Notes under the pieces: model-generated
What the model was told of the DNA's origin: nothing
The model's input: the letters and a program-made list of their open reading frames with translations, nothing else
The model's database searches: none
Assembly (NCBI GenBank): GCA_913020665.1
Contig: CAJVZI010000005.1
Location: 1-59,167 of the forward strand
Length of the DNA: 59,167 bases
DNA from: an uncultured bacterium
GTDB lineage: Bacteria; Fidelibacterota; Marinisomatia; Marinisomatales; UBA1611
Direction of reading: 5' to 3'
In this document: positions 1 through 59,167 of the stretch, piece after piece
How the letters are laid out: every line of letters starts with the position of its first letter
Numbering within the stretch: position 1 is the stretch's first letter
Made by a program: the position numbers and the translations under genes

Positions 1-1
1 A

Positions 2-1501
2 AAATTAGAATTAATTACCTCAGAGATAGATACATTAAATAATAAAGAAGAACAATTAATTACAAGATCAAAAGAACTATTTAAAATAATTGCTGATGCC
101 AAAGATCAGTTAGAGACTCAAAATATTAAATTAGAAAATAATAGACAATCTGTTGCCGATATAGAAATGGACATTGTTCGAAATCAAATAGCTTTTGATC
201 AGAATAATGAACAGCTCAATGTAGCAAAAGAAGACCTGCAGAATTTAAAATCTGAATATCAAGAAACTAAAAAAGCTCTTACTTCGCTTAAACCTTCTGT
301 TACAAAAGATCAACAAAAACTCAAATCCTATGAGAAAGTACTGAATGGTATCAATAAGAACATGCTAGAATCAAGAGATGCAAAGGATAATTTTCAAAAA
401 TTACTTCAAGATACAAGAATTAGACTTATTGAGCTTGAGTCTAGGAGAGATCAATTAAAGTTTAAGCAAACTTCTGGTAAAGAAACATCCGATGAACTCA
501 AGAAAAGACAAGTGTCAATTGATAAAGAGATAAACGATCTTCATTCTAAACAAAAAGAGTTGATATCTGAAATAGCTGAATCTGAAAAAGGTTTAGACTC
601 TATAAATGCAGAGATCCAGAAACATCGTTCAATAATTGATTTGAAGCAATCCGTTTATAGAGAAACATATCAGAATATTGAAGAAGTACAGGCACGTATC
701 GCTGCTGAACAAAGAGATAGAGAGCAAATTCTTGAAAATCTAAAGAATGCAGAGTTGGAAGCATCAGAAACAGAAAAAAAGATAGCGTTGATCGAAGAGC
801 GAATTAAAGATAGATACAATATAAAAGTTCCAGAAAATATTGTTGTGGATCGCACGGAAGAGCAGTTAGAATTAGAGATTGCTAAAATACAAAGAAGTCT
901 AGAAAATATTGGACCAGTTAATATGGCAGTCCAAGACGAATATAACGAAGAACTAGAACGATTAGAGACGTTATCTATTCAGCGTGATGATCTCCTTGAG
1001 GCTGAAGAGAATTTAAGAGAGACCATACAAAAGATAGATAAAGTGGCAAGGAAGCGATTTCAAGAAACCTTTGATTTGATCAGAACAAACTTTGAATCAT
1101 TATTTAAACTATTCTTTGAAGGTGGAAATGCAGCTCTCAAGCTTACAGGTGATCCTGATCCATTAGAAGCGGACATATCCATCGAAGCACAACCTCCTGG
1201 TAAAAAGAATACTTCTCTTCGTCTTTTGTCTAGTGGAGAGAAAGCTCTTACAGCAATTTCTCTACTTTTTGCAATATACCAGGTCAAACCAAGTCCATAT
1301 TGCATCCTTGATGAGGTTGATGCGCCACTTGATGATGTCAATATTCATAAGTTCACTAAAGTTCTGGCAAAATTTTGTGATGAAACTCAATTTATTATTG
1401 TAACACATAATAAGCTTACCATGGAGATTGCTGATTACATGTATGGTGTTACCCAAGAAAAGAAAGGTGTTTCAAAACTTGTCTCAGTAAAATTTGATTG
1501 A
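2..1501 (+). CDS. smc: Chromosome partition protein SMC, C-terminal part (5' end outside window)
   Basis: The frame is open from base 2 to the TGA at 1499-1501 with no start needed, so this is the last ~500 residues of a larger protein of usually ~1150-1200. Most of the visible part is charged, Glu/Lys/Gln-rich coiled coil (the returning arm). It is followed by the C-terminal ATPase half-head: GPVNMAVQDEYNEELERLE before the head, the ABC signature LLSSGEKALTAISLLFA, the Walker B/D-loop CILDEVDAPLDD, and the H-loop FIIVTHNKLTMEIADYMYGV. The signature reads LSSGE where most SMCs have LSGGE, a minor variant. SMC organises and segregates the chromosome as an ATP-gated ring with ScpA/ScpB, which are not in the window. 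The next gene's ATG starts 1 nt after this stop, suggesting co-transcription. Identity is certain; only the N-terminal half is missing. Confidence 0.96.
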   Translation, partial: KLELITSEIDTLNNKEEQLITRSKELFKIIADAKDQLETQNIKLENNRQSVADIEMDIVRNQIAFDQNNEQLNVAKEDLQNLKSEYQETKKALTSLKPSVTKDQQKLKSYEKVLNGINKNMLESRDAKDNFQKLLQDTRIRLIELESRRDQLKFKQTSGKETSDELKKRQVSIDKEINDLHSKQKELISEIAESEKGLDSINAEIQKHRSIIDLKQSVYRETYQNIEEVQARIAAEQRDREQILENLKNAELEASETEKKIALIEERIKDRYNIKVPENIVVDRTEEQLELEIAKIQRSLENIGPVNMAVQDEYNEELERLETLSIQRDDLLEAEENLRETIQKIDKVARKRFQETFDLIRTNFESLFKLFFEGGNAALKLTGDPDPLEADISIEAQPPGKKNTSLRLLSSGEKALTAISLLFAIYQVKPSPYCILDEVDAPLDDVNIHKFTKVLAKFCDETQFIIVTHNKLTMEIADYMYGVTQEKKGVSKLVSVKFD

Positions 1502-1502
1502 C

Positions 1503-2561
1503 ATGGATATTCCTTTTAACGAACTATTTAATATTGCGTCATTCAAAGAATATTGGATGGAGCCTATAGGCGTGACTTTTGGAGTAACTATTTTTGGTAT
1601 TTTTTTTAAAAATGTTATTCATAAAAGGCTAAAGAAAGCAGTAGAATATTCTAAATGGCAGGGTGATGATATAATCATAGCTGCTATAGAATCGAATATT
1701 GTTTTTTGGTTTTTTTTATTGGGATTATCAATAGCACATAAAGATCTTCCTATAACAGATCAATACCTATTTTATATATCAAAGTTATTAAGTATTCTAT
1801 TAATAGCCTCCATAACCCATTCTTTTTCAAAACTAGTGGTTGGATTTTTTAAACTTTGGTCAGAGCAGCAAGGTGGTGGTTTTCCCTCTACGACCATTTT
1901 TACAAATATTGTACGGATCACGGTCTATACTATTGGACTTTTGATCGCATTAGATACAATAAATATATCTATTGCTCCAATGCTTACGGCTCTAGGAGTT
2001 GGGGGCTTAGCAGTCTCACTTGCTCTTAAAGATACTTTAACGGATGTTTTTGCTGGTCTACATATTCTGTTAAGTAAAAAGGTAGAGCCAGGAGATTTTG
2101 TGAGTTTAGATTCTGGTGAAATGGGCTATATCCAGAATATTACTTGGCGTAATACGAAGATGTTAGAACGATCAAATAATGTAATCCACATTCCTAATAC
2201 AAAACTATCTTCTGCAATTATTAAGAATTATGATAGTGGAGACCCAAGTTTTTCTGTGAAAATACCTATTGGAGTGGCGTATGATTCAGATCTCGAACAC
2301 GTTAGCCGTGTTGTTATGGAAGTAGCTAACGAGCTACATGCTAAAATGGATGAGGTCAGTAAGGATGCTGAACCCTCTTTCAAATTTAGAGCTTTTAGTG
2401 AATCCAGTATTGATCTTGCAGTATATTTCCGTGGAAATAAATATGGTGACCAAAATCCTATCATACATGAATTTATTAAGCAAATACATAGAAGATTTGA
2501 TCAGGAAAACATCGAGATTCCATATCCTGTAAGGACTATTATTCAACGTCCAGACAAATAG
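1503..2561 (+). CDS. MscS-family mechanosensitive ion channel
   Basis: A 352-residue inner-membrane protein. The N-terminal ~150 residues hold several hydrophobic helices. The pore-lining helix and first beta-domain segment are classic MscS: GVGGLAVSLALKDTLTDVFA, then KKVEPGDFVSLDSGEMGYI and ITWRNTKMLERSNNVIHIPN (about residues 165-240), followed by a C-terminal alpha/beta domain. Such channels open under membrane tension and release small solutes during osmotic downshock. It is longer than E. coli MscS (286 aa), with extra N-terminal helices as in YbdG/YnaI-type members. An in-frame TTG lies at 1494 inside smc, but the ATG at 1503 is preferred because it avoids the overlap; neither has a clear Shine-Dalgarno site. 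The stop overlaps the next GTG start by 1 nt. Confidence 0.9.
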   Translation: MDIPFNELFNIASFKEYWMEPIGVTFGVTIFGIFFKNVIHKRLKKAVEYSKWQGDDIIIAAIESNIVFWFFLLGLSIAHKDLPITDQYLFYISKLLSILLIASITHSFSKLVVGFFKLWSEQQGGGFPSTTIFTNIVRITVYTIGLLIALDTINISIAPMLTALGVGGLAVSLALKDTLTDVFAGLHILLSKKVEPGDFVSLDSGEMGYIQNITWRNTKMLERSNNVIHIPNTKLSSAIIKNYDSGDPSFSVKIPIGVAYDSDLEHVSRVVMEVANELHAKMDEVSKDAEPSFKFRAFSESSIDLAVYFRGNKYGDQNPIIHEFIKQIHRRFDQENIEIPYPVRTIIQRPDK

Positions 2562-2926
2562 TGAAATTCTGGTTGATAGTTGGTGCATTTTTTTCTGCGC
2601 TTGCCGTGCTAATAGGAGCATTTGGTGCACATGGCTTAAAATCTAAGATTACCCCAGACTCTTTATCTATTTTTGAGATTGGGGTTCGATATCAGATGTA
2701 TCATTCTTTAGGGCTTATTCTTATTGGCCTAATTGGCTATCACTTTCCTCATAATGTAATTATTTATTCAGCTTATTTCATGCTAGCAGGTATTATTATC
2801 TTTTCAGGCAGCTTATATCTTTTAGCTTTATTAAATATAAAATGGCTCGGTGCTATAACTCCTATTGGAGGTATGTGTTTTATCATTGGTTGGTTACTGC
2901 TTGCATTTAATATCTATCGGTCCTGA
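2561..2926 (+). CDS. DUF423 (YgdD-type) small membrane protein
   Basis: A 121-residue integral membrane protein with about four hydrophobic segments. The N-terminal pattern LIGAFGAHGLKSKI and the following IFEIGVRYQMYHSLGLIL are the hallmark of the DUF423/YgdD family. The biochemical role of the family is unknown; it is widespread and usually a stand-alone four-helix inner-membrane protein. It starts with GTG, overlapping the preceding TAG as TAGTG, so translation is probably coupled to the channel gene. Nothing looks truncated. Confidence 0.88.
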   Translation: MKFWLIVGAFFSALAVLIGAFGAHGLKSKITPDSLSIFEIGVRYQMYHSLGLILIGLIGYHFPHNVIIYSAYFMLAGIIIFSGSLYLLALLNIKWLGAITPIGGMCFIIGWLLLAFNIYRS

Positions 2927-2929
2927 TCG

Positions 2930-4246
2930 TTGAAGAAAAATCAGGAGGTCCGTCACATTTCATTTTGGACTGCTTCTTCATTTATCATTGCATCAATGAT
3001 CGGTACAGGAGTGTTCACCAGTCTTGGTTTCCAGTTAGTTGATATCCAATCAATCTTTCCACTTTTAATGTTATGGGTGATTGGTGGTATAGTAGCTTGT
3101 TTAGGCGCTTTAGTTTACAGTGAACTTGGTTCAGCGTTACCACGCTCTGGTGGGGAGTATCATTTATTGTATCGTATTATACATCCTTCTATTGGTTTTG
3201 GAGCAGGAATTGTATCTGCAACTGTTGGATTTACGGCACCTGCTGTACTAGCAGCAATGGCTTTAGGTAGTTATTTAAAAGCAGTATTTCCAATGATTGA
3301 TCAAACTATTGTAGCATCTATAGTAATTTTATTTTTTCATGCTATTCACATGAAGAGCATACGATGGGGAACCTCTTTCCAGATTGGTTCCACAGCGATC
3401 AAAGTAGGCTTGATCTTTATTTTTATTATTTTTGGTTTTTTTACTTCAGCTGATAACCACCAATCTATATCCATAATTCCAAAACCTGGAGATGGCTCTA
3501 TTTTACTTAGTTCGAGTTTTGCTGTTAGTTTGGTATGGGTATCATATGCATACACGGGATGGAATTCAGTTATATATATTGCTGGCGAGATCAAGGAGCC
3601 TCAAAGAAATATTTCCAAGACCATGTTTTTCTCCACCAGCTTTGTAATGTGTATGTATATTTTATTGAACTATATTTTTCTTTACACAGTTCCTATAGCA
3701 GATATGGTTGGACAAGTAGATGTTGGATATATATCTGGTGTTGTTATTTTTGGAAATACCGGCGCTATGGTCATTGGTATTGGCATATCAATACTTCTTT
3801 TATCAACAGTAAGCAGCTATGTTTATATCGGTCCTAGAATAATGCAAATAATGGGTGAAGATCATAAACTTCTATCATTTCTAAAAATAAAGGATAATAA
3901 AAATATTCCCAGGAATGCATTCTGGTTACAACTTCTTCTATCTTTTTTGTTCATGGCTACCTCCTCATTTGAGCAAGTATTAATGTATGCAGGCATTAGT
4001 TTGATCATTACTACAACAATGACAGTCATATCGCTGTTTATATTGCGATACCAAGAACCTTTACTTGATCGCCCCTATAGAGTGAAGGGATATCCATTTA
4101 CTCCATTAATATATCTAATAGTAAATGTATGGATCCTTTATTATTCTTTTCAGGAGAATCAGTTTGAGTCATTTATTGGAATTGGAATAGTCACATCAAG
4201 TGTTCTGATTCATTATATATTTACCAAGAGAAATATTTTATTATGA
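2930..4246 (+). CDS. APC-superfamily amino acid permease
   Basis: A 438-residue, ~12-helix inner-membrane transporter. The first helix carries the APC unwound-helix motif SMIGTGVFTSLGF (about residues 23-35), and helix 2/3 reads GALVYSELGSALPRSGGEYH. Both are diagnostic of the amino acid-polyamine-organocation superfamily (LAT/APA-like). The later segment SYAYTGWNSVIYIAGEIKEP matches the conserved helix-6 region. Substrate is probably an amino acid but cannot be assigned more closely; the downstream homocysteine methyltransferase-like gene, overlapping by 4 nt (ATGA), makes a sulfur amino acid or betaine-related substrate an attractive but untested guess. The start is a TTG 3 nt after the preceding stop; no nearby ATG upstream of the first helix offers an alternative. 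Confidence 0.88.
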   Translation: MKKNQEVRHISFWTASSFIIASMIGTGVFTSLGFQLVDIQSIFPLLMLWVIGGIVACLGALVYSELGSALPRSGGEYHLLYRIIHPSIGFGAGIVSATVGFTAPAVLAAMALGSYLKAVFPMIDQTIVASIVILFFHAIHMKSIRWGTSFQIGSTAIKVGLIFIFIIFGFFTSADNHQSISIIPKPGDGSILLSSSFAVSLVWVSYAYTGWNSVIYIAGEIKEPQRNISKTMFFSTSFVMCMYILLNYIFLYTVPIADMVGQVDVGYISGVVIFGNTGAMVIGIGISILLLSTVSSYVYIGPRIMQIMGEDHKLLSFLKIKDNKNIPRNAFWLQLLLSFLFMATSSFEQVLMYAGISLIITTTMTVISLFILRYQEPLLDRPYRVKGYPFTPLIYLIVNVWILYYSFQENQFESFIGIGIVTSSVLIHYIFTKRNILL

Positions 4247-5103
4247 GCTACCCATTAATTTTAGATGGTGCGATGGGTACAGAATTACAAAATCGTGGTG
4301 TTGAGATTCCTCTCCCTTTATGGTCTGCTGATGCGAATATAGATCATCCAGAAATCATTACAAGTATTCATAAGGATTATATTGCTTCAGGGGCAGATAT
4401 TATTACAACTAACACATTTAGAACAACAGAATGGACATACCATAGGGCAGGTTTAAGTTTGATAAAGGCTAAAGAAAGGGCCAAAACAAGTTTATATAAA
4501 GCAGTTGAATGTGCCCAAATGGCAGTATCTAATTCAATAATCATAGCAGGTTCGGTGACTACTATAGAAGATTGTTATTCTCCAGATAAATTTCCTGGTG
4601 TAGAAGTAGCTGAGGAAATATATGGCCAGACATTGGAGTGGATTATTGATGCAGGTGTAGATGTTATAATATTTGAAACCATGGGTAATATTGATGAGAT
4701 TTCTTGCGGTTTAAAAATGGCAAAGAAACATAATATCCCGCTTTGGTTAAGTATGATTGCAAAGGATAAATATCATTTGCTGGATGGTAGTCCTTTTAGC
4801 GATGTTTTTCAATTATTAGATGGATATAATGTTGAAACTCTTTTGACAAATTGCAATAAAATTGATCTTTCAATATATATTTGTGATCAAATTATTTCTG
4901 ATTGGCGTGGTAAGTGGGGAGTATACCCCAATCTTGGTATAGAGGATTATGAAAATGATTATTTTAATATTATCAGTGATTCTAAATTAAAGGATAGTAT
5001 AAAAACATTATTATTAAAGAAACCAGATTTAATAGGCCTTTGCTGCGGTTCAACACCATCACATTTACAGAATTTGAAACATATGATTAATTCACCAAGA
5101 TAA
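4243..5103 (+). CDS. Homocysteine S-methyltransferase family protein
   Basis: A 286-residue protein of the cobalamin-independent homocysteine methyltransferase family (pfam S-methyl_trans, TIM barrel). The N-terminus ILDGAMGTELQNRGV and SGADIITTNTFRTTEWTYHR are conserved. The three zinc/thiol-binding cysteines are present: one in LLTNCNKID and a pair in LIGLCCGSTPSHL near the C-terminus. The expected activity is transfer of a methyl group (from S-methylmethionine, betaine or another donor) to homocysteine to give methionine; the donor cannot be read from the sequence. It overlaps the upstream permease by 4 nt, so the two are probably translated together. Confidence 0.88.
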   Translation: MSYPLILDGAMGTELQNRGVEIPLPLWSADANIDHPEIITSIHKDYIASGADIITTNTFRTTEWTYHRAGLSLIKAKERAKTSLYKAVECAQMAVSNSIIIAGSVTTIEDCYSPDKFPGVEVAEEIYGQTLEWIIDAGVDVIIFETMGNIDEISCGLKMAKKHNIPLWLSMIAKDKYHLLDGSPFSDVFQLLDGYNVETLLTNCNKIDLSIYICDQIISDWRGKWGVYPNLGIEDYENDYFNIISDSKLKDSIKTLLLKKPDLIGLCCGSTPSHLQNLKHMINSPR

Positions 5104-5105
5104 AT

Positions 5106-5543
5106 ATGCATCTAAGAATAAAACCATTTAATGCCCTTATTAAAGATATGTACAATGGCCATGGGCACTTCCATGAAGGGGATGCTGGAATTGACCTTTT
5201 TATTATTGAAGAACAGATAATAGAACCAGGTGTTACAGCTAGGATCCATTTGGGAATTGCTTGTGAGAATCTTGATAACAAGCCATACCTACTAATGCCA
5301 CGATCAAGTATATCAAAAACCCCTCTACGGCAATGCAACTCTATTGGCTTAATTGATGCAGGTTATAGAGGAGAAATAATGGCAGCAGTTGATAATATAA
5401 AACAGGAGTCATATCATCTAAAGCCAGGTCAAAGATTATTCCAGCTTGTGGCTATGGATGGAAGTGCGGTTTCTTTTGAACTAACAGACACGTTAACGGA
5501 AACTGAACGCGGAGAGGGTGGTTTTGGGTCGACAGGAAAATAA
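5106..5543 (+). CDS. dut: dUTP diphosphatase (dUTPase)
   Basis: A 145-residue trimeric-type dUTPase that hydrolyses dUTP to dUMP and pyrophosphate, keeping uracil out of DNA and feeding dTMP synthesis. All five signature motifs are visible in order: I EGDAGIDLF, II MPRSSISK, III GLIDAGYRGEIMAAVDN (with the catalytic Asp and uracil-gating Tyr), IV PGQRLFQLV, and V the glycine-rich RGEGGFGSTGK at the C-terminus. Length is normal. The ATG is 2 nt after the preceding stop; it appears to end the packed run that begins with smc, since 206 nt of non-coding DNA follow. Confidence 0.96.
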   Translation: MHLRIKPFNALIKDMYNGHGHFHEGDAGIDLFIIEEQIIEPGVTARIHLGIACENLDNKPYLLMPRSSISKTPLRQCNSIGLIDAGYRGEIMAAVDNIKQESYHLKPGQRLFQLVAMDGSAVSFELTDTLTETERGEGGFGSTGK

Positions 5544-5749
5544 TCCATAAATATTGTCATATTGGCATATAATTTTTTATTTTTATTACAAAATGCATTA
5601 ATTAACAATTTGGTATATTATTTGTCTGTGGTGTACTATAAGGCCATAGTGTTATGAAACATTAGTACAAATGAGTTTAAAACATTAATTTCGCCGCCGC
5701 TTTTATAAAATTTTTTATTTAATAAATTAACTGATAAGGAGTTAAAAAT
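5544..5749 (+). promoter_or_regulatory. Intergenic leader of groES-groEL
   Basis: About 206 nt of AT-rich non-coding DNA must carry the groESL promoter. A weak sigma-70-like pair, TTGGTA (5610-5615) and TACTAT (5634-5639) with an 18-nt gap, is visible but could be chance in such AT-rich DNA. No CIRCE repeat (TTAGCACTC-N9-GAGTGCTAA) is present, so HrcA control is not supported. A strong Shine-Dalgarno sequence AAGGAG lies just before the groES ATG. Confidence 0.3.
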
Positions 5750-7682
<1,933 letters not shown>

Positions 7683-7704
7683 TTACCAGAGTAAATACTC
7701 GTTA

Positions 7705-7741
7705 AAAAATAGCCCTGCAATTTCCAGGGCTATTTTTTTTG
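7705..7741 (+). terminator. Intrinsic terminator of groES-groEL
   Basis: A perfect 9-bp stem ATAGCCCTG (7709-7717) / CAGGGCTAT (7725-7733) with a 7-nt loop is followed by a run of T residues. The upstream A-run pairs with the T-run, lengthening the stem. It begins 22 nt after the groEL stop. Confidence 0.95.
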
Positions 7742-7789
7742 TCTAAATGAGATTGGGAGCTTGGATAGAGACTACGTAATTTATTAACT

Positions 7790-10516
7790 ATGTCTTCATC
7801 TATTTCTGCAAGAAAACGATTTTTTATTATTGACGGATATGCCCTTTTATTTAGAGCACATTTTGCATTGATCCGTAATCCTTTAATTACAAGTTATGGC
7901 CTCCATACCAGTGCATTATTTGGATTTATTAATCAAATATTTAAGTTAATTCGTAATGAAGATCCAGAATATTTAGCATGTGCATTTGATTCTAAAGGGA
8001 AAACGTTTCGACACGAAATTTATGAAGATTATAAAGCAAATCGACCGGAAATGCCTGAAGAACTACAATTGCAGCTACCTCATTTATGGGAAATACTTGA
8101 AGTAATGAATTTACCGGTTTTAAAAAAAGGTGGTGTAGAAGCTGATGATATTATTGGCACTTTAGCCATACAGGCAGAGAAGGATGGTCTAGATACCTAT
8201 ATCGTGAGTGGTGATAAGGATTTCATGCAATTGATGAATGAAAACATTTTTTTGTATGCTCCTGGTACAAAAAGATCTCCAGAACCAGTGGTTTATGATT
8301 CATCAAAAGTTGAGGAAAAATGGGGTGTACCTCCAAAAAAAATTATAGATCTTTTAGGTCTTATGGGCGATAGCTCAGATAATGTTCCTGGTGTAGCTGG
8401 TGTTGGTGAAAAAACAGCTGTAAAACTTATTAATCAATTTGGCTCCTTAGAGGGAGCCCTTGAAAATGCGGATAAAGTAGCCAATAAACGAGCGCGTAAT
8501 GGCCTAATTGAAGGGGTCGAAAATGCGAAAATGAGTAAAGAATTAGTTACTATACTATTAGATGTTGAATTGACATGCAATATAGAGGATTTTATAAGAA
8601 AAGAAATGAATATCGAATCTTGCATATCAAAATTTAATGAACTTGAATTTGAGGGATTTGTAAAACAATTAGGAGCTGAATTAAATAATACTGATGTATT
8701 GGAAAGAAATACACCTGATAAGAATTATAGGACAATTTTAAATATTCAGGATTTAGATGAATTATTAAATGAATTATCCAATGTTGATCTGATTTCATTT
8801 GATCTTGAAACAACTAGTCTTGAACCTACTCAAGCAGACATTGTTGGTTTTAGTTTTTCAACAATTGCTAATTCTGGTTGGTATATCCCAATAATGTTTA
8901 AAGAGAAAGAAGGGAGTATTTTTGCAGAGGATGATTTAGCGTTTATTCTAAATAAATTAAAAAATATTTTAGAGGACAGCTCTAGATCAAAAACTGGTCA
9001 GAATATAAAATATGACGCGCATATACTGAAGAGGCATGGTATACAGGTTAGAGGGCTCAATTTTGACACAATGATAGCGGCACATTTATTAAACCCAAGC
9101 GCTCGTTCCATCTCATTATCTACATTGAGTTTAGAATATCTGAATTATGAGATGGTTAGTATAGAAGAATTGATTGGTAAAGGTAAAGATCAAATATTAA
9201 TGTCAGAGGTTTCATTAGAAAAAGCAGCTTACTATGCAGTTGAAGATGCAGATGTTGTTTTTCAACTCACGAATATCTTAAAAAATAAATTAAAAGAAAG
9301 TTCCTTATTTGATTTTTACAAAACTATCGAGATGCCATTGGTACCAGTTCTAATGGATATGGAATATAATGGCGTCTATGTAGATTCTGAATTACTTGAA
9401 TCAATGTCGAAAGAAATAGGTAAAAAATTAGATGCTCTGACAAGTTCCATATATCAAATCTCAAATAAAGAATTCAATATTAACTCAACTCAACAGCTTG
9501 CAATTATTTTATTCGATGATCTTGAATTGCCTATGATAAAAAAACGAAGTACTGCGGAAGATGTATTGAAAAAGTTGGAGGGATACCATGAACTACCTGG
9601 ATTGATATTAGAATATAGAAAATATAATAAATTAAAGAATACATATCTTGATTCGCTATCAGAACTCATTCAAAACAAAACTGGACGAATACACACTACA
9701 TTTAACCAGACAATTGCTTCTACTGGTCGCTTATCTAGTACAAAACCTAATTTTCAGAATATCCCAATTAGAACATCAGAAGGTCGTGAGATAAGGAAAG
9801 CATTTATTGCTAAAAATAATGGCTGGAAAATTCTTTCAGCAGATTACTCACAGGTTGAATTACGGGTCATGGCACACTTTAGTGGAGATAATGCTCTTTT
9901 AGATGCTTTTAAAAATTCAGAAGACATACATTCAAAAACTGCGAGTTTAGTATTTAATGTGCCTATAGATAAGGTTCTCCCAGAAATGCGAAGAACCGCG
10001 AAGGTAGTTAATTTTGGTATAATGTATGGTGCTGGTCCCTTTCGTATGAGTCAAGAGCTCGGTATTCCAAGGAATGATGCTAGTGCTATCATTGAGAATT
10101 ATTTTACACAATATCCAGGAATTCAAAATTATATTAATTCTACCATAGAAAAAGCTCGGAAAGATAATTATGTTGAAACCATACTTGGAAGGAGGAGGCC
10201 AATTTGGGATGCGAATTCTGATAATGGATTAAGAAGAAAGGCTGCGGAACGAATGGCAATTAACATGCCCATACAAGGTTCTGCGGCTGAGATGATCAAA
10301 TTAGCGATGGTCAGAATCCATAAAGAGATTATTAAAAACGATTTAGAATCTAAATTAGTAATGCAAATACATGATGAATTAATATTTGAATTCCCAGATA
10401 AAGAGGAAGAAGTTCTTGTAAGATTAGTTGTTGATAATATGGAAAATGCAATGAAATTATCAGTTCCTTTGGTAGTAGACTATGGAATTGGAGATTCTTG
10501 GTATGAAGCACACTAG
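7790..10516 (+). CDS. polA: DNA polymerase I
   Basis: A 908-residue, full three-domain family A polymerase used in Okazaki fragment maturation and repair. The N-terminal 5'-nuclease domain (about 1-290) shows FFIIDGYALLFRAHFAL, GVEADDIIGTLA and YIVSGDKDFMQL, plus the helix-hairpin-helix GVAGVGEKTAVKLI. The 3'-5' exonuclease domain keeps its catalytic residues: FDLETTSLEP (D338, E340), GQNIKYDAHIL, and AAYYAVEDADVVF, so proofreading should be active. The polymerase domain has STGRLSSTKPNFQNIPIR, motif A SADYSQVELRVMAHFSGD (D685), motif B RRTAKVVNFGIMYG with the usual Phe, and motif C MQIHDELIFEFP (D862). No Shine-Dalgarno sequence is obvious before the ATG. Confidence 0.98.
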   Translation: MSSSISARKRFFIIDGYALLFRAHFALIRNPLITSYGLHTSALFGFINQIFKLIRNEDPEYLACAFDSKGKTFRHEIYEDYKANRPEMPEELQLQLPHLWEILEVMNLPVLKKGGVEADDIIGTLAIQAEKDGLDTYIVSGDKDFMQLMNENIFLYAPGTKRSPEPVVYDSSKVEEKWGVPPKKIIDLLGLMGDSSDNVPGVAGVGEKTAVKLINQFGSLEGALENADKVANKRARNGLIEGVENAKMSKELVTILLDVELTCNIEDFIRKEMNIESCISKFNELEFEGFVKQLGAELNNTDVLERNTPDKNYRTILNIQDLDELLNELSNVDLISFDLETTSLEPTQADIVGFSFSTIANSGWYIPIMFKEKEGSIFAEDDLAFILNKLKNILEDSSRSKTGQNIKYDAHILKRHGIQVRGLNFDTMIAAHLLNPSARSISLSTLSLEYLNYEMVSIEELIGKGKDQILMSEVSLEKAAYYAVEDADVVFQLTNILKNKLKESSLFDFYKTIEMPLVPVLMDMEYNGVYVDSELLESMSKEIGKKLDALTSSIYQISNKEFNINSTQQLAIILFDDLELPMIKKRSTAEDVLKKLEGYHELPGLILEYRKYNKLKNTYLDSLSELIQNKTGRIHTTFNQTIASTGRLSSTKPNFQNIPIRTSEGREIRKAFIAKNNGWKILSADYSQVELRVMAHFSGDNALLDAFKNSEDIHSKTASLVFNVPIDKVLPEMRRTAKVVNFGIMYGAGPFRMSQELGIPRNDASAIIENYFTQYPGIQNYINSTIEKARKDNYVETILGRRRPIWDANSDNGLRRKAAERMAINMPIQGSAAEMIKLAMVRIHKEIIKNDLESKLVMQIHDELIFEFPDKEEEVLVRLVVDNMENAMKLSVPLVVDYGIGDSWYEAH

Positions 10517-10524
10517 ATAATTGG

Positions 10525-11451
10525 ATGGAAGCAAGTATAACATTAAAAAAAGTTGGAAAATTAATTGGTGATAAAACTATCCTAGCTGGATTATCTTTTG
10601 GTATAGAGAGAGGTAGTTTAGTTGCGATTGTTGGTCTCAATGATTCCGGTAAGTCTATTCTTCTCAAATTACTATCCGGTTATGAAAATCCAAATTATGG
10701 ACAAGTATTTGTTCAGGGCTTGGATATGGAGAAACGGCGAAGTGAAACTAGAAAACTAATTGGATATGTGTCATATGAAAATGACCTAGACCCATGGCTG
10801 ACAATAAAACAAAATATAAGATTCAATGCTAATCTTTATTCAGTTAATAATATATTATTTAAAGAGCGTTTAAAAAAATATTCTTCAGCTTTGGATCTAG
10901 AACCTTATCTAAATGAGTATGCTTTTAGAGTTTCTGGGGGGATACAAAAGAAGGCAATGCTGTTGAGAGGTCTGATCCATGATCCAGACATATTGGTCAT
11001 TGATGAACCAACTGGGTATATGGATGCAGAATCGATACGACAGACCTGGGATCTTATTAAAGAATTAAAAGGACAAAAATCAATTATTTATGTAAGTAAT
11101 TCACTTACAGAGATCGAACAGGCCCATGATAGAATATTGGTTTTTCATGAGGGAAGAATAATTATGGATGGGCACCTAGATAAACTTTTAGAGAGCACTC
11201 TAGATTATCATCAATTCCAGGTCGAATTTGAGAATTTATCTGATGACCTATATAAGACACTAAAAAATATTCCAACTATTGTTTCGCCAAATCGTATGGA
11301 TAATATATTTCATTTTTATGGAAGGACGAGAACCGTATTCTTTGATGTTATAAAAGTAGCTTCTGACCAGATGATGATCGATCTGGATGTGAAAAAATTA
11401 GGCTTAAGAGATCTTTTAGATAGTGAGTTTGCAGGTAGAGGTTTAGATTGA
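10525..11451 (+). CDS. ABC transporter ATP-binding protein (ABC-2 exporter type)
   Basis: A 308-residue ATPase: an ABC domain of ~220 residues plus a C-terminal extension typical of ABC-2 exporter ATPases. Walker A reads VGLNDSGKSILLKLLSGYEN, keeping GxxxxGKS but with LNDS instead of the usual PNGA. The signature is VSGGIQKKAMLLRGLIHDP and Walker B is ILVIDEPTGYMDA. The permease that follows overlaps it by 4 nt (11448-11451), so the two form one transporter. The substrate is unknown. It starts 8 nt after the polA stop. Confidence 0.88.
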   Translation: MEASITLKKVGKLIGDKTILAGLSFGIERGSLVAIVGLNDSGKSILLKLLSGYENPNYGQVFVQGLDMEKRRSETRKLIGYVSYENDLDPWLTIKQNIRFNANLYSVNNILFKERLKKYSSALDLEPYLNEYAFRVSGGIQKKAMLLRGLIHDPDILVIDEPTGYMDAESIRQTWDLIKELKGQKSIIYVSNSLTEIEQAHDRILVFHEGRIIMDGHLDKLLESTLDYHQFQVEFENLSDDLYKTLKNIPTIVSPNRMDNIFHFYGRTRTVFFDVIKVASDQMMIDLDVKKLGLRDLLDSEFAGRGLD

Positions 11452-12197
11452 TATCTGCTCTTATTAAAAGACGCCTGTGGCTATGGAAAAATCGTCTAAT
11501 ACCCAGTATTTTTTTCTATATACTTCTACCTGTATTTATTTTTGTCATAATTAGCCTACCATTGAAAAATATTATAAGGTTTAGTTTAGCTGAGACCCCT
11601 TATGATATTTGGGTTTTACCTGGACTTATCTTCATTATTGGTTCATTTAGCCTATATCCTCTAATCTACAGAGAATACTTTGAACTTCGTATACATAGAA
11701 AAGTATTAGTCAATATAGCGCTTACACCGTATAGTAAAAGGTATATTATTTTCTCTAGCCTTGTCGTTGCTGGATTAGAGGCGCTCTTTATGTCAATCCT
11801 AGGAGTAGTTTTTTATATTTCATTTACATCAATCTCACTTACTATTTCTAGCTTAATATTTTTACTCCTGTGCTTGATAATATATCTTTTTTTACTTGGT
11901 AACCTATATATTACTATTTCATTAATTATAGATGCGTTAACCACAATGTTCTTAGGTAGTTTCATGGTATTCATACTTATACTATTTGGTAGTGGCTTTC
12001 TAATTGAATTCTCTTTTTTCCCTATTGGATTCGAATCTTTTCTTAAATGGATACCTCTATCAATCCCATTGCAGATATATCATAAATTTAATTCTACTGG
12101 ATTGATCGACTGGACGTCATTATCATTGCTATGTATATGCATTTATCTATGGATACTAATGAATAGTATTATCTTAAAAAGAAGATTGTACCAATGA
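11448..12197 (+). CDS. ABC-2 type transporter permease
   Basis: A 249-residue protein with about six hydrophobic segments, an N-terminal basic start ISALIKRRLWLWKNRLIP typical of ABC-2 permeases, and a loop EYFELRIHRKVLVNIALTPY before helix 3 resembling the coupling region of NodJ/CcmB-like permeases. It would be the membrane half of the exporter whose ATPase lies just upstream. It begins with TTG overlapping the ATPase stop and overlaps the next ATG by 4 nt. The exported substrate cannot be inferred. Confidence 0.82.
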   Translation: MISALIKRRLWLWKNRLIPSIFFYILLPVFIFVIISLPLKNIIRFSLAETPYDIWVLPGLIFIIGSFSLYPLIYREYFELRIHRKVLVNIALTPYSKRYIIFSSLVVAGLEALFMSILGVVFYISFTSISLTISSLIFLLLCLIIYLFLLGNLYITISLIIDALTTMFLGSFMVFILILFGSGFLIEFSFFPIGFESFLKWIPLSIPLQIYHKFNSTGLIDWTSLSLLCICIYLWILMNSIILKRRLYQ

Positions 12198-12664
12198 TTG
12201 CTTATCTATCGGGAGGGATGGAAAATGCTAAAGACGAAGGAGCTGATTGGAGAAATGATATCACAATATGGCTTAAAGATAATCTCGGGCATAGTGTTAT
12301 TAACCCTGTTTTAGAATCCCAAAAAATGGTTAAAGAACATAACGCGCAAGCCTACCGTACTTGGAAAAAGAATGACCCAAAAAAATTTAAAAAATTTATT
12401 AGACTATTAATAGACCATGATATTAAATCAGTAATTAGCCATGCGGATTATTTGATTGTATTATGGGATAGTAGTGTTTTAAAAGGAGGAGGTACGCATG
12501 GTGAGGTTACCTTGGCTTATTGGACTGGAAAGCCGATATTTTTAGTAAATAAGATTCCTGCTGATGATTTTAGTGCTTGGATATCTTCGTGTTCTTCAAA
12601 AATATATGGTTCTTTTGATGAATTAAAAATTGAACTACTAAGTCAATACAAGCTAGAAGAATGA
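12194..12664 (+). CDS. Nucleoside 2-deoxyribosyltransferase-like protein
   Basis: A 156-residue cytosolic protein. The N-terminus MIAYLSGGMENAKDEGADWR and the later SHADYLIVLWDSSVLKGGG and THGEVTLAYWTGKPIFLV match the Rossmann-like fold of the nucleoside 2-deoxyribosyltransferase / DUF4406 group. The Glu in THGEVTLA sits where these enzymes carry the catalytic nucleophile. Family enzymes cleave or exchange the N-glycosidic bond of (deoxy)nucleosides or nucleotides. The actual substrate is unknown, and a non-catalytic or nucleotide-sensing role is also possible. Start and stop overlap the neighbouring genes by 4 nt each, tying it to the ABC exporter and alr. Confidence 0.7.
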   Translation: MIAYLSGGMENAKDEGADWRNDITIWLKDNLGHSVINPVLESQKMVKEHNAQAYRTWKKNDPKKFKKFIRLLIDHDIKSVISHADYLIVLWDSSVLKGGGTHGEVTLAYWTGKPIFLVNKIPADDFSAWISSCSSKIYGSFDELKIELLSQYKLEE

Positions 12665-13764
12665 TTGGACCAAAAGCATACATTGATATTGGTAGATTAA
12701 AGCAAAATGTATGGAATATTCGTAGAAATATAGGAGATAGAAATTTAATGATCGTAGTTAAAGCAAATGGCTATGGTCATGGCGCTTTACATATTGCAAA
12801 ACATCTATCTGATGAGCCAGGGATTATATTTTGTGTATTTACAATTGATGAAGCTATTGAGCTGAGAAATGGTGGCATTAAGAACCATATCTTGATTTTC
12901 TCTAGAATACAAAGAGATTGGCTTGAACTTGCTTATGAACATGGTCTTTGGATCAATGCTTGCCATTTGGATGATTTAGAATTATTAAATCATTTTTATA
13001 ATGACCATGGATATTGCCCTAATGTTCATTTAAAGTTTGATACAGGCATGACACGTTTAGGTTTTGATGATAACGACAGCGATAAGGTTTTCAGTTTCCT
13101 TCTAGATCGTGATCATTTGCCAGTTATAGGCATTTATTCTCATTTCGCGACTGCGGATGAAGGAGATTTATCATACGCAGAATCACAGTTACTAAAATTC
13201 AATAAAATAGTAGAATCAGGCAGATCAGCTAAAATAGAATTTCAATATATACACTGTTCGAATAGTGGTGCTTTATTAAATCTTCCCTCATCTTTATTTA
13301 ATACCGTTCGGGTCGGTATGTTAGCCTATGGTATTGCACCATCTGATGAGGTTACAATGGATATTAATGTAGAACCTGTTATGAGTTTTTGTGGCCCAAT
13401 AGTGAATGTTAGAAGAGTAGAGCCTGGAACCCAAGTAAGTTACGGAGGTGTTTATATGACTGAACGCTCAACTAATATAGGGGTTGTGCAAACAGGTTTT
13501 GCAGATGGTTTTCCTAGACCATGGTATAAAAATGGTCACATAAGCTATAAAGGGGAAATATATGATATTGCAGGCAGAGTATGCATGGATCAGTTTATGG
13601 TTGATTTTGGTGATATGGAGCCAAGGCTAGGAGATGAGGTATTAATTTTCGGTAAAAAAGATGACGACCATATCTCTCTTGAATCAATTGCAAAGAATAT
13701 TGATACCACTACATATGTACTATTAACTGCTATACAAGGAAGAACCGAGAGAATAACTATTTGA
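12661..13764 (+). CDS. alr: Alanine racemase
   Basis: A 367-residue PLP-dependent enzyme interconverting L- and D-alanine for peptidoglycan. The PLP lysine lies in MIVVKANGYGHGALHIAKHL (K34). The barrel shows LKFDTGMTRLGF and YIHCSNSGALLN, and the C-terminal domain carries the second catalytic residue in TQVSYGGVYMTERS (Tyr). GFADGFPRPW and the substrate-binding GRVCMDQFMVDFGD are also intact. Normal length. Its last gene neighbour, rlmH, converges on it with a 4-nt gap. Confidence 0.97.
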   Translation: MIGPKAYIDIGRLKQNVWNIRRNIGDRNLMIVVKANGYGHGALHIAKHLSDEPGIIFCVFTIDEAIELRNGGIKNHILIFSRIQRDWLELAYEHGLWINACHLDDLELLNHFYNDHGYCPNVHLKFDTGMTRLGFDDNDSDKVFSFLLDRDHLPVIGIYSHFATADEGDLSYAESQLLKFNKIVESGRSAKIEFQYIHCSNSGALLNLPSSLFNTVRVGMLAYGIAPSDEVTMDINVEPVMSFCGPIVNVRRVEPGTQVSYGGVYMTERSTNIGVVQTGFADGFPRPWYKNGHISYKGEIYDIAGRVCMDQFMVDFGDMEPRLGDEVLIFGKKDDDHISLESIAKNIDTTTYVLLTAIQGRTERITI

Positions 13765-13768
13765 TCTA

Positions 13769-14197
13769 TTACCTATGATATTTTGACCCTTTTTTAATTG
13801 AAATTGCCCTAAATATTTGTTCTGCGAGAACCAATAGAGCCATTTCATGTGGCAAGGTCAGATTAGATAAGGATAGGATACTTTTCGACTCTTTTTCAAT
13901 TACTTGAGGGTGACCGTCAGGGCCTCCAATAAAAAAGGTCAAATCTTGAGTTCTTTCAAAAATATATTCTGAAAATTGTTTTGATGATAATTGCTTCCCA
14001 TCTTCAGAGACGCATATGGTATAATTATTAGAATGAAGATATGGCTTCAATTTTTGATCAAGTTTTTTACCGCTACTTTCCTTTAAAATAATGAGATCTG
14101 TTTTAACATCTTGATCTATCCATTTAAGATATTCAAGAATTCTCTGCTGGTATATCTTTTCTTTTATTTTTCCAACAACTACGATCTTAATATTCAT
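13769..14197 (-). CDS. rlmH: 23S rRNA (pseudouridine1915-N3)-methyltransferase RlmH
   Basis: A 142-residue SPOUT methyltransferase that methylates pseudouridine 1915 in helix 69 of 23S rRNA on assembled 70S ribosomes. The SAM-binding knot is seen in FFIGGPDGHPQVIEKESKSI and LSLSNLTLPHEMALLVLAEQ, and the C-terminal SKYHR (catalytic-site Tyr-His-Arg) is intact. N-terminus MNIKIVVVGKIKEK is typical. It is last in a minus-strand run after the anion transporter and a small protein. Confidence 0.95.
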   Translation of the reverse strand: MNIKIVVVGKIKEKIYQQRILEYLKWIDQDVKTDLIILKESSGKKLDQKLKPYLHSNNYTICVSEDGKQLSSKQFSEYIFERTQDLTFFIGGPDGHPQVIEKESKSILSLSNLTLPHEMALLVLAEQIFRAISIKKGSKYHR

Positions 14198-14299
14198 TAT
14201 TCCTATTTAAATATATATAAGAACTATTGAATAATAGGTTTATTTAAGATTTTTAATTATATGTGATGCTAAATGTAGGAGATGGCTGATCTGTAAAAA

Positions 14300-14638
14300 T
14301 TATTTTTTCACAGGTTCTGTAGGGGTTGCCCTTACCCAGGAACGCCTATTCTGGAATGCTTCTATTTTAAGATCAGCCCAATCTTCAATTATTTCAGTTA
14401 GTTGAGCTGATTCTTCAGGATGTTCCGATAAATTATCATTAATAAGGCTAAGAAGTTGCCCTTTACGTTCTTGGACTTGTCCATAAGTAGCAATTTCTTC
14501 TTTAGATATTTCATCTTTTTCTGCTAGGGTCTGTTCTCTATTTTTTTCTGCAACTGATTTTTTATCCTTTAAATGTTCAGATATTGCATAAAGCATTACT
14601 ATTAGAATAACTATTAAAACAATTGTGTTAATATCCAT
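14300..14638 (-). CDS. Small membrane-anchored hypothetical protein
   Basis: A 112-residue protein I do not recognise. Residues 5-20 (TIVLIVILIVMLYAIS) form one transmembrane helix. The rest is a charged, helix-forming domain (EHLKDKKSVAEKNREQTLAE, then QLTEIIEDWADLKIEAFQNR), probably cytoplasmic or periplasmic coiled coil. A strong Shine-Dalgarno sequence (AAAGGAGAA on the minus strand) precedes the ATG, so expression is likely. It starts 12 nt after the anion transporter gene, making an accessory or regulatory role for that transporter possible but unproven. Confidence 0.6.
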   Translation of the reverse strand: MDINTIVLIVILIVMLYAISEHLKDKKSVAEKNREQTLAEKDEISKEEIATYGQVQERKGQLLSLINDNLSEHPEESAQLTEIIEDWADLKIEAFQNRRSWVRATPTEPVKK

Positions 14639-14650
14639 TATAATTCTCCT

Positions 14651-16180
14651 TTAGAATCCCATTCCACTTGGATTGATACCAAGTATATTTACCCACCATA
14701 GAATAACGATAGCAGATAGAGCTAAGAGCGCTGCAGGCCATCCCAGAGTAGCCATACGAATGAAGTCTTTTGATTCCAATTGTCCACTAGCATAAACAAT
14801 AGAGCTTGCAGGAGTACCTATCACAAGCCAGTATGCCATCGAAGTAGCAATGGCTAGACCAACTCCTACTAGAACCGGGTTTGTCCCTGAACTGATCGCC
14901 ATATCAAGGACTACAGGACCAATGACAGCAACAGTAGCTCCAGCACTCATAAGGTTAGTAAGTACTGCGCCAATGACACACATGAGTATTACCAATCCTA
15001 TGCCTGAGTTCAATCCTAAAGGTGCAACCATCATCATTATTTGGTCCGCAAACCAGCTTGATGCACCTGTGGTTTTAAAAACAGAGCCTAGACTAATACA
15101 TCCGGCATATAAGACAATCACACCCCAGCTAACTTTTTCTTCATAATCTTTCCATGATGTCAGTCCAAATAACATGTATAAAACAGCTCCTGTAATTGCA
15201 ATACCACCTAGGCCAAGTGAGAAACCAAGAATATCTTTCACCAGGGATTTATCTGTTATCCATAAGAAAACCACTAGCATCATAATTGCAGCGACGAGTT
15301 TTTGTTGAACAGTCATCGCTCCATGTTTTTCAAGATCTTTTTTTAGTAGTCCAACTGCTTCACCCAGATCGTCTACTTCAGGTTTAAATAAAATAGGTAA
15401 AAGAAATGCCATTACAACTGACATTACAATAGTATACATCACACCCATGGAGATCCATTGTACAAAAGAAACATCAATCCCATAATCACCAAGAAAACCG
15501 ATCATTAGAGCATTTCGTGCACCGCCAGTAGGGCTCATTGGGCCACCTATCATACAACCAACAGCAATGGTAACCATAAGTAAGGTTCCTAGTTTCGGAG
15601 AGGGGGTAGATTTATTTGTTAATGTATAGAGTGCAAGTGCGATAGGTACATACATTGCGGCCACAGCATGTTCACCCACAAAAGCGGTAGGGATTGCAGT
15701 ACCCAAAAGGATTCCGATTACAATTGATCTAGTTTTTGTACCAGCCAAATTTACAACCAACATACCTACTCGTTTATCAAGCCCATACTTGACAAGAGTT
15801 GCGCCTAGGGCCAATGAACCCGCAATAAACCATACAGCATCATGTGCATATGTGAGAGCGATTGTCTTAGGTGCCGTAATACCAAAGAAGAGTTGAATCA
15901 ACCCGATCAATAATGCAACTGCAGGCATTGGCACAGCTTCTGTGGCAAAGAATACCACGCATGTCGCAAGTAATGCAATTGTCAACTTGATGTGGGTTGC
16001 TTTTAGTGTCACATCAGCGGATCCATTATCACCAAATAATTCCTGCGCCTTGGCTGTCATTGAATCTGGTGTGGGTAATAGAATACCAATTAGAATAAAT
16101 ACTATTGCACCGATCCCAAACCATTTGAAATCAGTCGTTTTGGCGAAACCGCCACTGTTATTATTATTTGTATCGCTCAT
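14651..16180 (-). CDS. DASS-family (SLC13-type) anion transporter, divergent
   Basis: A ~509-residue, ~11-helix membrane protein of the divalent anion:Na+ symporter family. The duplicated fold is visible through matching helical hairpin regions: FFATEAVPMPAVALLIGLIQ before the first hairpin, the first motif region IPTAFVGEHAVAAMYVPIAL (about 163-182), and the second motif region GAVLTNLMSAGATVAVIGPV. In characterised members both regions contain a Ser-Asn-Thr motif that binds Na+ and substrate carboxylate; here they read GEH and SAG, so the binding site is altered. The ATG at 16180 (MSDTNNNN) is preferred over an in-frame TTG at 16219, which has no support. Transport of a di- or tricarboxylate or sulfate is expected from the family, but the substrate and even Na+ coupling are uncertain. 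Confidence 0.85.
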   Translation of the reverse strand: MSDTNNNNSGGFAKTTDFKWFGIGAIVFILIGILLPTPDSMTAKAQELFGDNGSADVTLKATHIKLTIALLATCVVFFATEAVPMPAVALLIGLIQLFFGITAPKTIALTYAHDAVWFIAGSLALGATLVKYGLDKRVGMLVVNLAGTKTRSIVIGILLGTAIPTAFVGEHAVAAMYVPIALALYTLTNKSTPSPKLGTLLMVTIAVGCMIGGPMSPTGGARNALMIGFLGDYGIDVSFVQWISMGVMYTIVMSVVMAFLLPILFKPEVDDLGEAVGLLKKDLEKHGAMTVQQKLVAAIMMLVVFLWITDKSLVKDILGFSLGLGGIAITGAVLYMLFGLTSWKDYEEKVSWGVIVLYAGCISLGSVFKTTGASSWFADQIMMMVAPLGLNSGIGLVILMCVIGAVLTNLMSAGATVAVIGPVVLDMAISSGTNPVLVGVGLAIATSMAYWLVIGTPASSIVYASGQLESKDFIRMATLGWPAALLALSAIVILWWVNILGINPSGMGF

Positions 16181-16286
16181 AAGTGCGCTAAATGTGGCAA
16201 AAAAAAGGTTTAAAATCAATAGTGTGAATCAATTCAGGGTTTCCTTTGTTGATTTCATCTTGTTCCGGCTAATTTCAAGCAATCAT

Positions 16287-17594
16287 ATGATAACGATAAG
16301 ATCATTCATTTTATTTATATTTATTATCTCAGCTAATGTGCATGGAGATGATTCGACCTCAACTAGTTTTAAATATTCAAAGATCATTTCTACACCTGAT
16401 CTATCATTTTTCTCTAATGTGTATACAGGGCTCGATATCATTGAGCAAATGGATTTTAAACCTTTAAAAAATAAATCAATTGCATTGCTGACAAATCATA
16501 CTGCTGTGAATCGAAATGGGAAACACATTCTTGATATTCTTAAAGATTTCAAAGATGTTAAGATTTCATTTTTATTAGCATTAGAGTATGGTATCTGGGG
16601 CATAGATGATAATCGTGCAAAAATGATTGGTAGAGACCAAGTCGATCCCATTCATGGTGCTCAAATAATTGATCTATTCAATACATATCTTTATCCTCCA
16701 CATTGGGTAATGGATAAAATAGACCTTGTCCTCATAGATTTCCAAGAGACTGGTAGCAGATACTCAACTTTTATAGCTACAATGTCAAAGGTACTCGAGG
16801 CAGCATCGAATCACCAGGTACCTGTTATGGTTTTAGATCGACCTAACCCAATTAGGGGAGATATAGTGGATGGTCCAGTGCCAAGGACGGAATTTCAATC
16901 GTTTGAATCATATCATTTATTTCCAATTCGTCATGGTTTGACGCTTGGCGAATCCTCTTTGATTATAAATGAGATGGGATGGACAAAAGATTCAAAAAGA
17001 GTTGATCTTAGTATAATCCCTATGTCTAACTGGGACCGAGAAATGTGGTATGATCAAACCAAATTAGTTTGGCGTGATCCTAAACCATTTCTTACTGATC
17101 AAGTTAATTTATTGGCATACACAGGCATGGACCTTTTTAGGGGTACAAATATGAATATAGGTTTTGGAACTGATACTCCTTATTTAGTCGTGGGAGCTCC
17201 TTGGTTAGCGACTTCATTTCTTTTAACAAAACTTAATGAACAAGAACTACCAGGTGTAGAATTCAAGGAAGTTAAATATCGTCCTAGTGGTTCAATCTAT
17301 CATACAAAAGTCCCAAAATTTGATGGTCAATCTTGTAGTGGTATTAGGATAATGATCAAGGATAAAAATAAATATGAACCTGTAGTAACAGCTACAACAA
17401 TGATGCTTTATATCCAGCGACTTCACCCGCGAGAATTCCAATGGGAAAAGGATGGCTATGTAGATAAGCTATTTGGTTCAAATGAACTACGTGTCATAGC
17501 AGCACAAAATAAGCCACCAGGTCATTTACCAGCAATTTGGGCCAGAGATGTTTACAAATTCAGTGAGTTTAGGCAACCGTTTCTTATATACTAG
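16287..17594 (+). CDS. DUF1343 / NamZ-like exported protein with altered active-site motif
   Basis: A 435-residue protein beginning with a signal peptide (MITIRSFILFIFIISANVHG). It matches the DUF1343 family, whose member NamZ is an exo-beta-N-acetylmuramidase that removes MurNAc from peptidoglycan fragments. Conserved blocks: IDLVLIDFQETGSRYSTFIA, VPVMVLDRPNPIRGDIVDGP, HLFPIRHGLTLGESSLIINE, and MDLFRGTNMNIGFGTDTPY. The catalytic-loop PEHG(F/I)RG of the family here reads LEYGIWG (E100, Y101): the Glu is kept, the His is lost. It may be a variant hydrolase or an inactive binder. The long open frame continuing upstream to 15942 is antisense to the anion transporter and is not part of this gene. 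The ATG of the next gene follows the stop directly. Confidence 0.82.
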   Translation: MITIRSFILFIFIISANVHGDDSTSTSFKYSKIISTPDLSFFSNVYTGLDIIEQMDFKPLKNKSIALLTNHTAVNRNGKHILDILKDFKDVKISFLLALEYGIWGIDDNRAKMIGRDQVDPIHGAQIIDLFNTYLYPPHWVMDKIDLVLIDFQETGSRYSTFIATMSKVLEAASNHQVPVMVLDRPNPIRGDIVDGPVPRTEFQSFESYHLFPIRHGLTLGESSLIINEMGWTKDSKRVDLSIIPMSNWDREMWYDQTKLVWRDPKPFLTDQVNLLAYTGMDLFRGTNMNIGFGTDTPYLVVGAPWLATSFLLTKLNEQELPGVEFKEVKYRPSGSIYHTKVPKFDGQSCSGIRIMIKDKNKYEPVVTATTMMLYIQRLHPREFQWEKDGYVDKLFGSNELRVIAAQNKPPGHLPAIWARDVYKFSEFRQPFLIY

Positions 17595-19130
17595 ATGAGA
17601 ATTCTCACTTTTCTTTTCACTGCCCAATTATTTATAAATGGACAGATTTTACCAACAGTTCCTAGCAATGTATTTCGTATTTCTTTAGGTACAAATACCT
17701 CTGAAACGTCTTGGGACATAGAAGATAATAGATTTTCTTTGCAAGGCATTGGGCGGAAGTATTTTGATCATATGACCCACAATGACTCTATTCGCTTTTC
17801 ATCCAATTTTGATCTATACCATACTGGTACAGTATATATTGATTCTATAAATACTGTAGAGGATTGGATGACGAATTTTAATACAATGTATGGATTTTCA
17901 TTGCCTACCTTAGGTTCACAAAATATAGACACAACAAAAGGGATGGCGCCTGAGGGTATCTTTTCAGAAAGACGAAAAAAGAAGGTCACTGGCAGAAGGT
18001 TAAACATAGAATACGGCATGTCCAATGAGATAACACTAAGTGCATCTATCCCAATTATTGATTCATATGTTGTCGACCAATCTTTTTCGGATTATTCAAT
18101 AGGCTCGATTCAAGGTGCACAAATACTTGTGGATTACCATCAAGATGCAAGGCAGCAGTTTAATTCATTTATGAACTCGAATACCTTTTCGAATCTACGA
18201 CGTGGACTTAAAGACACACTCGAATTAATATATAATATGTACTATACCAATAATGGAGATTATTCTGTTAAATGGGCTTTCCATTCTCAAGATGATCCAA
18301 TTAATAATCTTTTAGTTGACCAAATATTTCTGCCACCAGGAATTAATAAAGATTCTGTATCACTATCAGATCTGGTATCATACTATTACCCTGCACAAAA
18401 GAAGGGAGAGGGAATAGATGATATTAAAATTGGTATTACTGCATTACTCGCCGGCACGCCTGCGTGGGCATTAGATAGCCTAGGCGAATCTATATATGGA
18501 CAGATGTTTATAACGGTACCATATGGGAAAACCCTATCACAGTTTATTGATGTAAGAAGAAAACAGTTCAATGAAATTCAAATAGGAAGAGGTATAAGTA
18601 GAATTTCTGTTGGTTTTTATGGTAGTAAAAATTTTAAATATAAATATAGTGGCAGAGTTTACGGACAGACATTATTACAGTTCAGTACCACCAGCACTCT
18701 GAACACACCGGCTCTTTTATTTTCAGGCGGTCATACGAACCCCGATTCAATATTAAGTTTGGTAGGAAACAGCTATAAATTTGACCAAGGATCTGGTGTG
18801 ACACTGAATCTGGGGACGGAGATTGAAAGGTTGAAAAATAGGTTACGTTTTCGTGTAGAGTTATTAACGACCTATAAGGGCCAGGATAATTATATTTCAA
18901 ATGATCCAGAATGGGATCTTTGGATGGAGAAATATGCTGGAAATTCACCATCTTATAATAGGACAGATATCAAAGCAGAGTTTTGGCTTATGAATTCATT
19001 ATCAAAAAATCGTTTTGGACCTATCCCATTCGACTTATACGCTGGGGCAACAAGTACCATAGCTGCTAATAACATAGATACAGGCTGGAAAATTTATGCA
19101 GGTATCGCAACATATTATCAAGGCTGGTAG
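17595..19130 (+). CDS. Probable outer-membrane beta-barrel protein, unknown family
   Basis: A 511-residue protein with an N-terminal signal peptide (MRILTFLFTAQLFINGQ). I recognise no family. After ~130 residues the chain shows alternating short strands ending in aromatic residues and turns (NIEYGMSNEITLSASIPI, RISVGFYGSKNFKYKYSGRV, TLNLGTEIERLKNRLRFRVE), and the end GWKIYAGIATYYQGW looks like a final beta-signal strand with a terminal aromatic residue. This supports an outer-membrane barrel of about 12-16 strands, by inference only. Its ATG abuts the stop of the NamZ-like gene (TAGATG), so the two are probably one unit acting at the envelope. Confidence 0.6.
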   Translation: MRILTFLFTAQLFINGQILPTVPSNVFRISLGTNTSETSWDIEDNRFSLQGIGRKYFDHMTHNDSIRFSSNFDLYHTGTVYIDSINTVEDWMTNFNTMYGFSLPTLGSQNIDTTKGMAPEGIFSERRKKKVTGRRLNIEYGMSNEITLSASIPIIDSYVVDQSFSDYSIGSIQGAQILVDYHQDARQQFNSFMNSNTFSNLRRGLKDTLELIYNMYYTNNGDYSVKWAFHSQDDPINNLLVDQIFLPPGINKDSVSLSDLVSYYYPAQKKGEGIDDIKIGITALLAGTPAWALDSLGESIYGQMFITVPYGKTLSQFIDVRRKQFNEIQIGRGISRISVGFYGSKNFKYKYSGRVYGQTLLQFSTTSTLNTPALLFSGGHTNPDSILSLVGNSYKFDQGSGVTLNLGTEIERLKNRLRFRVELLTTYKGQDNYISNDPEWDLWMEKYAGNSPSYNRTDIKAEFWLMNSLSKNRFGPIPFDLYAGATSTIAANNIDTGWKIYAGIATYYQGW

Positions 19131-19138
19131 GATCAATA

Positions 19139-20413
19139 ATGCAAGATAGAAAAAAAGTATTTTCTTGGGCATTTTACGACTGGGCAAATTCTGCTTATTC
19201 GACTACAGTTATGGCCGGGTTCTTCCCATTATTTTTTGAAAAATTTTATTCTAACCCTGACGATGTCATACAAAGTACTTACCAGCTTGGAATTGCAAAT
19301 TCAGTTTCTAGTATAGTCATCGCATTGTTTGCCCCAATCCTAGGAGCTATTGCAGATAGAGGTTCAGCCAAAAAGAAATTATTGATCACTTTTGCTTTCT
19401 TAGGGGTGTTAATGACAGCTGCACTATGGTTTGTTGGGCAGGGCGAGTGGAAGCTAGCTGTTTTCTTTTACGTGATGGCAACCATTGGCTTTATGGCTGG
19501 GAATATATTTTATGATTCTCTTTTACCAGCAGTAGCAAATAGAGATAAGGTAGACTATGTATCAGCTCTAGGATATTCTCTAGGCTATCTTGGTGGAGGC
19601 CTTTTATTTCTTGTAAATGTTCTCATGTATTTACATCCTGATTGGTTTGGGATTCCTGATTCTTCCACTGCTATCCGACTTTCATTTCTTTCTGTCGCTG
19701 TTTGGTGGGGTATTTTTACTTTACCTGTTATTTTTTTCGTACCTGAGCCAGAAAGTAATGATACGGTACCTCTTCATAAAGCAATCTCTGGAGGGCTAGC
19801 ACAGCTAAAACAAACATATAATCATATTCGGGAAATGAAAATCATTGGGACTTTTCTTTTAGCATTCTGGTTGTATGAAGATGGTGTGGCAACTATTGTA
19901 AGGATGGCAGTTAAGATTGGTTCATCATTAGGTTTTGCAGCAGGTGATCTTATAACAGCCATACTTATGGTTCAGTTCATAGGGTTTCCTGCGGCATTAC
20001 TATATAATTGGTTTGCAAAAAATGTTGGAATTAAAAATGCTGTATTAATCGCAATAGGGGGTTATGGAATAATAACCCTACTTGGATATTTTATGACGGA
20101 AAGGATACATTTTTATATTCTTGCTGCTTTGATAGGTCTTTTTCAAGGAGGCATACAATCACTTAGTCGGAGCCTTTTTACAAGGCTAGTTCCCAAGAAT
20201 AAAGAAGCAGAGTTTTTTGGATTCTATAATATGCTTGGAAAATTTGCTGCTGTTATTGGTCCGGTGATGGTTGGACATATAACTTTATTGACAGGAAATC
20301 CCAGAACGGGTATTCTTTCTATTGTGGTTCTCTTTATTTTAGGTGGTATACTACTTATGAAAGTAGACTTTAAAGAAGGGGAAAGGATTGCAAAGGAATT
20401 TGGAGAAAATTAA
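19139..20413 (+). CDS. UMF1-family MFS transporter
   Basis: A 424-residue, ~12-helix major facilitator of the UMF1 (Atg22-like) family. Its N-terminus VFSWAFYDWANSAYSTTVMA is the family hallmark, followed by IVIALFAPILGAIADRGSAK (MFS loop 2-3 signature). IQSLSRSLFTRLVPKNKEAE and FFGFYNMLGKFAAVIGPVM in the C-terminal half are also conserved. Atg22 exports amino acids from yeast vacuoles; bacterial substrates are unknown. A weak AGGAT lies before the ATG. A terminator-like hairpin follows 56 nt downstream. Confidence 0.88.
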   Translation: MQDRKKVFSWAFYDWANSAYSTTVMAGFFPLFFEKFYSNPDDVIQSTYQLGIANSVSSIVIALFAPILGAIADRGSAKKKLLITFAFLGVLMTAALWFVGQGEWKLAVFFYVMATIGFMAGNIFYDSLLPAVANRDKVDYVSALGYSLGYLGGGLLFLVNVLMYLHPDWFGIPDSSTAIRLSFLSVAVWWGIFTLPVIFFVPEPESNDTVPLHKAISGGLAQLKQTYNHIREMKIIGTFLLAFWLYEDGVATIVRMAVKIGSSLGFAAGDLITAILMVQFIGFPAALLYNWFAKNVGIKNAVLIAIGGYGIITLLGYFMTERIHFYILAALIGLFQGGIQSLSRSLFTRLVPKNKEAEFFGFYNMLGKFAAVIGPVMVGHITLLTGNPRTGILSIVVLFILGGILLMKVDFKEGERIAKEFGEN

Positions 20414-20468
20414 ATGCCTAAATATGTTGATTTAAAATTCTATTGTGATTTAATTTTAAACTAGATTC

Positions 20469-20537
20469 AGCCCCGTTGATGTGGCGTGCTCTTCAGGGAA
20501 AACAGTTTTTTCCGAGGGTTTTTCGACGGGGCTTTTT
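20469..20537 (+). terminator. Compound hairpin with T-run downstream of the UMF1 transporter gene
   Basis: The arms AGCCCCGTTGA (20469-20479) and TCGACGGGGCT (20523-20533) pair over 11 positions (one G-U). The 43 nt between them contain a second small stem, GGAAAA / TTTTCC flanked by CTC / GAG. TTTTT follows on the + strand. It could simply be a Rho-independent terminator, but the large structured loop, and the position 14 nt before the thioesterase ATG, leave room for a cis-regulatory RNA. Confidence 0.7.
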
Positions 20538-20551
20538 CAATTTTACTTAAA

Positions 20552-20947
20552 ATGAATTCACCTATAATTAGATATTCCCAACTTGTAATGCCCCAGGATG
20601 CCAATGTACTTGGTACGCTTTTTGGCGGTCAGATGGTATCGTGGATGGATATTTCTGCATCGAAGGCCGTTCACCGTTTTTTAAAAGATACAAATGCAGA
20701 TGCCGCACTTACACGAGCAATTGATGCAATTGAATTCAAGGAACCAGTGCATGTAGGCAATTGGGTAAACTTTGAAGCTAAGATCATTTCTACAGGAAGA
20801 TCATCCATCCATATACAGATAGATGCTTATAAAGAGACGAAAGAGCTTGATAAGCTTTTAGCCTGTACAGCTAGGTTCACTTTTGTTTCAGTAAAAAAAC
20901 TACAAGATGGGACCTATGAAAAAGTTGATCATAATAAGACGGTATAA
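20552..20947 (+). CDS. Hot-dog fold acyl-CoA thioesterase
   Basis: A 131-residue thioesterase of the YciA/BACH type. Conserved: [20 protein letters not shown] with the catalytic-region Asp and the [19 protein letters not shown] helix, then [20 protein letters not shown] and TARFTFVSV. It hydrolyses acyl-CoA to free acid and CoA. An upstream in-frame start at 20486 would translate through the hairpin at 20469-20537 and add a non-homologous 22-residue tail, so ATG 20552 is chosen. It precedes acs by 5 nt, placing two acyl/acetyl-CoA enzymes in one unit. Confidence 0.88.
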
Positions 20948-20952
20948 AGGTC

Positions 20953-22887
20953 ATGGCAGATAATACATTTAAGCCTCAACCTAAAATCTCGGAAAGAGCA
21001 CATATCTCTTCATTGGAACAATATGGAGAACTCTACAAGCGTTCAATCAATGACCCAACAGAGTTCTGGGAGGAAATTGCTCAAAGACTTGATTGGTATA
21101 AGCCTTGGAATAAGGTGAGGGAGTTTGACTTTGTTAACGGGGAAATAGAATGGTTCTCTGGAGGAGAATTAAATGCTTGTTATAATTGTATAGATAGACA
21201 TATCAATGAAGGTCATGGTGAAGATATTGCTATTATTTGGGAAGGGAATGACCCAAATCAATCTAGAAAATTTTCCTATAATGATCTTTTGAAAGAAGTA
21301 TCTCAATTTGCAAATGCCCTAAAAGAACTAGGCGTGCAGAAAGGGGATAGAGTTTGTTTATACATGCAAATGATTCCTGAATTAGCTATCGCTGTTTTGG
21401 CGTGCGCACGTATTGGTGCAGTTCATTCTGTGGTTTTTGGAGCTTTCTCAAGTGACTCTTTGAGAGACCGTATTAATGATTCGGAATGCAAGATCTTGGT
21501 AACACAGGACACTGGTGTACGAGGGACCAAGCAAAATATTCCGATGAAGGCAAATGCCGATCAGGCTTTATTTGATACTCCATCTATCGAACATGTTATA
21601 GTTGTACGAAGGACAGGAGAGCCTGTTAATATGGATGCCAAGCGTGATCTTTGGTGGCATGAAGCAACATCTGGAGTCAGTGCAAGATGTGAACCTGTGG
21701 CTATGGACTCTGAAGACCCTCTTTTTATCTTATACACGTCTGGATCGACAGGTAAGCCTAAAGGTGTATTGCACACAACAGGTGGTTACTTGGTTTACGC
21801 GTCATTCACTCATCAAATGGTATTTGATTACCATCCAGGAGATATTTATTGGTGTACAGCTGATCTGGGTTGGATAACAGGTCATTCCTATATTGTTTAT
21901 GGCCCATTATCGAATCGAGCGACAACCATTATGTTTGAAGGTGTACCAAATTATCCAGATTTTGGTCGCTTTTGGGATGTGGTTGACAAACATAAAGTCA
22001 ATCAATTCTATACAGCACCTACAGCTTTACGCGCATTGATGAAAGAGGGAAATGAATGGGTTTCTTCTAGAGATCTATCTTCCTTGAGATTACTAGGTAC
22101 GGTTGGAGAACCAATAAAAGAACCAGAGTGGAAGTGGTATTATGATATTGTTGGCCAAGGACAATGTCCAATTGTTGATACGTGGTGGCAAACAGAGACA
22201 GGCGGTATTTTGATCACGCCTTTGCCTGGTGCGACACCTACTAAACCTGGTTCTGCAACCTTGCCATTTTTTGGAGTAGAACCTGTATTATTAACTGAAG
22301 ATGGAAAAGAGATAGAAGGAAACAATGTGTCTGGTTTACTGGCATTGAGATCATCATGGCCAGGACAAATGCGGACTATCTATGGAGACCATAAGCGATT
22401 TATTGATGTATATTTTTCTCAATGCCCAGGCTATTATTTTACAGGAGATGGTGCGCGAAGGGATGAAGATGGTTACTATTGGATTACTGGACGTGTGGAT
22501 GATGTATTGAATGTTTCTGGACATAGAATTGGTACGGCTGAGGTAGAGGGTGCTATAGGGAAAGCAAATGGTGTTGCTGAAGCTGCTGTTGTTGGCTTTC
22601 CACATGATATAAAGGGACAGGGCATCTATGCATTTGTAACTCTTATGACCGGAGTAAATGAGTCAGATGAAATATATAGTGGTATTTTAGAATCTGTCAA
22701 AAAAGACATTGGTCCACACGCTAAGCCTGATGAGATACAGTTCACACCTGCATTACCTAAGACCAGATCGGGAAAGATCATGCGTAGAATTTTAAGGAAA
22801 ATAGCAGAAGGTGACCTAGATAATATGGGTGATACTTCAACACTTGCAGACCCTAGTGTTGTAGAAAGTCTTACGAAAGGACAGTAG
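20953..22887 (+). CDS. acs: Acetyl-CoA synthetase (AMP-forming)
   Basis: A 644-residue enzyme converting acetate, ATP and CoA to acetyl-CoA, AMP and PPi. Seen: the phosphate-binding loop [39 protein letters not shown] (acetate-pocket region), the hinge and A8 motif [20 protein letters not shown], and the C-terminal lysine in [14 protein letters not shown] (K608), the residue acetylated by Pat-type enzymes in other bacteria. Length is standard (~645-655). An AAAGG sits before the ATG. The 3' end overlaps the convergent HEAT/cNMP protein gene by 17 nt. Confidence 0.98.
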
Positions 22888-25800
22888 TTAATTTTTTATT
22901 CATATCCCTTACTCTCTTCGTTAGCATCCTCACTATTTGCCTCATAATATCAGGATTACTTGCCATAAGTTCATAAAAACCTTCTTGATCTATTTTCAAT
23001 AAGATGCTGTCCTCAATAGCAGTAGCCCCAGCCGATCTGGGTTCTTGATCTAATAATGCCATTTCACCGATGCAATGACCGCCCTCTAAAATTGCTATTG
23101 ATTTATTATCCTGAGTCACATTTATCTTACCAGAAATAATAACAAATAATGAATCCCCTTGTTCACCTTCCATGAATATGTTATCGTTTTGCCCGGTTTC
23201 TATTTCAACTGAGATTTGTGCTATTTTTGATAAAATATCTCCGGGTATTGTTTGAAAAAGATCAACAGATTTTAACAAAAGGGTTTTTTCGAGTATTGAA
23301 TACATTGTTTGTGACTCCTGGCTTGAAAGATTATTATGCAAAAAATTTCGGTTAAGATAATCTCGTTCTGAATTAGTAAAAAGTTTAGTGTCTAATAGGT
23401 GTTCGGGTATCTTATCCCACTTTACTCTTTTTAAAACGGCAGTGTTTTCATTTTTTAGAAGATATTGGGTTGCAATACTTGTTTTCCATTGATGTGGATT
23501 CTCGATCCAGTAGATGAGCATCTCATCTTTTGAAGATAAACCTTGGTTGAAAAACTCATTCGCAAATGATAACGGATCCGACTCTGGATCTATTAAAGGA
23601 ATGAGTATTTTAATGGTGTTCGAAGAAAAGGTAGACTCTACAAGCTCCAGCACAAGCGGAATTAACTCCATGTCTCCGCTTTCAATATATCTTATGTATG
23701 TCTCAATGGGCACATTAGGATCTTTGAGAGTACCAAGTTTCAATATTATACGTGTTATTAATATGAGATCATTTTCAATGTGATCTATCACGAGATCTGC
23801 TCTGGTATTTTTGTATATATCGTGTTTAAAACTATGTAACTGATATGCTCTCTTTGCTAAGGTCTGTATATTATTATCTACTTTTTTAAGTTCAGAGTTT
23901 TCAAGGTTTCTTGACTTCGAAATTTTTATTAATGCATTACTAGCCTCATCTATAATGGAGAGGTCTGGGTTATCAATACATGATAATATCATTTCAACGG
24001 TATCTTTCTTATCATAATTATGCATTATTCTTAATATGGCTCTTCGTATGCTTTGTCCGGATTTCTTATCAGACATTACATTTAATAATCTATGGTGGGC
24101 CTTATCTTTAGGATAAGAGAGTAATGCTTTCTCTGCATTAATTGCTGTAGATGGCCTAGCTAATAATTTTATAACGTGGTCAAAATAATCGAGGTTTTGG
24201 TTTTCACTAATGATAGTTAACACACTATTATTGATATCATTATTATTTGTATTCAGTAAACTTAATATTTGATCATGGGATACAAGATCTGGGGAAGTTC
24301 TAAGGAATCCAAGCATCTCATAAATAGTATTTTGGTCGCCACTCTGAAAGTTTTTTTCTATCAATTGTTTTGACTCTTTATGATCCGGGTCGTCAGCCAG
24401 TAGTGCGATCGCTGAAGCTGTGCTCAATGCCGTTGATTCATGGTTTAGATAGCCTTTAAGCATGGTTTCAAGTCCCTTGATATTCCTGTCGCTAGCACAG
24501 GCAATTGCATAAGGGGAAACACTATCTTGTTTTATTATCTGATCTTGGATCATCTTATCTGGTAATATATTTTGTTGGTTCCATGAAAGTTCAAGGACAC
24601 CTCTTTGGATTGCAGGAGACCCACCTAAGAATAAATTCTTAATCGAATTTTTCCACGGATCAAGTGGGAGAGTCCATAAAAGATCAAGAGCAAAAAGTTG
24701 CTTGAACTCATCTTTTTCATTAAGGACCTTATCTAGTGTCTCTACAGTTTGAGCATCATGTACATCGAATTGTACTTCATCCAGGTTTAATTGTCTATTA
24801 TCTATGGATCTTACTATCTCTGATACGTAGCCTTCTTTTAATTTAATAGCATCCCATAGCCATATTGCAGTAACTGCAAGTACTATAATACTCAATAGGT
24901 AAATATTAGAATCTGTTATCAAGTTTAAGTAAACTAGTAAAAAGATAACTAGTCCTGCAAACCCCTCAACACCGGACTTTAGAGTACCATCAATGATCGG
25001 TTTTGAACGCTGCCTTTTTTTTATGCTTAATGGCAACCAGAGTATTTCTTTAATAGCATTGTTAATTGAGAATTTGAACACTTGGTCTGAAAATTTTGTT
25101 ATGAATACAGTAAGTAATGAACCGACTAGTAAAAAACCAGTTGATCCAAAAGATAGAGTAATGGGGAGTATAATAAGTCCTATGAGTATGCCAAAACGTG
25201 TCAGAATAAAACTAGTTACAAAAAACTGCATGATCAATGTTGCAATACCCGTGTACATATAGTAGGTACCAAAAAAGTCCACTAGGTCATTTTGATTTGG
25301 AAATGCCTCTGAAGACATGATCTTGAATTGATAATCTATTATTCGAGAAATGAACGCAGAGCATGCAACCATGATCGCAATGGCTTTTAAGTAAGGGTCA
25401 AATTGGACCTTGTTATCTTGTATATTTTGTTCAATTTCTTGGATATCTACTTTTATGTAAGGCCTTACAAAATGACTCATTATTATACTGGTGATCAGAA
25501 AAATTATTGTCAGGTATAATAGATTCTCAGAGCCGTATATCTCAACAAAGGGTTTAATACTATAACCAGCACCAATAGCTGCAATAGACCCTCCGGCAAT
25601 GATCAAGGGGAACAGCCGTTTGGCTTGCCTAGGATTAAAAACCTCTCCCGCTAGGATCCAAAATTGCATTATAGATAGAATAGTTATTATCTCCATCCAG
25701 ATATAGAATGCAGGTATCACCCAGCCTGCCATATGTAGTTGGAAGACTAGCAAAGATATAGAGAAGAAAGATCCAGCAAGGATCATCAGGTTGATCTGAT

Positions 25801-26020
25801 CTTTGTTGGATGTTAATTTTTTATATGCTTCAATTGCCAAAGCCATGAACAGAGCAATGAAGATATACATTAGAGGCAGATATGTTCGATCAAAGTTTAT
25901 GAGAAATATTGCATCTCGAACAGCTGCACCCGTAATACAAGCGCCTGTTATACAAAAGAAAATAATAAATAGGATGAGAATAGGGCGTTTCTCATTGGGT
26001 CTGATCTTTAAAAAGTTCAT
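22871..26020 (-). CDS. Nucleotide-transporter-like membrane protein fused to HEAT repeats and a cNMP-binding domain
   Basis: A 1049-residue fusion. Residues 1-~400 are a ~12-helix domain resembling the Npt1/Npt2 ATP:ADP antiporter (TLC/NTT) or MFS fold: [20 protein letters not shown] at the N-terminus and [20 protein letters not shown] in the central loop. Residues ~400-900 are helical HEAT-like repeats (for example [20 protein letters not shown]). Residues ~925-1049 form a cyclic-nucleotide-binding domain with [20 protein letters not shown] and the phosphate-binding cassette [17 protein letters not shown] (E986, R995, S996). This suggests a transporter, or a sensor derived from one, gated by cAMP/cGMP. 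What it transports is unknown. An adenylate cyclase gene lies 3.5 kb away. It is divergent from pepA and its 3' end overlaps acs. Confidence 0.8.
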
Positions 26021-26144
26021 AAGGTGGTCGTAAAAGTTAGAATAAACATAGTGTGTTTAAAATGTAGATTATATTCATGAAAATATTATATCATATATTT
26101 AATTTCATTACCTATTATGACTTATAAATACTAAAAGGAATCTT

Positions 26145-27602
26145 ATGGCACACATAACTAAAGTAGATGTTTCTAATGAATCATGGAATGAGACCAATGC
26201 TGGGCTCATCGCCGTTGGTGTTTTCCAAGACAAGAGTTTTACTACAATGGCTAGTAATATAAATGATAGCAATGATGGTGTCTTATCAAAAGCTATTGAA
26301 ATGGGAGATGTCAAAGGCAAGAATGGCGAATCTAATCTATTCTATATAGATGGTCAAAGAATTCAATTGTTAGGATTGGGTAAGAAAGAAGAATTAAACC
26401 CCGACACTATGCGATTGGCCGCAGGCCGTGCATCTAGATTAGCAATAGATAAGAAGATCGATCATATTGCAATAGAATGTCCGTCAAATGAAAATGAGAT
26501 ATGCCAGGCATTGGCAGAAGGCCTGGTGTTAGGTAGTTATCAATTTTTAGATTATAAGACAAAAGAAAAGAATGCTTTCGAGCTAAAGTCAGCAACAGTT
26601 CTAGGGTCTGATAAAAATGAAATATCAAAAGGAGCAATGATCGGTAATGCAGTTTGTTTTGCTAGAGACCTGGGAAATCATCCTGGCAATGTGACGACTC
26701 CCAGCAAATTAGCAGCATCTGCAAAAGATATTGCAGATGAAGGCGGTATGGATCTGACAGTATTTGAAAGAGAAGAGTTCACAGAAATGGGGATGGGTGG
26801 TCTCGCAGGTGTAGCACAAGGTACGGATGAGCCGCCAAAATTCATTATTCTAGAGTATATGAAAGGTGGTGACAAAAAGCCTAAGGTATTAGTAGGCAAG
26901 GGATTGACATTTGACTCAGGTGGTATATCGATCAAACCCGCTGGGAGAATGGATGAAATGAAATATGATATGTGTGGTTCTGCGGTTGTCCTTGGAGTTT
27001 TTAAAGCACTTGCTTTGTTAAAACCTGAACTGAACGTTGTTGGCATCATTCCATCAACGGAGAATCTAAATGGTGCAAAAGCCTATAAACCTGGTGATAT
27101 ATTAAAAGCTTATAATGGTAAGACCATTGAGGTCCTTAATACAGATGCAGAAGGCCGTTTAATACTTGCTGATGGACTCTCCTATGCTTCTAAACATTAT
27201 GACCCTGAGTATATACTTGATTTTGCAACCCTCACCGGCGCAATGGTTGTGACCTTAGGACATATTGCAACAGGCGTCATGGGTACAGATGATAATCTTA
27301 TAGATAAAGTGCTTAAAGCATCAAAAGCAACAGGCGAGAAAGTTTGGGAGTTACCTCTTTGGGAAGAGTTCTGTAAACAGATTCAGAGTTCCATCGCTGA
27401 TGTCAAGAATCAGGGCTCACCGCCGCAAGCGGGTACTATTGTCGCTGGAGCATTTTTAAAAGAGTTCGTCAAGAAAGGTATTCCGTGGGCCCATTTCGAT
27501 ATTGCTGGGACTGCATGGGGCGGTAAACCTAGCAGTGTTGATCCTAAAGGGAGTGCCACAGGATGGGGCGTGAGATTGGTTTTGGATATGATGGATGTCT
27601 AA
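26145..27602 (+). CDS. pepA: Leucyl aminopeptidase (M17 family)
   Basis: A 485-residue cytosolic di-metal exopeptidase. The catalytic domain holds the metal and active-site residues in VGKGLTFDSGGISIKPAGRM (Lys and Asp), MKYDMCGSAVVLGV (Asp) and the M17 signature NTDAEGRLILADGLSY (Asp, Glu, Arg). The N-terminal macrodomain-like region (about 1-160) is the usual regulatory/DNA-binding part. AAGGA lies before the ATG. A strong intrinsic terminator starts 26 nt after its stop but lies inside the next coding region. Confidence 0.97.
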   Translation: MAHITKVDVSNESWNETNAGLIAVGVFQDKSFTTMASNINDSNDGVLSKAIEMGDVKGKNGESNLFYIDGQRIQLLGLGKKEELNPDTMRLAAGRASRLAIDKKIDHIAIECPSNENEICQALAEGLVLGSYQFLDYKTKEKNAFELKSATVLGSDKNEISKGAMIGNAVCFARDLGNHPGNVTTPSKLAASAKDIADEGGMDLTVFEREEFTEMGMGGLAGVAQGTDEPPKFIILEYMKGGDKKPKVLVGKGLTFDSGGISIKPAGRMDEMKYDMCGSAVVLGVFKALALLKPELNVVGIIPSTENLNGAKAYKPGDILKAYNGKTIEVLNTDAEGRLILADGLSYASKHYDPEYILDFATLTGAMVVTLGHIATGVMGTDDNLIDKVLKASKATGEKVWELPLWEEFCKQIQSSIADVKNQGSPPQAGTIVAGAFLKEFVKKGIPWAHFDIAGTAWGGKPSSVDPKGSATGWGVRLVLDMMDV

Positions 27603-29385
27603 AACAAGAAATAAGATCAATAGATTCAAGGGGCTAAGATGTTTTTTCATCGGCCCCTTTTTATTTTCTTTATTGTTTTCCGGCCATCCGATCAGCATTG
27701 ATGGCCTATATGAAGACTGGGAGGATGTTCCTATTGCATATATTGATACGGAAGATGATGATCTAGGCGCAGATTACTCAACTTTGAAGATCACTTATGA
27801 TTCAGAATTTTTATTCATCTACTTTAATTTTTTTAATGGTGAGTTCTTAATGCAGGATTGGAATGATTTTCATTTATATATTGATGCCGATAATGATTCA
27901 TCAACCGGACACTATGTACATGGTATTGGTGCAGAACTAGATTGGACCTTTGGAGATAGATCGGGTTATAAACATGTAGAAGGGCAACAGAGCGAACTCT
28001 ATCAAAATGATCTCACACTGCGTATTGCACCTACTATCACATCGACAGAATTTGAAGTTGCAATTGCAAGAGGCTCTTCTCCTCTCACACTGAATGGTTC
28101 CCAATCATTTACAGGTGGTAAACTTGTTCTTTCAGAGATAGAAGAAGGTGGTGACCTTATTCCAAATGAATCAGGAGGAGTTTCATTTACGATTGGAGAA
28201 GACTATGTGGTTTCACCACAACCAATTACTCTTGAAAGATCTAATGAAGACGATATAAGGGTCGTATCATATAATACGTGGAATGAAGGTATCCTTGACA
28301 ATGATAGGCAAATACATTTTAAACGAATCTTGCAATCACTTGATCCAGATATTATTGCACTTCAGGAACATGGAGATTGGGATGATATAGATGATATTAT
28401 TCAATCTTGGTTTCCCGATGAGGAATGGTATGCAAGTTGGACCTATAGGGATTTGGTTGTGCTATCAAGATTTCCAGTTATTAGTGACGCGAATATGATC
28501 AGTTCAGAACGGACAATGGCCGTATTGTTGGATACTGAAGGTGAGCTTGGAGAAGATCTACTAATCTTTAATTCTCATCTATCATGCTGTGATAATAATG
28601 AAGACCGACAGCAGCAGGTAGATGAATTTGCAGGCGCGTGGAGAGAATGGGTTACAGATGGTGCAGGTCCATTTGAGTTAGAATATGGTGCTCCTTTTAT
28701 TCATGTAGGGGACTTTAATTATGTTGGATATAGGCAGCAGGTTGAGACTATAAGAGATGGAGATATTGAAGATGAAGATCAATATGGAAATGATTTTTTA
28801 CCTGATTGGGACTCCACTAGTATTATTGATCTATTCCCACGCCATACTCATAAACGCATGGGGTATACATGGCGGAAAGATGGTTCATCATTTAATCCAG
28901 GTAAACTAGACTATGTTTTTTATTCAGACGCAACGATTGATGCGGGTAAATATTATATATTGAACACACTTGCAATGGATGACCTTGCTTTAGATTATTA
29001 TGGATTACAATGGGAGGATACTCAAATTGCTTCAGATCATTTGCCCATAGTATTTGATATATCTATTAATAATGAGGTGGATATTGAGAAAGAACATATC
29101 TTGCCTATTGCACCCATATTATACCCAAATTATCCGAACCCATTTAATTCGAATACTGCTATCGCTTTTTATTTATCGGAACCAGCAATAATTGACCTAT
29201 CTATCATTGATGTTCTGGGCAATACTGTAAAGAATTTAATTCATGAAAACCGACCAGCGGGCAATTCTTCAATTAATTGGGATGGTAAGAATATGATGGG
29301 AGAGAGTATGACCTCTGGAATATACTTCTATCTGTTGAAGGTCAATGGAATGTCTATGAAAAGAAAGATGGTGTTACTTAAATGA
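27595..29385 (+). CDS. Secreted endonuclease/exonuclease/phosphatase-family protein with C-terminal sorting tail
   Basis: A 596-residue exported protein. N-terminal signal peptide (hydrophobic CFFIGPFLFSLLFSG after a basic stretch). Residues ~35-200: a beta-sandwich resembling CBM9/DOMON domains (ISIDGLYEDWEDVPIAYIDT, FHLYIDADNDSSTGHYVHG). Residues ~210-490: EEP domain with IRVVSYNTWN, DIIALQEHGDWDD (metal Glu), LIFNSHLSCC, FIHVGDFNYVG (Asp-Asn) and the catalytic SDHLPIVFD, so the active site is complete. C-terminal ~80 residues: type IX-like tail LYPNYPNPFNSNTAI ... GIYFYLLKVNG. It could cleave nucleic acid, a phosphoester lipid or a similar phosphodiester outside the cell. The ATG overlaps pepA by 8 nt; no other start keeps the signal peptide. 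Confidence 0.83.
   Translation: MSKTRNKINRFKGLRCFFIGPFLFSLLFSGHPISIDGLYEDWEDVPIAYIDTEDDDLGADYSTLKITYDSEFLFIYFNFFNGEFLMQDWNDFHLYIDADNDSSTGHYVHGIGAELDWTFGDRSGYKHVEGQQSELYQNDLTLRIAPTITSTEFEVAIARGSSPLTLNGSQSFTGGKLVLSEIEEGGDLIPNESGGVSFTIGEDYVVSPQPITLERSNEDDIRVVSYNTWNEGILDNDRQIHFKRILQSLDPDIIALQEHGDWDDIDDIIQSWFPDEEWYASWTYRDLVVLSRFPVISDANMISSERTMAVLLDTEGELGEDLLIFNSHLSCCDNNEDRQQQVDEFAGAWREWVTDGAGPFELEYGAPFIHVGDFNYVGYRQQVETIRDGDIEDEDQYGNDFLPDWDSTSIIDLFPRHTHKRMGYTWRKDGSSFNPGKLDYVFYSDATIDAGKYYILNTLAMDDLALDYYGLQWEDTQIASDHLPIVFDISINNEVDIEKEHILPIAPILYPNYPNPFNSNTAIAFYLSEPAIIDLSIIDVLGNTVKNLIHENRPAGNSSINWDGKNMMGESMTSGIYFYLLKVNGMSMKRKMVLLK
27628..27663 (+). terminator. Intrinsic terminator of pepA, overlapping the start of the next CDS
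   Basis: Stem AAGGGGC (27628-27634) / GCCCCTT (27653-27659), inner stem GATG / CATC, then TTTTT. It lies 26 nt after the pepA stop and inside codons ~12-23 of the EEP protein (signal-peptide region). It is a clear hairpin; whether it stops transcription completely or works as an attenuator is not known. Confidence 0.75.
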
Positions 29386-29489
29386 TCAGAATCGTGTTAT
29401 AGTTTGGAGGTCTTTTTTTGAATCATATGATCATAAACGTTTAATATATTATGTGTGTAGTCCTTTAAAGATATTAGTGGGATAATATA

Positions 29490-31856
29490 ATGGCATCAGA
29501 ATCTAAACGAAAATTAGCTGCGATCGTCTTCACAGATATCGTTGGTTTTACGAGATTATCTGCTGAGAATGAGCCCGCAGCATTAGAATTATTAGATAAG
29601 CAAAGGGAGCTCTTACAACCCATCGTTCATTCATACAGAGGTGAATGGCTAAAAGAGATTGGTGATGGTTTATTGCTTACATTTGAGACAAATCTTGATG
29701 CTGTAGAATGTGCTGTTGAGATCCAAAAGCAAGTTCGATCCGTAGATAATCTCAACCTAAGAATAGGAATTCATCAGGGAGAGGTGGTTTTTCAAGGAAA
29801 CGATGTTATCGGAGATGATGTGAATATAGCATCCCGAATTGAGCCATTTTCTGCATCAGGTGGAATTGCAATATCTGGACGGGTTAACTCGACTTTAGAT
29901 CGTGACCCGAATTATAAAACAATTTATCTTGGGAAACCCCAACTCCAAGGAGTTACGCAAGAGGTGAAGGCATATTGTATCATTTCTCACGGACTTCCGG
30001 AGACCGACCTCTCGCAGGTCAAGGCAAAGCTTGCTCCCGATGACAAAACAGGTTTTGAATGGACTAAAATGTCAGTATTAGGAGCTACCGCTTCTATAGT
30101 TGGAATCCTTACCCTAGCAGTACTTGGTCTATCGGGGTTATCTGCTGATGGAGATGAGATTCCATCGATAGCTATACTCTATATGAAGAATCTTGGTGAT
30201 GCGGATGATGAACCATGGGCATATGGACTTACAGAGGACCTTATTATCGAAATGAGTCGCCTTGGTAACATCCGTGTTGCTTCAATGAACTCTATTACAA
30301 AATATAAAGACTCTGATCTATCTGAAATTGACATTGCGAGGGAATTAGATGTGGGATACACCTTATCAAGTAGTATTGTACGTTCAGAAGGACAATTCAA
30401 TCTTCGATGCCAATTGCAAGACCATAATAAAAATCTTACTCTTTTTGGAAATAAATGGACGGAAAGTCTTGAAAATGCATCACTTATTGTCAATAACCTT
30501 GCTGATAGTCTTTCAAGTAAACTGACCTATAAAAAAAGTGACCATGAGCTGGTCAGCGAAACATATAAAGCTGATCCTGTTGCATATGAATATTTATTAA
30601 AAGGGAAATACAAGGTACAGTATCAGCAAAATTCAGAGGATTGGGAAATGGCTGAAAGCCTATTAAATATGTCAACTGAAATAGACCCTAATTTAGCCTC
30701 ATCCTGGTCATTGTTAGGTTGGATATCATTTCGACAGGGAAAATTCCCAGAAATGAAAAAGTATGCGAAAATGGCTATTAAAACTGGGGAAAAAACAAAA
30801 AGTTATGTTGCGGTTGGTCATGCTTATGAGTTAGTTGGTCTCCATCATGAATACGGTAACAATAATCTTGATTCTGCGGCAATATACTACAAGAGATTTG
30901 TAGATGTATCTGAAAAAATAGACTATAAAAAAGGGTCCACAGATGCATCAAGACATTTATCCAATCTTTTGATAAAACAAGGAAAGAAGGATGAAGGTTT
31001 ACTATACATGGATAGTTCTATTGATATTGCGAGAAAATATGGTGATAAACATGAGCTCGCATTGATATTGCCGAATTATGCAGACCTATTACTTGAGGAT
31101 GGTCAAATTGAACAGGCAATATCAATTCTAGAAGAAGCAGATGGATTAGCGCAAAAATATAAGAAGCAGGTGGCAGCTCAATCGGTCGCAGGCATTTATT
31201 CAGATTACTATACATCTATTGGTGACCTAGAGAATGCTTATAGATATACTATCAAAGCATTTAGGATCGCAGAAGAATTAAATCAGGAACTCATTAGTTT
31301 TGGTTCCTATGTGAGAATGTGTGAGTCTCATTTTTATAGTGGCCGTATTGATAGTACATTTTTTTATTTAGAGAAGATCACAACACTAACGGAGCAACTT
31401 CAAATACCATTCATGGTGTTATTATCAAATTATTATTCAGGAAGATATCACTTTTATAATGGCGACCATAATAGCTCCGTAGAACATTTTAATTTTCTCA
31501 TAGAGAACATACCTGATGATTTTGACCTAAGTATGAGAGTCGTTCCAAAAGCATTCAATTCTATCAACTATAAAAACATGGGTCAGCCTAAAAGATCTTT
31601 AGAGTATATTGACATGATCAAAAATGAAATAGGCAAAGATGATAAGTTCGAGGAAATGGAATATTATAATATCCTTATACAGGCTTTAGAGGAAAATAAT
31701 GAACAAGATTTAGCAAAAAAGTATCTGCTTGATGCATATGATATTATCATGCAGAGATCTTTTAAGGTCAGGGATAGGAAACTGAGAAATGATTTCTTAG
31801 AAAAAAATTACTGGAATCAAAAGATTATAACCTTATACAATAAATTCAATAGTTGA
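29490..31856 (+). CDS. Class III adenylate cyclase with TolB-like and TPR domains
   Basis: A 788-residue protein. Residues ~8-165: class III cyclase with metal aspartates in IVFTDIVGFTRLS (D16) and IGDGLLLTFE (D59), transition-state residues in GDDVNIASRIE (N112, R116), and the base-specificity pair K55 (WLKEIGD) and D105 (NDVIGDD), the combination typical of ATP use. All catalytic residues are intact. One transmembrane helix follows (VLGATASIVGILTLAVLGL, ~195-215). Then comes a TolB/FlgO-like segment IPSIAILYMKNLGDADDEPW and, from ~350, tetratricopeptide-like repeats. The cyclase is therefore cytosolic and the TPR part probably periplasmic, coupling an envelope signal to cAMP. It stands alone, 104 nt after the EEP gene. 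Confidence 0.9.
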   Translation: MASESKRKLAAIVFTDIVGFTRLSAENEPAALELLDKQRELLQPIVHSYRGEWLKEIGDGLLLTFETNLDAVECAVEIQKQVRSVDNLNLRIGIHQGEVVFQGNDVIGDDVNIASRIEPFSASGGIAISGRVNSTLDRDPNYKTIYLGKPQLQGVTQEVKAYCIISHGLPETDLSQVKAKLAPDDKTGFEWTKMSVLGATASIVGILTLAVLGLSGLSADGDEIPSIAILYMKNLGDADDEPWAYGLTEDLIIEMSRLGNIRVASMNSITKYKDSDLSEIDIARELDVGYTLSSSIVRSEGQFNLRCQLQDHNKNLTLFGNKWTESLENASLIVNNLADSLSSKLTYKKSDHELVSETYKADPVAYEYLLKGKYKVQYQQNSEDWEMAESLLNMSTEIDPNLASSWSLLGWISFRQGKFPEMKKYAKMAIKTGEKTKSYVAVGHAYELVGLHHEYGNNNLDSAAIYYKRFVDVSEKIDYKKGSTDASRHLSNLLIKQGKKDEGLLYMDSSIDIARKYGDKHELALILPNYADLLLEDGQIEQAISILEEADGLAQKYKKQVAAQSVAGIYSDYYTSIGDLENAYRYTIKAFRIAEELNQELISFGSYVRMCESHFYSGRIDSTFFYLEKITTLTEQLQIPFMVLLSNYYSGRYHFYNGDHNSSVEHFNFLIENIPDDFDLSMRVVPKAFNSINYKNMGQPKRSLEYIDMIKNEIGKDDKFEEMEYYNILIQALEENNEQDLAKKYLLDAYDIIMQRSFKVRDRKLRNDFLEKNYWNQKIITLYNKFNS

Positions 31857-32010
31857 TCTCATAACAATTATTCTATCATTTTTATATTATTTCATTATGC
31901 ATTAATGCGTCATTAGCTATACATAAATATGACAATTCTGTTAGGGCTTTTTGATGCGCTATAGTTAAAATTAGTCACGTTAAATCGTGCATTATATTAA
32001 GGAGAGGAAA

Positions 32011-34794
32011 ATGCTTAGATCATTGAATATATATATATTGCTGATTACTTCAATTCTTATCGCGGATGAAGGTTCAATATCTGGCCAAGTGCAAGACTTA
32101 TCCAGCCCGCTGTATGGAGCCAATGTTTTCCTTGTTGGAACTTCTATGGGTGCGACCACTGATTCATCAGGTAAGTATCTTATTGAGGGTATCCCAGTTG
32201 GTAAGTATATATTGCAAGCAGACTATATCGGTTATGAATCAGTTAGCATAGATCTATATATATCAGAGAGCGATGAAGCATCAGAAGAGCTTTCCGAATC
32301 AAATTTTTCAGCTAAACTTGGACTAGAAGATGACGAATCATCTGATATTATTAAGGGTAATTCACTCCGTAATATTGATTTTACACTAGAAGCTTCATCC
32401 TTAGGACTTAATGAAATTGTAGTATCTGCTTCAAGAAAAAAAGAAAAGATAACTGATGCACCTAGTGTTGTTTCAGTTGTGAATCAACAGACGATTAGAA
32501 GAAGAGTAGGAGTAACTGATTTTAATAGACTAGCCAGCTTTGCTAAGGGAGTTGATGTCACATATTATGGTATACAAGGTGCTCAGATCAATGCAAGAGG
32601 TTTTGATGGTGCTTATAGTACACGATTCAGACAATTTGCTGATGGGGTCTATCTAGGTGAATCAGTATCAGGCCAGGTATACTCTGTAATTTCTGGGCCA
32701 CCCAAAGAATCAATCTCAAGATTAGAGGTGCTATTCGGACCACAGGCAGCACTATATGGCCCAGATGCCTCGCAGGGTTTGCTTAATATCATAACAAAGC
32801 ACCCAATGGAAGATGAAACAAATGAGATTAATTTTAGTATTTCCAATTTAAATGATCCTCGCTTGGGAGCTAGATTTGTGAAAAACTTTGATAAAGTTTC
32901 CATAGATATAAGTGGAGAGGCAAAAATTGCTTCAGAACTACCTTATGGTAATAAGGATGATGAGATATACTGGGTAGTGGGTGATACTTTGTATTTGAAT
33001 GATGATCTATACGATCCGCTCGAAATGAGCAAAAATCAATTAAGAACTAATATCTACTATAGGATCAACAAGCTCAATGAGTTTTCCGTATTTTATAATT
33101 ATGTAGAGGGCAAAGGTTATGCCATGGGTAGTCTTGGTCCTATTTACAATAGAGGTCTCAATAGACATCAATATGGATTTAGATTTAATAATAATAACCA
33201 CTTTTTTAGATTCCTCAGAACAAATCAAATTGCTGATGCAGCGTTCATGCTCAGTCTTGGACTAACACAGGTCATAAACAGGAATCCGGATGGTACTAGC
33301 CTTTCATGGCAAGAAGCACTTGAAAAATTTGAAGATTACGACCAAGGTTGGTGGTTAAAATACAATAGTGATGATTTCTTGGTGGATTATCAATATAATA
33401 AGAAACTGACAGATAGATTGAATTTAGTTGCAGGACTAGATTATGAATTCAAGGATCCATATACTGATAGGACAACCATAAATGATCATGGGGTGAGTCC
33501 AATCACTGGTGCTACTGGTGGTAAGGATATCTATGAATATAGATATGGTGTTTATGGGCAGGTTGACCTTTTGATCAATAATGAGTACACCATAAACACT
33601 TCTGTACGGTTTGATAATCATGAATACTATGGTAATAGTATCTCCCCAAGGGCATCTATAGTAAGAAAGAATTTTCTTAATGGAAATTTAAAATTAATAG
33701 CTGGAACAGGATTTAAAGCCCCGACGCTTTTAGAAAGAAATGTCTATGCTGGTCAAAGAAATATTGCGAATGGAAAAGCAGGTGATCCTGACCCTGTTCT
33801 TGGCGAATATGGAGTTATATATCCACATGATTGGGTAATGGATGCAGTTTCTATGGGCTCATCTGATGGATTTACGATTGTAGATTTTCAAGATATGGAT
33901 GGAGACGGTGTATATAGTGATCAGGATGTACTCATTAATAGTAAATATATTGAGCCATTACAATTGGAGGAACATCAATCACTTGAGCTAGCATATACTG
34001 GTCTTATCAATAAGAAAAATCTTTTTGAATGTAACTTTTATACTGGAAGATATAAGAATTTCAAAGGTCCATTGACTGTATTTGGTGTTACTGGCCCCGG
34101 ATGGGTCTATGTTGTGCAAGCATTCCCCAATCCATTACCAATTGATGGTATTAGGCAAATAAATTATGGTAATAAACTTATAGACCCAGACCCCGTTCCA
34201 CAGTTTACATATGCCCTGGCCTATCCTACATTGCCTCTTGATGTTACATTTTTTGGTTTTGAGACAGGATGGAGGCATCTTCAAGATAAATATGAGTTAT
34301 CCATGAATTTTTCCTATTTCAATGATGATGATCTTGTTAACAAAAGAAAAAAGGGAGAGAGGTATTTAAACTATCTTTCAGCGACCGATCTTTCTGATAG
34401 CATATATATTGATTATCATGATTATGTCAATATCTATAGCAATACACCAAATTTAAAAGGCTCTCTTTCACTGACATATTTCGATAGCTTCATCAAAGGG
34501 TTGACCACTGTATTTACAGTTAAAGGTACTTCGCCTTATGATTTTGTAAGTGGATATTTTGAAGCTACGGAAGAGGGTAAAGGTGAAGAGTCGCAGGTTG
34601 GGCAATCATGGTCTGTTAATCCTGGGCAAATTGGAGGAGAATTCTATTCAGACCTAGACTTTGTATATGAAGTTAATAACAATATCAATATTGGATTCTC
34701 TATAAAAAACTTATTCGAATCCCAAGCTCCTACGTACCCTTTATCTCCAAAGATACCAAGGTATTTTCTTATAGAGACAGGATATAATTTTTAG
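32011..34794 (+). CDS. TonB-dependent receptor with N-terminal carboxypeptidase-regulatory-like domain
   Basis: A 927-residue outer-membrane receptor. The start is ATG 32011, set by a strong AAGGAGAGG just upstream; an in-frame GTG at 31987 lacks such a site. Signal peptide LRSLNIYILLITSILIADEG, then a CarboxypepD_reg-like domain (SGQVQDLSSPLYGANVFLVG, IPVGKYILQADYIGYESVSI), an acidic linker (~85-125), and the plug (EIVVSASRKKEKITDAPSVV; VLFGPQAALYGPDASQGLLN). A 22-strand barrel follows and ends in the C-terminal aromatic strand IETGYNF. A calcium-loop-like DMDGDGVYSDQD lies at 33892-33927. It imports a ligand using TonB energy; the ligand is unknown. Its N-terminal domain is clearly paralogous to that of the next gene. 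Confidence 0.9.
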   Translation: MLRSLNIYILLITSILIADEGSISGQVQDLSSPLYGANVFLVGTSMGATTDSSGKYLIEGIPVGKYILQADYIGYESVSIDLYISESDEASEELSESNFSAKLGLEDDESSDIIKGNSLRNIDFTLEASSLGLNEIVVSASRKKEKITDAPSVVSVVNQQTIRRRVGVTDFNRLASFAKGVDVTYYGIQGAQINARGFDGAYSTRFRQFADGVYLGESVSGQVYSVISGPPKESISRLEVLFGPQAALYGPDASQGLLNIITKHPMEDETNEINFSISNLNDPRLGARFVKNFDKVSIDISGEAKIASELPYGNKDDEIYWVVGDTLYLNDDLYDPLEMSKNQLRTNIYYRINKLNEFSVFYNYVEGKGYAMGSLGPIYNRGLNRHQYGFRFNNNNHFFRFLRTNQIADAAFMLSLGLTQVINRNPDGTSLSWQEALEKFEDYDQGWWLKYNSDDFLVDYQYNKKLTDRLNLVAGLDYEFKDPYTDRTTINDHGVSPITGATGGKDIYEYRYGVYGQVDLLINNEYTINTSVRFDNHEYYGNSISPRASIVRKNFLNGNLKLIAGTGFKAPTLLERNVYAGQRNIANGKAGDPDPVLGEYGVIYPHDWVMDAVSMGSSDGFTIVDFQDMDGDGVYSDQDVLINSKYIEPLQLEEHQSLELAYTGLINKKNLFECNFYTGRYKNFKGPLTVFGVTGPGWVYVVQAFPNPLPIDGIRQINYGNKLIDPDPVPQFTYALAYPTLPLDVTFFGFETGWRHLQDKYELSMNFSYFNDDDLVNKRKKGERYLNYLSATDLSDSIYIDYHDYVNIYSNTPNLKGSLSLTYFDSFIKGLTTVFTVKGTSPYDFVSGYFEATEEGKGEESQVGQSWSVNPGQIGGEFYSDLDFVYEVNNNINIGFSIKNLFESQAPTYPLSPKIPRYFLIETGYNF

Positions 34795-34845
34795 AAGCGA
34801 AGGAAAATTTTTGATCCATAATATGAAATTAAACGGAGAAAATAG

Positions 34846-37800
34846 ATGAAAAAACTTATTGTCATTCTTCCCTTATTGGTTGGAATGAAAATATTTGCAG
34901 ATGATGGGTCTGTCCAAGGTAGCGTCCAAGACAGATCTGGTGAACCATTATGGGGAGCCAATGTATATCTTCTTAGTACCTCATTTGGTGCTTCAACAGA
35001 CTCTGCGGGAACCTACCTGATCAAGGATATCCCTGTGGGTAAATATACTCTTGTTTGTGATTATATCGGCTATAGATCTCAAAGTCAAATTATCTATATT
35101 TCTGCATATGATGCAGATAGCGATAACGATACTGATCAATCCTATCTTGATAAGATGGGCTTGGAAGAGGATGAGGATATAGGTCTTGATATGATCAAAG
35201 GCAATGATCTAAGAGGAATAAACTTTGATCTGGAGGAAGATGTATTTAATAGTCAAGAGGTTGTTGTTACTGGCATCGCATCTGAAAGGTCTGTTGAAGT
35301 CTCAGAGGTAGCGGTAACTAGGCTAAAACCAAGAAAATTCAATGAGTCCACATCTTACACTGATTTTGGTTCATTATTGATGGCAAAGGTAAGCGGGCTT
35401 GATATTAGAAAAGCGTCTGGTACTGTGGGTGGAGGTTTTAGGTTTGACATGAGAGCGGGGGGCGGATTGAATGGTAACGAACAGCCCGTCGTTTACATTG
35501 ATGGAATGCGTGTGGTAAATGATGAAATAGGGGGAACAGGATCTAACGCGTTGACCACTGGAGGTCAGGGGATATCTACATTGCTTGACTTCAATCCGGA
35601 TGATATTGAAAATATTGAAATATTAAAGGGGCCAGCTGCTGCAACTAGCTATGGAACTAATGGTTCCAATGGTATTGTTTTTATTGAAACTAAAAAAGGG
35701 AAAGCAGGTCAGGATGGACCAGTATTTAATTACAAGTTTACCTCAGGAATAAATAGTCCTCAGTTCGAGGTCGACCAAGGATTCCAGAACCGTGATCTGT
35801 TTCATAGTCTTTTATCGGATGGTGCAATTCGTGATAATTATTTTAGCATGAGTGGTGGGGACTACACTTTCAGACATTTTATATCTTTATCGCAAAGGCA
35901 TGAAGAGGGAATGGTAATGTGGAAAGATAAAAATTTCTTTGATAGAAATACCCTAAGAGCAAACTTTGATATTATTCCACAGGATAACATAACCCTGAGC
36001 TTTAACACATCTTATAGCACACTTGATGCTGTTATGCCACCAAGTGATAATCATATATATAGCATATCCTATAATACCCTAGTAGCCTACAATCCATGGC
36101 AAGAGTCAGATAGTGCATCTATCTCACAATTGGGTATTAATTTTAAAACAAAAAGATTAATTAGTTCTGCATCGATCAAATACTATCCTTTTAGTAATAT
36201 AGATCGCTTTGGACTTAATTCATTTCAACTTAATGCAAAGCTAGGCCTTGATGATGCGGAGCGGCATAATAGCAATTTATTTCCAGCAGGTTATAACTAT
36301 GCACTCTTTAATACCGGGACTAAAGCATTAGAAAAAACAAATGAAAGAAATACAATATTTGATTTAGGAGCAGCTCACAACTTTAGTACGGGCCAAATGA
36401 GCGCTACAACCAGTCTGTCAGCGCAATTTTTTGATCGAAAGTGGGAAGGAATTGAAATTGCTCGAGATTCTTTTGGCCAGAATGCAGTCACTGACATCGG
36501 CTCAGGCTCAAACATCACCCTTGCTGGCGAGTGGTTGGGAAATTCAAGGGATGCTGGTGCCATTGTAACTCAAGAAATGTCATTTTTAGATCAGCACTAT
36601 CTTACATTGAGCTATAGAACGGACTATAGTTCTGCATTGGGGTCTGCATCTAGATCCATTGGGTATCCAGGTATGCGTTTTTCAACAAGATTGGATAAAC
36701 TCAATTTCGTACCATATCAATTCCAAATGTTAAAATTCAGAGCGGCTTACGGTGAGAGCGGAGTGTTACCCGCTCATACGGATGGCCAGAGCCTATTATG
36801 GTCTGGCAGTGTGGGAGGAAGTGGTTCAGGAGCAATGATCTCTGGAGTTGGGAACCCTGATATCGAGCCTGAAAGGATCAAGGAGTTTGAATGGGGGCTG
36901 GATATGACCTGGAAAAATTTATTCACACTCGAATTATCTTCATACCAGCAATGGGCTGAGAATTCAGTTATCTATCGTCCTCTTGCACCTTCGCTGGGCT
37001 ATGGAAATTTGTCTAAGCCAGATAATATTGGGAGTATGGAGATGGAGGGTTTTGAAGCACTATTAAGGGCCTCTCCCATAAGAAAAAAAGACTTAAATGT
37101 TAACATGAGTCTGTCCTATAGTTGGAATGATAACATTGTGAAAGAAATGGGTGATCCAGTTTTTGATAACTATGGTCTTGTGACAATTAGAGAAGGATAT
37201 CCAAAATACTCCTTATGGGGTCAGAATGTAGTGGGCGCTGTAATTGATACTTTTGATCTTGCTTTATTGGGGATGCAGGGCTCGGTTCCTTTCTTTGACC
37301 CTGTTAATGGGTATAATTTAGAAGAAGAGGGTTTTCTTGGAAGATTGGTGCCAGAGCATACCGGGAATTTTTCTGTAAATGTTGACTATAAAATCTTTGA
37401 TTTTTTCATGCTGTTTGAGAGGAAGACCGGGTTTAAAGCAGCTGTTGGAGGCATGTGGTGGGCAACCGGACCAAATAATAATGGTCATACCGGTTGGCTG
37501 AGTTCCATGCAAAAACTTGGGCTTGATGGTTTATTTGCCGCATTGAATTTCATTCCTGTAGAAATGACACGTCAGGTTACTCCAATTGTCAATGACGATG
37601 AGATTGTTGGTACCATAAACTATGACATCTTTAACGCAACTGGAGGAGCTGTAATACTTCCTGTCGCTGTACCCGGAAGAGAGGCAGAATGGGAGCAAAC
37701 CACTAATGAATTCGCACAAGCACATCCAGCATTCTCATCAAACTACGCTGAGGATGGAAGCTACACAAGGCTAAGAGAAGTAAGCTTTGGTGTTAATCTT

Positions 37801-38040
37801 GATAGATATTTGCCCTTACTAAAGCTGGAAAATGCAATTTCTGGTTTAAGGGTATTTGCCTCGGCAAGCAATGTAAAACTTTGGAGACCTAAAGGGACTG
37901 TCGGAGTTGATCCAGAGTTGAACATGTCTGGCGCAATTACTGGTCCAGTTGGGACCACTGGTACAGGATATAGGAGCGTTGAGGTTCATACAATGCCCTA
38001 TCCAACTACTTATAACTTTGGTTTAAATATTAGGTTCTAG
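34846..38040 (+). CDS. SusC/RagA-like TonB-dependent transporter
   Basis: A 1064-residue outer-membrane transporter. Signal peptide LIVILPLLVGMKIFADDG, CarboxypepD_reg-like domain (VQGSVQDRSGEPLWGANVYL, IPVGKYTLVCDYIGYRSQS), acidic linker, then SusC-type plug: SQEVVVTGIASERSVEVSEV, QPVVYIDGMRVVN, DFNPDDIENIEILKGPAAAT and YGTNGSNGIVFIETKKGK, the Bacteroidota-type signature. The barrel ends with TMPYPTTYNFGLNIRF. With the SusD lipoprotein 3 nt downstream it forms a SusCD pedal-bin importer for glycans or peptides. No glycosidase or peptidase lies beside it, so the ligand cannot be named. GGAG precedes the ATG. Confidence 0.92.
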   Translation: MKKLIVILPLLVGMKIFADDGSVQGSVQDRSGEPLWGANVYLLSTSFGASTDSAGTYLIKDIPVGKYTLVCDYIGYRSQSQIIYISAYDADSDNDTDQSYLDKMGLEEDEDIGLDMIKGNDLRGINFDLEEDVFNSQEVVVTGIASERSVEVSEVAVTRLKPRKFNESTSYTDFGSLLMAKVSGLDIRKASGTVGGGFRFDMRAGGGLNGNEQPVVYIDGMRVVNDEIGGTGSNALTTGGQGISTLLDFNPDDIENIEILKGPAAATSYGTNGSNGIVFIETKKGKAGQDGPVFNYKFTSGINSPQFEVDQGFQNRDLFHSLLSDGAIRDNYFSMSGGDYTFRHFISLSQRHEEGMVMWKDKNFFDRNTLRANFDIIPQDNITLSFNTSYSTLDAVMPPSDNHIYSISYNTLVAYNPWQESDSASISQLGINFKTKRLISSASIKYYPFSNIDRFGLNSFQLNAKLGLDDAERHNSNLFPAGYNYALFNTGTKALEKTNERNTIFDLGAAHNFSTGQMSATTSLSAQFFDRKWEGIEIARDSFGQNAVTDIGSGSNITLAGEWLGNSRDAGAIVTQEMSFLDQHYLTLSYRTDYSSALGSASRSIGYPGMRFSTRLDKLNFVPYQFQMLKFRAAYGESGVLPAHTDGQSLLWSGSVGGSGSGAMISGVGNPDIEPERIKEFEWGLDMTWKNLFTLELSSYQQWAENSVIYRPLAPSLGYGNLSKPDNIGSMEMEGFEALLRASPIRKKDLNVNMSLSYSWNDNIVKEMGDPVFDNYGLVTIREGYPKYSLWGQNVVGAVIDTFDLALLGMQGSVPFFDPVNGYNLEEEGFLGRLVPEHTGNFSVNVDYKIFDFFMLFERKTGFKAAVGGMWWATGPNNNGHTGWLSSMQKLGLDGLFAALNFIPVEMTRQVTPIVNDDEIVGTINYDIFNATGGAVILPVAVPGREAEWEQTTNEFAQAHPAFSSNYAEDGSYTRLREVSFGVNLDRYLPLLKLENAISGLRVFASASNVKLWRPKGTVGVDPELNMSGAITGPVGTTGTGYRSVEVHTMPYPTTYNFGLNIRF

Positions 38041-38043
38041 ATT

Positions 38044-39384
38044 ATGAAAAGAATATTAATTACGTTACAAATGTTAATCCTGATGTTAGGCTGCGAGGCT
38101 TTTGTTGAGAACACATCTCCTTCAATTTCCTACGTTACTGATGAGGATATTAATGACCCCGCAAACATCCCATTTCTAATTAATGGTGTATTAAACGATT
38201 ATTCTCGCGCACATTCCTATGTGTCCCTTTGGGCTGACCTACTTTCTGATGTAATGGTCAATGATGGTAGAGTGCAGGGTTCAACTGATGTTAGGGGAGA
38301 ATACCTTGATAATGGGACCTATGATCCTACTGTTGGTACATACGCTCCTCCTTACCAGGCTATTGCGCAGGTTTGGAGATCAGCTAATTCCTTAAGATTG
38401 AAATTAGATGTAATGGATGGTGACCAATCTGCTGAACAAGAAGGATACTTTACAGCATATTTATACCAGGCTCTTCCATATTATCTCCTTGGAACATATT
38501 ATGGAAATGGACCAACCTATCCAGATCATGGTGGCGCGACATTGAATGAGAGTGTTTTTATGTCCACAAATGATCTTTATTCTATGGCGCTTGCCTATTT
38601 TGATTCTGCAATGGTTTATGCTGACGAGCACCAGCAAAAGATCATTCACTCTCTCATTGGAAGGCAATATCTCTATGCTGGTAATTATTCGGCTTCCGCT
38701 CAGCATGCTATTCAAGGATTACAACAAGGCGATGATCCATTCGAGGCAGTCCCAGGTGAGGAAAACCCTTGGCCAAATTGGTACTGGTACGAGGCTGGTA
38801 GCAATAGAACTCGCTATACTCTTGCCTCTAGATTTAAACATTTATTGGGTGAGGATTTTGAAGATACAAATGGAAACGGAACATGGGATACGTCAGAAGT
38901 ATTTATTGACTGTGCTGTTCCTGGTGCAGATGTAGGGCAGGGAGACGGGATCTATAATGGCCCCTCTGAGCCAGAGGAAATCACAAGGCTTCTCATGTCA
39001 GCTGCAGCAATGACACCAGGTCAGAGCTATGTAAGGTATTTTCAAATGAAATACCCCGATGCAGATTCCCCGATTCCTGTTATCAATTGGCAGGAGAACC
39101 ATCTTATTTTAGCTGAACTTGAATTAAGAGGCGAATCAGTTAATGTAAGCGCTGTTGATGCAGTCAATGCGGTGAGAGCTTTCCATGGTCTTTCTTCGCT
39201 TGATAGTATCGACCTTAATTTGCTTCTTCATGAGCGAGATAAAGAATTGTTCTGTCAGGGTCAGAGATTAATTGATCAAAACCGTTTTCCTGATTTACTT
39301 AGTTGGCATATTTCTGGCGAGAACACGTGGCATTACCTTCCAATACCTTATGAAGAAGAATTGGCTAACCCGAACTACCCTTGA
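38044..39384 (+). CDS. SusD/RagB-like nutrient-binding lipoprotein
   Basis: A 446-residue surface lipoprotein. The signal peptide ends in the lipobox MLGC (RILITLQMLILMLGCEAF). The helical TPR-type body shows YQAIAQVWRSANSLRLKLDV and the C-terminal SusD block LLLHERDKELFCQGQRLIDQ / WHYLPIPYEEELANPNYP. It caps the SusC barrel and captures ligand. A calcium-loop-like DTNGNGTWDTSE (38863-38898) is inserted in the middle. It is close to SusC and probably co-transcribed. Somewhat shorter than many SusD proteins (usually 450-550) but looks complete. Confidence 0.85.
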   Translation: MKRILITLQMLILMLGCEAFVENTSPSISYVTDEDINDPANIPFLINGVLNDYSRAHSYVSLWADLLSDVMVNDGRVQGSTDVRGEYLDNGTYDPTVGTYAPPYQAIAQVWRSANSLRLKLDVMDGDQSAEQEGYFTAYLYQALPYYLLGTYYGNGPTYPDHGGATLNESVFMSTNDLYSMALAYFDSAMVYADEHQQKIIHSLIGRQYLYAGNYSASAQHAIQGLQQGDDPFEAVPGEENPWPNWYWYEAGSNRTRYTLASRFKHLLGEDFEDTNGNGTWDTSEVFIDCAVPGADVGQGDGIYNGPSEPEEITRLLMSAAAMTPGQSYVRYFQMKYPDADSPIPVINWQENHLILAELELRGESVNVSAVDAVNAVRAFHGLSSLDSIDLNLLLHERDKELFCQGQRLIDQNRFPDLLSWHISGENTWHYLPIPYEEELANPNYP

Positions 39385-39424
39385 CCTTTATTTTAATGTG
39401 AATATTCTCTAATAAAATAAGAAA

Positions 39425-39784
39425 ATGTCAACAAAGACCCTAACTACAGCGGTTGAGAAGATCGCACCTACCGCAATCTTGAAGATTGATGGTCCGTTCA
39501 ATGATTTTCATGCCAAAGAGTTAATTGGCATTATTGATGACCTACTTACTCAAGAATTTGTACACTTCATCATAAATTTCAAGTTATGTACAGAAGTGAA
39601 TAATTATGGTGTATCAGTATTGATAAGTCTTATAGGATCTATCAATGCAAAGAGTGGAAAGCTTATTTTCACAAATGTTGACCAACAGCTTGAGAAAAAA
39701 TTAAAAATGATGGGGCTTGCAGCTTACGCTGAATTTTATTCTGAAGATAAAATAGCTCTCGAGAGCCTAATAGAAAAACATTAA
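39425..39784 (+). CDS. STAS-domain protein (anti-sigma factor antagonist-like) without the phospho-serine
   Basis: A 119-residue single STAS domain: ILKIDGPFNDFHAKELIGII (strand-helix 1), FVHFIINFKLCTEVNNYGVS (strand 3 to helix 2), SGKLIFTNVDQQLEKKLKMM and GLAAYAEFYSEDKIALESL. In SpoIIAA/RsbV-type antagonists the helix-2 start is DSSG with a serine phosphorylated by an anti-sigma kinase; here it reads NNYG (residues 59-62), so that serine is absent. It starts 40 nt after the SusD stop and ends 27 nt before a SpoIIE-type phosphatase gene. The pair suggests a partner-switching pathway that is either constitutive, works through another residue, or only binds its partner. Confidence 0.82.
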   Translation: MSTKTLTTAVEKIAPTAILKIDGPFNDFHAKELIGIIDDLLTQEFVHFIINFKLCTEVNNYGVSVLISLIGSINAKSGKLIFTNVDQQLEKKLKMMGLAAYAEFYSEDKIALESLIEKH

Positions 39785-39811
39785 ACATAACTTATTAAAC
39801 ATACCTGAACT

Positions 39812-42793
39812 ATGAATAAAAACTTATTACCACATATATATTTCTTTTTATTTATCTTGAATATTATTTCTGCTGATCCATCATCTGGCCAGTGGAAACA
39901 GTTCGTATATACTGATGGGTTATCCAGCAATTATATTTTTGATGTTGAAAAAGATAGTGACGATCGTCTCTGGATAGGTACACAGAATGGGGTCACTCTT
40001 ATTGATGGTGGAAATACTATTAAATACGGAGCAGATAGCGGTCTTCCAGCAGCAAATATAATAAAGGTGGTCAGCCTGGAGGGGACAACCTACGCTGCAG
40101 CCTCAGGACATGGTATATATGTGTTCAATGATGGATTTTTTGAAAAGACAAAGATAATAAAAGGAAAAGATATAGCCACCATGTCAAAGGTAGCTGGTAA
40201 AATTTTTGTTTCAACAAATCTAGAAAATATTACTTATGATGGAAGTGAAGTCTCTTTTATGGGTAAGGGTTTTCCAAATATTAAAGTTAGAGATGTTTTC
40301 TCTTATGGCGATAGAATGTGGTATGCAGCAGATGATCGTATAATAAGTAAGGGTGGTAAAGGGTTTTCAACTGAAAAAATTAATTTCCCAAATACCAAGA
40401 TAAAGATTCAAGCATTCTTGGTTGATGGTGATATCGAATATTTTGGTACAAACCAGGGACTATGGTCTAGAAAAAACAAAGGACAGTTAAAGCTAATTAG
40501 AGACATGAATGTATTATGTCTATCACGGTCTATGGAAGGTGATATTCTCACTGGCACCAAAAAAGGTCTGTATTATTTGCAAGCAGGGAAGTTGGTTAAA
40601 TATAGACCAGATGGAGATGAACACAAAGCATTGGACAAAACTTCCATTCGTGATATCGAGGTCATATCTACAAATGAGATCTGGTATTCCTCGTTTGGAA
40701 TGGGAATTTATTTACATGACCCAGGTACTCTAAGGACATTCAGTTCTAAAGATGGAATAGATGTGGGTGGAATGACCTTCGATATGGTTTCAGATAATGG
40801 GAAGGTCTACATCGCAACAAGGAATGGTCTTTTTGTTTTTGAGAATGAAAGAGTAAAAGCACACTACACTAAACAGGATGGCCTACCATCAAATATTATT
40901 CTTGACCTTGATCTAGATTCTAAAGGTAACCTATGGCTTGCTACAGCTAGCGGTCTATCAAGGTTCTCAGGTTCAAAATTTGATAATTATAATAGGGCAG
41001 ATGGCCTGCCAGCAAAATTAGTAACCACAGTACATGTAGATAAGAAGGATGACTCTATTGTATGGTCTGGATCGGAAAATTCTGGAATTACTCGTTTTGA
41101 CAAAAAAGGTTTTTTTACATTTGCAGTACAAGATGGATTGCCGAGCAACTCTATAAGAGATATTACTCAATCAGATAATGGAGAGCTTTTCATTGCATGT
41201 TATAAGTCCGGTGTAGCAAAGTATGATGGGAAAACCTTTCAATTACTTGAAGAAGGTTTGGATGATAAAAGGGTCATACTAGTCACCATGGGACCTGATG
41301 GTCACCTATGGACAGGGACTGAATCAGCCGGTATTGGAGTTTTTAAGAATAATAATTTTGAAATGATACGTGATTCTGACGGATTGGGCCATAATGAAAT
41401 GTTCTCATTGTTCTATGACGGTGATAGGATGTGGGCAGGAACATTTGGTGGTGGTGTAAGTTGCCTGTCAAATGATACATGGTTCACCTTGCGAGAGACC
41501 GATGGATTAAATAGTAATACTATTGGTGCTGTTGCTGCTATCAGTAGGGACCATTTTTTATTTGGAGGAACAAAAGGTATTTCGATATTCAAATTAGATG
41601 ATAGCTCCTTTAAACTAGATATTGATAATATTCTCACACCAAAAGCAGAGCTATCACTTCATGACATAAAAGATAGCAATATCTCTGGTATAGTTAAGGA
41701 TCGATTTTTTATTTCTGCTAATCCTATGGTATATAACCCTTCTGGAAGTAAGGTCCATTATAGAACTAGAATAAATAGTGGAGGTGAAAAAGCTTCTTGG
41801 TCAGATCTACAAACTTCAAACCAAATATCATTTTTCCCAGAAAATGTTGGTTCATATGAACTAGACATTCAGGCAGTTGATAATAGGATCGCTTTCTCAG
41901 AAATAGTCACAATTCCATTTAGTATCGGTCGCATATGGTATCTTGACCCTAAAACTGCAATACCATTCTGGGGGAGTATATTATTATTGATAGGATTCTC
42001 AACTGTCACATACATCAATTATCGTAAAAAGAGTATAGAAGCTCAAGAACTCCGAGAAGCGGAGATAGAACGCCAGCAGGCAGAGATGGAGGAGGCTAGG
42101 GAGTTTCAACAGGCTATGCTTCCAAAAGAGATGCCTTCAACCGATGATTATGAAATGGTTGGTTTCCAACAGACAGCGACTGAGGTCGGAGGTGATTTTT
42201 TTGATTTTATGCAGAAGGAAGATGGTATGTGGATCGCTATATGTGGAGATGCGACGGGTCACGGGCTAACATCTGGGAATGTAGTTTCCATTACAAAAAC
42301 AGCTATGAGTTCACTTGTTGAAGAAGAACCGATACCAACTTTGGACTCATTGAATGAGACCCTTCTAAAAATGAATATTGGCTTGAATAGAATGTGCCTA
42401 AATATTGCAAATATTGGAAAAGATTCAATTCGTTTCTCATCTGCGGGTATGCCACCTGCATATTATTATTCTGCAGAAAAGGGTGAGCTAGAAGAGGTTT
42501 TGGTTGGAGCGCTGCCACTAGGTTCATTTCCTAATGCGATTCATATGGAACAAGAGATCTCTTTTAAGAATAAGGGAGATATACTTGTGATGATGTCAGA
42601 TGGGCTTCCAGAGGCAGAAAATTTAGATGATGAGATGGTTGGTTATGATAGGACGGAGGAAAAGATCAGGTCTCTTGCAGATAGATCAGCAGAAGAGATA
42701 AAAGATGGCTTGGTTGAACTTTGTGACTCTTGGTTGGATGGTCATGCAGAACTTAAAGATGATATGACATTCGTTATAATTAAGAAGAAGTAG
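39812..42793 (+). CDS. Two-component-type beta-propeller sensor fused to a SpoIIE/PP2C phosphatase
   Basis: A 993-residue membrane sensor. Signal peptide/anchor at the start (FFLFILNIISADPSSGQW). Residues ~25-610: seven-bladed-type propeller repeats of the hybrid two-component kind (DSDDRLWIGTQNGVTLIDGG, DSKGNLWLATASGLSRFSGS, GPDGHLWTGTESAGIGVF). Then a Y_Y_Y-like domain (~640-710), one transmembrane helix (FWGSILLLIGFSTVTYINYR), a coiled-coil linker (EIERQQAEMEEAREFQQAML), and a cytosolic SpoIIE phosphatase with metal-binding aspartates in EVGGDFFDFMQ, ICGDATGHGLTSGN, MSDGLPEAE and KDDMTFVII. Periplasmic ligand would control dephosphorylation of a STAS protein. Normally such propellers drive histidine kinases; here the output is a phosphatase. 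The adjacent STAS gene is the natural partner but lacks the usual serine. Confidence 0.9.
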   Translation: MNKNLLPHIYFFLFILNIISADPSSGQWKQFVYTDGLSSNYIFDVEKDSDDRLWIGTQNGVTLIDGGNTIKYGADSGLPAANIIKVVSLEGTTYAAASGHGIYVFNDGFFEKTKIIKGKDIATMSKVAGKIFVSTNLENITYDGSEVSFMGKGFPNIKVRDVFSYGDRMWYAADDRIISKGGKGFSTEKINFPNTKIKIQAFLVDGDIEYFGTNQGLWSRKNKGQLKLIRDMNVLCLSRSMEGDILTGTKKGLYYLQAGKLVKYRPDGDEHKALDKTSIRDIEVISTNEIWYSSFGMGIYLHDPGTLRTFSSKDGIDVGGMTFDMVSDNGKVYIATRNGLFVFENERVKAHYTKQDGLPSNIILDLDLDSKGNLWLATASGLSRFSGSKFDNYNRADGLPAKLVTTVHVDKKDDSIVWSGSENSGITRFDKKGFFTFAVQDGLPSNSIRDITQSDNGELFIACYKSGVAKYDGKTFQLLEEGLDDKRVILVTMGPDGHLWTGTESAGIGVFKNNNFEMIRDSDGLGHNEMFSLFYDGDRMWAGTFGGGVSCLSNDTWFTLRETDGLNSNTIGAVAAISRDHFLFGGTKGISIFKLDDSSFKLDIDNILTPKAELSLHDIKDSNISGIVKDRFFISANPMVYNPSGSKVHYRTRINSGGEKASWSDLQTSNQISFFPENVGSYELDIQAVDNRIAFSEIVTIPFSIGRIWYLDPKTAIPFWGSILLLIGFSTVTYINYRKKSIEAQELREAEIERQQAEMEEAREFQQAMLPKEMPSTDDYEMVGFQQTATEVGGDFFDFMQKEDGMWIAICGDATGHGLTSGNVVSITKTAMSSLVEEEPIPTLDSLNETLLKMNIGLNRMCLNIANIGKDSIRFSSAGMPPAYYYSAEKGELEEVLVGALPLGSFPNAIHMEQEISFKNKGDILVMMSDGLPEAENLDDEMVGYDRTEEKIRSLADRSAEEIKDGLVELCDSWLDGHAELKDDMTFVIIKKK

Positions 42794-42803
42794 AGCCTAT
42801 TGG

Positions 42804-43901
42804 TTATATGCTGGCTAAAAGTTTATCATAAATAGGTCCCATATACTTCCAATCAAACTGTTTAGCTATACTCTTTAGATTACTTTTATTATCCCTTTTA
42901 GTATTATCTACTGCACGAATTATCTTGCTGTATAATTCATCTTCATTTTTATAAAAATTATCTTCATTATCATTAGATGAGATGAGTTCTGGATAGGTTA
43001 GTCGGCAAGGCAAAATTGGCCATATCTGACAATAGATGGCTTCCATGACACTAGCGCCGAAAAACTCTTGATTTGAGGTTACAGGTAATATATCAGCCTT
43101 CCACAACCACTCTGCATATTCATTAAAGGATTCTGTATAGCCCCATTGAATTATATTATTCTTAAAATCCTCCTTTGCCTGGTCAAATATAGATGGTGAT
43201 CGATTAAAATTCTCACCCAATACTGCTAAACTAAAATCAATGCCACTGTCTTTCAACTTTTCTAAGATAGAGAAAAATAATTCAGGGTTCTTATCATATT
43301 CCCAGCGATGATTCCACAATATCAATGGTCTTTCGTTAGCATTATCAATTTTATGTTCATCAAAACGTTGAAGCTCCATACCCAGATATAGGACCTTAGA
43401 TTTATTATAAATATTGTCAATTGATCCTAATTCTTGGTGGTCAGGGAATTGTTTTAAGAAAGGTTGGAGTTCATTTAAAAAAGAACGCATATGAAACTCA
43501 GAATTAAAAAAGACCTTATCTGCAGAAAGTGCAGAAGAATAGTTGATGAACCCATAATGGGTATCTCTTTTATTTTTTATATCTCTGTCATCAGGCGACC
43601 ATGGGTAGGATAACTGGTTCTCATGAAAATAGATAGCAGTTGGAATATTGTGCGATCTCTCTCTGGTTAAGGATAAAAATGTTGTCAGATCTAGCATATC
43701 GGTCGCTAGGATCAGATCTGGACACCAATCAATTTCATTGAACTCTTTTGCAAGGGTTATTGCACCACCATGCATTCTCCATTTCCAGAATTGACCTTTC
43801 ATTGAAAGAATTCTTATTTCATGTCGGCTAGATCTTTGAAATCCATCAGCCCATTGTTTATGTGAACCAGTGTAGTAGGGTTCAATAAGTAATATTTTCA
43901 T
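42804..43901 (-). CDS. tRNA-queuosine alpha-mannosyltransferase-like glycosyltransferase (DUF3524/GTDC1)
   Basis: A 365-residue GT-B glycosyltransferase. The N-terminus MKILLIEPYYTGSHKQWADG, MKGQFWKWRMHGGAITLA and AIYFHENQLSYPWSPDDRD are characteristic of DUF3524, the N-terminal half of the animal queuosine-tRNA mannosyltransferase (QTMAN, formerly GTDC1). The C-terminal GT4 half shows LILWNHRWEYDKNPELFF and the donor-site SNQEFFGASVMEAIYCQIWP. The family enzyme mannosylates queuosine in tRNA-Asp; activity in bacteria is inference. The open frame extends to 43979 but the extra 26 residues come from the tRNA-Leu region, so the ATG at 43901 is used. No queuosine synthesis gene is in the window. 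Confidence 0.8.
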   Translation of the reverse strand: MKILLIEPYYTGSHKQWADGFQRSSRHEIRILSMKGQFWKWRMHGGAITLAKEFNEIDWCPDLILATDMLDLTTFLSLTRERSHNIPTAIYFHENQLSYPWSPDDRDIKNKRDTHYGFINYSSALSADKVFFNSEFHMRSFLNELQPFLKQFPDHQELGSIDNIYNKSKVLYLGMELQRFDEHKIDNANERPLILWNHRWEYDKNPELFFSILEKLKDSGIDFSLAVLGENFNRSPSIFDQAKEDFKNNIIQWGYTESFNEYAEWLWKADILPVTSNQEFFGASVMEAIYCQIWPILPCRLTYPELISSNDNEDNFYKNEDELYSKIIRAVDNTKRDNKSNLKSIAKQFDWKYMGPIYDKLLASI

Positions 43902-43936
43902 AACATTAAATAAGTTGGGAAATATGAGATCTACTG

Positions 43937-44020
43937 TGCCCGAGACTGGAGTCGAACCAGCACGTCTTTTAGGACACACGGACCTGAACCGTGCGCGTCT
44001 ACCAATTCCGCCACCCGGGC
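43937..44020 (-). tRNA. tRNA-Leu (CAG)
   Basis: An 84-nt cloverleaf on the minus strand: acceptor GCCCGGG / CTCGGGC (one G-U), D arm GCGGAATTGGTAGACGC, anticodon arm CACGG-TTCAGGT-CCGTG with anticodon CAG, long variable arm (class II, fitting Leu), T arm CTGGTTCGACTCCAG, discriminator A. The 3' CCA is not encoded. It lies 36 nt upstream of the glycosyltransferase gene in the same direction. Confidence 0.96.
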
Positions 44021-44114
44021 ATTAAATTAGCCTCTGTGACGATGATTTTACTTCAATAATGTTAGATCTTAAAATACTTTACTTTATACTCATTGCCATG
44101 AACTTGTATCAAAT

Positions 44115-46184
44115 TTATTTGATGAATAGCATTTTTTTACTTTGTTTAATGCCTGGAGTCTCAATGCTGTATATGTACATACCTGCTGATACTTGCTTAC
44201 CTTGATCACTTGTTGCATCCCATTTTATCGAATTAAGACCAGCATTTTGATACTTGTTCAATAGATTTTTAACAATTCTACCGTTCATATCATAGATCAC
44301 GATATTTACGGGACCAGCTTTGGCAAGTTCGTAGGATAGTGTAGTTACAGGGTTGAAGGGGTTCGGATAGTTTTGGTGTATCTTGTAATCTGAAAGTATT
44401 TTAGAGTCTTCATCCAGATCAAGTGATTCGATTAATACCGATACTGTATTGGAGTAGTCTGTCCAATAGCCTACATTTCCTGCAACTCTATAGAAATATT
44501 CAACGTCCGTATCGATGTCAACATCTGTATGAGTATTTGTGGTAACAAATGTCTGGACTATGTTTTCAGTGAACATGATATCTGTCGCCCTATCTACTTG
44601 ATAATATTGCAAACCTTCTTCAATCGCTGACCAAGCAAGAATAACACTTGAGTCTTGTGCATAGGCCTGTAGACTTGGCGCTGGAATGGCCCATTCGACT
44701 GCTCCCATATCTGGGGCAGATCCAGTGTAAAATAGGTCATTATCATCAAAACCATCATCATCAAGGTCTAAGGTGCCAGTATCTATGCATGGACTGTCTT
44801 GTTGTAATCTAAAATCTTCATTATCAGGGTCCATAAATAAGGGATCCATATCTATTAGGTTCCCATCTCCAGACCACTCTTCTTGTAATAGGGAGTATGA
44901 TACAACAACTGGTGTCTGTTGGTAACCATTATGGATAGAATTAGGTACATTATCATAGAAGAGACTGTTAACAATATTAGGCTCCGTGACATAATGTGAG
45001 GCTAATCCACCACCACTCCATTCGCTATTTGATGCTTCATTTTGAGCTAGGGTTGAATGATGTAGATCAAGGATCGCAGACCAGCAAAAAATTGCACCTC
45101 CACTCATTGCACTGTTATTAACAAGAGTCAATCTATTAAAAGTACCGTGAACTACAATGGAAGCTTGTCCTGATTCTGATCCAAAGAAAATACCACCACC
45201 TGAATTATCATTGGTTACATTATTAGCAATAGTTGAATTTTCAAAAAGAACATTATCTGCTCTGTAAAATGCTACTCCACCACCACCAGTTGGATACTCA
45301 GTTCCAGATGTAGAATTACCATTAAGGACAATATTATCTATGATTATATCATTACTGAGATAAATGGCTATACCACCGCCAGCACCATTAGCAGCAGTAT
45401 TGTTGAGGATCTGTGTATTATATATTTCTAAACTATCAGACCATTCTTGGTAAATACCGCCCCCACCACCAAAGGTCGGATAATCGTAATTTGGATTTGG
45501 ATTATTTCCTGATGCGGTATTGAAGGATATGTTACACCCCTCAACAAGAAGTTTTCCACCACCAATAGTTGCGATCGCTCCACCCCATAAGGCTCCATTA
45601 TTTTCAAAACTAGAATTATAGATCTCGCAGGTTGTAAGAGGGTCGACAAATATTGCACCACCCATATTAGCACTAGTATTTGATGAAAATGTTGAGTTCT
45701 CAACTATAACATCCGAAGCAATTGAATTTATCGCAGCACCATGGCCATATGAATAATTATTTGAGAAATCCACATTTTTAACTTCGATCATTGACCCAGA
45801 ACTATAGATACCGCCACCATCATTGGAACTACCTTGCTTGATTCTAAAGTTATGTATTCTTGTTAAACCCTGATCAGAATCAATTACACTTACCTGGGGA
45901 GATGAAATTGGTTGGTTGATCTTTGTTTCTTCTCTTGATTCTCCAATTAATGATATGGCTTTGTTCGAAATCTCAACACCACCTTCGTAAATACCATTTG
46001 AAACATAAACAGTATCCATGTCCATCGCTTCATCGATGCCCTTTTGGATCGTTAGATAAGGATTGTCAACCGTTCCATCGCCTGAATCATCGCTACCACT
46101 GGTTGATACATAGATTACGCCAGCATTTAATTTTGCGATAAACATTATTAATGTAATAAAAAATGAATATTTATAGTTTGCCAT
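44115..46184 (-). CDS. Secreted parallel beta-helix protein with type IX-like sorting tail (copy 1)
   Basis: A 689-residue exported protein. Signal peptide (YSFFITLIMFIAKLNAG), then a DUF1565/pectate-lyase-like start VIYVSTSGSDDSGDGTVDNP and DTVYVSNGIYEGGVEISNK. Residues ~60-430: right-handed beta-helix coils with repeated Gly-Gly-Ala-Ile and Asn-asparagine ladders (ENSTFSSNTSANMGGAIFVD, YNTQILNNTAANGAGGGIAI). Then an acidic DxDxDG-rich stretch (~470), an FN3-like module (ILAWSAIEEGLQYYQVDRAT) and the tail NYPNPFNPVTTLSYEL ... SAGMYIYSIETPG. No catalytic lyase triad can be identified, so adhesion or glycan binding at the surface is as likely as enzyme activity. It follows its paralogue by 96 nt. 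Confidence 0.82.
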   Translation of the reverse strand: MANYKYSFFITLIMFIAKLNAGVIYVSTSGSDDSGDGTVDNPYLTIQKGIDEAMDMDTVYVSNGIYEGGVEISNKAISLIGESREETKINQPISSPQVSVIDSDQGLTRIHNFRIKQGSSNDGGGIYSSGSMIEVKNVDFSNNYSYGHGAAINSIASDVIVENSTFSSNTSANMGGAIFVDPLTTCEIYNSSFENNGALWGGAIATIGGGKLLVEGCNISFNTASGNNPNPNYDYPTFGGGGGIYQEWSDSLEIYNTQILNNTAANGAGGGIAIYLSNDIIIDNIVLNGNSTSGTEYPTGGGGVAFYRADNVLFENSTIANNVTNDNSGGGIFFGSESGQASIVVHGTFNRLTLVNNSAMSGGAIFCWSAILDLHHSTLAQNEASNSEWSGGGLASHYVTEPNIVNSLFYDNVPNSIHNGYQQTPVVVSYSLLQEEWSGDGNLIDMDPLFMDPDNEDFRLQQDSPCIDTGTLDLDDDGFDDNDLFYTGSAPDMGAVEWAIPAPSLQAYAQDSSVILAWSAIEEGLQYYQVDRATDIMFTENIVQTFVTTNTHTDVDIDTDVEYFYRVAGNVGYWTDYSNTVSVLIESLDLDEDSKILSDYKIHQNYPNPFNPVTTLSYELAKAGPVNIVIYDMNGRIVKNLLNKYQNAGLNSIKWDATSDQGKQVSAGMYIYSIETPGIKQSKKMLFIK

Positions 46185-46280
46185 TATTGAGCCTATTCTT
46201 TTTTTGTCTTGTGATTTGGAAAGTAAATTATTAATGAACGTGATTGAGTTTAATAATGATAATTTTTTTTTTGCATAAAC

Positions 46281-48428
46281 TTATTTGATAAAAAGCATTT
46301 TTCGAGCTTGTTTAAATTCTCCAGCATCAACCACATACAGGTACATTCCTGTTGAAACGGATTCACCTTTGTTATTTGTGGCATCCCATTTTATCGTTCT
46401 GTATCCTGAAATATGATACCCGCTAATTAGATTTTTTACTAGTCTGCCCATCATATCATATATCGTTATTTGGACATGGCTATCTTTGGGCAGCTTGTAT
46501 GATATTGTTGTAGTAGGATTAAATGGATTGGGAAAATTTTGGTATACCTTATAGCTCTCTGCCAATGGTTGATCTTCATTTATATCTAATGAACCCAGTA
46601 TGATAGAGGTTGTATTTGATTGGTCTGTCCAGTATCCTAAGTATGCTGACACTCTATAAAAATACTCTTGGTTCCATTCAACCTCTCCATCTGTATAGGT
46701 GACATCCGTTACGAAGTGTTCTGCATCTATACTTGAAAATATTGAATCTGATGAACGTTGGAGTTTATAGTACTGAAGATCTTCATGTACAACAGGGTTC
46801 CAGGTCAGAATCACTGCCGAGTCCTGCTCATCCATAAAACTACTCAGAAACTCTGGAGCACCAACCACCCATTCAATCGCACCCAAATCTGGCGCAGAAC
46901 CGTTAAAATCAAAATAGTCTTGTACTCCATCACCGTTTAGGTCTGATGTGCCCGCATCGATACATGGTGATTCAGTTTGCAATCTAAAATCATAATTATC
47001 AATATCTACAAATTGAGGGTCTACAACCATATTACTATCACCACCCCAGTACTCTTCTGTGACACTATAGTTAATATCAAAATTTGAGTTTGGTGTCCCA
47101 TCATGGATCGAGTTTGGAGTATTATCATGAAAGATCGTATTCACTATATTTGCTGAAGTTTGGGAATGTATTGCCAAACCGCCTCCTTGCCACGAAGTCT
47201 CGCCATTGTTATCAGTTGCTTCATTCATAACAAAAGTTGAGTTATTCAGGTTTAGAGTTGCATTCCATAGAAATAAACCGCCACCACCATAAAGCGCCCA
47301 ATTATTCACAAAGAGCAACCGATTAAAAGTACCTGGCATGTAGACCGTATCTTGGCTGGCTTCGGTACCAAAAAAGATGCCGCCACCGCTATTCCACTCA
47401 CAAGTGTTGTCCATTATTATACCATGGTTGAATATTACATTTTCTGGTCGAAGCATACATAACCCACCACCACCGCCAGTGGAAGTGTTATTACGGATCA
47501 CTAGATCATTTAATATCACTTCGGTACCATGATAAAGTGCCATTGCACCGCCTGGGCCTGCTGTTGCGCTATTAGTTGAAAAACTTGAATTTGAAATTTT
47601 TAGGGTATCTGCAAATTCTTGGTATATGGCTCCACCACCAGCATAAGTGGGAAAGTTTTGATCAACATTCTCTTCCCAGCCGTTAGCAGAGTTTTGATAA
47701 AAATCAGATTCATGTATTGTTAATTTCCCGCCTCTAAAGGTTGCGATCGCGCCTCCACGATTAGCACCATTGTTATTAAAGTTTATATGCTTTAATAAGC
47801 ATGTACTAAGCGAATCAACAAAAATTGCGCCACCGGCCCAGCTACTATTATTGTATATATCACCACCATTGATCTCAAGCTCTGAATTACTACAATTTAT
47901 TGCACCGCCATAGGTTTCACTTGAGTTAAGATATATTTGTGCATCCTCTAATTTCAGACTCGACCCATACAGATTTATGGCACCACCATTCGTAGAGGAT
48001 GTGTTGTTTGAAAGGTCAATATTTTTAGCTGAAACAATTGAATTATTTATATACAATCCTCCGCCATCTGCAGAATTTCCTCTCTTTATTTTAAAATTTT
48101 CAATACGCACTGTATCTGGAGTATCCCTTATTGAAATATTCGGTTCTGTGATAGGAACATTTATCTTTGTATCGGTCATAGATTCACCGATAAGGGATAT
48201 TTGTTTATTATCGATAATGATTCCGCCAGTATATATGCCATCAAGAACCATCACACTATCCATAGTGTTTGCTTCATCAATCCCTCTCTGAATAGTTAGA
48301 TAAGGTGAGTTAAAAGAGCCGTCTCCAGAGTCATCATTTCCTGATGCGGAAACATAAATTGTAGCTGCATTTAGATCTGTAATAAGAAATATTAATGAAA
48401 TGAAAATTGTATAAATATAGTTTGTCAT
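46281..48428 (-). CDS. Secreted parallel beta-helix protein with type IX-like sorting tail (copy 2)
   Basis: A 715-residue paralogue of the gene downstream, with the same order: signal peptide (IFISLIFLITDLNAA), TIYVSASGNDDSGDGSFNSP, the line RGIDEANTMDSVMVLDGIYT, a beta-helix of ~370 residues (SWAGGAIFVDSLSTCLLKHI, NGANRGGAIATFRGGKLTIH), ESPCIDAGTSDLNGDGVQDY, an FN3-like module (VILTWNPVVHEDLQYYKLQR), and tail NFPNPFNPTTTISYKL ... STGMYLYVVDAGE. It has extra helix coils in the first third (around residues 135-190), explaining its greater length. The pair is a tandem duplication. It is divergent from smpB across 195 nt that must hold both promoters. Confidence 0.82.
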   Translation of the reverse strand: MTNYIYTIFISLIFLITDLNAATIYVSASGNDDSGDGSFNSPYLTIQRGIDEANTMDSVMVLDGIYTGGIIIDNKQISLIGESMTDTKINVPITEPNISIRDTPDTVRIENFKIKRGNSADGGGLYINNSIVSAKNIDLSNNTSSTNGGAINLYGSSLKLEDAQIYLNSSETYGGAINCSNSELEINGGDIYNNSSWAGGAIFVDSLSTCLLKHINFNNNGANRGGAIATFRGGKLTIHESDFYQNSANGWEENVDQNFPTYAGGGAIYQEFADTLKISNSSFSTNSATAGPGGAMALYHGTEVILNDLVIRNNTSTGGGGGLCMLRPENVIFNHGIIMDNTCEWNSGGGIFFGTEASQDTVYMPGTFNRLLFVNNWALYGGGGLFLWNATLNLNNSTFVMNEATDNNGETSWQGGGLAIHSQTSANIVNTIFHDNTPNSIHDGTPNSNFDINYSVTEEYWGGDSNMVVDPQFVDIDNYDFRLQTESPCIDAGTSDLNGDGVQDYFDFNGSAPDLGAIEWVVGAPEFLSSFMDEQDSAVILTWNPVVHEDLQYYKLQRSSDSIFSSIDAEHFVTDVTYTDGEVEWNQEYFYRVSAYLGYWTDQSNTTSIILGSLDINEDQPLAESYKVYQNFPNPFNPTTTISYKLPKDSHVQITIYDMMGRLVKNLISGYHISGYRTIKWDATNNKGESVSTGMYLYVVDAGEFKQARKMLFIK

Positions 48429-48623
48429 TATATTGTTTTCTCGTTTAGTTGAATAAATTGAAGATTTAATTGATAAATAATTTCAATAATGTTAAGGTCA
48501 TTTATCTATTTAAGTAAGTAGTAAAACATTAGAATTATGTTAGAAAATACTCACCGATGATGGAGATATGAATAACCTTGTTAAACCAACTAGCAAAATT
48601 GTAGTTTAAGTAAGAATTATTAT

Positions 48624-49073
48624 ATGGAAAACACCGTCGTTGCCACCAACCGAAAAGCCTTCCACGAATATCATATTCTTGAAACTTTTGAGGCTGGTGT
48701 TCAATTAAGAGGCAGTGAGGTAAAAAGTATACGAGAAGGGAAAGCCAGCTTAAAGCAGGCTTATATCTTGATACGGAAAGGAGAAGCCTGGCTTAGAGGT
48801 ACACATATTCCTACTTATAGTCATACGGGTTTTGAAGGCCATGAGCCAGTTAGAGACCGTAAGTTGCTTCTACACAAAAAAGAAATTCAAAGGATCAATT
48901 CAAAGCTGGCAGAAAAAGGATTAACTGCGGTACCCACAAAATTGTATTTTAAAGGAGGCCTGATCAAACTTGAATTTGGTCTTGCGAAGGGTAAAAAATT
49001 ATATGACAAGCGAGATACTAAAAAGAAACGTGATGTTGAAAGAGATATCCAAAGAGCATTGAAAGCAGAATGA
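48624..49073 (+). CDS. smpB: SsrA-binding protein SmpB
   Basis: A 149-residue tmRNA-binding protein that brings tmRNA to stalled ribosomes for trans-translation. Conserved: TNRKAFHEYHILETFEAGVQ, LRGSEVKSIREGKASLKQAY, FEGHEPVRDRKLLLHKKEI and the basic C-terminal tail GKKLYDKRDTKKKRDVERDI, which mimics mRNA in the ribosome channel. No ssrA gene was found in the window. The stop overlaps the tyrS ATG by 4 nt. Confidence 0.97.
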   Translation: MENTVVATNRKAFHEYHILETFEAGVQLRGSEVKSIREGKASLKQAYILIRKGEAWLRGTHIPTYSHTGFEGHEPVRDRKLLLHKKEIQRINSKLAEKGLTAVPTKLYFKGGLIKLEFGLAKGKKLYDKRDTKKKRDVERDIQRALKAE

Positions 49074-50275
49074 AATTTCCCCCCATCAATGAACAGATGG
49101 ATCTGATCAGAAGAGGTGTCGAAGAAATACTTCCCGAAGAAGATCTAGAAAAGAAGCTGGAGAGATCACTTAATAATAATGAACCTCTTATAGCGAAGCT
49201 AGGCTGTGATCCTAGTAGACCTGACCTTCATATTGGACATGGAGTCGTGTTAAGAAAGTTAAGGCACTTTCAAGATCTGGGTCATACTTCAGTATTAGTA
49301 ATTGGCGATTTTACGGCAATGATCGGTGACCCGTCAGGTCGTAATAAAACCAGGCCACAGTTATCCCTTGATGAAGCCAGAAAAAATGCAGAGAGCTATG
49401 TGGATCAAGCTAAAGTAATACTTGATATAAATACTCTAAGAATAAAATATAATTCAGATTGGCTAAATAAAATGAATTTCAATGACGTAGTGAAGTTGTC
49501 CAGCTCTTATACAGTAGCGAGGATGCTTGAGAGGGATGATTTCACAAAACGATTTAAAGCAGAGATTCCCATATCCATTCATGAGTTCTTATATCCTTTG
49601 GCGCAGGCACAGGACTCAGTAGAGTTAAAGGCAGATGTGGAACTTGGAGGAACAGATCAAAAATTCAATCTTCTTGTAGGTAGAGATCTTCAGAAAGATA
49701 ATGGGCAAGATCCACAGTGTATTATAACCACACCATTATTAGAAGGTACAGATGGAATTGAGAAAATGTCTAAATCATATGGTAATGATATTGGCTTACA
49801 GGATTCCCCGGAAGACATGTATGGAAAAACATTATCTATCTCAGATGATATGATCTTAAAGTGGTTTACGCTTGCTGCTGATCGTGATCCATCCGAAGTA
49901 GAAGCTGCTTCTAAAAGGCTAAATGACCCAAGTGTCAACCCTATGGAAGTAAAGCGTGAGCTTGCTCGCAATGTTGTTCAACTCTTTTTTGACGAAGAAA
50001 CAGCTCAAAAAGCAGAAGCGCATTTCAATACGGTGGTAGTAGGTAAAGGCATACCAGATGAAATTCCAGTTTATGAATTGGATTCTGAAGATCTGATCGT
50101 TAATGTGATATTTTCCTCTGGATTACTCAAAAGTAAAGGAGAGGCACGCCGTATGATAAAACAAGGTGCTGTCAGGTTAGATGATAAAAAGATAGATGAT
50201 ATCCAGGCATCCATTTCACCTGGAGATGAACAGATATTAAAAGTAGGGAAAAGACGGTTCTTGAAGGTCACTTGA
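49070..50275 (+). CDS. tyrS: Tyrosyl-tRNA synthetase
   Basis: A 401-residue class I synthetase charging tRNA-Tyr. The Rossmann fold carries the HIGH motif in KLGCDPSRPDLHIGHGVVLR and the KMSKS motif in GIEKMSKSYGNDIGLQ. A C-terminal S4 RNA-binding domain is present (SSGLLKSKGEARRMIKQGAV, RLDDKKIDD). The overall form resembles the TyrZ-like type of ~400 residues. It overlaps smpB by 4 nt and the following phosphatase gene by 1 nt. Confidence 0.96.
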   Translation: MKFPPINEQMDLIRRGVEEILPEEDLEKKLERSLNNNEPLIAKLGCDPSRPDLHIGHGVVLRKLRHFQDLGHTSVLVIGDFTAMIGDPSGRNKTRPQLSLDEARKNAESYVDQAKVILDINTLRIKYNSDWLNKMNFNDVVKLSSSYTVARMLERDDFTKRFKAEIPISIHEFLYPLAQAQDSVELKADVELGGTDQKFNLLVGRDLQKDNGQDPQCIITTPLLEGTDGIEKMSKSYGNDIGLQDSPEDMYGKTLSISDDMILKWFTLAADRDPSEVEAASKRLNDPSVNPMEVKRELARNVVQLFFDEETAQKAEAHFNTVVVGKGIPDEIPVYELDSEDLIVNVIFSSGLLKSKGEARRMIKQGAVRLDDKKIDDIQASISPGDEQILKVGKRRFLKVT

Positions 50276-51888
50276 TGAAAAAAATATGCTTGGGGCTGAC
50301 CTGTGCAGCAGCCCTTAATTTTATTACCTGCACAATATCCCCACCTGGACAACCAAAACTTGTGGTTTTACTAGTTGTAGATCAAATGCGTCCAGACCTG
50401 TTAACAAGATTTGATGATCTTTACAGAGGTGGATTTCGCTGGCTCATAGACCATGGGGTCTGGTTCACGGATACTCACCACGAGCATAGTTACACTGCGA
50501 CCGGTCCAGGACATACTGCCATTGGCTTTGGTCAGTATCCTGGTAAAGTAGGAGTGATCGGTAATAGTTTTTATGATCGTGGGCTGAAAAAAAACGTGAA
50601 CTGTGTAGAAGATCCCAATGCTAAAACGGTCGGCGCAACTTTTGGGGAAGCCCGCTCTTCTGCAAGATACGATTCAAAAGGATTAGGAGATTGGCTTAAA
50701 GCAAGTTCTCCAGGTTCAAAAGTCATATCTATCGGAGGTAAAGACAGAGCCGCATGTCTTCTTGCAGGACAAGACCCCGATCAAGCGATCTATTATAACC
50801 ACATGGGGGCATTTATTTCTTCAGACTATTATGTAGATCAATTACCTCGATGGGCAGAGGATTTTAATAAGAGATTAAAAAATAGTTCATACGGAGATTC
50901 ATTGTGGCACAAGTCATTAGATGATGATCTTTATTTACAATATGCGAGAGAAGACCACTTTTATGGAGAAGAGGATAATTATTTAAGTGAGGATTACTCT
51001 CCCGTATTTCCTATAGGTATGGATGATGGAAAAGATCCCTTAACCGTATTGATGGGTAAGCCTTGGTTCGAGCGTGAGATTCTTGAATTATCTGCCGAAG
51101 CCGTAAAAGGGGAATCCTTAGGCTTGGATAATATTCCTGATATATTATCAATAGGGTTTTCAGCAATGGATTGGATGATACATAGTTATGGACCACACTC
51201 GCAAGAGGTCATGGACGCCTGCATAAAATTGGATAGGTATTTAGGTAATTTTATTGATTTTTTAGATGTACAAGTAGGATTAGAAAATATTTTATTTGTA
51301 TTGACCGCCGATCATGGTGGTCTGCCCCTTCCAGAATTTTTGATTCAAAAAGGTGAAAAAGCTGGAAGGATCAATAAGAAACACATGCAAGAAGCTCTGA
51401 CATGGATCGATGAAGAATGCGAAGAGATGTTTGGTAATAAACTATATCATCGTGAGGGAGGAAATTTCTACCTAAACATAGGTCGAATAAAAAAAGCTAA
51501 TATCAAATTAGATCAGATCTATGATATTGTAGAAAAATACTTGCCAGAGGTTGAAGGAATTGATGGAGTCGCAATTAAGGAAAGGATAATCTCTAGTTCT
51601 AACAATGATAAACTGACAAGAAGAATGAAGAATATGATAAATGAAGAGTTGACACCAGAAATATTTCCTATTGTATCGTCAGGATATCTATATAGAGGGC
51701 CTTATGGTACATCGCATGGCAGTCCGTATGATTATGATACTCACGTTCCTCTAATATTTTCACGTAGTCAATTTAAGGATAAAAGAGATAATTCTCCCCG
51801 CGCTACGGTTGATATCGCACCAACCATTGCTACATATCTTAATGTGGATGTACCTGATTATTGCGATGGGAAAGGAATAGACCTCTAG
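50275..51888 (+). CDS. PafA-type alkaline phosphatase family protein
   Basis: A 537-residue exported phosphatase of the alkaline phosphatase superfamily. Signal peptide at the start with a possible but imperfect lipobox (FITC). The N-terminal block KLVVLLVVDQMRPDLLTRFD provides the first metal Asp, and YTATGPGHTAIGFGQYPG contains the Thr nucleophile (T76) as in PafA. GVIGNSFYDRG and GGKDRAACLLAG match PafA's Asn and Lys-x-Arg phosphate clamp, marking it as a monoesterase. LTADHGGLPLPEF and GTSHGSPYDYDTHVPLIF supply the remaining metal ligands (Asp-His, His). PafA enzymes are known to be insensitive to phosphate repression. The start is the ATG overlapping the tyrS stop (TGATG). Confidence 0.88.
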   Translation: MKKICLGLTCAAALNFITCTISPPGQPKLVVLLVVDQMRPDLLTRFDDLYRGGFRWLIDHGVWFTDTHHEHSYTATGPGHTAIGFGQYPGKVGVIGNSFYDRGLKKNVNCVEDPNAKTVGATFGEARSSARYDSKGLGDWLKASSPGSKVISIGGKDRAACLLAGQDPDQAIYYNHMGAFISSDYYVDQLPRWAEDFNKRLKNSSYGDSLWHKSLDDDLYLQYAREDHFYGEEDNYLSEDYSPVFPIGMDDGKDPLTVLMGKPWFEREILELSAEAVKGESLGLDNIPDILSIGFSAMDWMIHSYGPHSQEVMDACIKLDRYLGNFIDFLDVQVGLENILFVLTADHGGLPLPEFLIQKGEKAGRINKKHMQEALTWIDEECEEMFGNKLYHREGGNFYLNIGRIKKANIKLDQIYDIVEKYLPEVEGIDGVAIKERIISSSNNDKLTRRMKNMINEELTPEIFPIVSSGYLYRGPYGTSHGSPYDYDTHVPLIFSRSQFKDKRDNSPRATVDIAPTIATYLNVDVPDYCDGKGIDL

Positions 51889-51889
51889 C

Positions 51890-52777
51890 ATGCTAATTAT
51901 CAATAACCTAAAAAAGTCCTATGAAGGGGTCAAAGCTGTCAATGATGTCTCATTTAGCGTAGATAAGGGAGACATATATGGATTCTTAGGTCCTAACGGA
52001 GCTGGAAAAACAACCACGATCCGAATGATAATGGGTATTATTCACCCTGATTCAGGAGGAATAGAATTAAATGGCAATGATATTAACTCTCTAAAAAGGC
52101 AGAACCTTGGTTATTTACCTGAGGATAGAGGACTTTATCAAAAACAGAAGCTAGAAGAAACATGCAGATACTTTGGACTCCTTAGGGGTTTAGACGATGA
52201 GGAAGCCAAAACCAAGTCAATGATGTGGTTAGAACGTTTTGGTCTTAAAGACCAAAGAAATAGAAAAATTGAAGAGCTTTCAAAGGGAAACCAGCAAAAG
52301 ATTCAATTTATCTTGTCTCTTTTACATGATCCAGAGTTGATTATAATGGATGAACCATTTACAGGTCTGGATCCTTTAAATCAATTATTATTGAAAGAAA
52401 TAATACAAGAGAAGCAAGATGAGGGGAAGACAATTATTTTCTCTACCCATCAGATGGAACAGGTAGAGAGACTTTGTAATAATATTTGCCTGATCAATCA
52501 GGGTCAGATCGTGATCGAAGGGGCGCTAAAAGATATTCGAAAAAAACATACTAGCGATGCAGTTGAGGTACGTTTTAGTGGTGAGATAGATCCTGACAAA
52601 GCTAATGAGTATTTTCAAGAATTAGAATTAACTGAAAATAGAATGTCAGGTGTCTTGAAAAAGAAACCTGAAGAATTCTTGGGCTGGATAAATACAATCG
52701 TTACAGTAGAGTCTTTTAAACTTAAAGTACCCACTCTGGAACAGATCTTCATAGAGGAAGTGAGAATGGTATCATGA
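51890..52777 (+). CDS. ABC transporter ATP-binding protein (NatA-like)
   Basis: A 295-residue ABC-2 exporter ATPase. Walker A FLGPNGAGKTTTIRMIMGII, signature ELSKGNQQKIQFILSLLHDP, Walker B LIIMDEPFTGLDPL and H-loop TIIFSTHQMEQVERL are all canonical. The C-terminal ~75 residues match the DUF4162 extension seen in NatA-like proteins. The permease that follows overlaps it by 4 nt. It begins 1 nt after the phosphatase stop, so transcription may continue from tyrS. Substrate not determined (Na+ or peptide/lipid export are known for related pairs). Confidence 0.92.
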   Translation: MLIINNLKKSYEGVKAVNDVSFSVDKGDIYGFLGPNGAGKTTTIRMIMGIIHPDSGGIELNGNDINSLKRQNLGYLPEDRGLYQKQKLEETCRYFGLLRGLDDEEAKTKSMMWLERFGLKDQRNRKIEELSKGNQQKIQFILSLLHDPELIIMDEPFTGLDPLNQLLLKEIIQEKQDEGKTIIFSTHQMEQVERLCNNICLINQGQIVIEGALKDIRKKHTSDAVEVRFSGEIDPDKANEYFQELELTENRMSGVLKKKPEEFLGWINTIVTVESFKLKVPTLEQIFIEEVRMVS

Positions 52778-54000
52778 ATCAGATCTGGAAAATAGTTAAA
52801 TGGGAATTTATGAATCGTGTAAAGACGAAATTGTTTTTGATCACTACATTTCTTTTACCTTTCTTAATGGGGGCGATGATGTATCTGCCTACTATTCTTA
52901 TGGATCTTGAGCCAGAAGATGAAACAAGTATAGGGCTTGTGTTTAATGATGATATCGAACCTCTAATGGGTCGTTTCCAGGAGCAATGTGGCGTTTCTTT
53001 GCTGTTGCAAAATGGAGATCCCCAATTCTCCTTTACCAGGATGATCAATGAAAAAGAAGCCCTTGATAGTGTTCTTAGTAAACAACTAGATGGTTATATG
53101 GTAGTTCCATCCAGCGTTGTGGACACAGGTCAGGTTAGATATTTTAGTCAATCTCTAAGTAATATCAAGATATATACTAGTCTAAGGAGGACTCTAAATC
53201 AATTGGTGATTCAGCAAAGAATGCTAGATCAAAATATTGATATTTCACTTGTAGGAGAATTAAGCAGAAAAATAGAATTTGATACATATGAGTTAGATGA
53301 GTTAGGGGAAGCATCGGAAGGGAATGAACTCTCAAGCTTCCTAATACCGTATCTCTTCTTGATGATATTATTTGCAACCATTTTTATGAGCGGGCAGTTA
53401 CTATTACGCTCGGTGATTGAAGAGCGAACTAGTCGTACAATAGAGATTCTACTTTCTTCAGTGACTCCCGATGAGCTTATGAGGGGTAAGATCCTTGGTC
53501 TAGGAGCACTAGGCTTAACTCAGATGGTGTTTTATCTGATATTGGGATTATCAGCGACCCATTACAAAGGATGGGCAGCTATAGAATTCTCGCAGATACC
53601 AATCTTCATGATCTACTTCACAACAGGATATTTGTTCTATGCTTCCATATTTGCTGCAATGGGAACATTCTTCACTTCTGAGCAGGAGGCCCAGCAGTCT
53701 TCAGGCGTGATAAGTATCATAGCAATGCTCCCAATTATTTTTGCATCTTATTTTATCACAAACCCTGGATCATCATTTACAATTATTAGTTCATATATAC
53801 CGCCCTTGACACCTTTTATGATGATCATACGTGTGGGTACTGGCACAGTTGAACTACCAGAACTAGTCTACACAACCACCCTCATGATATTATCATGCGC
53901 GGCTTTATTAAAACTATCAGGAAAAATATTCCGTACGGCTATATTGCTTTATGGTAAAAAAGTAACTTTAAAAGAAATCTTAAAATGGGCTCGCACCTGA
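52774..54000 (+). CDS. ABC-2 type permease (NatB-like)
   Basis: A 408-residue ABC-2 permease with the NatB layout: cytosolic start MNQIWKIVKWEFMNRVKTKL, first helix (LITTFLLPFLMGAMMYLP), a large ~140-residue extracytoplasmic domain, then five to six helices from about residue 185. The elbow/coupling segment LLRSVIEERTSRTIEILLSS is typical. It is the membrane partner of the ATPase just upstream (ATGA overlap). No substrate can be inferred. Confidence 0.88.
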   Translation: MNQIWKIVKWEFMNRVKTKLFLITTFLLPFLMGAMMYLPTILMDLEPEDETSIGLVFNDDIEPLMGRFQEQCGVSLLLQNGDPQFSFTRMINEKEALDSVLSKQLDGYMVVPSSVVDTGQVRYFSQSLSNIKIYTSLRRTLNQLVIQQRMLDQNIDISLVGELSRKIEFDTYELDELGEASEGNELSSFLIPYLFLMILFATIFMSGQLLLRSVIEERTSRTIEILLSSVTPDELMRGKILGLGALGLTQMVFYLILGLSATHYKGWAAIEFSQIPIFMIYFTTGYLFYASIFAAMGTFFTSEQEAQQSSGVISIIAMLPIIFASYFITNPGSSFTIISSYIPPLTPFMMIIRVGTGTVELPELVYTTTLMILSCAALLKLSGKIFRTAILLYGKKVTLKEILKWART

Positions 54001-54042
54001 TTGTTTTTATTACACTGATTTATTAATTAACTTTAACCTTCG

Positions 54043-55074
54043 ATGACATCACTACTCGCGTACTTTTTTACAGCTCTTTTTGTATCTTTCCTCTGTTCCC
54101 TTCTTGAATCAGTTCTTCTGAGTCTATCTATTGCCCATGTGTCTGTTATGGAAAAAGAAGGTGGTAAAGCAGGCAAACTCATGGCAGAATTAAAAGAGAA
54201 TATAAATCGACCACTCGCAGCAATATTAACCATCAATACGATTGCGAATACAGTAGGTGCAGCAGGGGTTGGCGCTCAAACAAATATTATTTACGGTAAT
54301 GAATGGGTCGCACTTGCATCAGGCATACTCACGATGTGTATCCTCATTTTTTCTGAGATCATACCTAAAACCCTAGGTGCGATGTACAGTAAATCATTTG
54401 CCGCTTTTACAGCTTATACCATACGCGGATTGATGCTTATTGCGTGGCCCTTTGTTATTCTTTCCGAAACAATGTCCAGCCTGATGAGTAAGGGTCAGAA
54501 TGGAGGGGGTTTAAAGGCCTCCAGAGAGGAATTGTTAGCCATGGCTGAGATCAGCGAGGATGAAGGATCTATTGATCAGCAAGAAGGCGATATCATTGAA
54601 AACCTTATAAAATTGGATGATATGCCAGTTGAGGATATTATGACACCACGCTCTGTAATGTTCTGTTTAAAGTGTGACGAGACTGTAGGCGAGGTGGTTG
54701 AAAAACATTCACCGATCGCTTTTTCACGCATTCCGGTCTATAAGGAAGACCTTGACCATATTATCGGAATAGTAAATCGATATGATCTTGTAAATAAACA
54801 GGCGGAAGATCAATTCCATATTGTAATGCAGGACCTTATGAAGCCAATCCGCTCTGTTAAAGAAAAAACATCGGTCTCTGATGTTCTGGATCTGTTTGTA
54901 AAGCATAGAGAACAAATGTTTTTTGTAACGGATGACTTTGCTACCACCACTGGTCTAATAACACTTGAAGATGCAATCGAGACCCTGCTAGGTGTTGAAA
55001 TTGTTGACGAACATGATCATGTTGTAGATATGAGAAAGCTTGCGACTGCAAAAATGATGGAAAAGAAAAGCTAA
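54043..55074 (+). CDS. CNNM/CorC-type membrane protein (DUF21 plus CBS pair)
   Basis: A 343-residue inner-membrane protein of the hemolysin-C/CNNM (CorB-like) family. The DUF21 domain (1-~165) holds ~4 helices with the family motifs LLESVLLSLSIAHVSVMEKE, LTINTIANTVGAAGVGAQ and ILIFSEIIPKTLGAMYSKS. It is followed by an acidic helix (EISEDEGSIDQQEGDIIENL), DDMPVEDIMTPRSVMF leading into two CBS domains (~195-320). The usual CorC_HlyC C-terminal domain is essentially absent, so the protein is short. Related CorB/CNNM proteins transport Mg2+ or act in divalent cation balance. Confidence 0.86.
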   Translation: MTSLLAYFFTALFVSFLCSLLESVLLSLSIAHVSVMEKEGGKAGKLMAELKENINRPLAAILTINTIANTVGAAGVGAQTNIIYGNEWVALASGILTMCILIFSEIIPKTLGAMYSKSFAAFTAYTIRGLMLIAWPFVILSETMSSLMSKGQNGGGLKASREELLAMAEISEDEGSIDQQEGDIIENLIKLDDMPVEDIMTPRSVMFCLKCDETVGEVVEKHSPIAFSRIPVYKEDLDHIIGIVNRYDLVNKQAEDQFHIVMQDLMKPIRSVKEKTSVSDVLDLFVKHREQMFFVTDDFATTTGLITLEDAIETLLGVEIVDEHDHVVDMRKLATAKMMEKKS

Positions 55075-55157
55075 TAATATGAGATTTCTTATTCGTTGAG
55101 TTTAGAATTTTTGGTTAATAAATTGGCCGGCTTATTTTTTAGGAGAATAAACTAACA

Positions 55158-55550
55158 ATGGCAAAAAAACAAAAAAGTTTCGCAGATAAGGCTGCTGGTA
55201 ACACTAGCGGTGATTCTGTCTATGTAAAGTATGTAAAGAGTGTGCAGTCTGAAGAAACCGGACGTTGGAGATTTAATGAACAAATGATTCGAATGAATAA
55301 GGGGGAGCAGCTTGACGCAGCTCTAAAACGAATGGATGAAGTAGCCAACCTTGTGGATATTGATCTCAGTGAATTTGCCGAGTCTGAAAAAGTTGATACA
55401 GAGGTTTCAAGTGAGCATCAATCAGAAGAGACAGTTGTTTCTGATAATAATGAAGCAATCGATGATCAAGAATTACAGCCAAATGTTGAAGTAGAGGATA
55501 AGGAGCCTGTTTCTGAAGAAGCAGATTCTAGTGTTGAAGAAGAAGAGTAA
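55158..55550 (+). CDS. Small basic/acidic protein, distantly DUF4295-like
   Basis: A 130-residue protein with a basic, well-ordered first half and a disordered acidic tail (the last ~50 residues are about half Glu/Asp/Ser). The start MAKKQKSFADKAAG and the segment VKYVKSVQSEETGRWRFNEQ recall the short DUF4295 proteins of Bacteroidota/Chlorobiota (MAKK..., VK-S-x-x-TG-x-x-x-F-x-E), which are thought to be ribosome-associated. The resemblance is by eye and weak. A strong AGGAG precedes the ATG. A tRNA-Ser gene begins 24 nt after the stop on the same strand. Confidence 0.5.
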   Translation: MAKKQKSFADKAAGNTSGDSVYVKYVKSVQSEETGRWRFNEQMIRMNKGEQLDAALKRMDEVANLVDIDLSEFAESEKVDTEVSSEHQSEETVVSDNNEAIDDQELQPNVEVEDKEPVSEEADSSVEEEE

Positions 55551-55573
55551 TATTCTACTAAGCAGAGATTTTT

Positions 55574-55661
55574 GGAGAGGTGGCCGAGTGGCTGAAGGCG
55601 CACGCTTGGAAAGCGTGTTTACGTTAATAGCGTAACGTGGGTTCGAATCCCACTCTCTCCG
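55574..55661 (+). tRNA. tRNA-Ser (GGA)
   Basis: An 88-nt class II cloverleaf: acceptor GGAGAGG / TCTCTCC, anticodon arm CACGCTTGGAAAGCGTG with anticodon GGA, long variable arm (TTACGTTAATAGCGTAA), T arm TGGGTTCGAATCCCA, discriminator G. CCA is not encoded (GCA follows). It may share the promoter of the small gene upstream. Confidence 0.96.
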
Positions 55662-55695
55662 CATCAAACTATCAATACAAATTGTGACTAATACT

Positions 55696-56676
55696 ATGAA
55701 ACATCTAACAGCCCTTTTTCTATTAATTATGGTAATTACATCTTGTTCAAATAATGAAAAAAAACAAGAAACAGTAATTATTAAAACTGATACAAAGGAA
55801 CTCGAAGAAGCTCAAAGAGCAAAACTAAAAGCTGAGCGAGAGGCTGCTGAAGCAAAAAGAAAAGCAGACGAGGAAGTATTAAAGGCCCAGGAAGAAGCAA
55901 GAAAAATAAAAGAAGATGCCGAACGACAGGCTGCAGAGGCGAAAAGATTACTAGCTGAAACAGTCAAAAAAGCTCAAGAGGATGCTGATAGACAAACTTC
56001 AGAGGCGAAGCGATTAGCAGCTGAAGAAGTACGAAAAGCTCAAGAGGATGCTGATAGACAAGCTGCAGAGGCGAAGCGATTAGCAGCTGAAGAAGTACGA
56101 AAGCTACAAGAAGCAGCCGAGGCTGAAAAAAAAGCAGCGGAAGCTAAGAAGTTCGCAGAACTGATGGCTGCAGCTGAGGCAAAGAGGTTAGAAGGAGAAG
56201 GAGCATACAAAGACGGTAAAAAAGATGGTGTATGGATGTTTTATGATAAAGAAGGAATTAAAGAGAAAGAGGTACTTTTTGCCGATGGGGTAGATACTTT
56301 ACATACTTATTTCAGTTCTAATGGCAATAAGCTCAAGGAAGGTAAGATGGTAGATGGGAAAGAGGAAGGAAGCTGGACCTTTTATGATGAAAATGGGGTC
56401 AAAGAGCGTGAAACAGAACACAAGTCTGGTAAGGAAGAAGGTATTTATACCATCTTCCATGAAAATGGACAGATGTCAATCCAAGGTCCATATGCAAATA
56501 AATTAAGGATTGGGACATGGACCTGGTGGCATGAAACAGGCGAGAAATGGAAAGAAGGGAATTATGCTGATGATCAGCAAAGGCATGGGACATGGACCAT
56601 ATGGCATAAAGATGGCTCATTGAAAGAAGAAAATATCTATGATAATGGAGATTTTATAAGCAAAAAAGAATATTGA
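55696..56676 (+). CDS. Coiled-coil lipoprotein with C-terminal MORN-like repeats
   Basis: A 326-residue lipoprotein. The signal peptide MKHLTALFLLIMVITSC ends in a good lipobox (ITSC), which favours ATG 55696 over an in-frame GTG at 55684. Residues ~30-160 are an Ala/Glu/Lys/Arg-rich coiled coil of 22-residue repeats (AEAKRLAAEEVRKAQEDADR). Residues ~165-326 hold about five MORN_2-like repeats of the YwqK type (GAYKDGKKDGVWMFYDKEG, GKMVDGKEEGSWTFYDENG, YADDQQRHGTWTIWHKDG). The likely architecture is a lipid-anchored stalk carrying a small beta-sheet head in the periplasm or on the surface; the function is unknown. It sits between two tRNA-Ser genes. Confidence 0.8.
   Translation: MKHLTALFLLIMVITSCSNNEKKQETVIIKTDTKELEEAQRAKLKAEREAAEAKRKADEEVLKAQEEARKIKEDAERQAAEAKRLLAETVKKAQEDADRQTSEAKRLAAEEVRKAQEDADRQAAEAKRLAAEEVRKLQEAAEAEKKAAEAKKFAELMAAAEAKRLEGEGAYKDGKKDGVWMFYDKEGIKEKEVLFADGVDTLHTYFSSNGNKLKEGKMVDGKEEGSWTFYDENGVKERETEHKSGKEEGIYTIFHENGQMSIQGPYANKLRIGTWTWWHETGEKWKEGNYADDQQRHGTWTIWHKDGSLKEENIYDNGDFISKKEY
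55972..56103 (+). repeat. Two near-identical 66-bp tandem repeats in the coiled-coil region
   Basis: Two copies of a 66-bp unit start at 55972 and 56038, differing at only a few bases, and encode 22-residue units (AQEDADRQTSEAKRLAAEEV / AQEDADRQAAEAKRLAAEEV). More diverged copies precede them. The near identity at DNA level shows a recent duplication, or ongoing length variation by slippage or recombination. Confidence 0.9.
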
Positions 56677-56708
56677 TTTATACTACATTTTTAAAAAACT
56701 TCTTTGTT

Positions 56709-56797
56709 GGAGGGGTGGCAGAGTCTGGCTGAATGCACTGGTCTTGAAAACCAGCAAGGGTTTACGCCCTTCGGGGGTTCGAATCCCTCCCCCTCCG
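56709..56797 (+). tRNA. tRNA-Ser (TGA)
   Basis: An 89-nt class II cloverleaf: acceptor GGAGGGG / CCCCTCC, D arm with GGCTGAATGCA, anticodon arm CTGGT-CTTGAAA-ACCAG giving anticodon TGA, long variable arm, T arm GGGGGTTCGAATCCCTC, discriminator G; CCA not encoded. A run of T residues follows shortly after the 3' end and may end the transcript. Confidence 0.95.
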
Positions 56798-56858
56798 CAC
56801 TTTTTTTGTAAGGTTTCTAAATTAAAAACTACTTTTAGTTCACCAGTGAATAAATAAA

Positions 56859-57206
56859 ATGACTGATTTGCTCAATATATGGGTTGAAAAAATAAGGACA
56901 AATGATGCCTCTCAGGTGGCAGGGTTATACCACAGAGAAGGATTGTTGCTTGGGACTTTTTCTAATATTGAAAGAAAAGGTCACGAATTAATATTGGACT
57001 ATTTTAAAGATTTATTGTCTTCACAAGTGGATGTTAAAATAATTACAAAACATGAATATAAAGCTGAATCCATTTCTACTGCCTCTGGTCTTTATAATTT
57101 TGAAGTCAATGATAGTATAATTGAAGCAAGATTTTCTTTCGTCTTTGTAAAAAGTAAAGAAGATTGGAAGATCTTATCTCATCACTCTTCCGTATTACCT
57201 AAATAA
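56859..57206 (+). CDS. NTF2-like / SnoaL-type small protein
   Basis: A 115-residue protein with the cone-shaped NTF2-like pattern: helix MTDLLNIWVEKIRTNDASQV, VAGLYHREGLLLGTFSNIER (strand with the usual D/HxxG-like turn), GHELILDYFKDLLSSQ, and the curved-sheet end ARFSFVFVKSKEDWKILSHH. Similar stand-alone proteins are grouped with SnoaL/DUF4440 and CaMKII-association-like families and range from enzymes to ligand binders. No function can be assigned here. Divided from the tRNA-Ser by ~60 nt. Confidence 0.75.
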   Translation: MTDLLNIWVEKIRTNDASQVAGLYHREGLLLGTFSNIERKGHELILDYFKDLLSSQVDVKIITKHEYKAESISTASGLYNFEVNDSIIEARFSFVFVKSKEDWKILSHHSSVLPK

Positions 57207-57323
57207 AATAAAACCCAAAGCAATTCGTAAAAGAAAACCAGAAAGGTGGTTTAAAGAATCTAATCTAGGATTTGATGATTCCAGTTTTAAACTTTCTCTA
57301 TTTAGATGCTAGGTGGTAGCGAT

Positions 57324-57707
57324 CTACACTTGACAATTATTACATTGTCCTAAGTATAATTGTTCTGAACTCTTTATTGTGTAGTTGGGAATCGATGATG
57401 TAGATATTTCAAGAGGAAGGCAGGATGAAATTCCGCAATCTTCACATAAGAAATGGGGATGCATGGTAATGTTTTTAGACGTTACGGGTCTTTGGTCTCC
57501 CTTTGCATATCTTTTTAGCCCATCATTACCAAGAAAAGAATGTAAAAGACCACTTTCCTCTAGCCTATTCAATATTCTATAGACAGTAGATTTATTCATT
57601 TTTCCGCTGAAGATCGATACCAGTTCTGCAATCGATATAGCGCTATCTTTTTTATCAAATAGATCTAATAATAATTTTACTGGTTTTGTTTTTCTTAGAA
57701 CGCCCAT
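57324..57707 (-). CDS. Fur-family (Zur-like) transcriptional repressor
   Basis: A 127-residue metalloregulator. N-terminal winged helix: AISIAELVSIFSGKMNKSTV leading into the recognition region YRILNRLEESGLLHSFLG. Then the metal/dimer part HPHFLCEDCGISSCLPLE with the first CxxC, and a second CxxC near the end (LGQCNNCQV); these four cysteines form the structural zinc site. It is shorter than typical Fur (~140-150). The neighbouring COG0523 GTPase and the shared palindrome at 57714-57736 favour zinc sensing (Zur), an inference from context. The palindrome begins 7 nt upstream of its start codon, suggesting autorepression. Confidence 0.85.
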   Translation of the reverse strand: MGVLRKTKPVKLLLDLFDKKDSAISIAELVSIFSGKMNKSTVYRILNRLEESGLLHSFLGNDGLKRYAKGDQRPVTSKNITMHPHFLCEDCGISSCLPLEISTSSIPNYTIKSSEQLYLGQCNNCQV

Positions 57708-57713
57708 AAATTC

Positions 57714-57736
57714 TTAATGCAACTAGGTTGCATTAA
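57714..57736. promoter_or_regulatory. Palindromic operator, candidate Zur box
   Basis: A perfect 10-bp inverted repeat TTAATGCAAC / GTTGCATTAA separated by TAG. It lies between the divergent Fur-family gene (start 57707) and the COG0523 gene (start 57820), 7 nt from the former. Fur-family repressors bind AT-rich palindromes of this size, so it is the obvious site for self-repression and control of the GTPase gene. AT-rich -10-like sequences (for example TATAAA at 57738-57743 and 57757-57762) flank it, but no full promoter can be fixed. Confidence 0.75.
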
Positions 57737-57819
57737 TTATAAAGTGAAGTTTAATCTATAAAATAACTGAATTTTATTTTATTAAAATTAAAATAATACT
57801 TTTTAAGGGACTACATAAA

Positions 57820-59028
57820 ATGAAAAAATTACCTGTAACTGTGCTTTCTGGCTTTCTGGGGGCAGGAAAAACAACAGTTTTAACGCATGTTCTTAATAAT
57901 CGTGAAGGAAAAAAGGTTGCTGTAATTGTGAATGATATGAGCGAGATCAATATTGATAGTTCGATGGTTCAAAATGATGTTTCTCTTAATCATAAAGAAG
58001 AAAAATTAGTAGAAATGAGCAATGGTTGCATCTGTTGTACACTGCGTGAAGATCTTTTGATCGAAGTCACCAAATTAGCAAAAGAGGGCAAGTTTGATTA
58101 TTTGCTCATCGAATCAACAGGAATCTCGGAACCCATCCCCGTTGCACAGACCTTCACATTCGAAGACGAGAACGGCATCAGTCTCGGCCAGATCTCTCGG
58201 CTGGACACGATGGTTACGGTCGTTGACGCGGTCAACTTCTTGCGAGACTACAACGCATCGGAGAGCTTAGAGGAACGTGGCGAGTCACTCGGAGAAGAGG
58301 ACAACCGTACAGTCCCCGACCTGCTCATTGATCAGGTCGAGTTTGCGGATGTCATCCTGATCAACAAGCGCGATCTAGTATCCGACGATCAGGCACGCGA
58401 GATTGAGGCCACTCTCCGCGCCCTCAACCCCGGAGCACATATCCAGATGGCGACACGTGGGCACATTCCGATCGAGAACGTGCTCGGAACCGGACTTTTT
58501 AACTACGAGAAAGCGGCTGGATCAGCCGGTTGGATTCGTGAACTAGCGGGGGAACACACACCCGAGACTGAGGCTTACGGAATATCCAGCTTCACCTACC
58601 ACGCGCCGGAACCCTTCGACGCAGAGAAGTTTTGGGAATTCCTACACGATGCGGGCAACTGGGGTGGCGTCCTTCGTTCCAAGGGCTTCTTCTGGGTCGC
58701 GGCGGACCATCGCGTTGCTTACGAATGGTCGCAGGCAGGTGGCGTCAGCACAGTAAACGCTGGTGGGGTGTGGTGGGCGGCTACCCCTCGCAAATATTGG
58801 GATCACCCCGAAGGTCAGCAGCCCGACGAACAATCCGGATGGCATCCGCGGTTTGGTGATCGCATTCAGGAGCTCGTATTTATAGGGCAGGAGATGGATG
58901 AAGCATCGATGCGTGCCCGACTCGACGCGTGTCTGATCGATAAGGATCTCCTCGACAAAGATAGCAGTAACTGGTCAAACTTACCTAATCCCTTCCCCGA
59001 GCTCCAAGCCGAGGAAGCGTCAGCCTGA
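57820..59028 (+). CDS. COG0523 (CobW/ZigA-type) GTP-dependent zinc metallochaperone; mosaic gene
   Basis: A 402-residue G3E GTPase. Walker [21 protein letters not shown], the metal-binding CxCC in [14 protein letters not shown], Walker B/switch [16 protein letters not shown], the NKxD motif [13 protein letters not shown], and a complete C-terminal CobW_C domain ([40 protein letters not shown]). Such proteins deliver Zn2+ to client enzymes during zinc starvation, in line with the adjacent Zur-like repressor and operator. Oddity: codons up to about residue 95 are AT-rich like the rest of the window, while from about 58,100-58,140 onward the gene uses GC-rich codons (GAC, GTC, CTC, CGG). The frame stays intact, so the product is a mosaic of two sources or an assembly chimera. 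Confidence 0.9.
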
Positions 59029-59167
59029 CTTCTTCTGTTTTCGCCTGATTCTAGCGGAAAACTGAAAGGATCCCACCATGAAGATCCGACTTTTGGTCCT
59101 GCTGTTCGGCGTTCTGTCGATGTCTGATTCTGTCGCTGCGAATACAGACGGGCAATCGGCAGAGGCG
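58120..59167. other. Compositionally foreign GC-rich right end
   Basis: Sample 60-bp blocks go from about 35% G+C (57901-57960) to about 55% (58201-58260) and 65% (58381-58440), and stay high to the window edge, including the partial downstream gene. The switch falls in the codons for the conserved [10 protein letters not shown] motif. No repeat, integrase, tRNA or IS end marks the border. Confidence 0.85.
59078..59167 (+). CDS. Exported protein, 5' end only
   Basis: Thirty codons are visible before the window ends. AAAGGA lies 8 nt before the ATG. The peptide MKIRLLVLLFGVLSMSDSVA followed by ANTDGQSAEA is a clear signal peptide with a likely cut after SVAA. The product cannot be named. Its GC-rich codons match the 3' part of the COG0523 gene, not the rest of the window. 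In other bacteria exported metal-binding proteins often sit beside COG0523 genes, but that is no evidence here. Confidence 0.6.
   Translation, partial: MKIRLLVLLFGVLSMSDSVAANTDGQSAEA

Follow-up and report, generated by a model that had tools for sequence, protein, structure and literature searches.

The locus described here raises the question of what a sensor with a phosphatase as its output domain does beside a nutrient importer, and to which intracellular target its signal is passed. The window, i.e. the whole stretch of 59,167 nucleotides that was analysed, belongs to a metagenome-assembled genome (MAG) of Candidatus Marinimicrobia (G000; 1.83 Mb, 70% complete). Four genes follow each other on the + strand with intergenic gaps of 3, 40 and 27 bp: a SusC-like TonB-dependent transporter of 1064 aa (34846..38040; CarbopepD_reg_2 and Plug in Pfam), a SusD-like lipoprotein of 446 aa with the lipoprotein cysteine at Cys17 (38044..39384), a STAS-only protein of 119 aa, here called STAS1 (39425..39784; STAS E = 4.5e-9), and a propeller sensor phosphatase of 993 aa (39812..42793; Reg_prop E = 7.8e-19, SpoIIE E = 6.9e-28). 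The STAS1 gene, between SusD and the sensor, was overlooked in the first-pass annotation. An additional TonB-dependent receptor (TBDR) gene (31987..34794, + strand; CarboxypepD_reg and Plug; 90% identity in G001) lies 51 bp 5' of SusC. No terminator-like hits were found on the + strand between the four ORFs, and promoter-like hits in the window did not exceed those in shuffled sequence. Orthologs of the phosphatase were present in 7 of the 33 genomes of the family (G000 included) with 62–77% identity to that of the window, STAS1 was directly 5' of the phosphatase in all seven, and SusCD was directly ahead of STAS1-phosphatase in G000, G017 and G019, which represent three genera. The four-gene arrangement is not a matter of chance, because it recurs in two other genera and, in G017, with different flanking genes; judged from gene order, SusC-SusD-STAS1-sensor phosphatase is a conserved unit.

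The importer half of the unit was assessed by family profiles and by modelling. The SusD-like protein fell below the cut-off of Pfam SusD_RagB (E = 0.009), its family profile aligned end to end with solved SusD proteins (3kez, 7e-11), and the top PDB folds for its model, which is of moderate quality (pLDDT 62), were SusD/RagB proteins. A broken or atypical SusD was thus rejected on profile and fold in favour of a divergent but true one. The identity of the SusC orthologs was 86% (G017, G019), 73% (G023) and 59% (G033), and that of the SusD orthologs 77–49% (49% in G033). A SusC-type TBDR (CarboxypepD_reg plus Plug) adjoining susD, and a SusD lipoprotein fold, are the hallmarks of SusCD, and the adjacent genes for the two resemble those of RagAB/SusCD importers; the locus differs from these in lying outside Bacteroidota proper and in having no adjacent cluster of carbohydrate-active enzymes. 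No such enzyme was detected by Pfam in the neighbouring genes, the NamZ gene at 15942 being ∼17 kb away, so that the substrate could be a peptide as well as a glycan.

In the AlphaFold model, the strands of the sensor make up 14 blades by our own count; an Ig-like domain, a long transmembrane/coil helix and the phosphatase follow. The blades form two seven-bladed β-propellers, predicted to be periplasmic (aa 27–608, 39890..41635; all parts on the + strand), followed by the Y_Y_Y-like Ig domain (aa 624–706, 41681..41929), which is Ig-like in the model and sub-threshold in Pfam (E = 0.012), the transmembrane and coiled-coil helix (aa 717–768, 41960..42115; membrane span predicted from the sequence) and the SpoIIE/PPM domain (42221..42784), with its PPM metal-binding motifs intact (GGDFFD, GDATGHG, SDG and DDMT). 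The best PDB folds for the model were the periplasmic parts of the Bacteroides hybrid two-component systems (HTCS) BT4663, BT3049 and BT4673. HTCS proteins have two seven-bladed Reg_prop propellers, a Y_Y_Y-type domain and a single inner-membrane anchor, and are encoded beside SusCD (PMC3243724). The window sensor shares the double propeller, the Y_Y_Y-type domain, the single anchor and the adjacent SusCD; in contrast to the HTCS, its output is the SpoIIE phosphatase only, and no histidine kinase, receiver or AraC domains were found in it by Pfam. Both a SusCD pair beside a propeller phosphatase sensor and an HTCS-type sensor with a SpoIIE output had been proposed in the first-pass annotation; the former is borne out by Pfam, the SusD profile and fold and the recurrence in two other genera, the latter by the three HTCS fold matches and the SpoIIE domain.

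STAS1 stands out among STAS proteins. Its Asn60 (codon 39602..39604, + strand) aligns with the phosphorylated Ser58 of SpoIIAA; the seven STAS1 orthologs all carry Asn here, and of the other STAS proteins sampled, the 35 that could be read at this position all carry Ser. STAS1, as the alignment reads, offers no canonical site for phosphorylation. The substrate with an acceptor Ser/Thr that a partner switch employs is therefore not found in STAS1; a second protein, STAS2, encoded elsewhere in relatives, bears the serine.

In relatives, RsbW and the serine-bearing STAS2 were co-encoded with a GAF/PAS class III adenylate cyclase. RsbW-type HATPase_c_2 proteins are present in G001, G002, G017, G019 and G032; the 70% complete G000 yielded neither a credible HATPase_c_2 match nor a cyclase ortholog, and absences in the family genomes are provisional, as all compared genomes are apparently MAGs. 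The cyclase occurred in 8 of 8 family genomes with an RsbW over the cut-off versus 1 of 25 without (Fisher 6e-7, phylogeny ignored). More distant propeller phosphatases are encoded directly 5' of RsbW in G013, in G032, twice in G019 and on the Bacteroidota contig L143, and in the first three genomes STAS-cyclase follows where the contig continues. The phosphatase ortholog itself takes part in such arrangements: G154 has TBDR-phosphatase-RsbW-STAS-cyclase on one strand, and G033, of another family, has SusCD and the ortholog within one ∼17-kb locus, with SusC-SusD-RsbW-STAS-cyclase-STAS-TBDR on one strand, after which the phosphatase lies in convergent orientation. Like RsbU-RsbV-RsbW and SpoIIE-SpoIIAA-SpoIIAB, the system has an intact-motif PPM phosphatase, a STAS protein and, in relatives, RsbW homologs; it differs in that STAS1 lacks the acceptor serine, that no SigB/SigF-type sigma factor was found and that RsbW and STAS2 are encoded with an adenylate cyclase.

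We favour, at a probability of roughly 0.45, the reading that the importer operon carries its own trans-envelope sensor phosphatase, which feeds an RsbW-STAS switch, probably with cAMP as output. Ligand would enter the periplasm via SusCD (or another TBDR) and bind to the double propeller, and the signal, passing through the Ig domain and the transmembrane/coil helix, would switch on the cytoplasmic phosphatase. The phosphatase would then dephosphorylate the serine of the RsbV-like STAS2 encoded elsewhere in the family, and dephosphorylated STAS2 would bind the RsbW-like kinase. RsbW/STAS2 would release or restrain the class III adenylate cyclase, which is the likeliest target because RsbW and STAS2 are co-encoded with it, and uptake would therefore be reported as a change in cAMP. 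STAS1 may be produced along with SusCD as a non-phosphorylatable component, acting as a constant decoy for RsbW or as a docking partner of the phosphatase. Ligand sensing, the choice of STAS substrate by the phosphatase and the cyclase as target are suggested by gene neighbourhood, and the direction of control is presumed. The more specific version, in which an HTCS-type sensor tied to a TonB receptor/SusCD controls cAMP synthesis via a sigma-free RsbW-STAS switch and the STAS copy of one branch has turned into a non-phosphorylatable operon member, is held more tentatively. If correct, import loci of a widespread, largely uncultured ocean phylum report uptake by Ser/Thr partner switching, probably via cAMP, and not by AraC-type histidine-kinase hybrids; partner switches would gain a second-messenger output, and one sensor module would be seen swapped between signalling chemistries. 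In the open-licence literature, no paper was found that mentions Marinimicrobia together with SpoIIE, nor one evidently about a partner switch with cAMP output.

The alternative that survives best, though we consider it rather unlikely, is that STAS1 and the phosphatase are a self-contained pair that works without RsbW, in which the non-phosphorylatable STAS1 would serve in regulation or docking and another phosphoprotein would be the substrate of the phosphatase. The pair is adjacent in every ortholog, the Asn is invariant, and STAS1 (82–87% identity) is better conserved than the phosphatase (62–77%). Moreover, neither a HATPase_c_2 match nor a cyclase ortholog turned up in the seven MAGs of genus g9 (G022–G028), two of which, G023 (92% complete) and G026, nevertheless retain STAS1 and the phosphatase; G023 has no stand-alone STAS besides STAS1. 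This genus is what gives the alternative its standing, and because the pair is kept there without a detected RsbW or cyclase, STAS1 must have another role at least in g9. Against a self-contained pair, G033 and G154 place the same phosphatase with RsbW and serine-bearing STAS genes, and related propeller phosphatases that adjoin a STAS mostly adjoin an RsbW-type switch.

Improbable in our view is the rewiring of nutrient sensing to sigma-factor partner switching that the first-pass annotation had put forward; in such a scheme RsbW would hold a sigma factor (housekeeping or ECF) and the sensor would set it free. The lineage does have SpoIIE phosphatases, STAS proteins and RsbW homologs, and the classical role of RsbW-type proteins is that of anti-sigma factors (PMC8256260). 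However, one Sigma70_r3 protein was counted in 29 of the 33 family genomes, none in 4 incomplete ones and two in none (ECF factors are outside this count), and no SigB/SigF-type sigma factor was found by this count among the 33. The RsbW-STAS2 neighbourhoods that were inspected had no recognisable sigma gene; the cyclase recurs in them instead. With at most one Sigma70_r3 protein per genome, a STAS1 that lacks the acceptor serine and RsbW-STAS accompanied by a cyclase, the sigma-factor proposal did not hold up. Non-canonical switches in which STAS-only proteins take part are known from Vibrio (SypA) and Bordetella (BtrV), and these retain the acceptor serine (S56 and S55, respectively; PMC8256260). 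The present system resembles them in STAS/phosphatase signalling whose output may differ from a classical sigma switch, and is set apart by the loss of the acceptor serine from STAS1 and by an HTCS-type input tied to a TBDR/SusCD.

The seven family orthologs and two more distant members (G033 and G154) form a clade with support 1.0. A TBDR was found at most 2 genes from the phosphatase in 8 of these 9 and at none of the 23 propeller-SpoIIE loci outside the clade (Fisher 9e-7, inflated by shared ancestry); the chance of at least six of seven lineages having a TBDR there is ∼2e-6 from measured TBDR densities. Of the 23 loci, 12 belong to family paralogs and 11 to propeller phosphatases from other records; at the paralog loci, several of which are short or at contig ends, a few adjacent genes could have been missed, and since the neighbour-gene HMMs were built from these loci, distant SusD or TBDR proteins in other phyla could escape them. 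The right flanks in G032, where the contig is apparently chimeric, and possibly in G017, where there is a GC jump, were left out. In G001 only the last ∼48 SusD codons remain, ∼60 bp after the upstream TBDR, which represents a deletion scar; STAS1 and the phosphatase are intact and under purifying selection between G000 and G001 (dN/dS 0.075 by NG86, a rough ratio with synonymous sites near saturation; by YN00 they were saturated for most pairs). In G023 the SusCD ortholog is on a different contig from STAS1-phosphatase. A lack of association with SusCD in other genomes, which the first-pass annotation had named as its refutation, is not what was observed: SusCD accompanies the ortholog in G017, G019 and G033 (same locus) and, as a scar, in G001. 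The 23 other loci have neither SusCD nor a TBDR. That propeller-SpoIIE genes at large go with SusCD was therefore rejected; the association is confined to one subfamily and is wider for TBDRs than for SusCD. That importer and sensor are mere neighbours, the sensor answering to something else in the envelope, would suit the persistence of the pair where SusCD is lost (G001) or sited elsewhere (G023) and the lack of an adjoining carbohydrate-active enzyme, but it is the least probable alternative given a SusCD link that spans two families and three genera, with flanks that differ in G017 and G033, and other TBDRs beside the phosphatase in G001, G023 and G026, where SusCD is gone from the locus.

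Spread as a mobile cassette, considered for an integrase upstream in G017, is argued against by protein divergence that follows relatedness and by a tree without odd placement, and no relatives were found in the viral contigs searched. Between G000 and G001 (L019), dS was ∼0.55 for the TBDR by the SusCD scar versus ∼1.95 (near saturation) for the phosphatase; the lower divergence suggests recombination at the deletion. On the G032 contig (C75; L054 2747-6538) the phosphatase ORF passes into alcohol-dehydrogenase-like sequence after residue 898, and the contig is apparently chimeric.

A second propeller-SpoIIE protein, of 1123 aa, is encoded in the host genome (G000:C23, L020:5686-11920) and also at L021 and L022; its gene is followed by that of a thioredoxin-like protein and then of a DUF6029 outer-membrane-like protein, in the same order in three genomes of the genus. 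Adenylate-cyclase-TPR proteins are encoded just 5' of TBDR/SusCD pairs in the window (29490-31856) and in two other genera (L099 1039-6144; L100 1364-3817), possibly a further link between cAMP and import. Adjoining the sensor on the - strand (42804-43979) is a homolog of tRNA-queuosine α-mannosyltransferase (QTMAN_N E = 1.7e-63), whose orientation is reversed in G019 (L053). A NamZ exo-N-acetylmuramidase gene, an uncharacterised gene and an MFS transporter gene (15942-20413) possibly form a peptidoglycan-recycling cluster. Finally, a TLC-type ATP/ADP translocase-like protein of 1049 aa with a C-terminal cyclic-nucleotide-binding domain is encoded on the - strand (22871-26020), and its gene is kept beside an M17 peptidase gene in G001 and G023.
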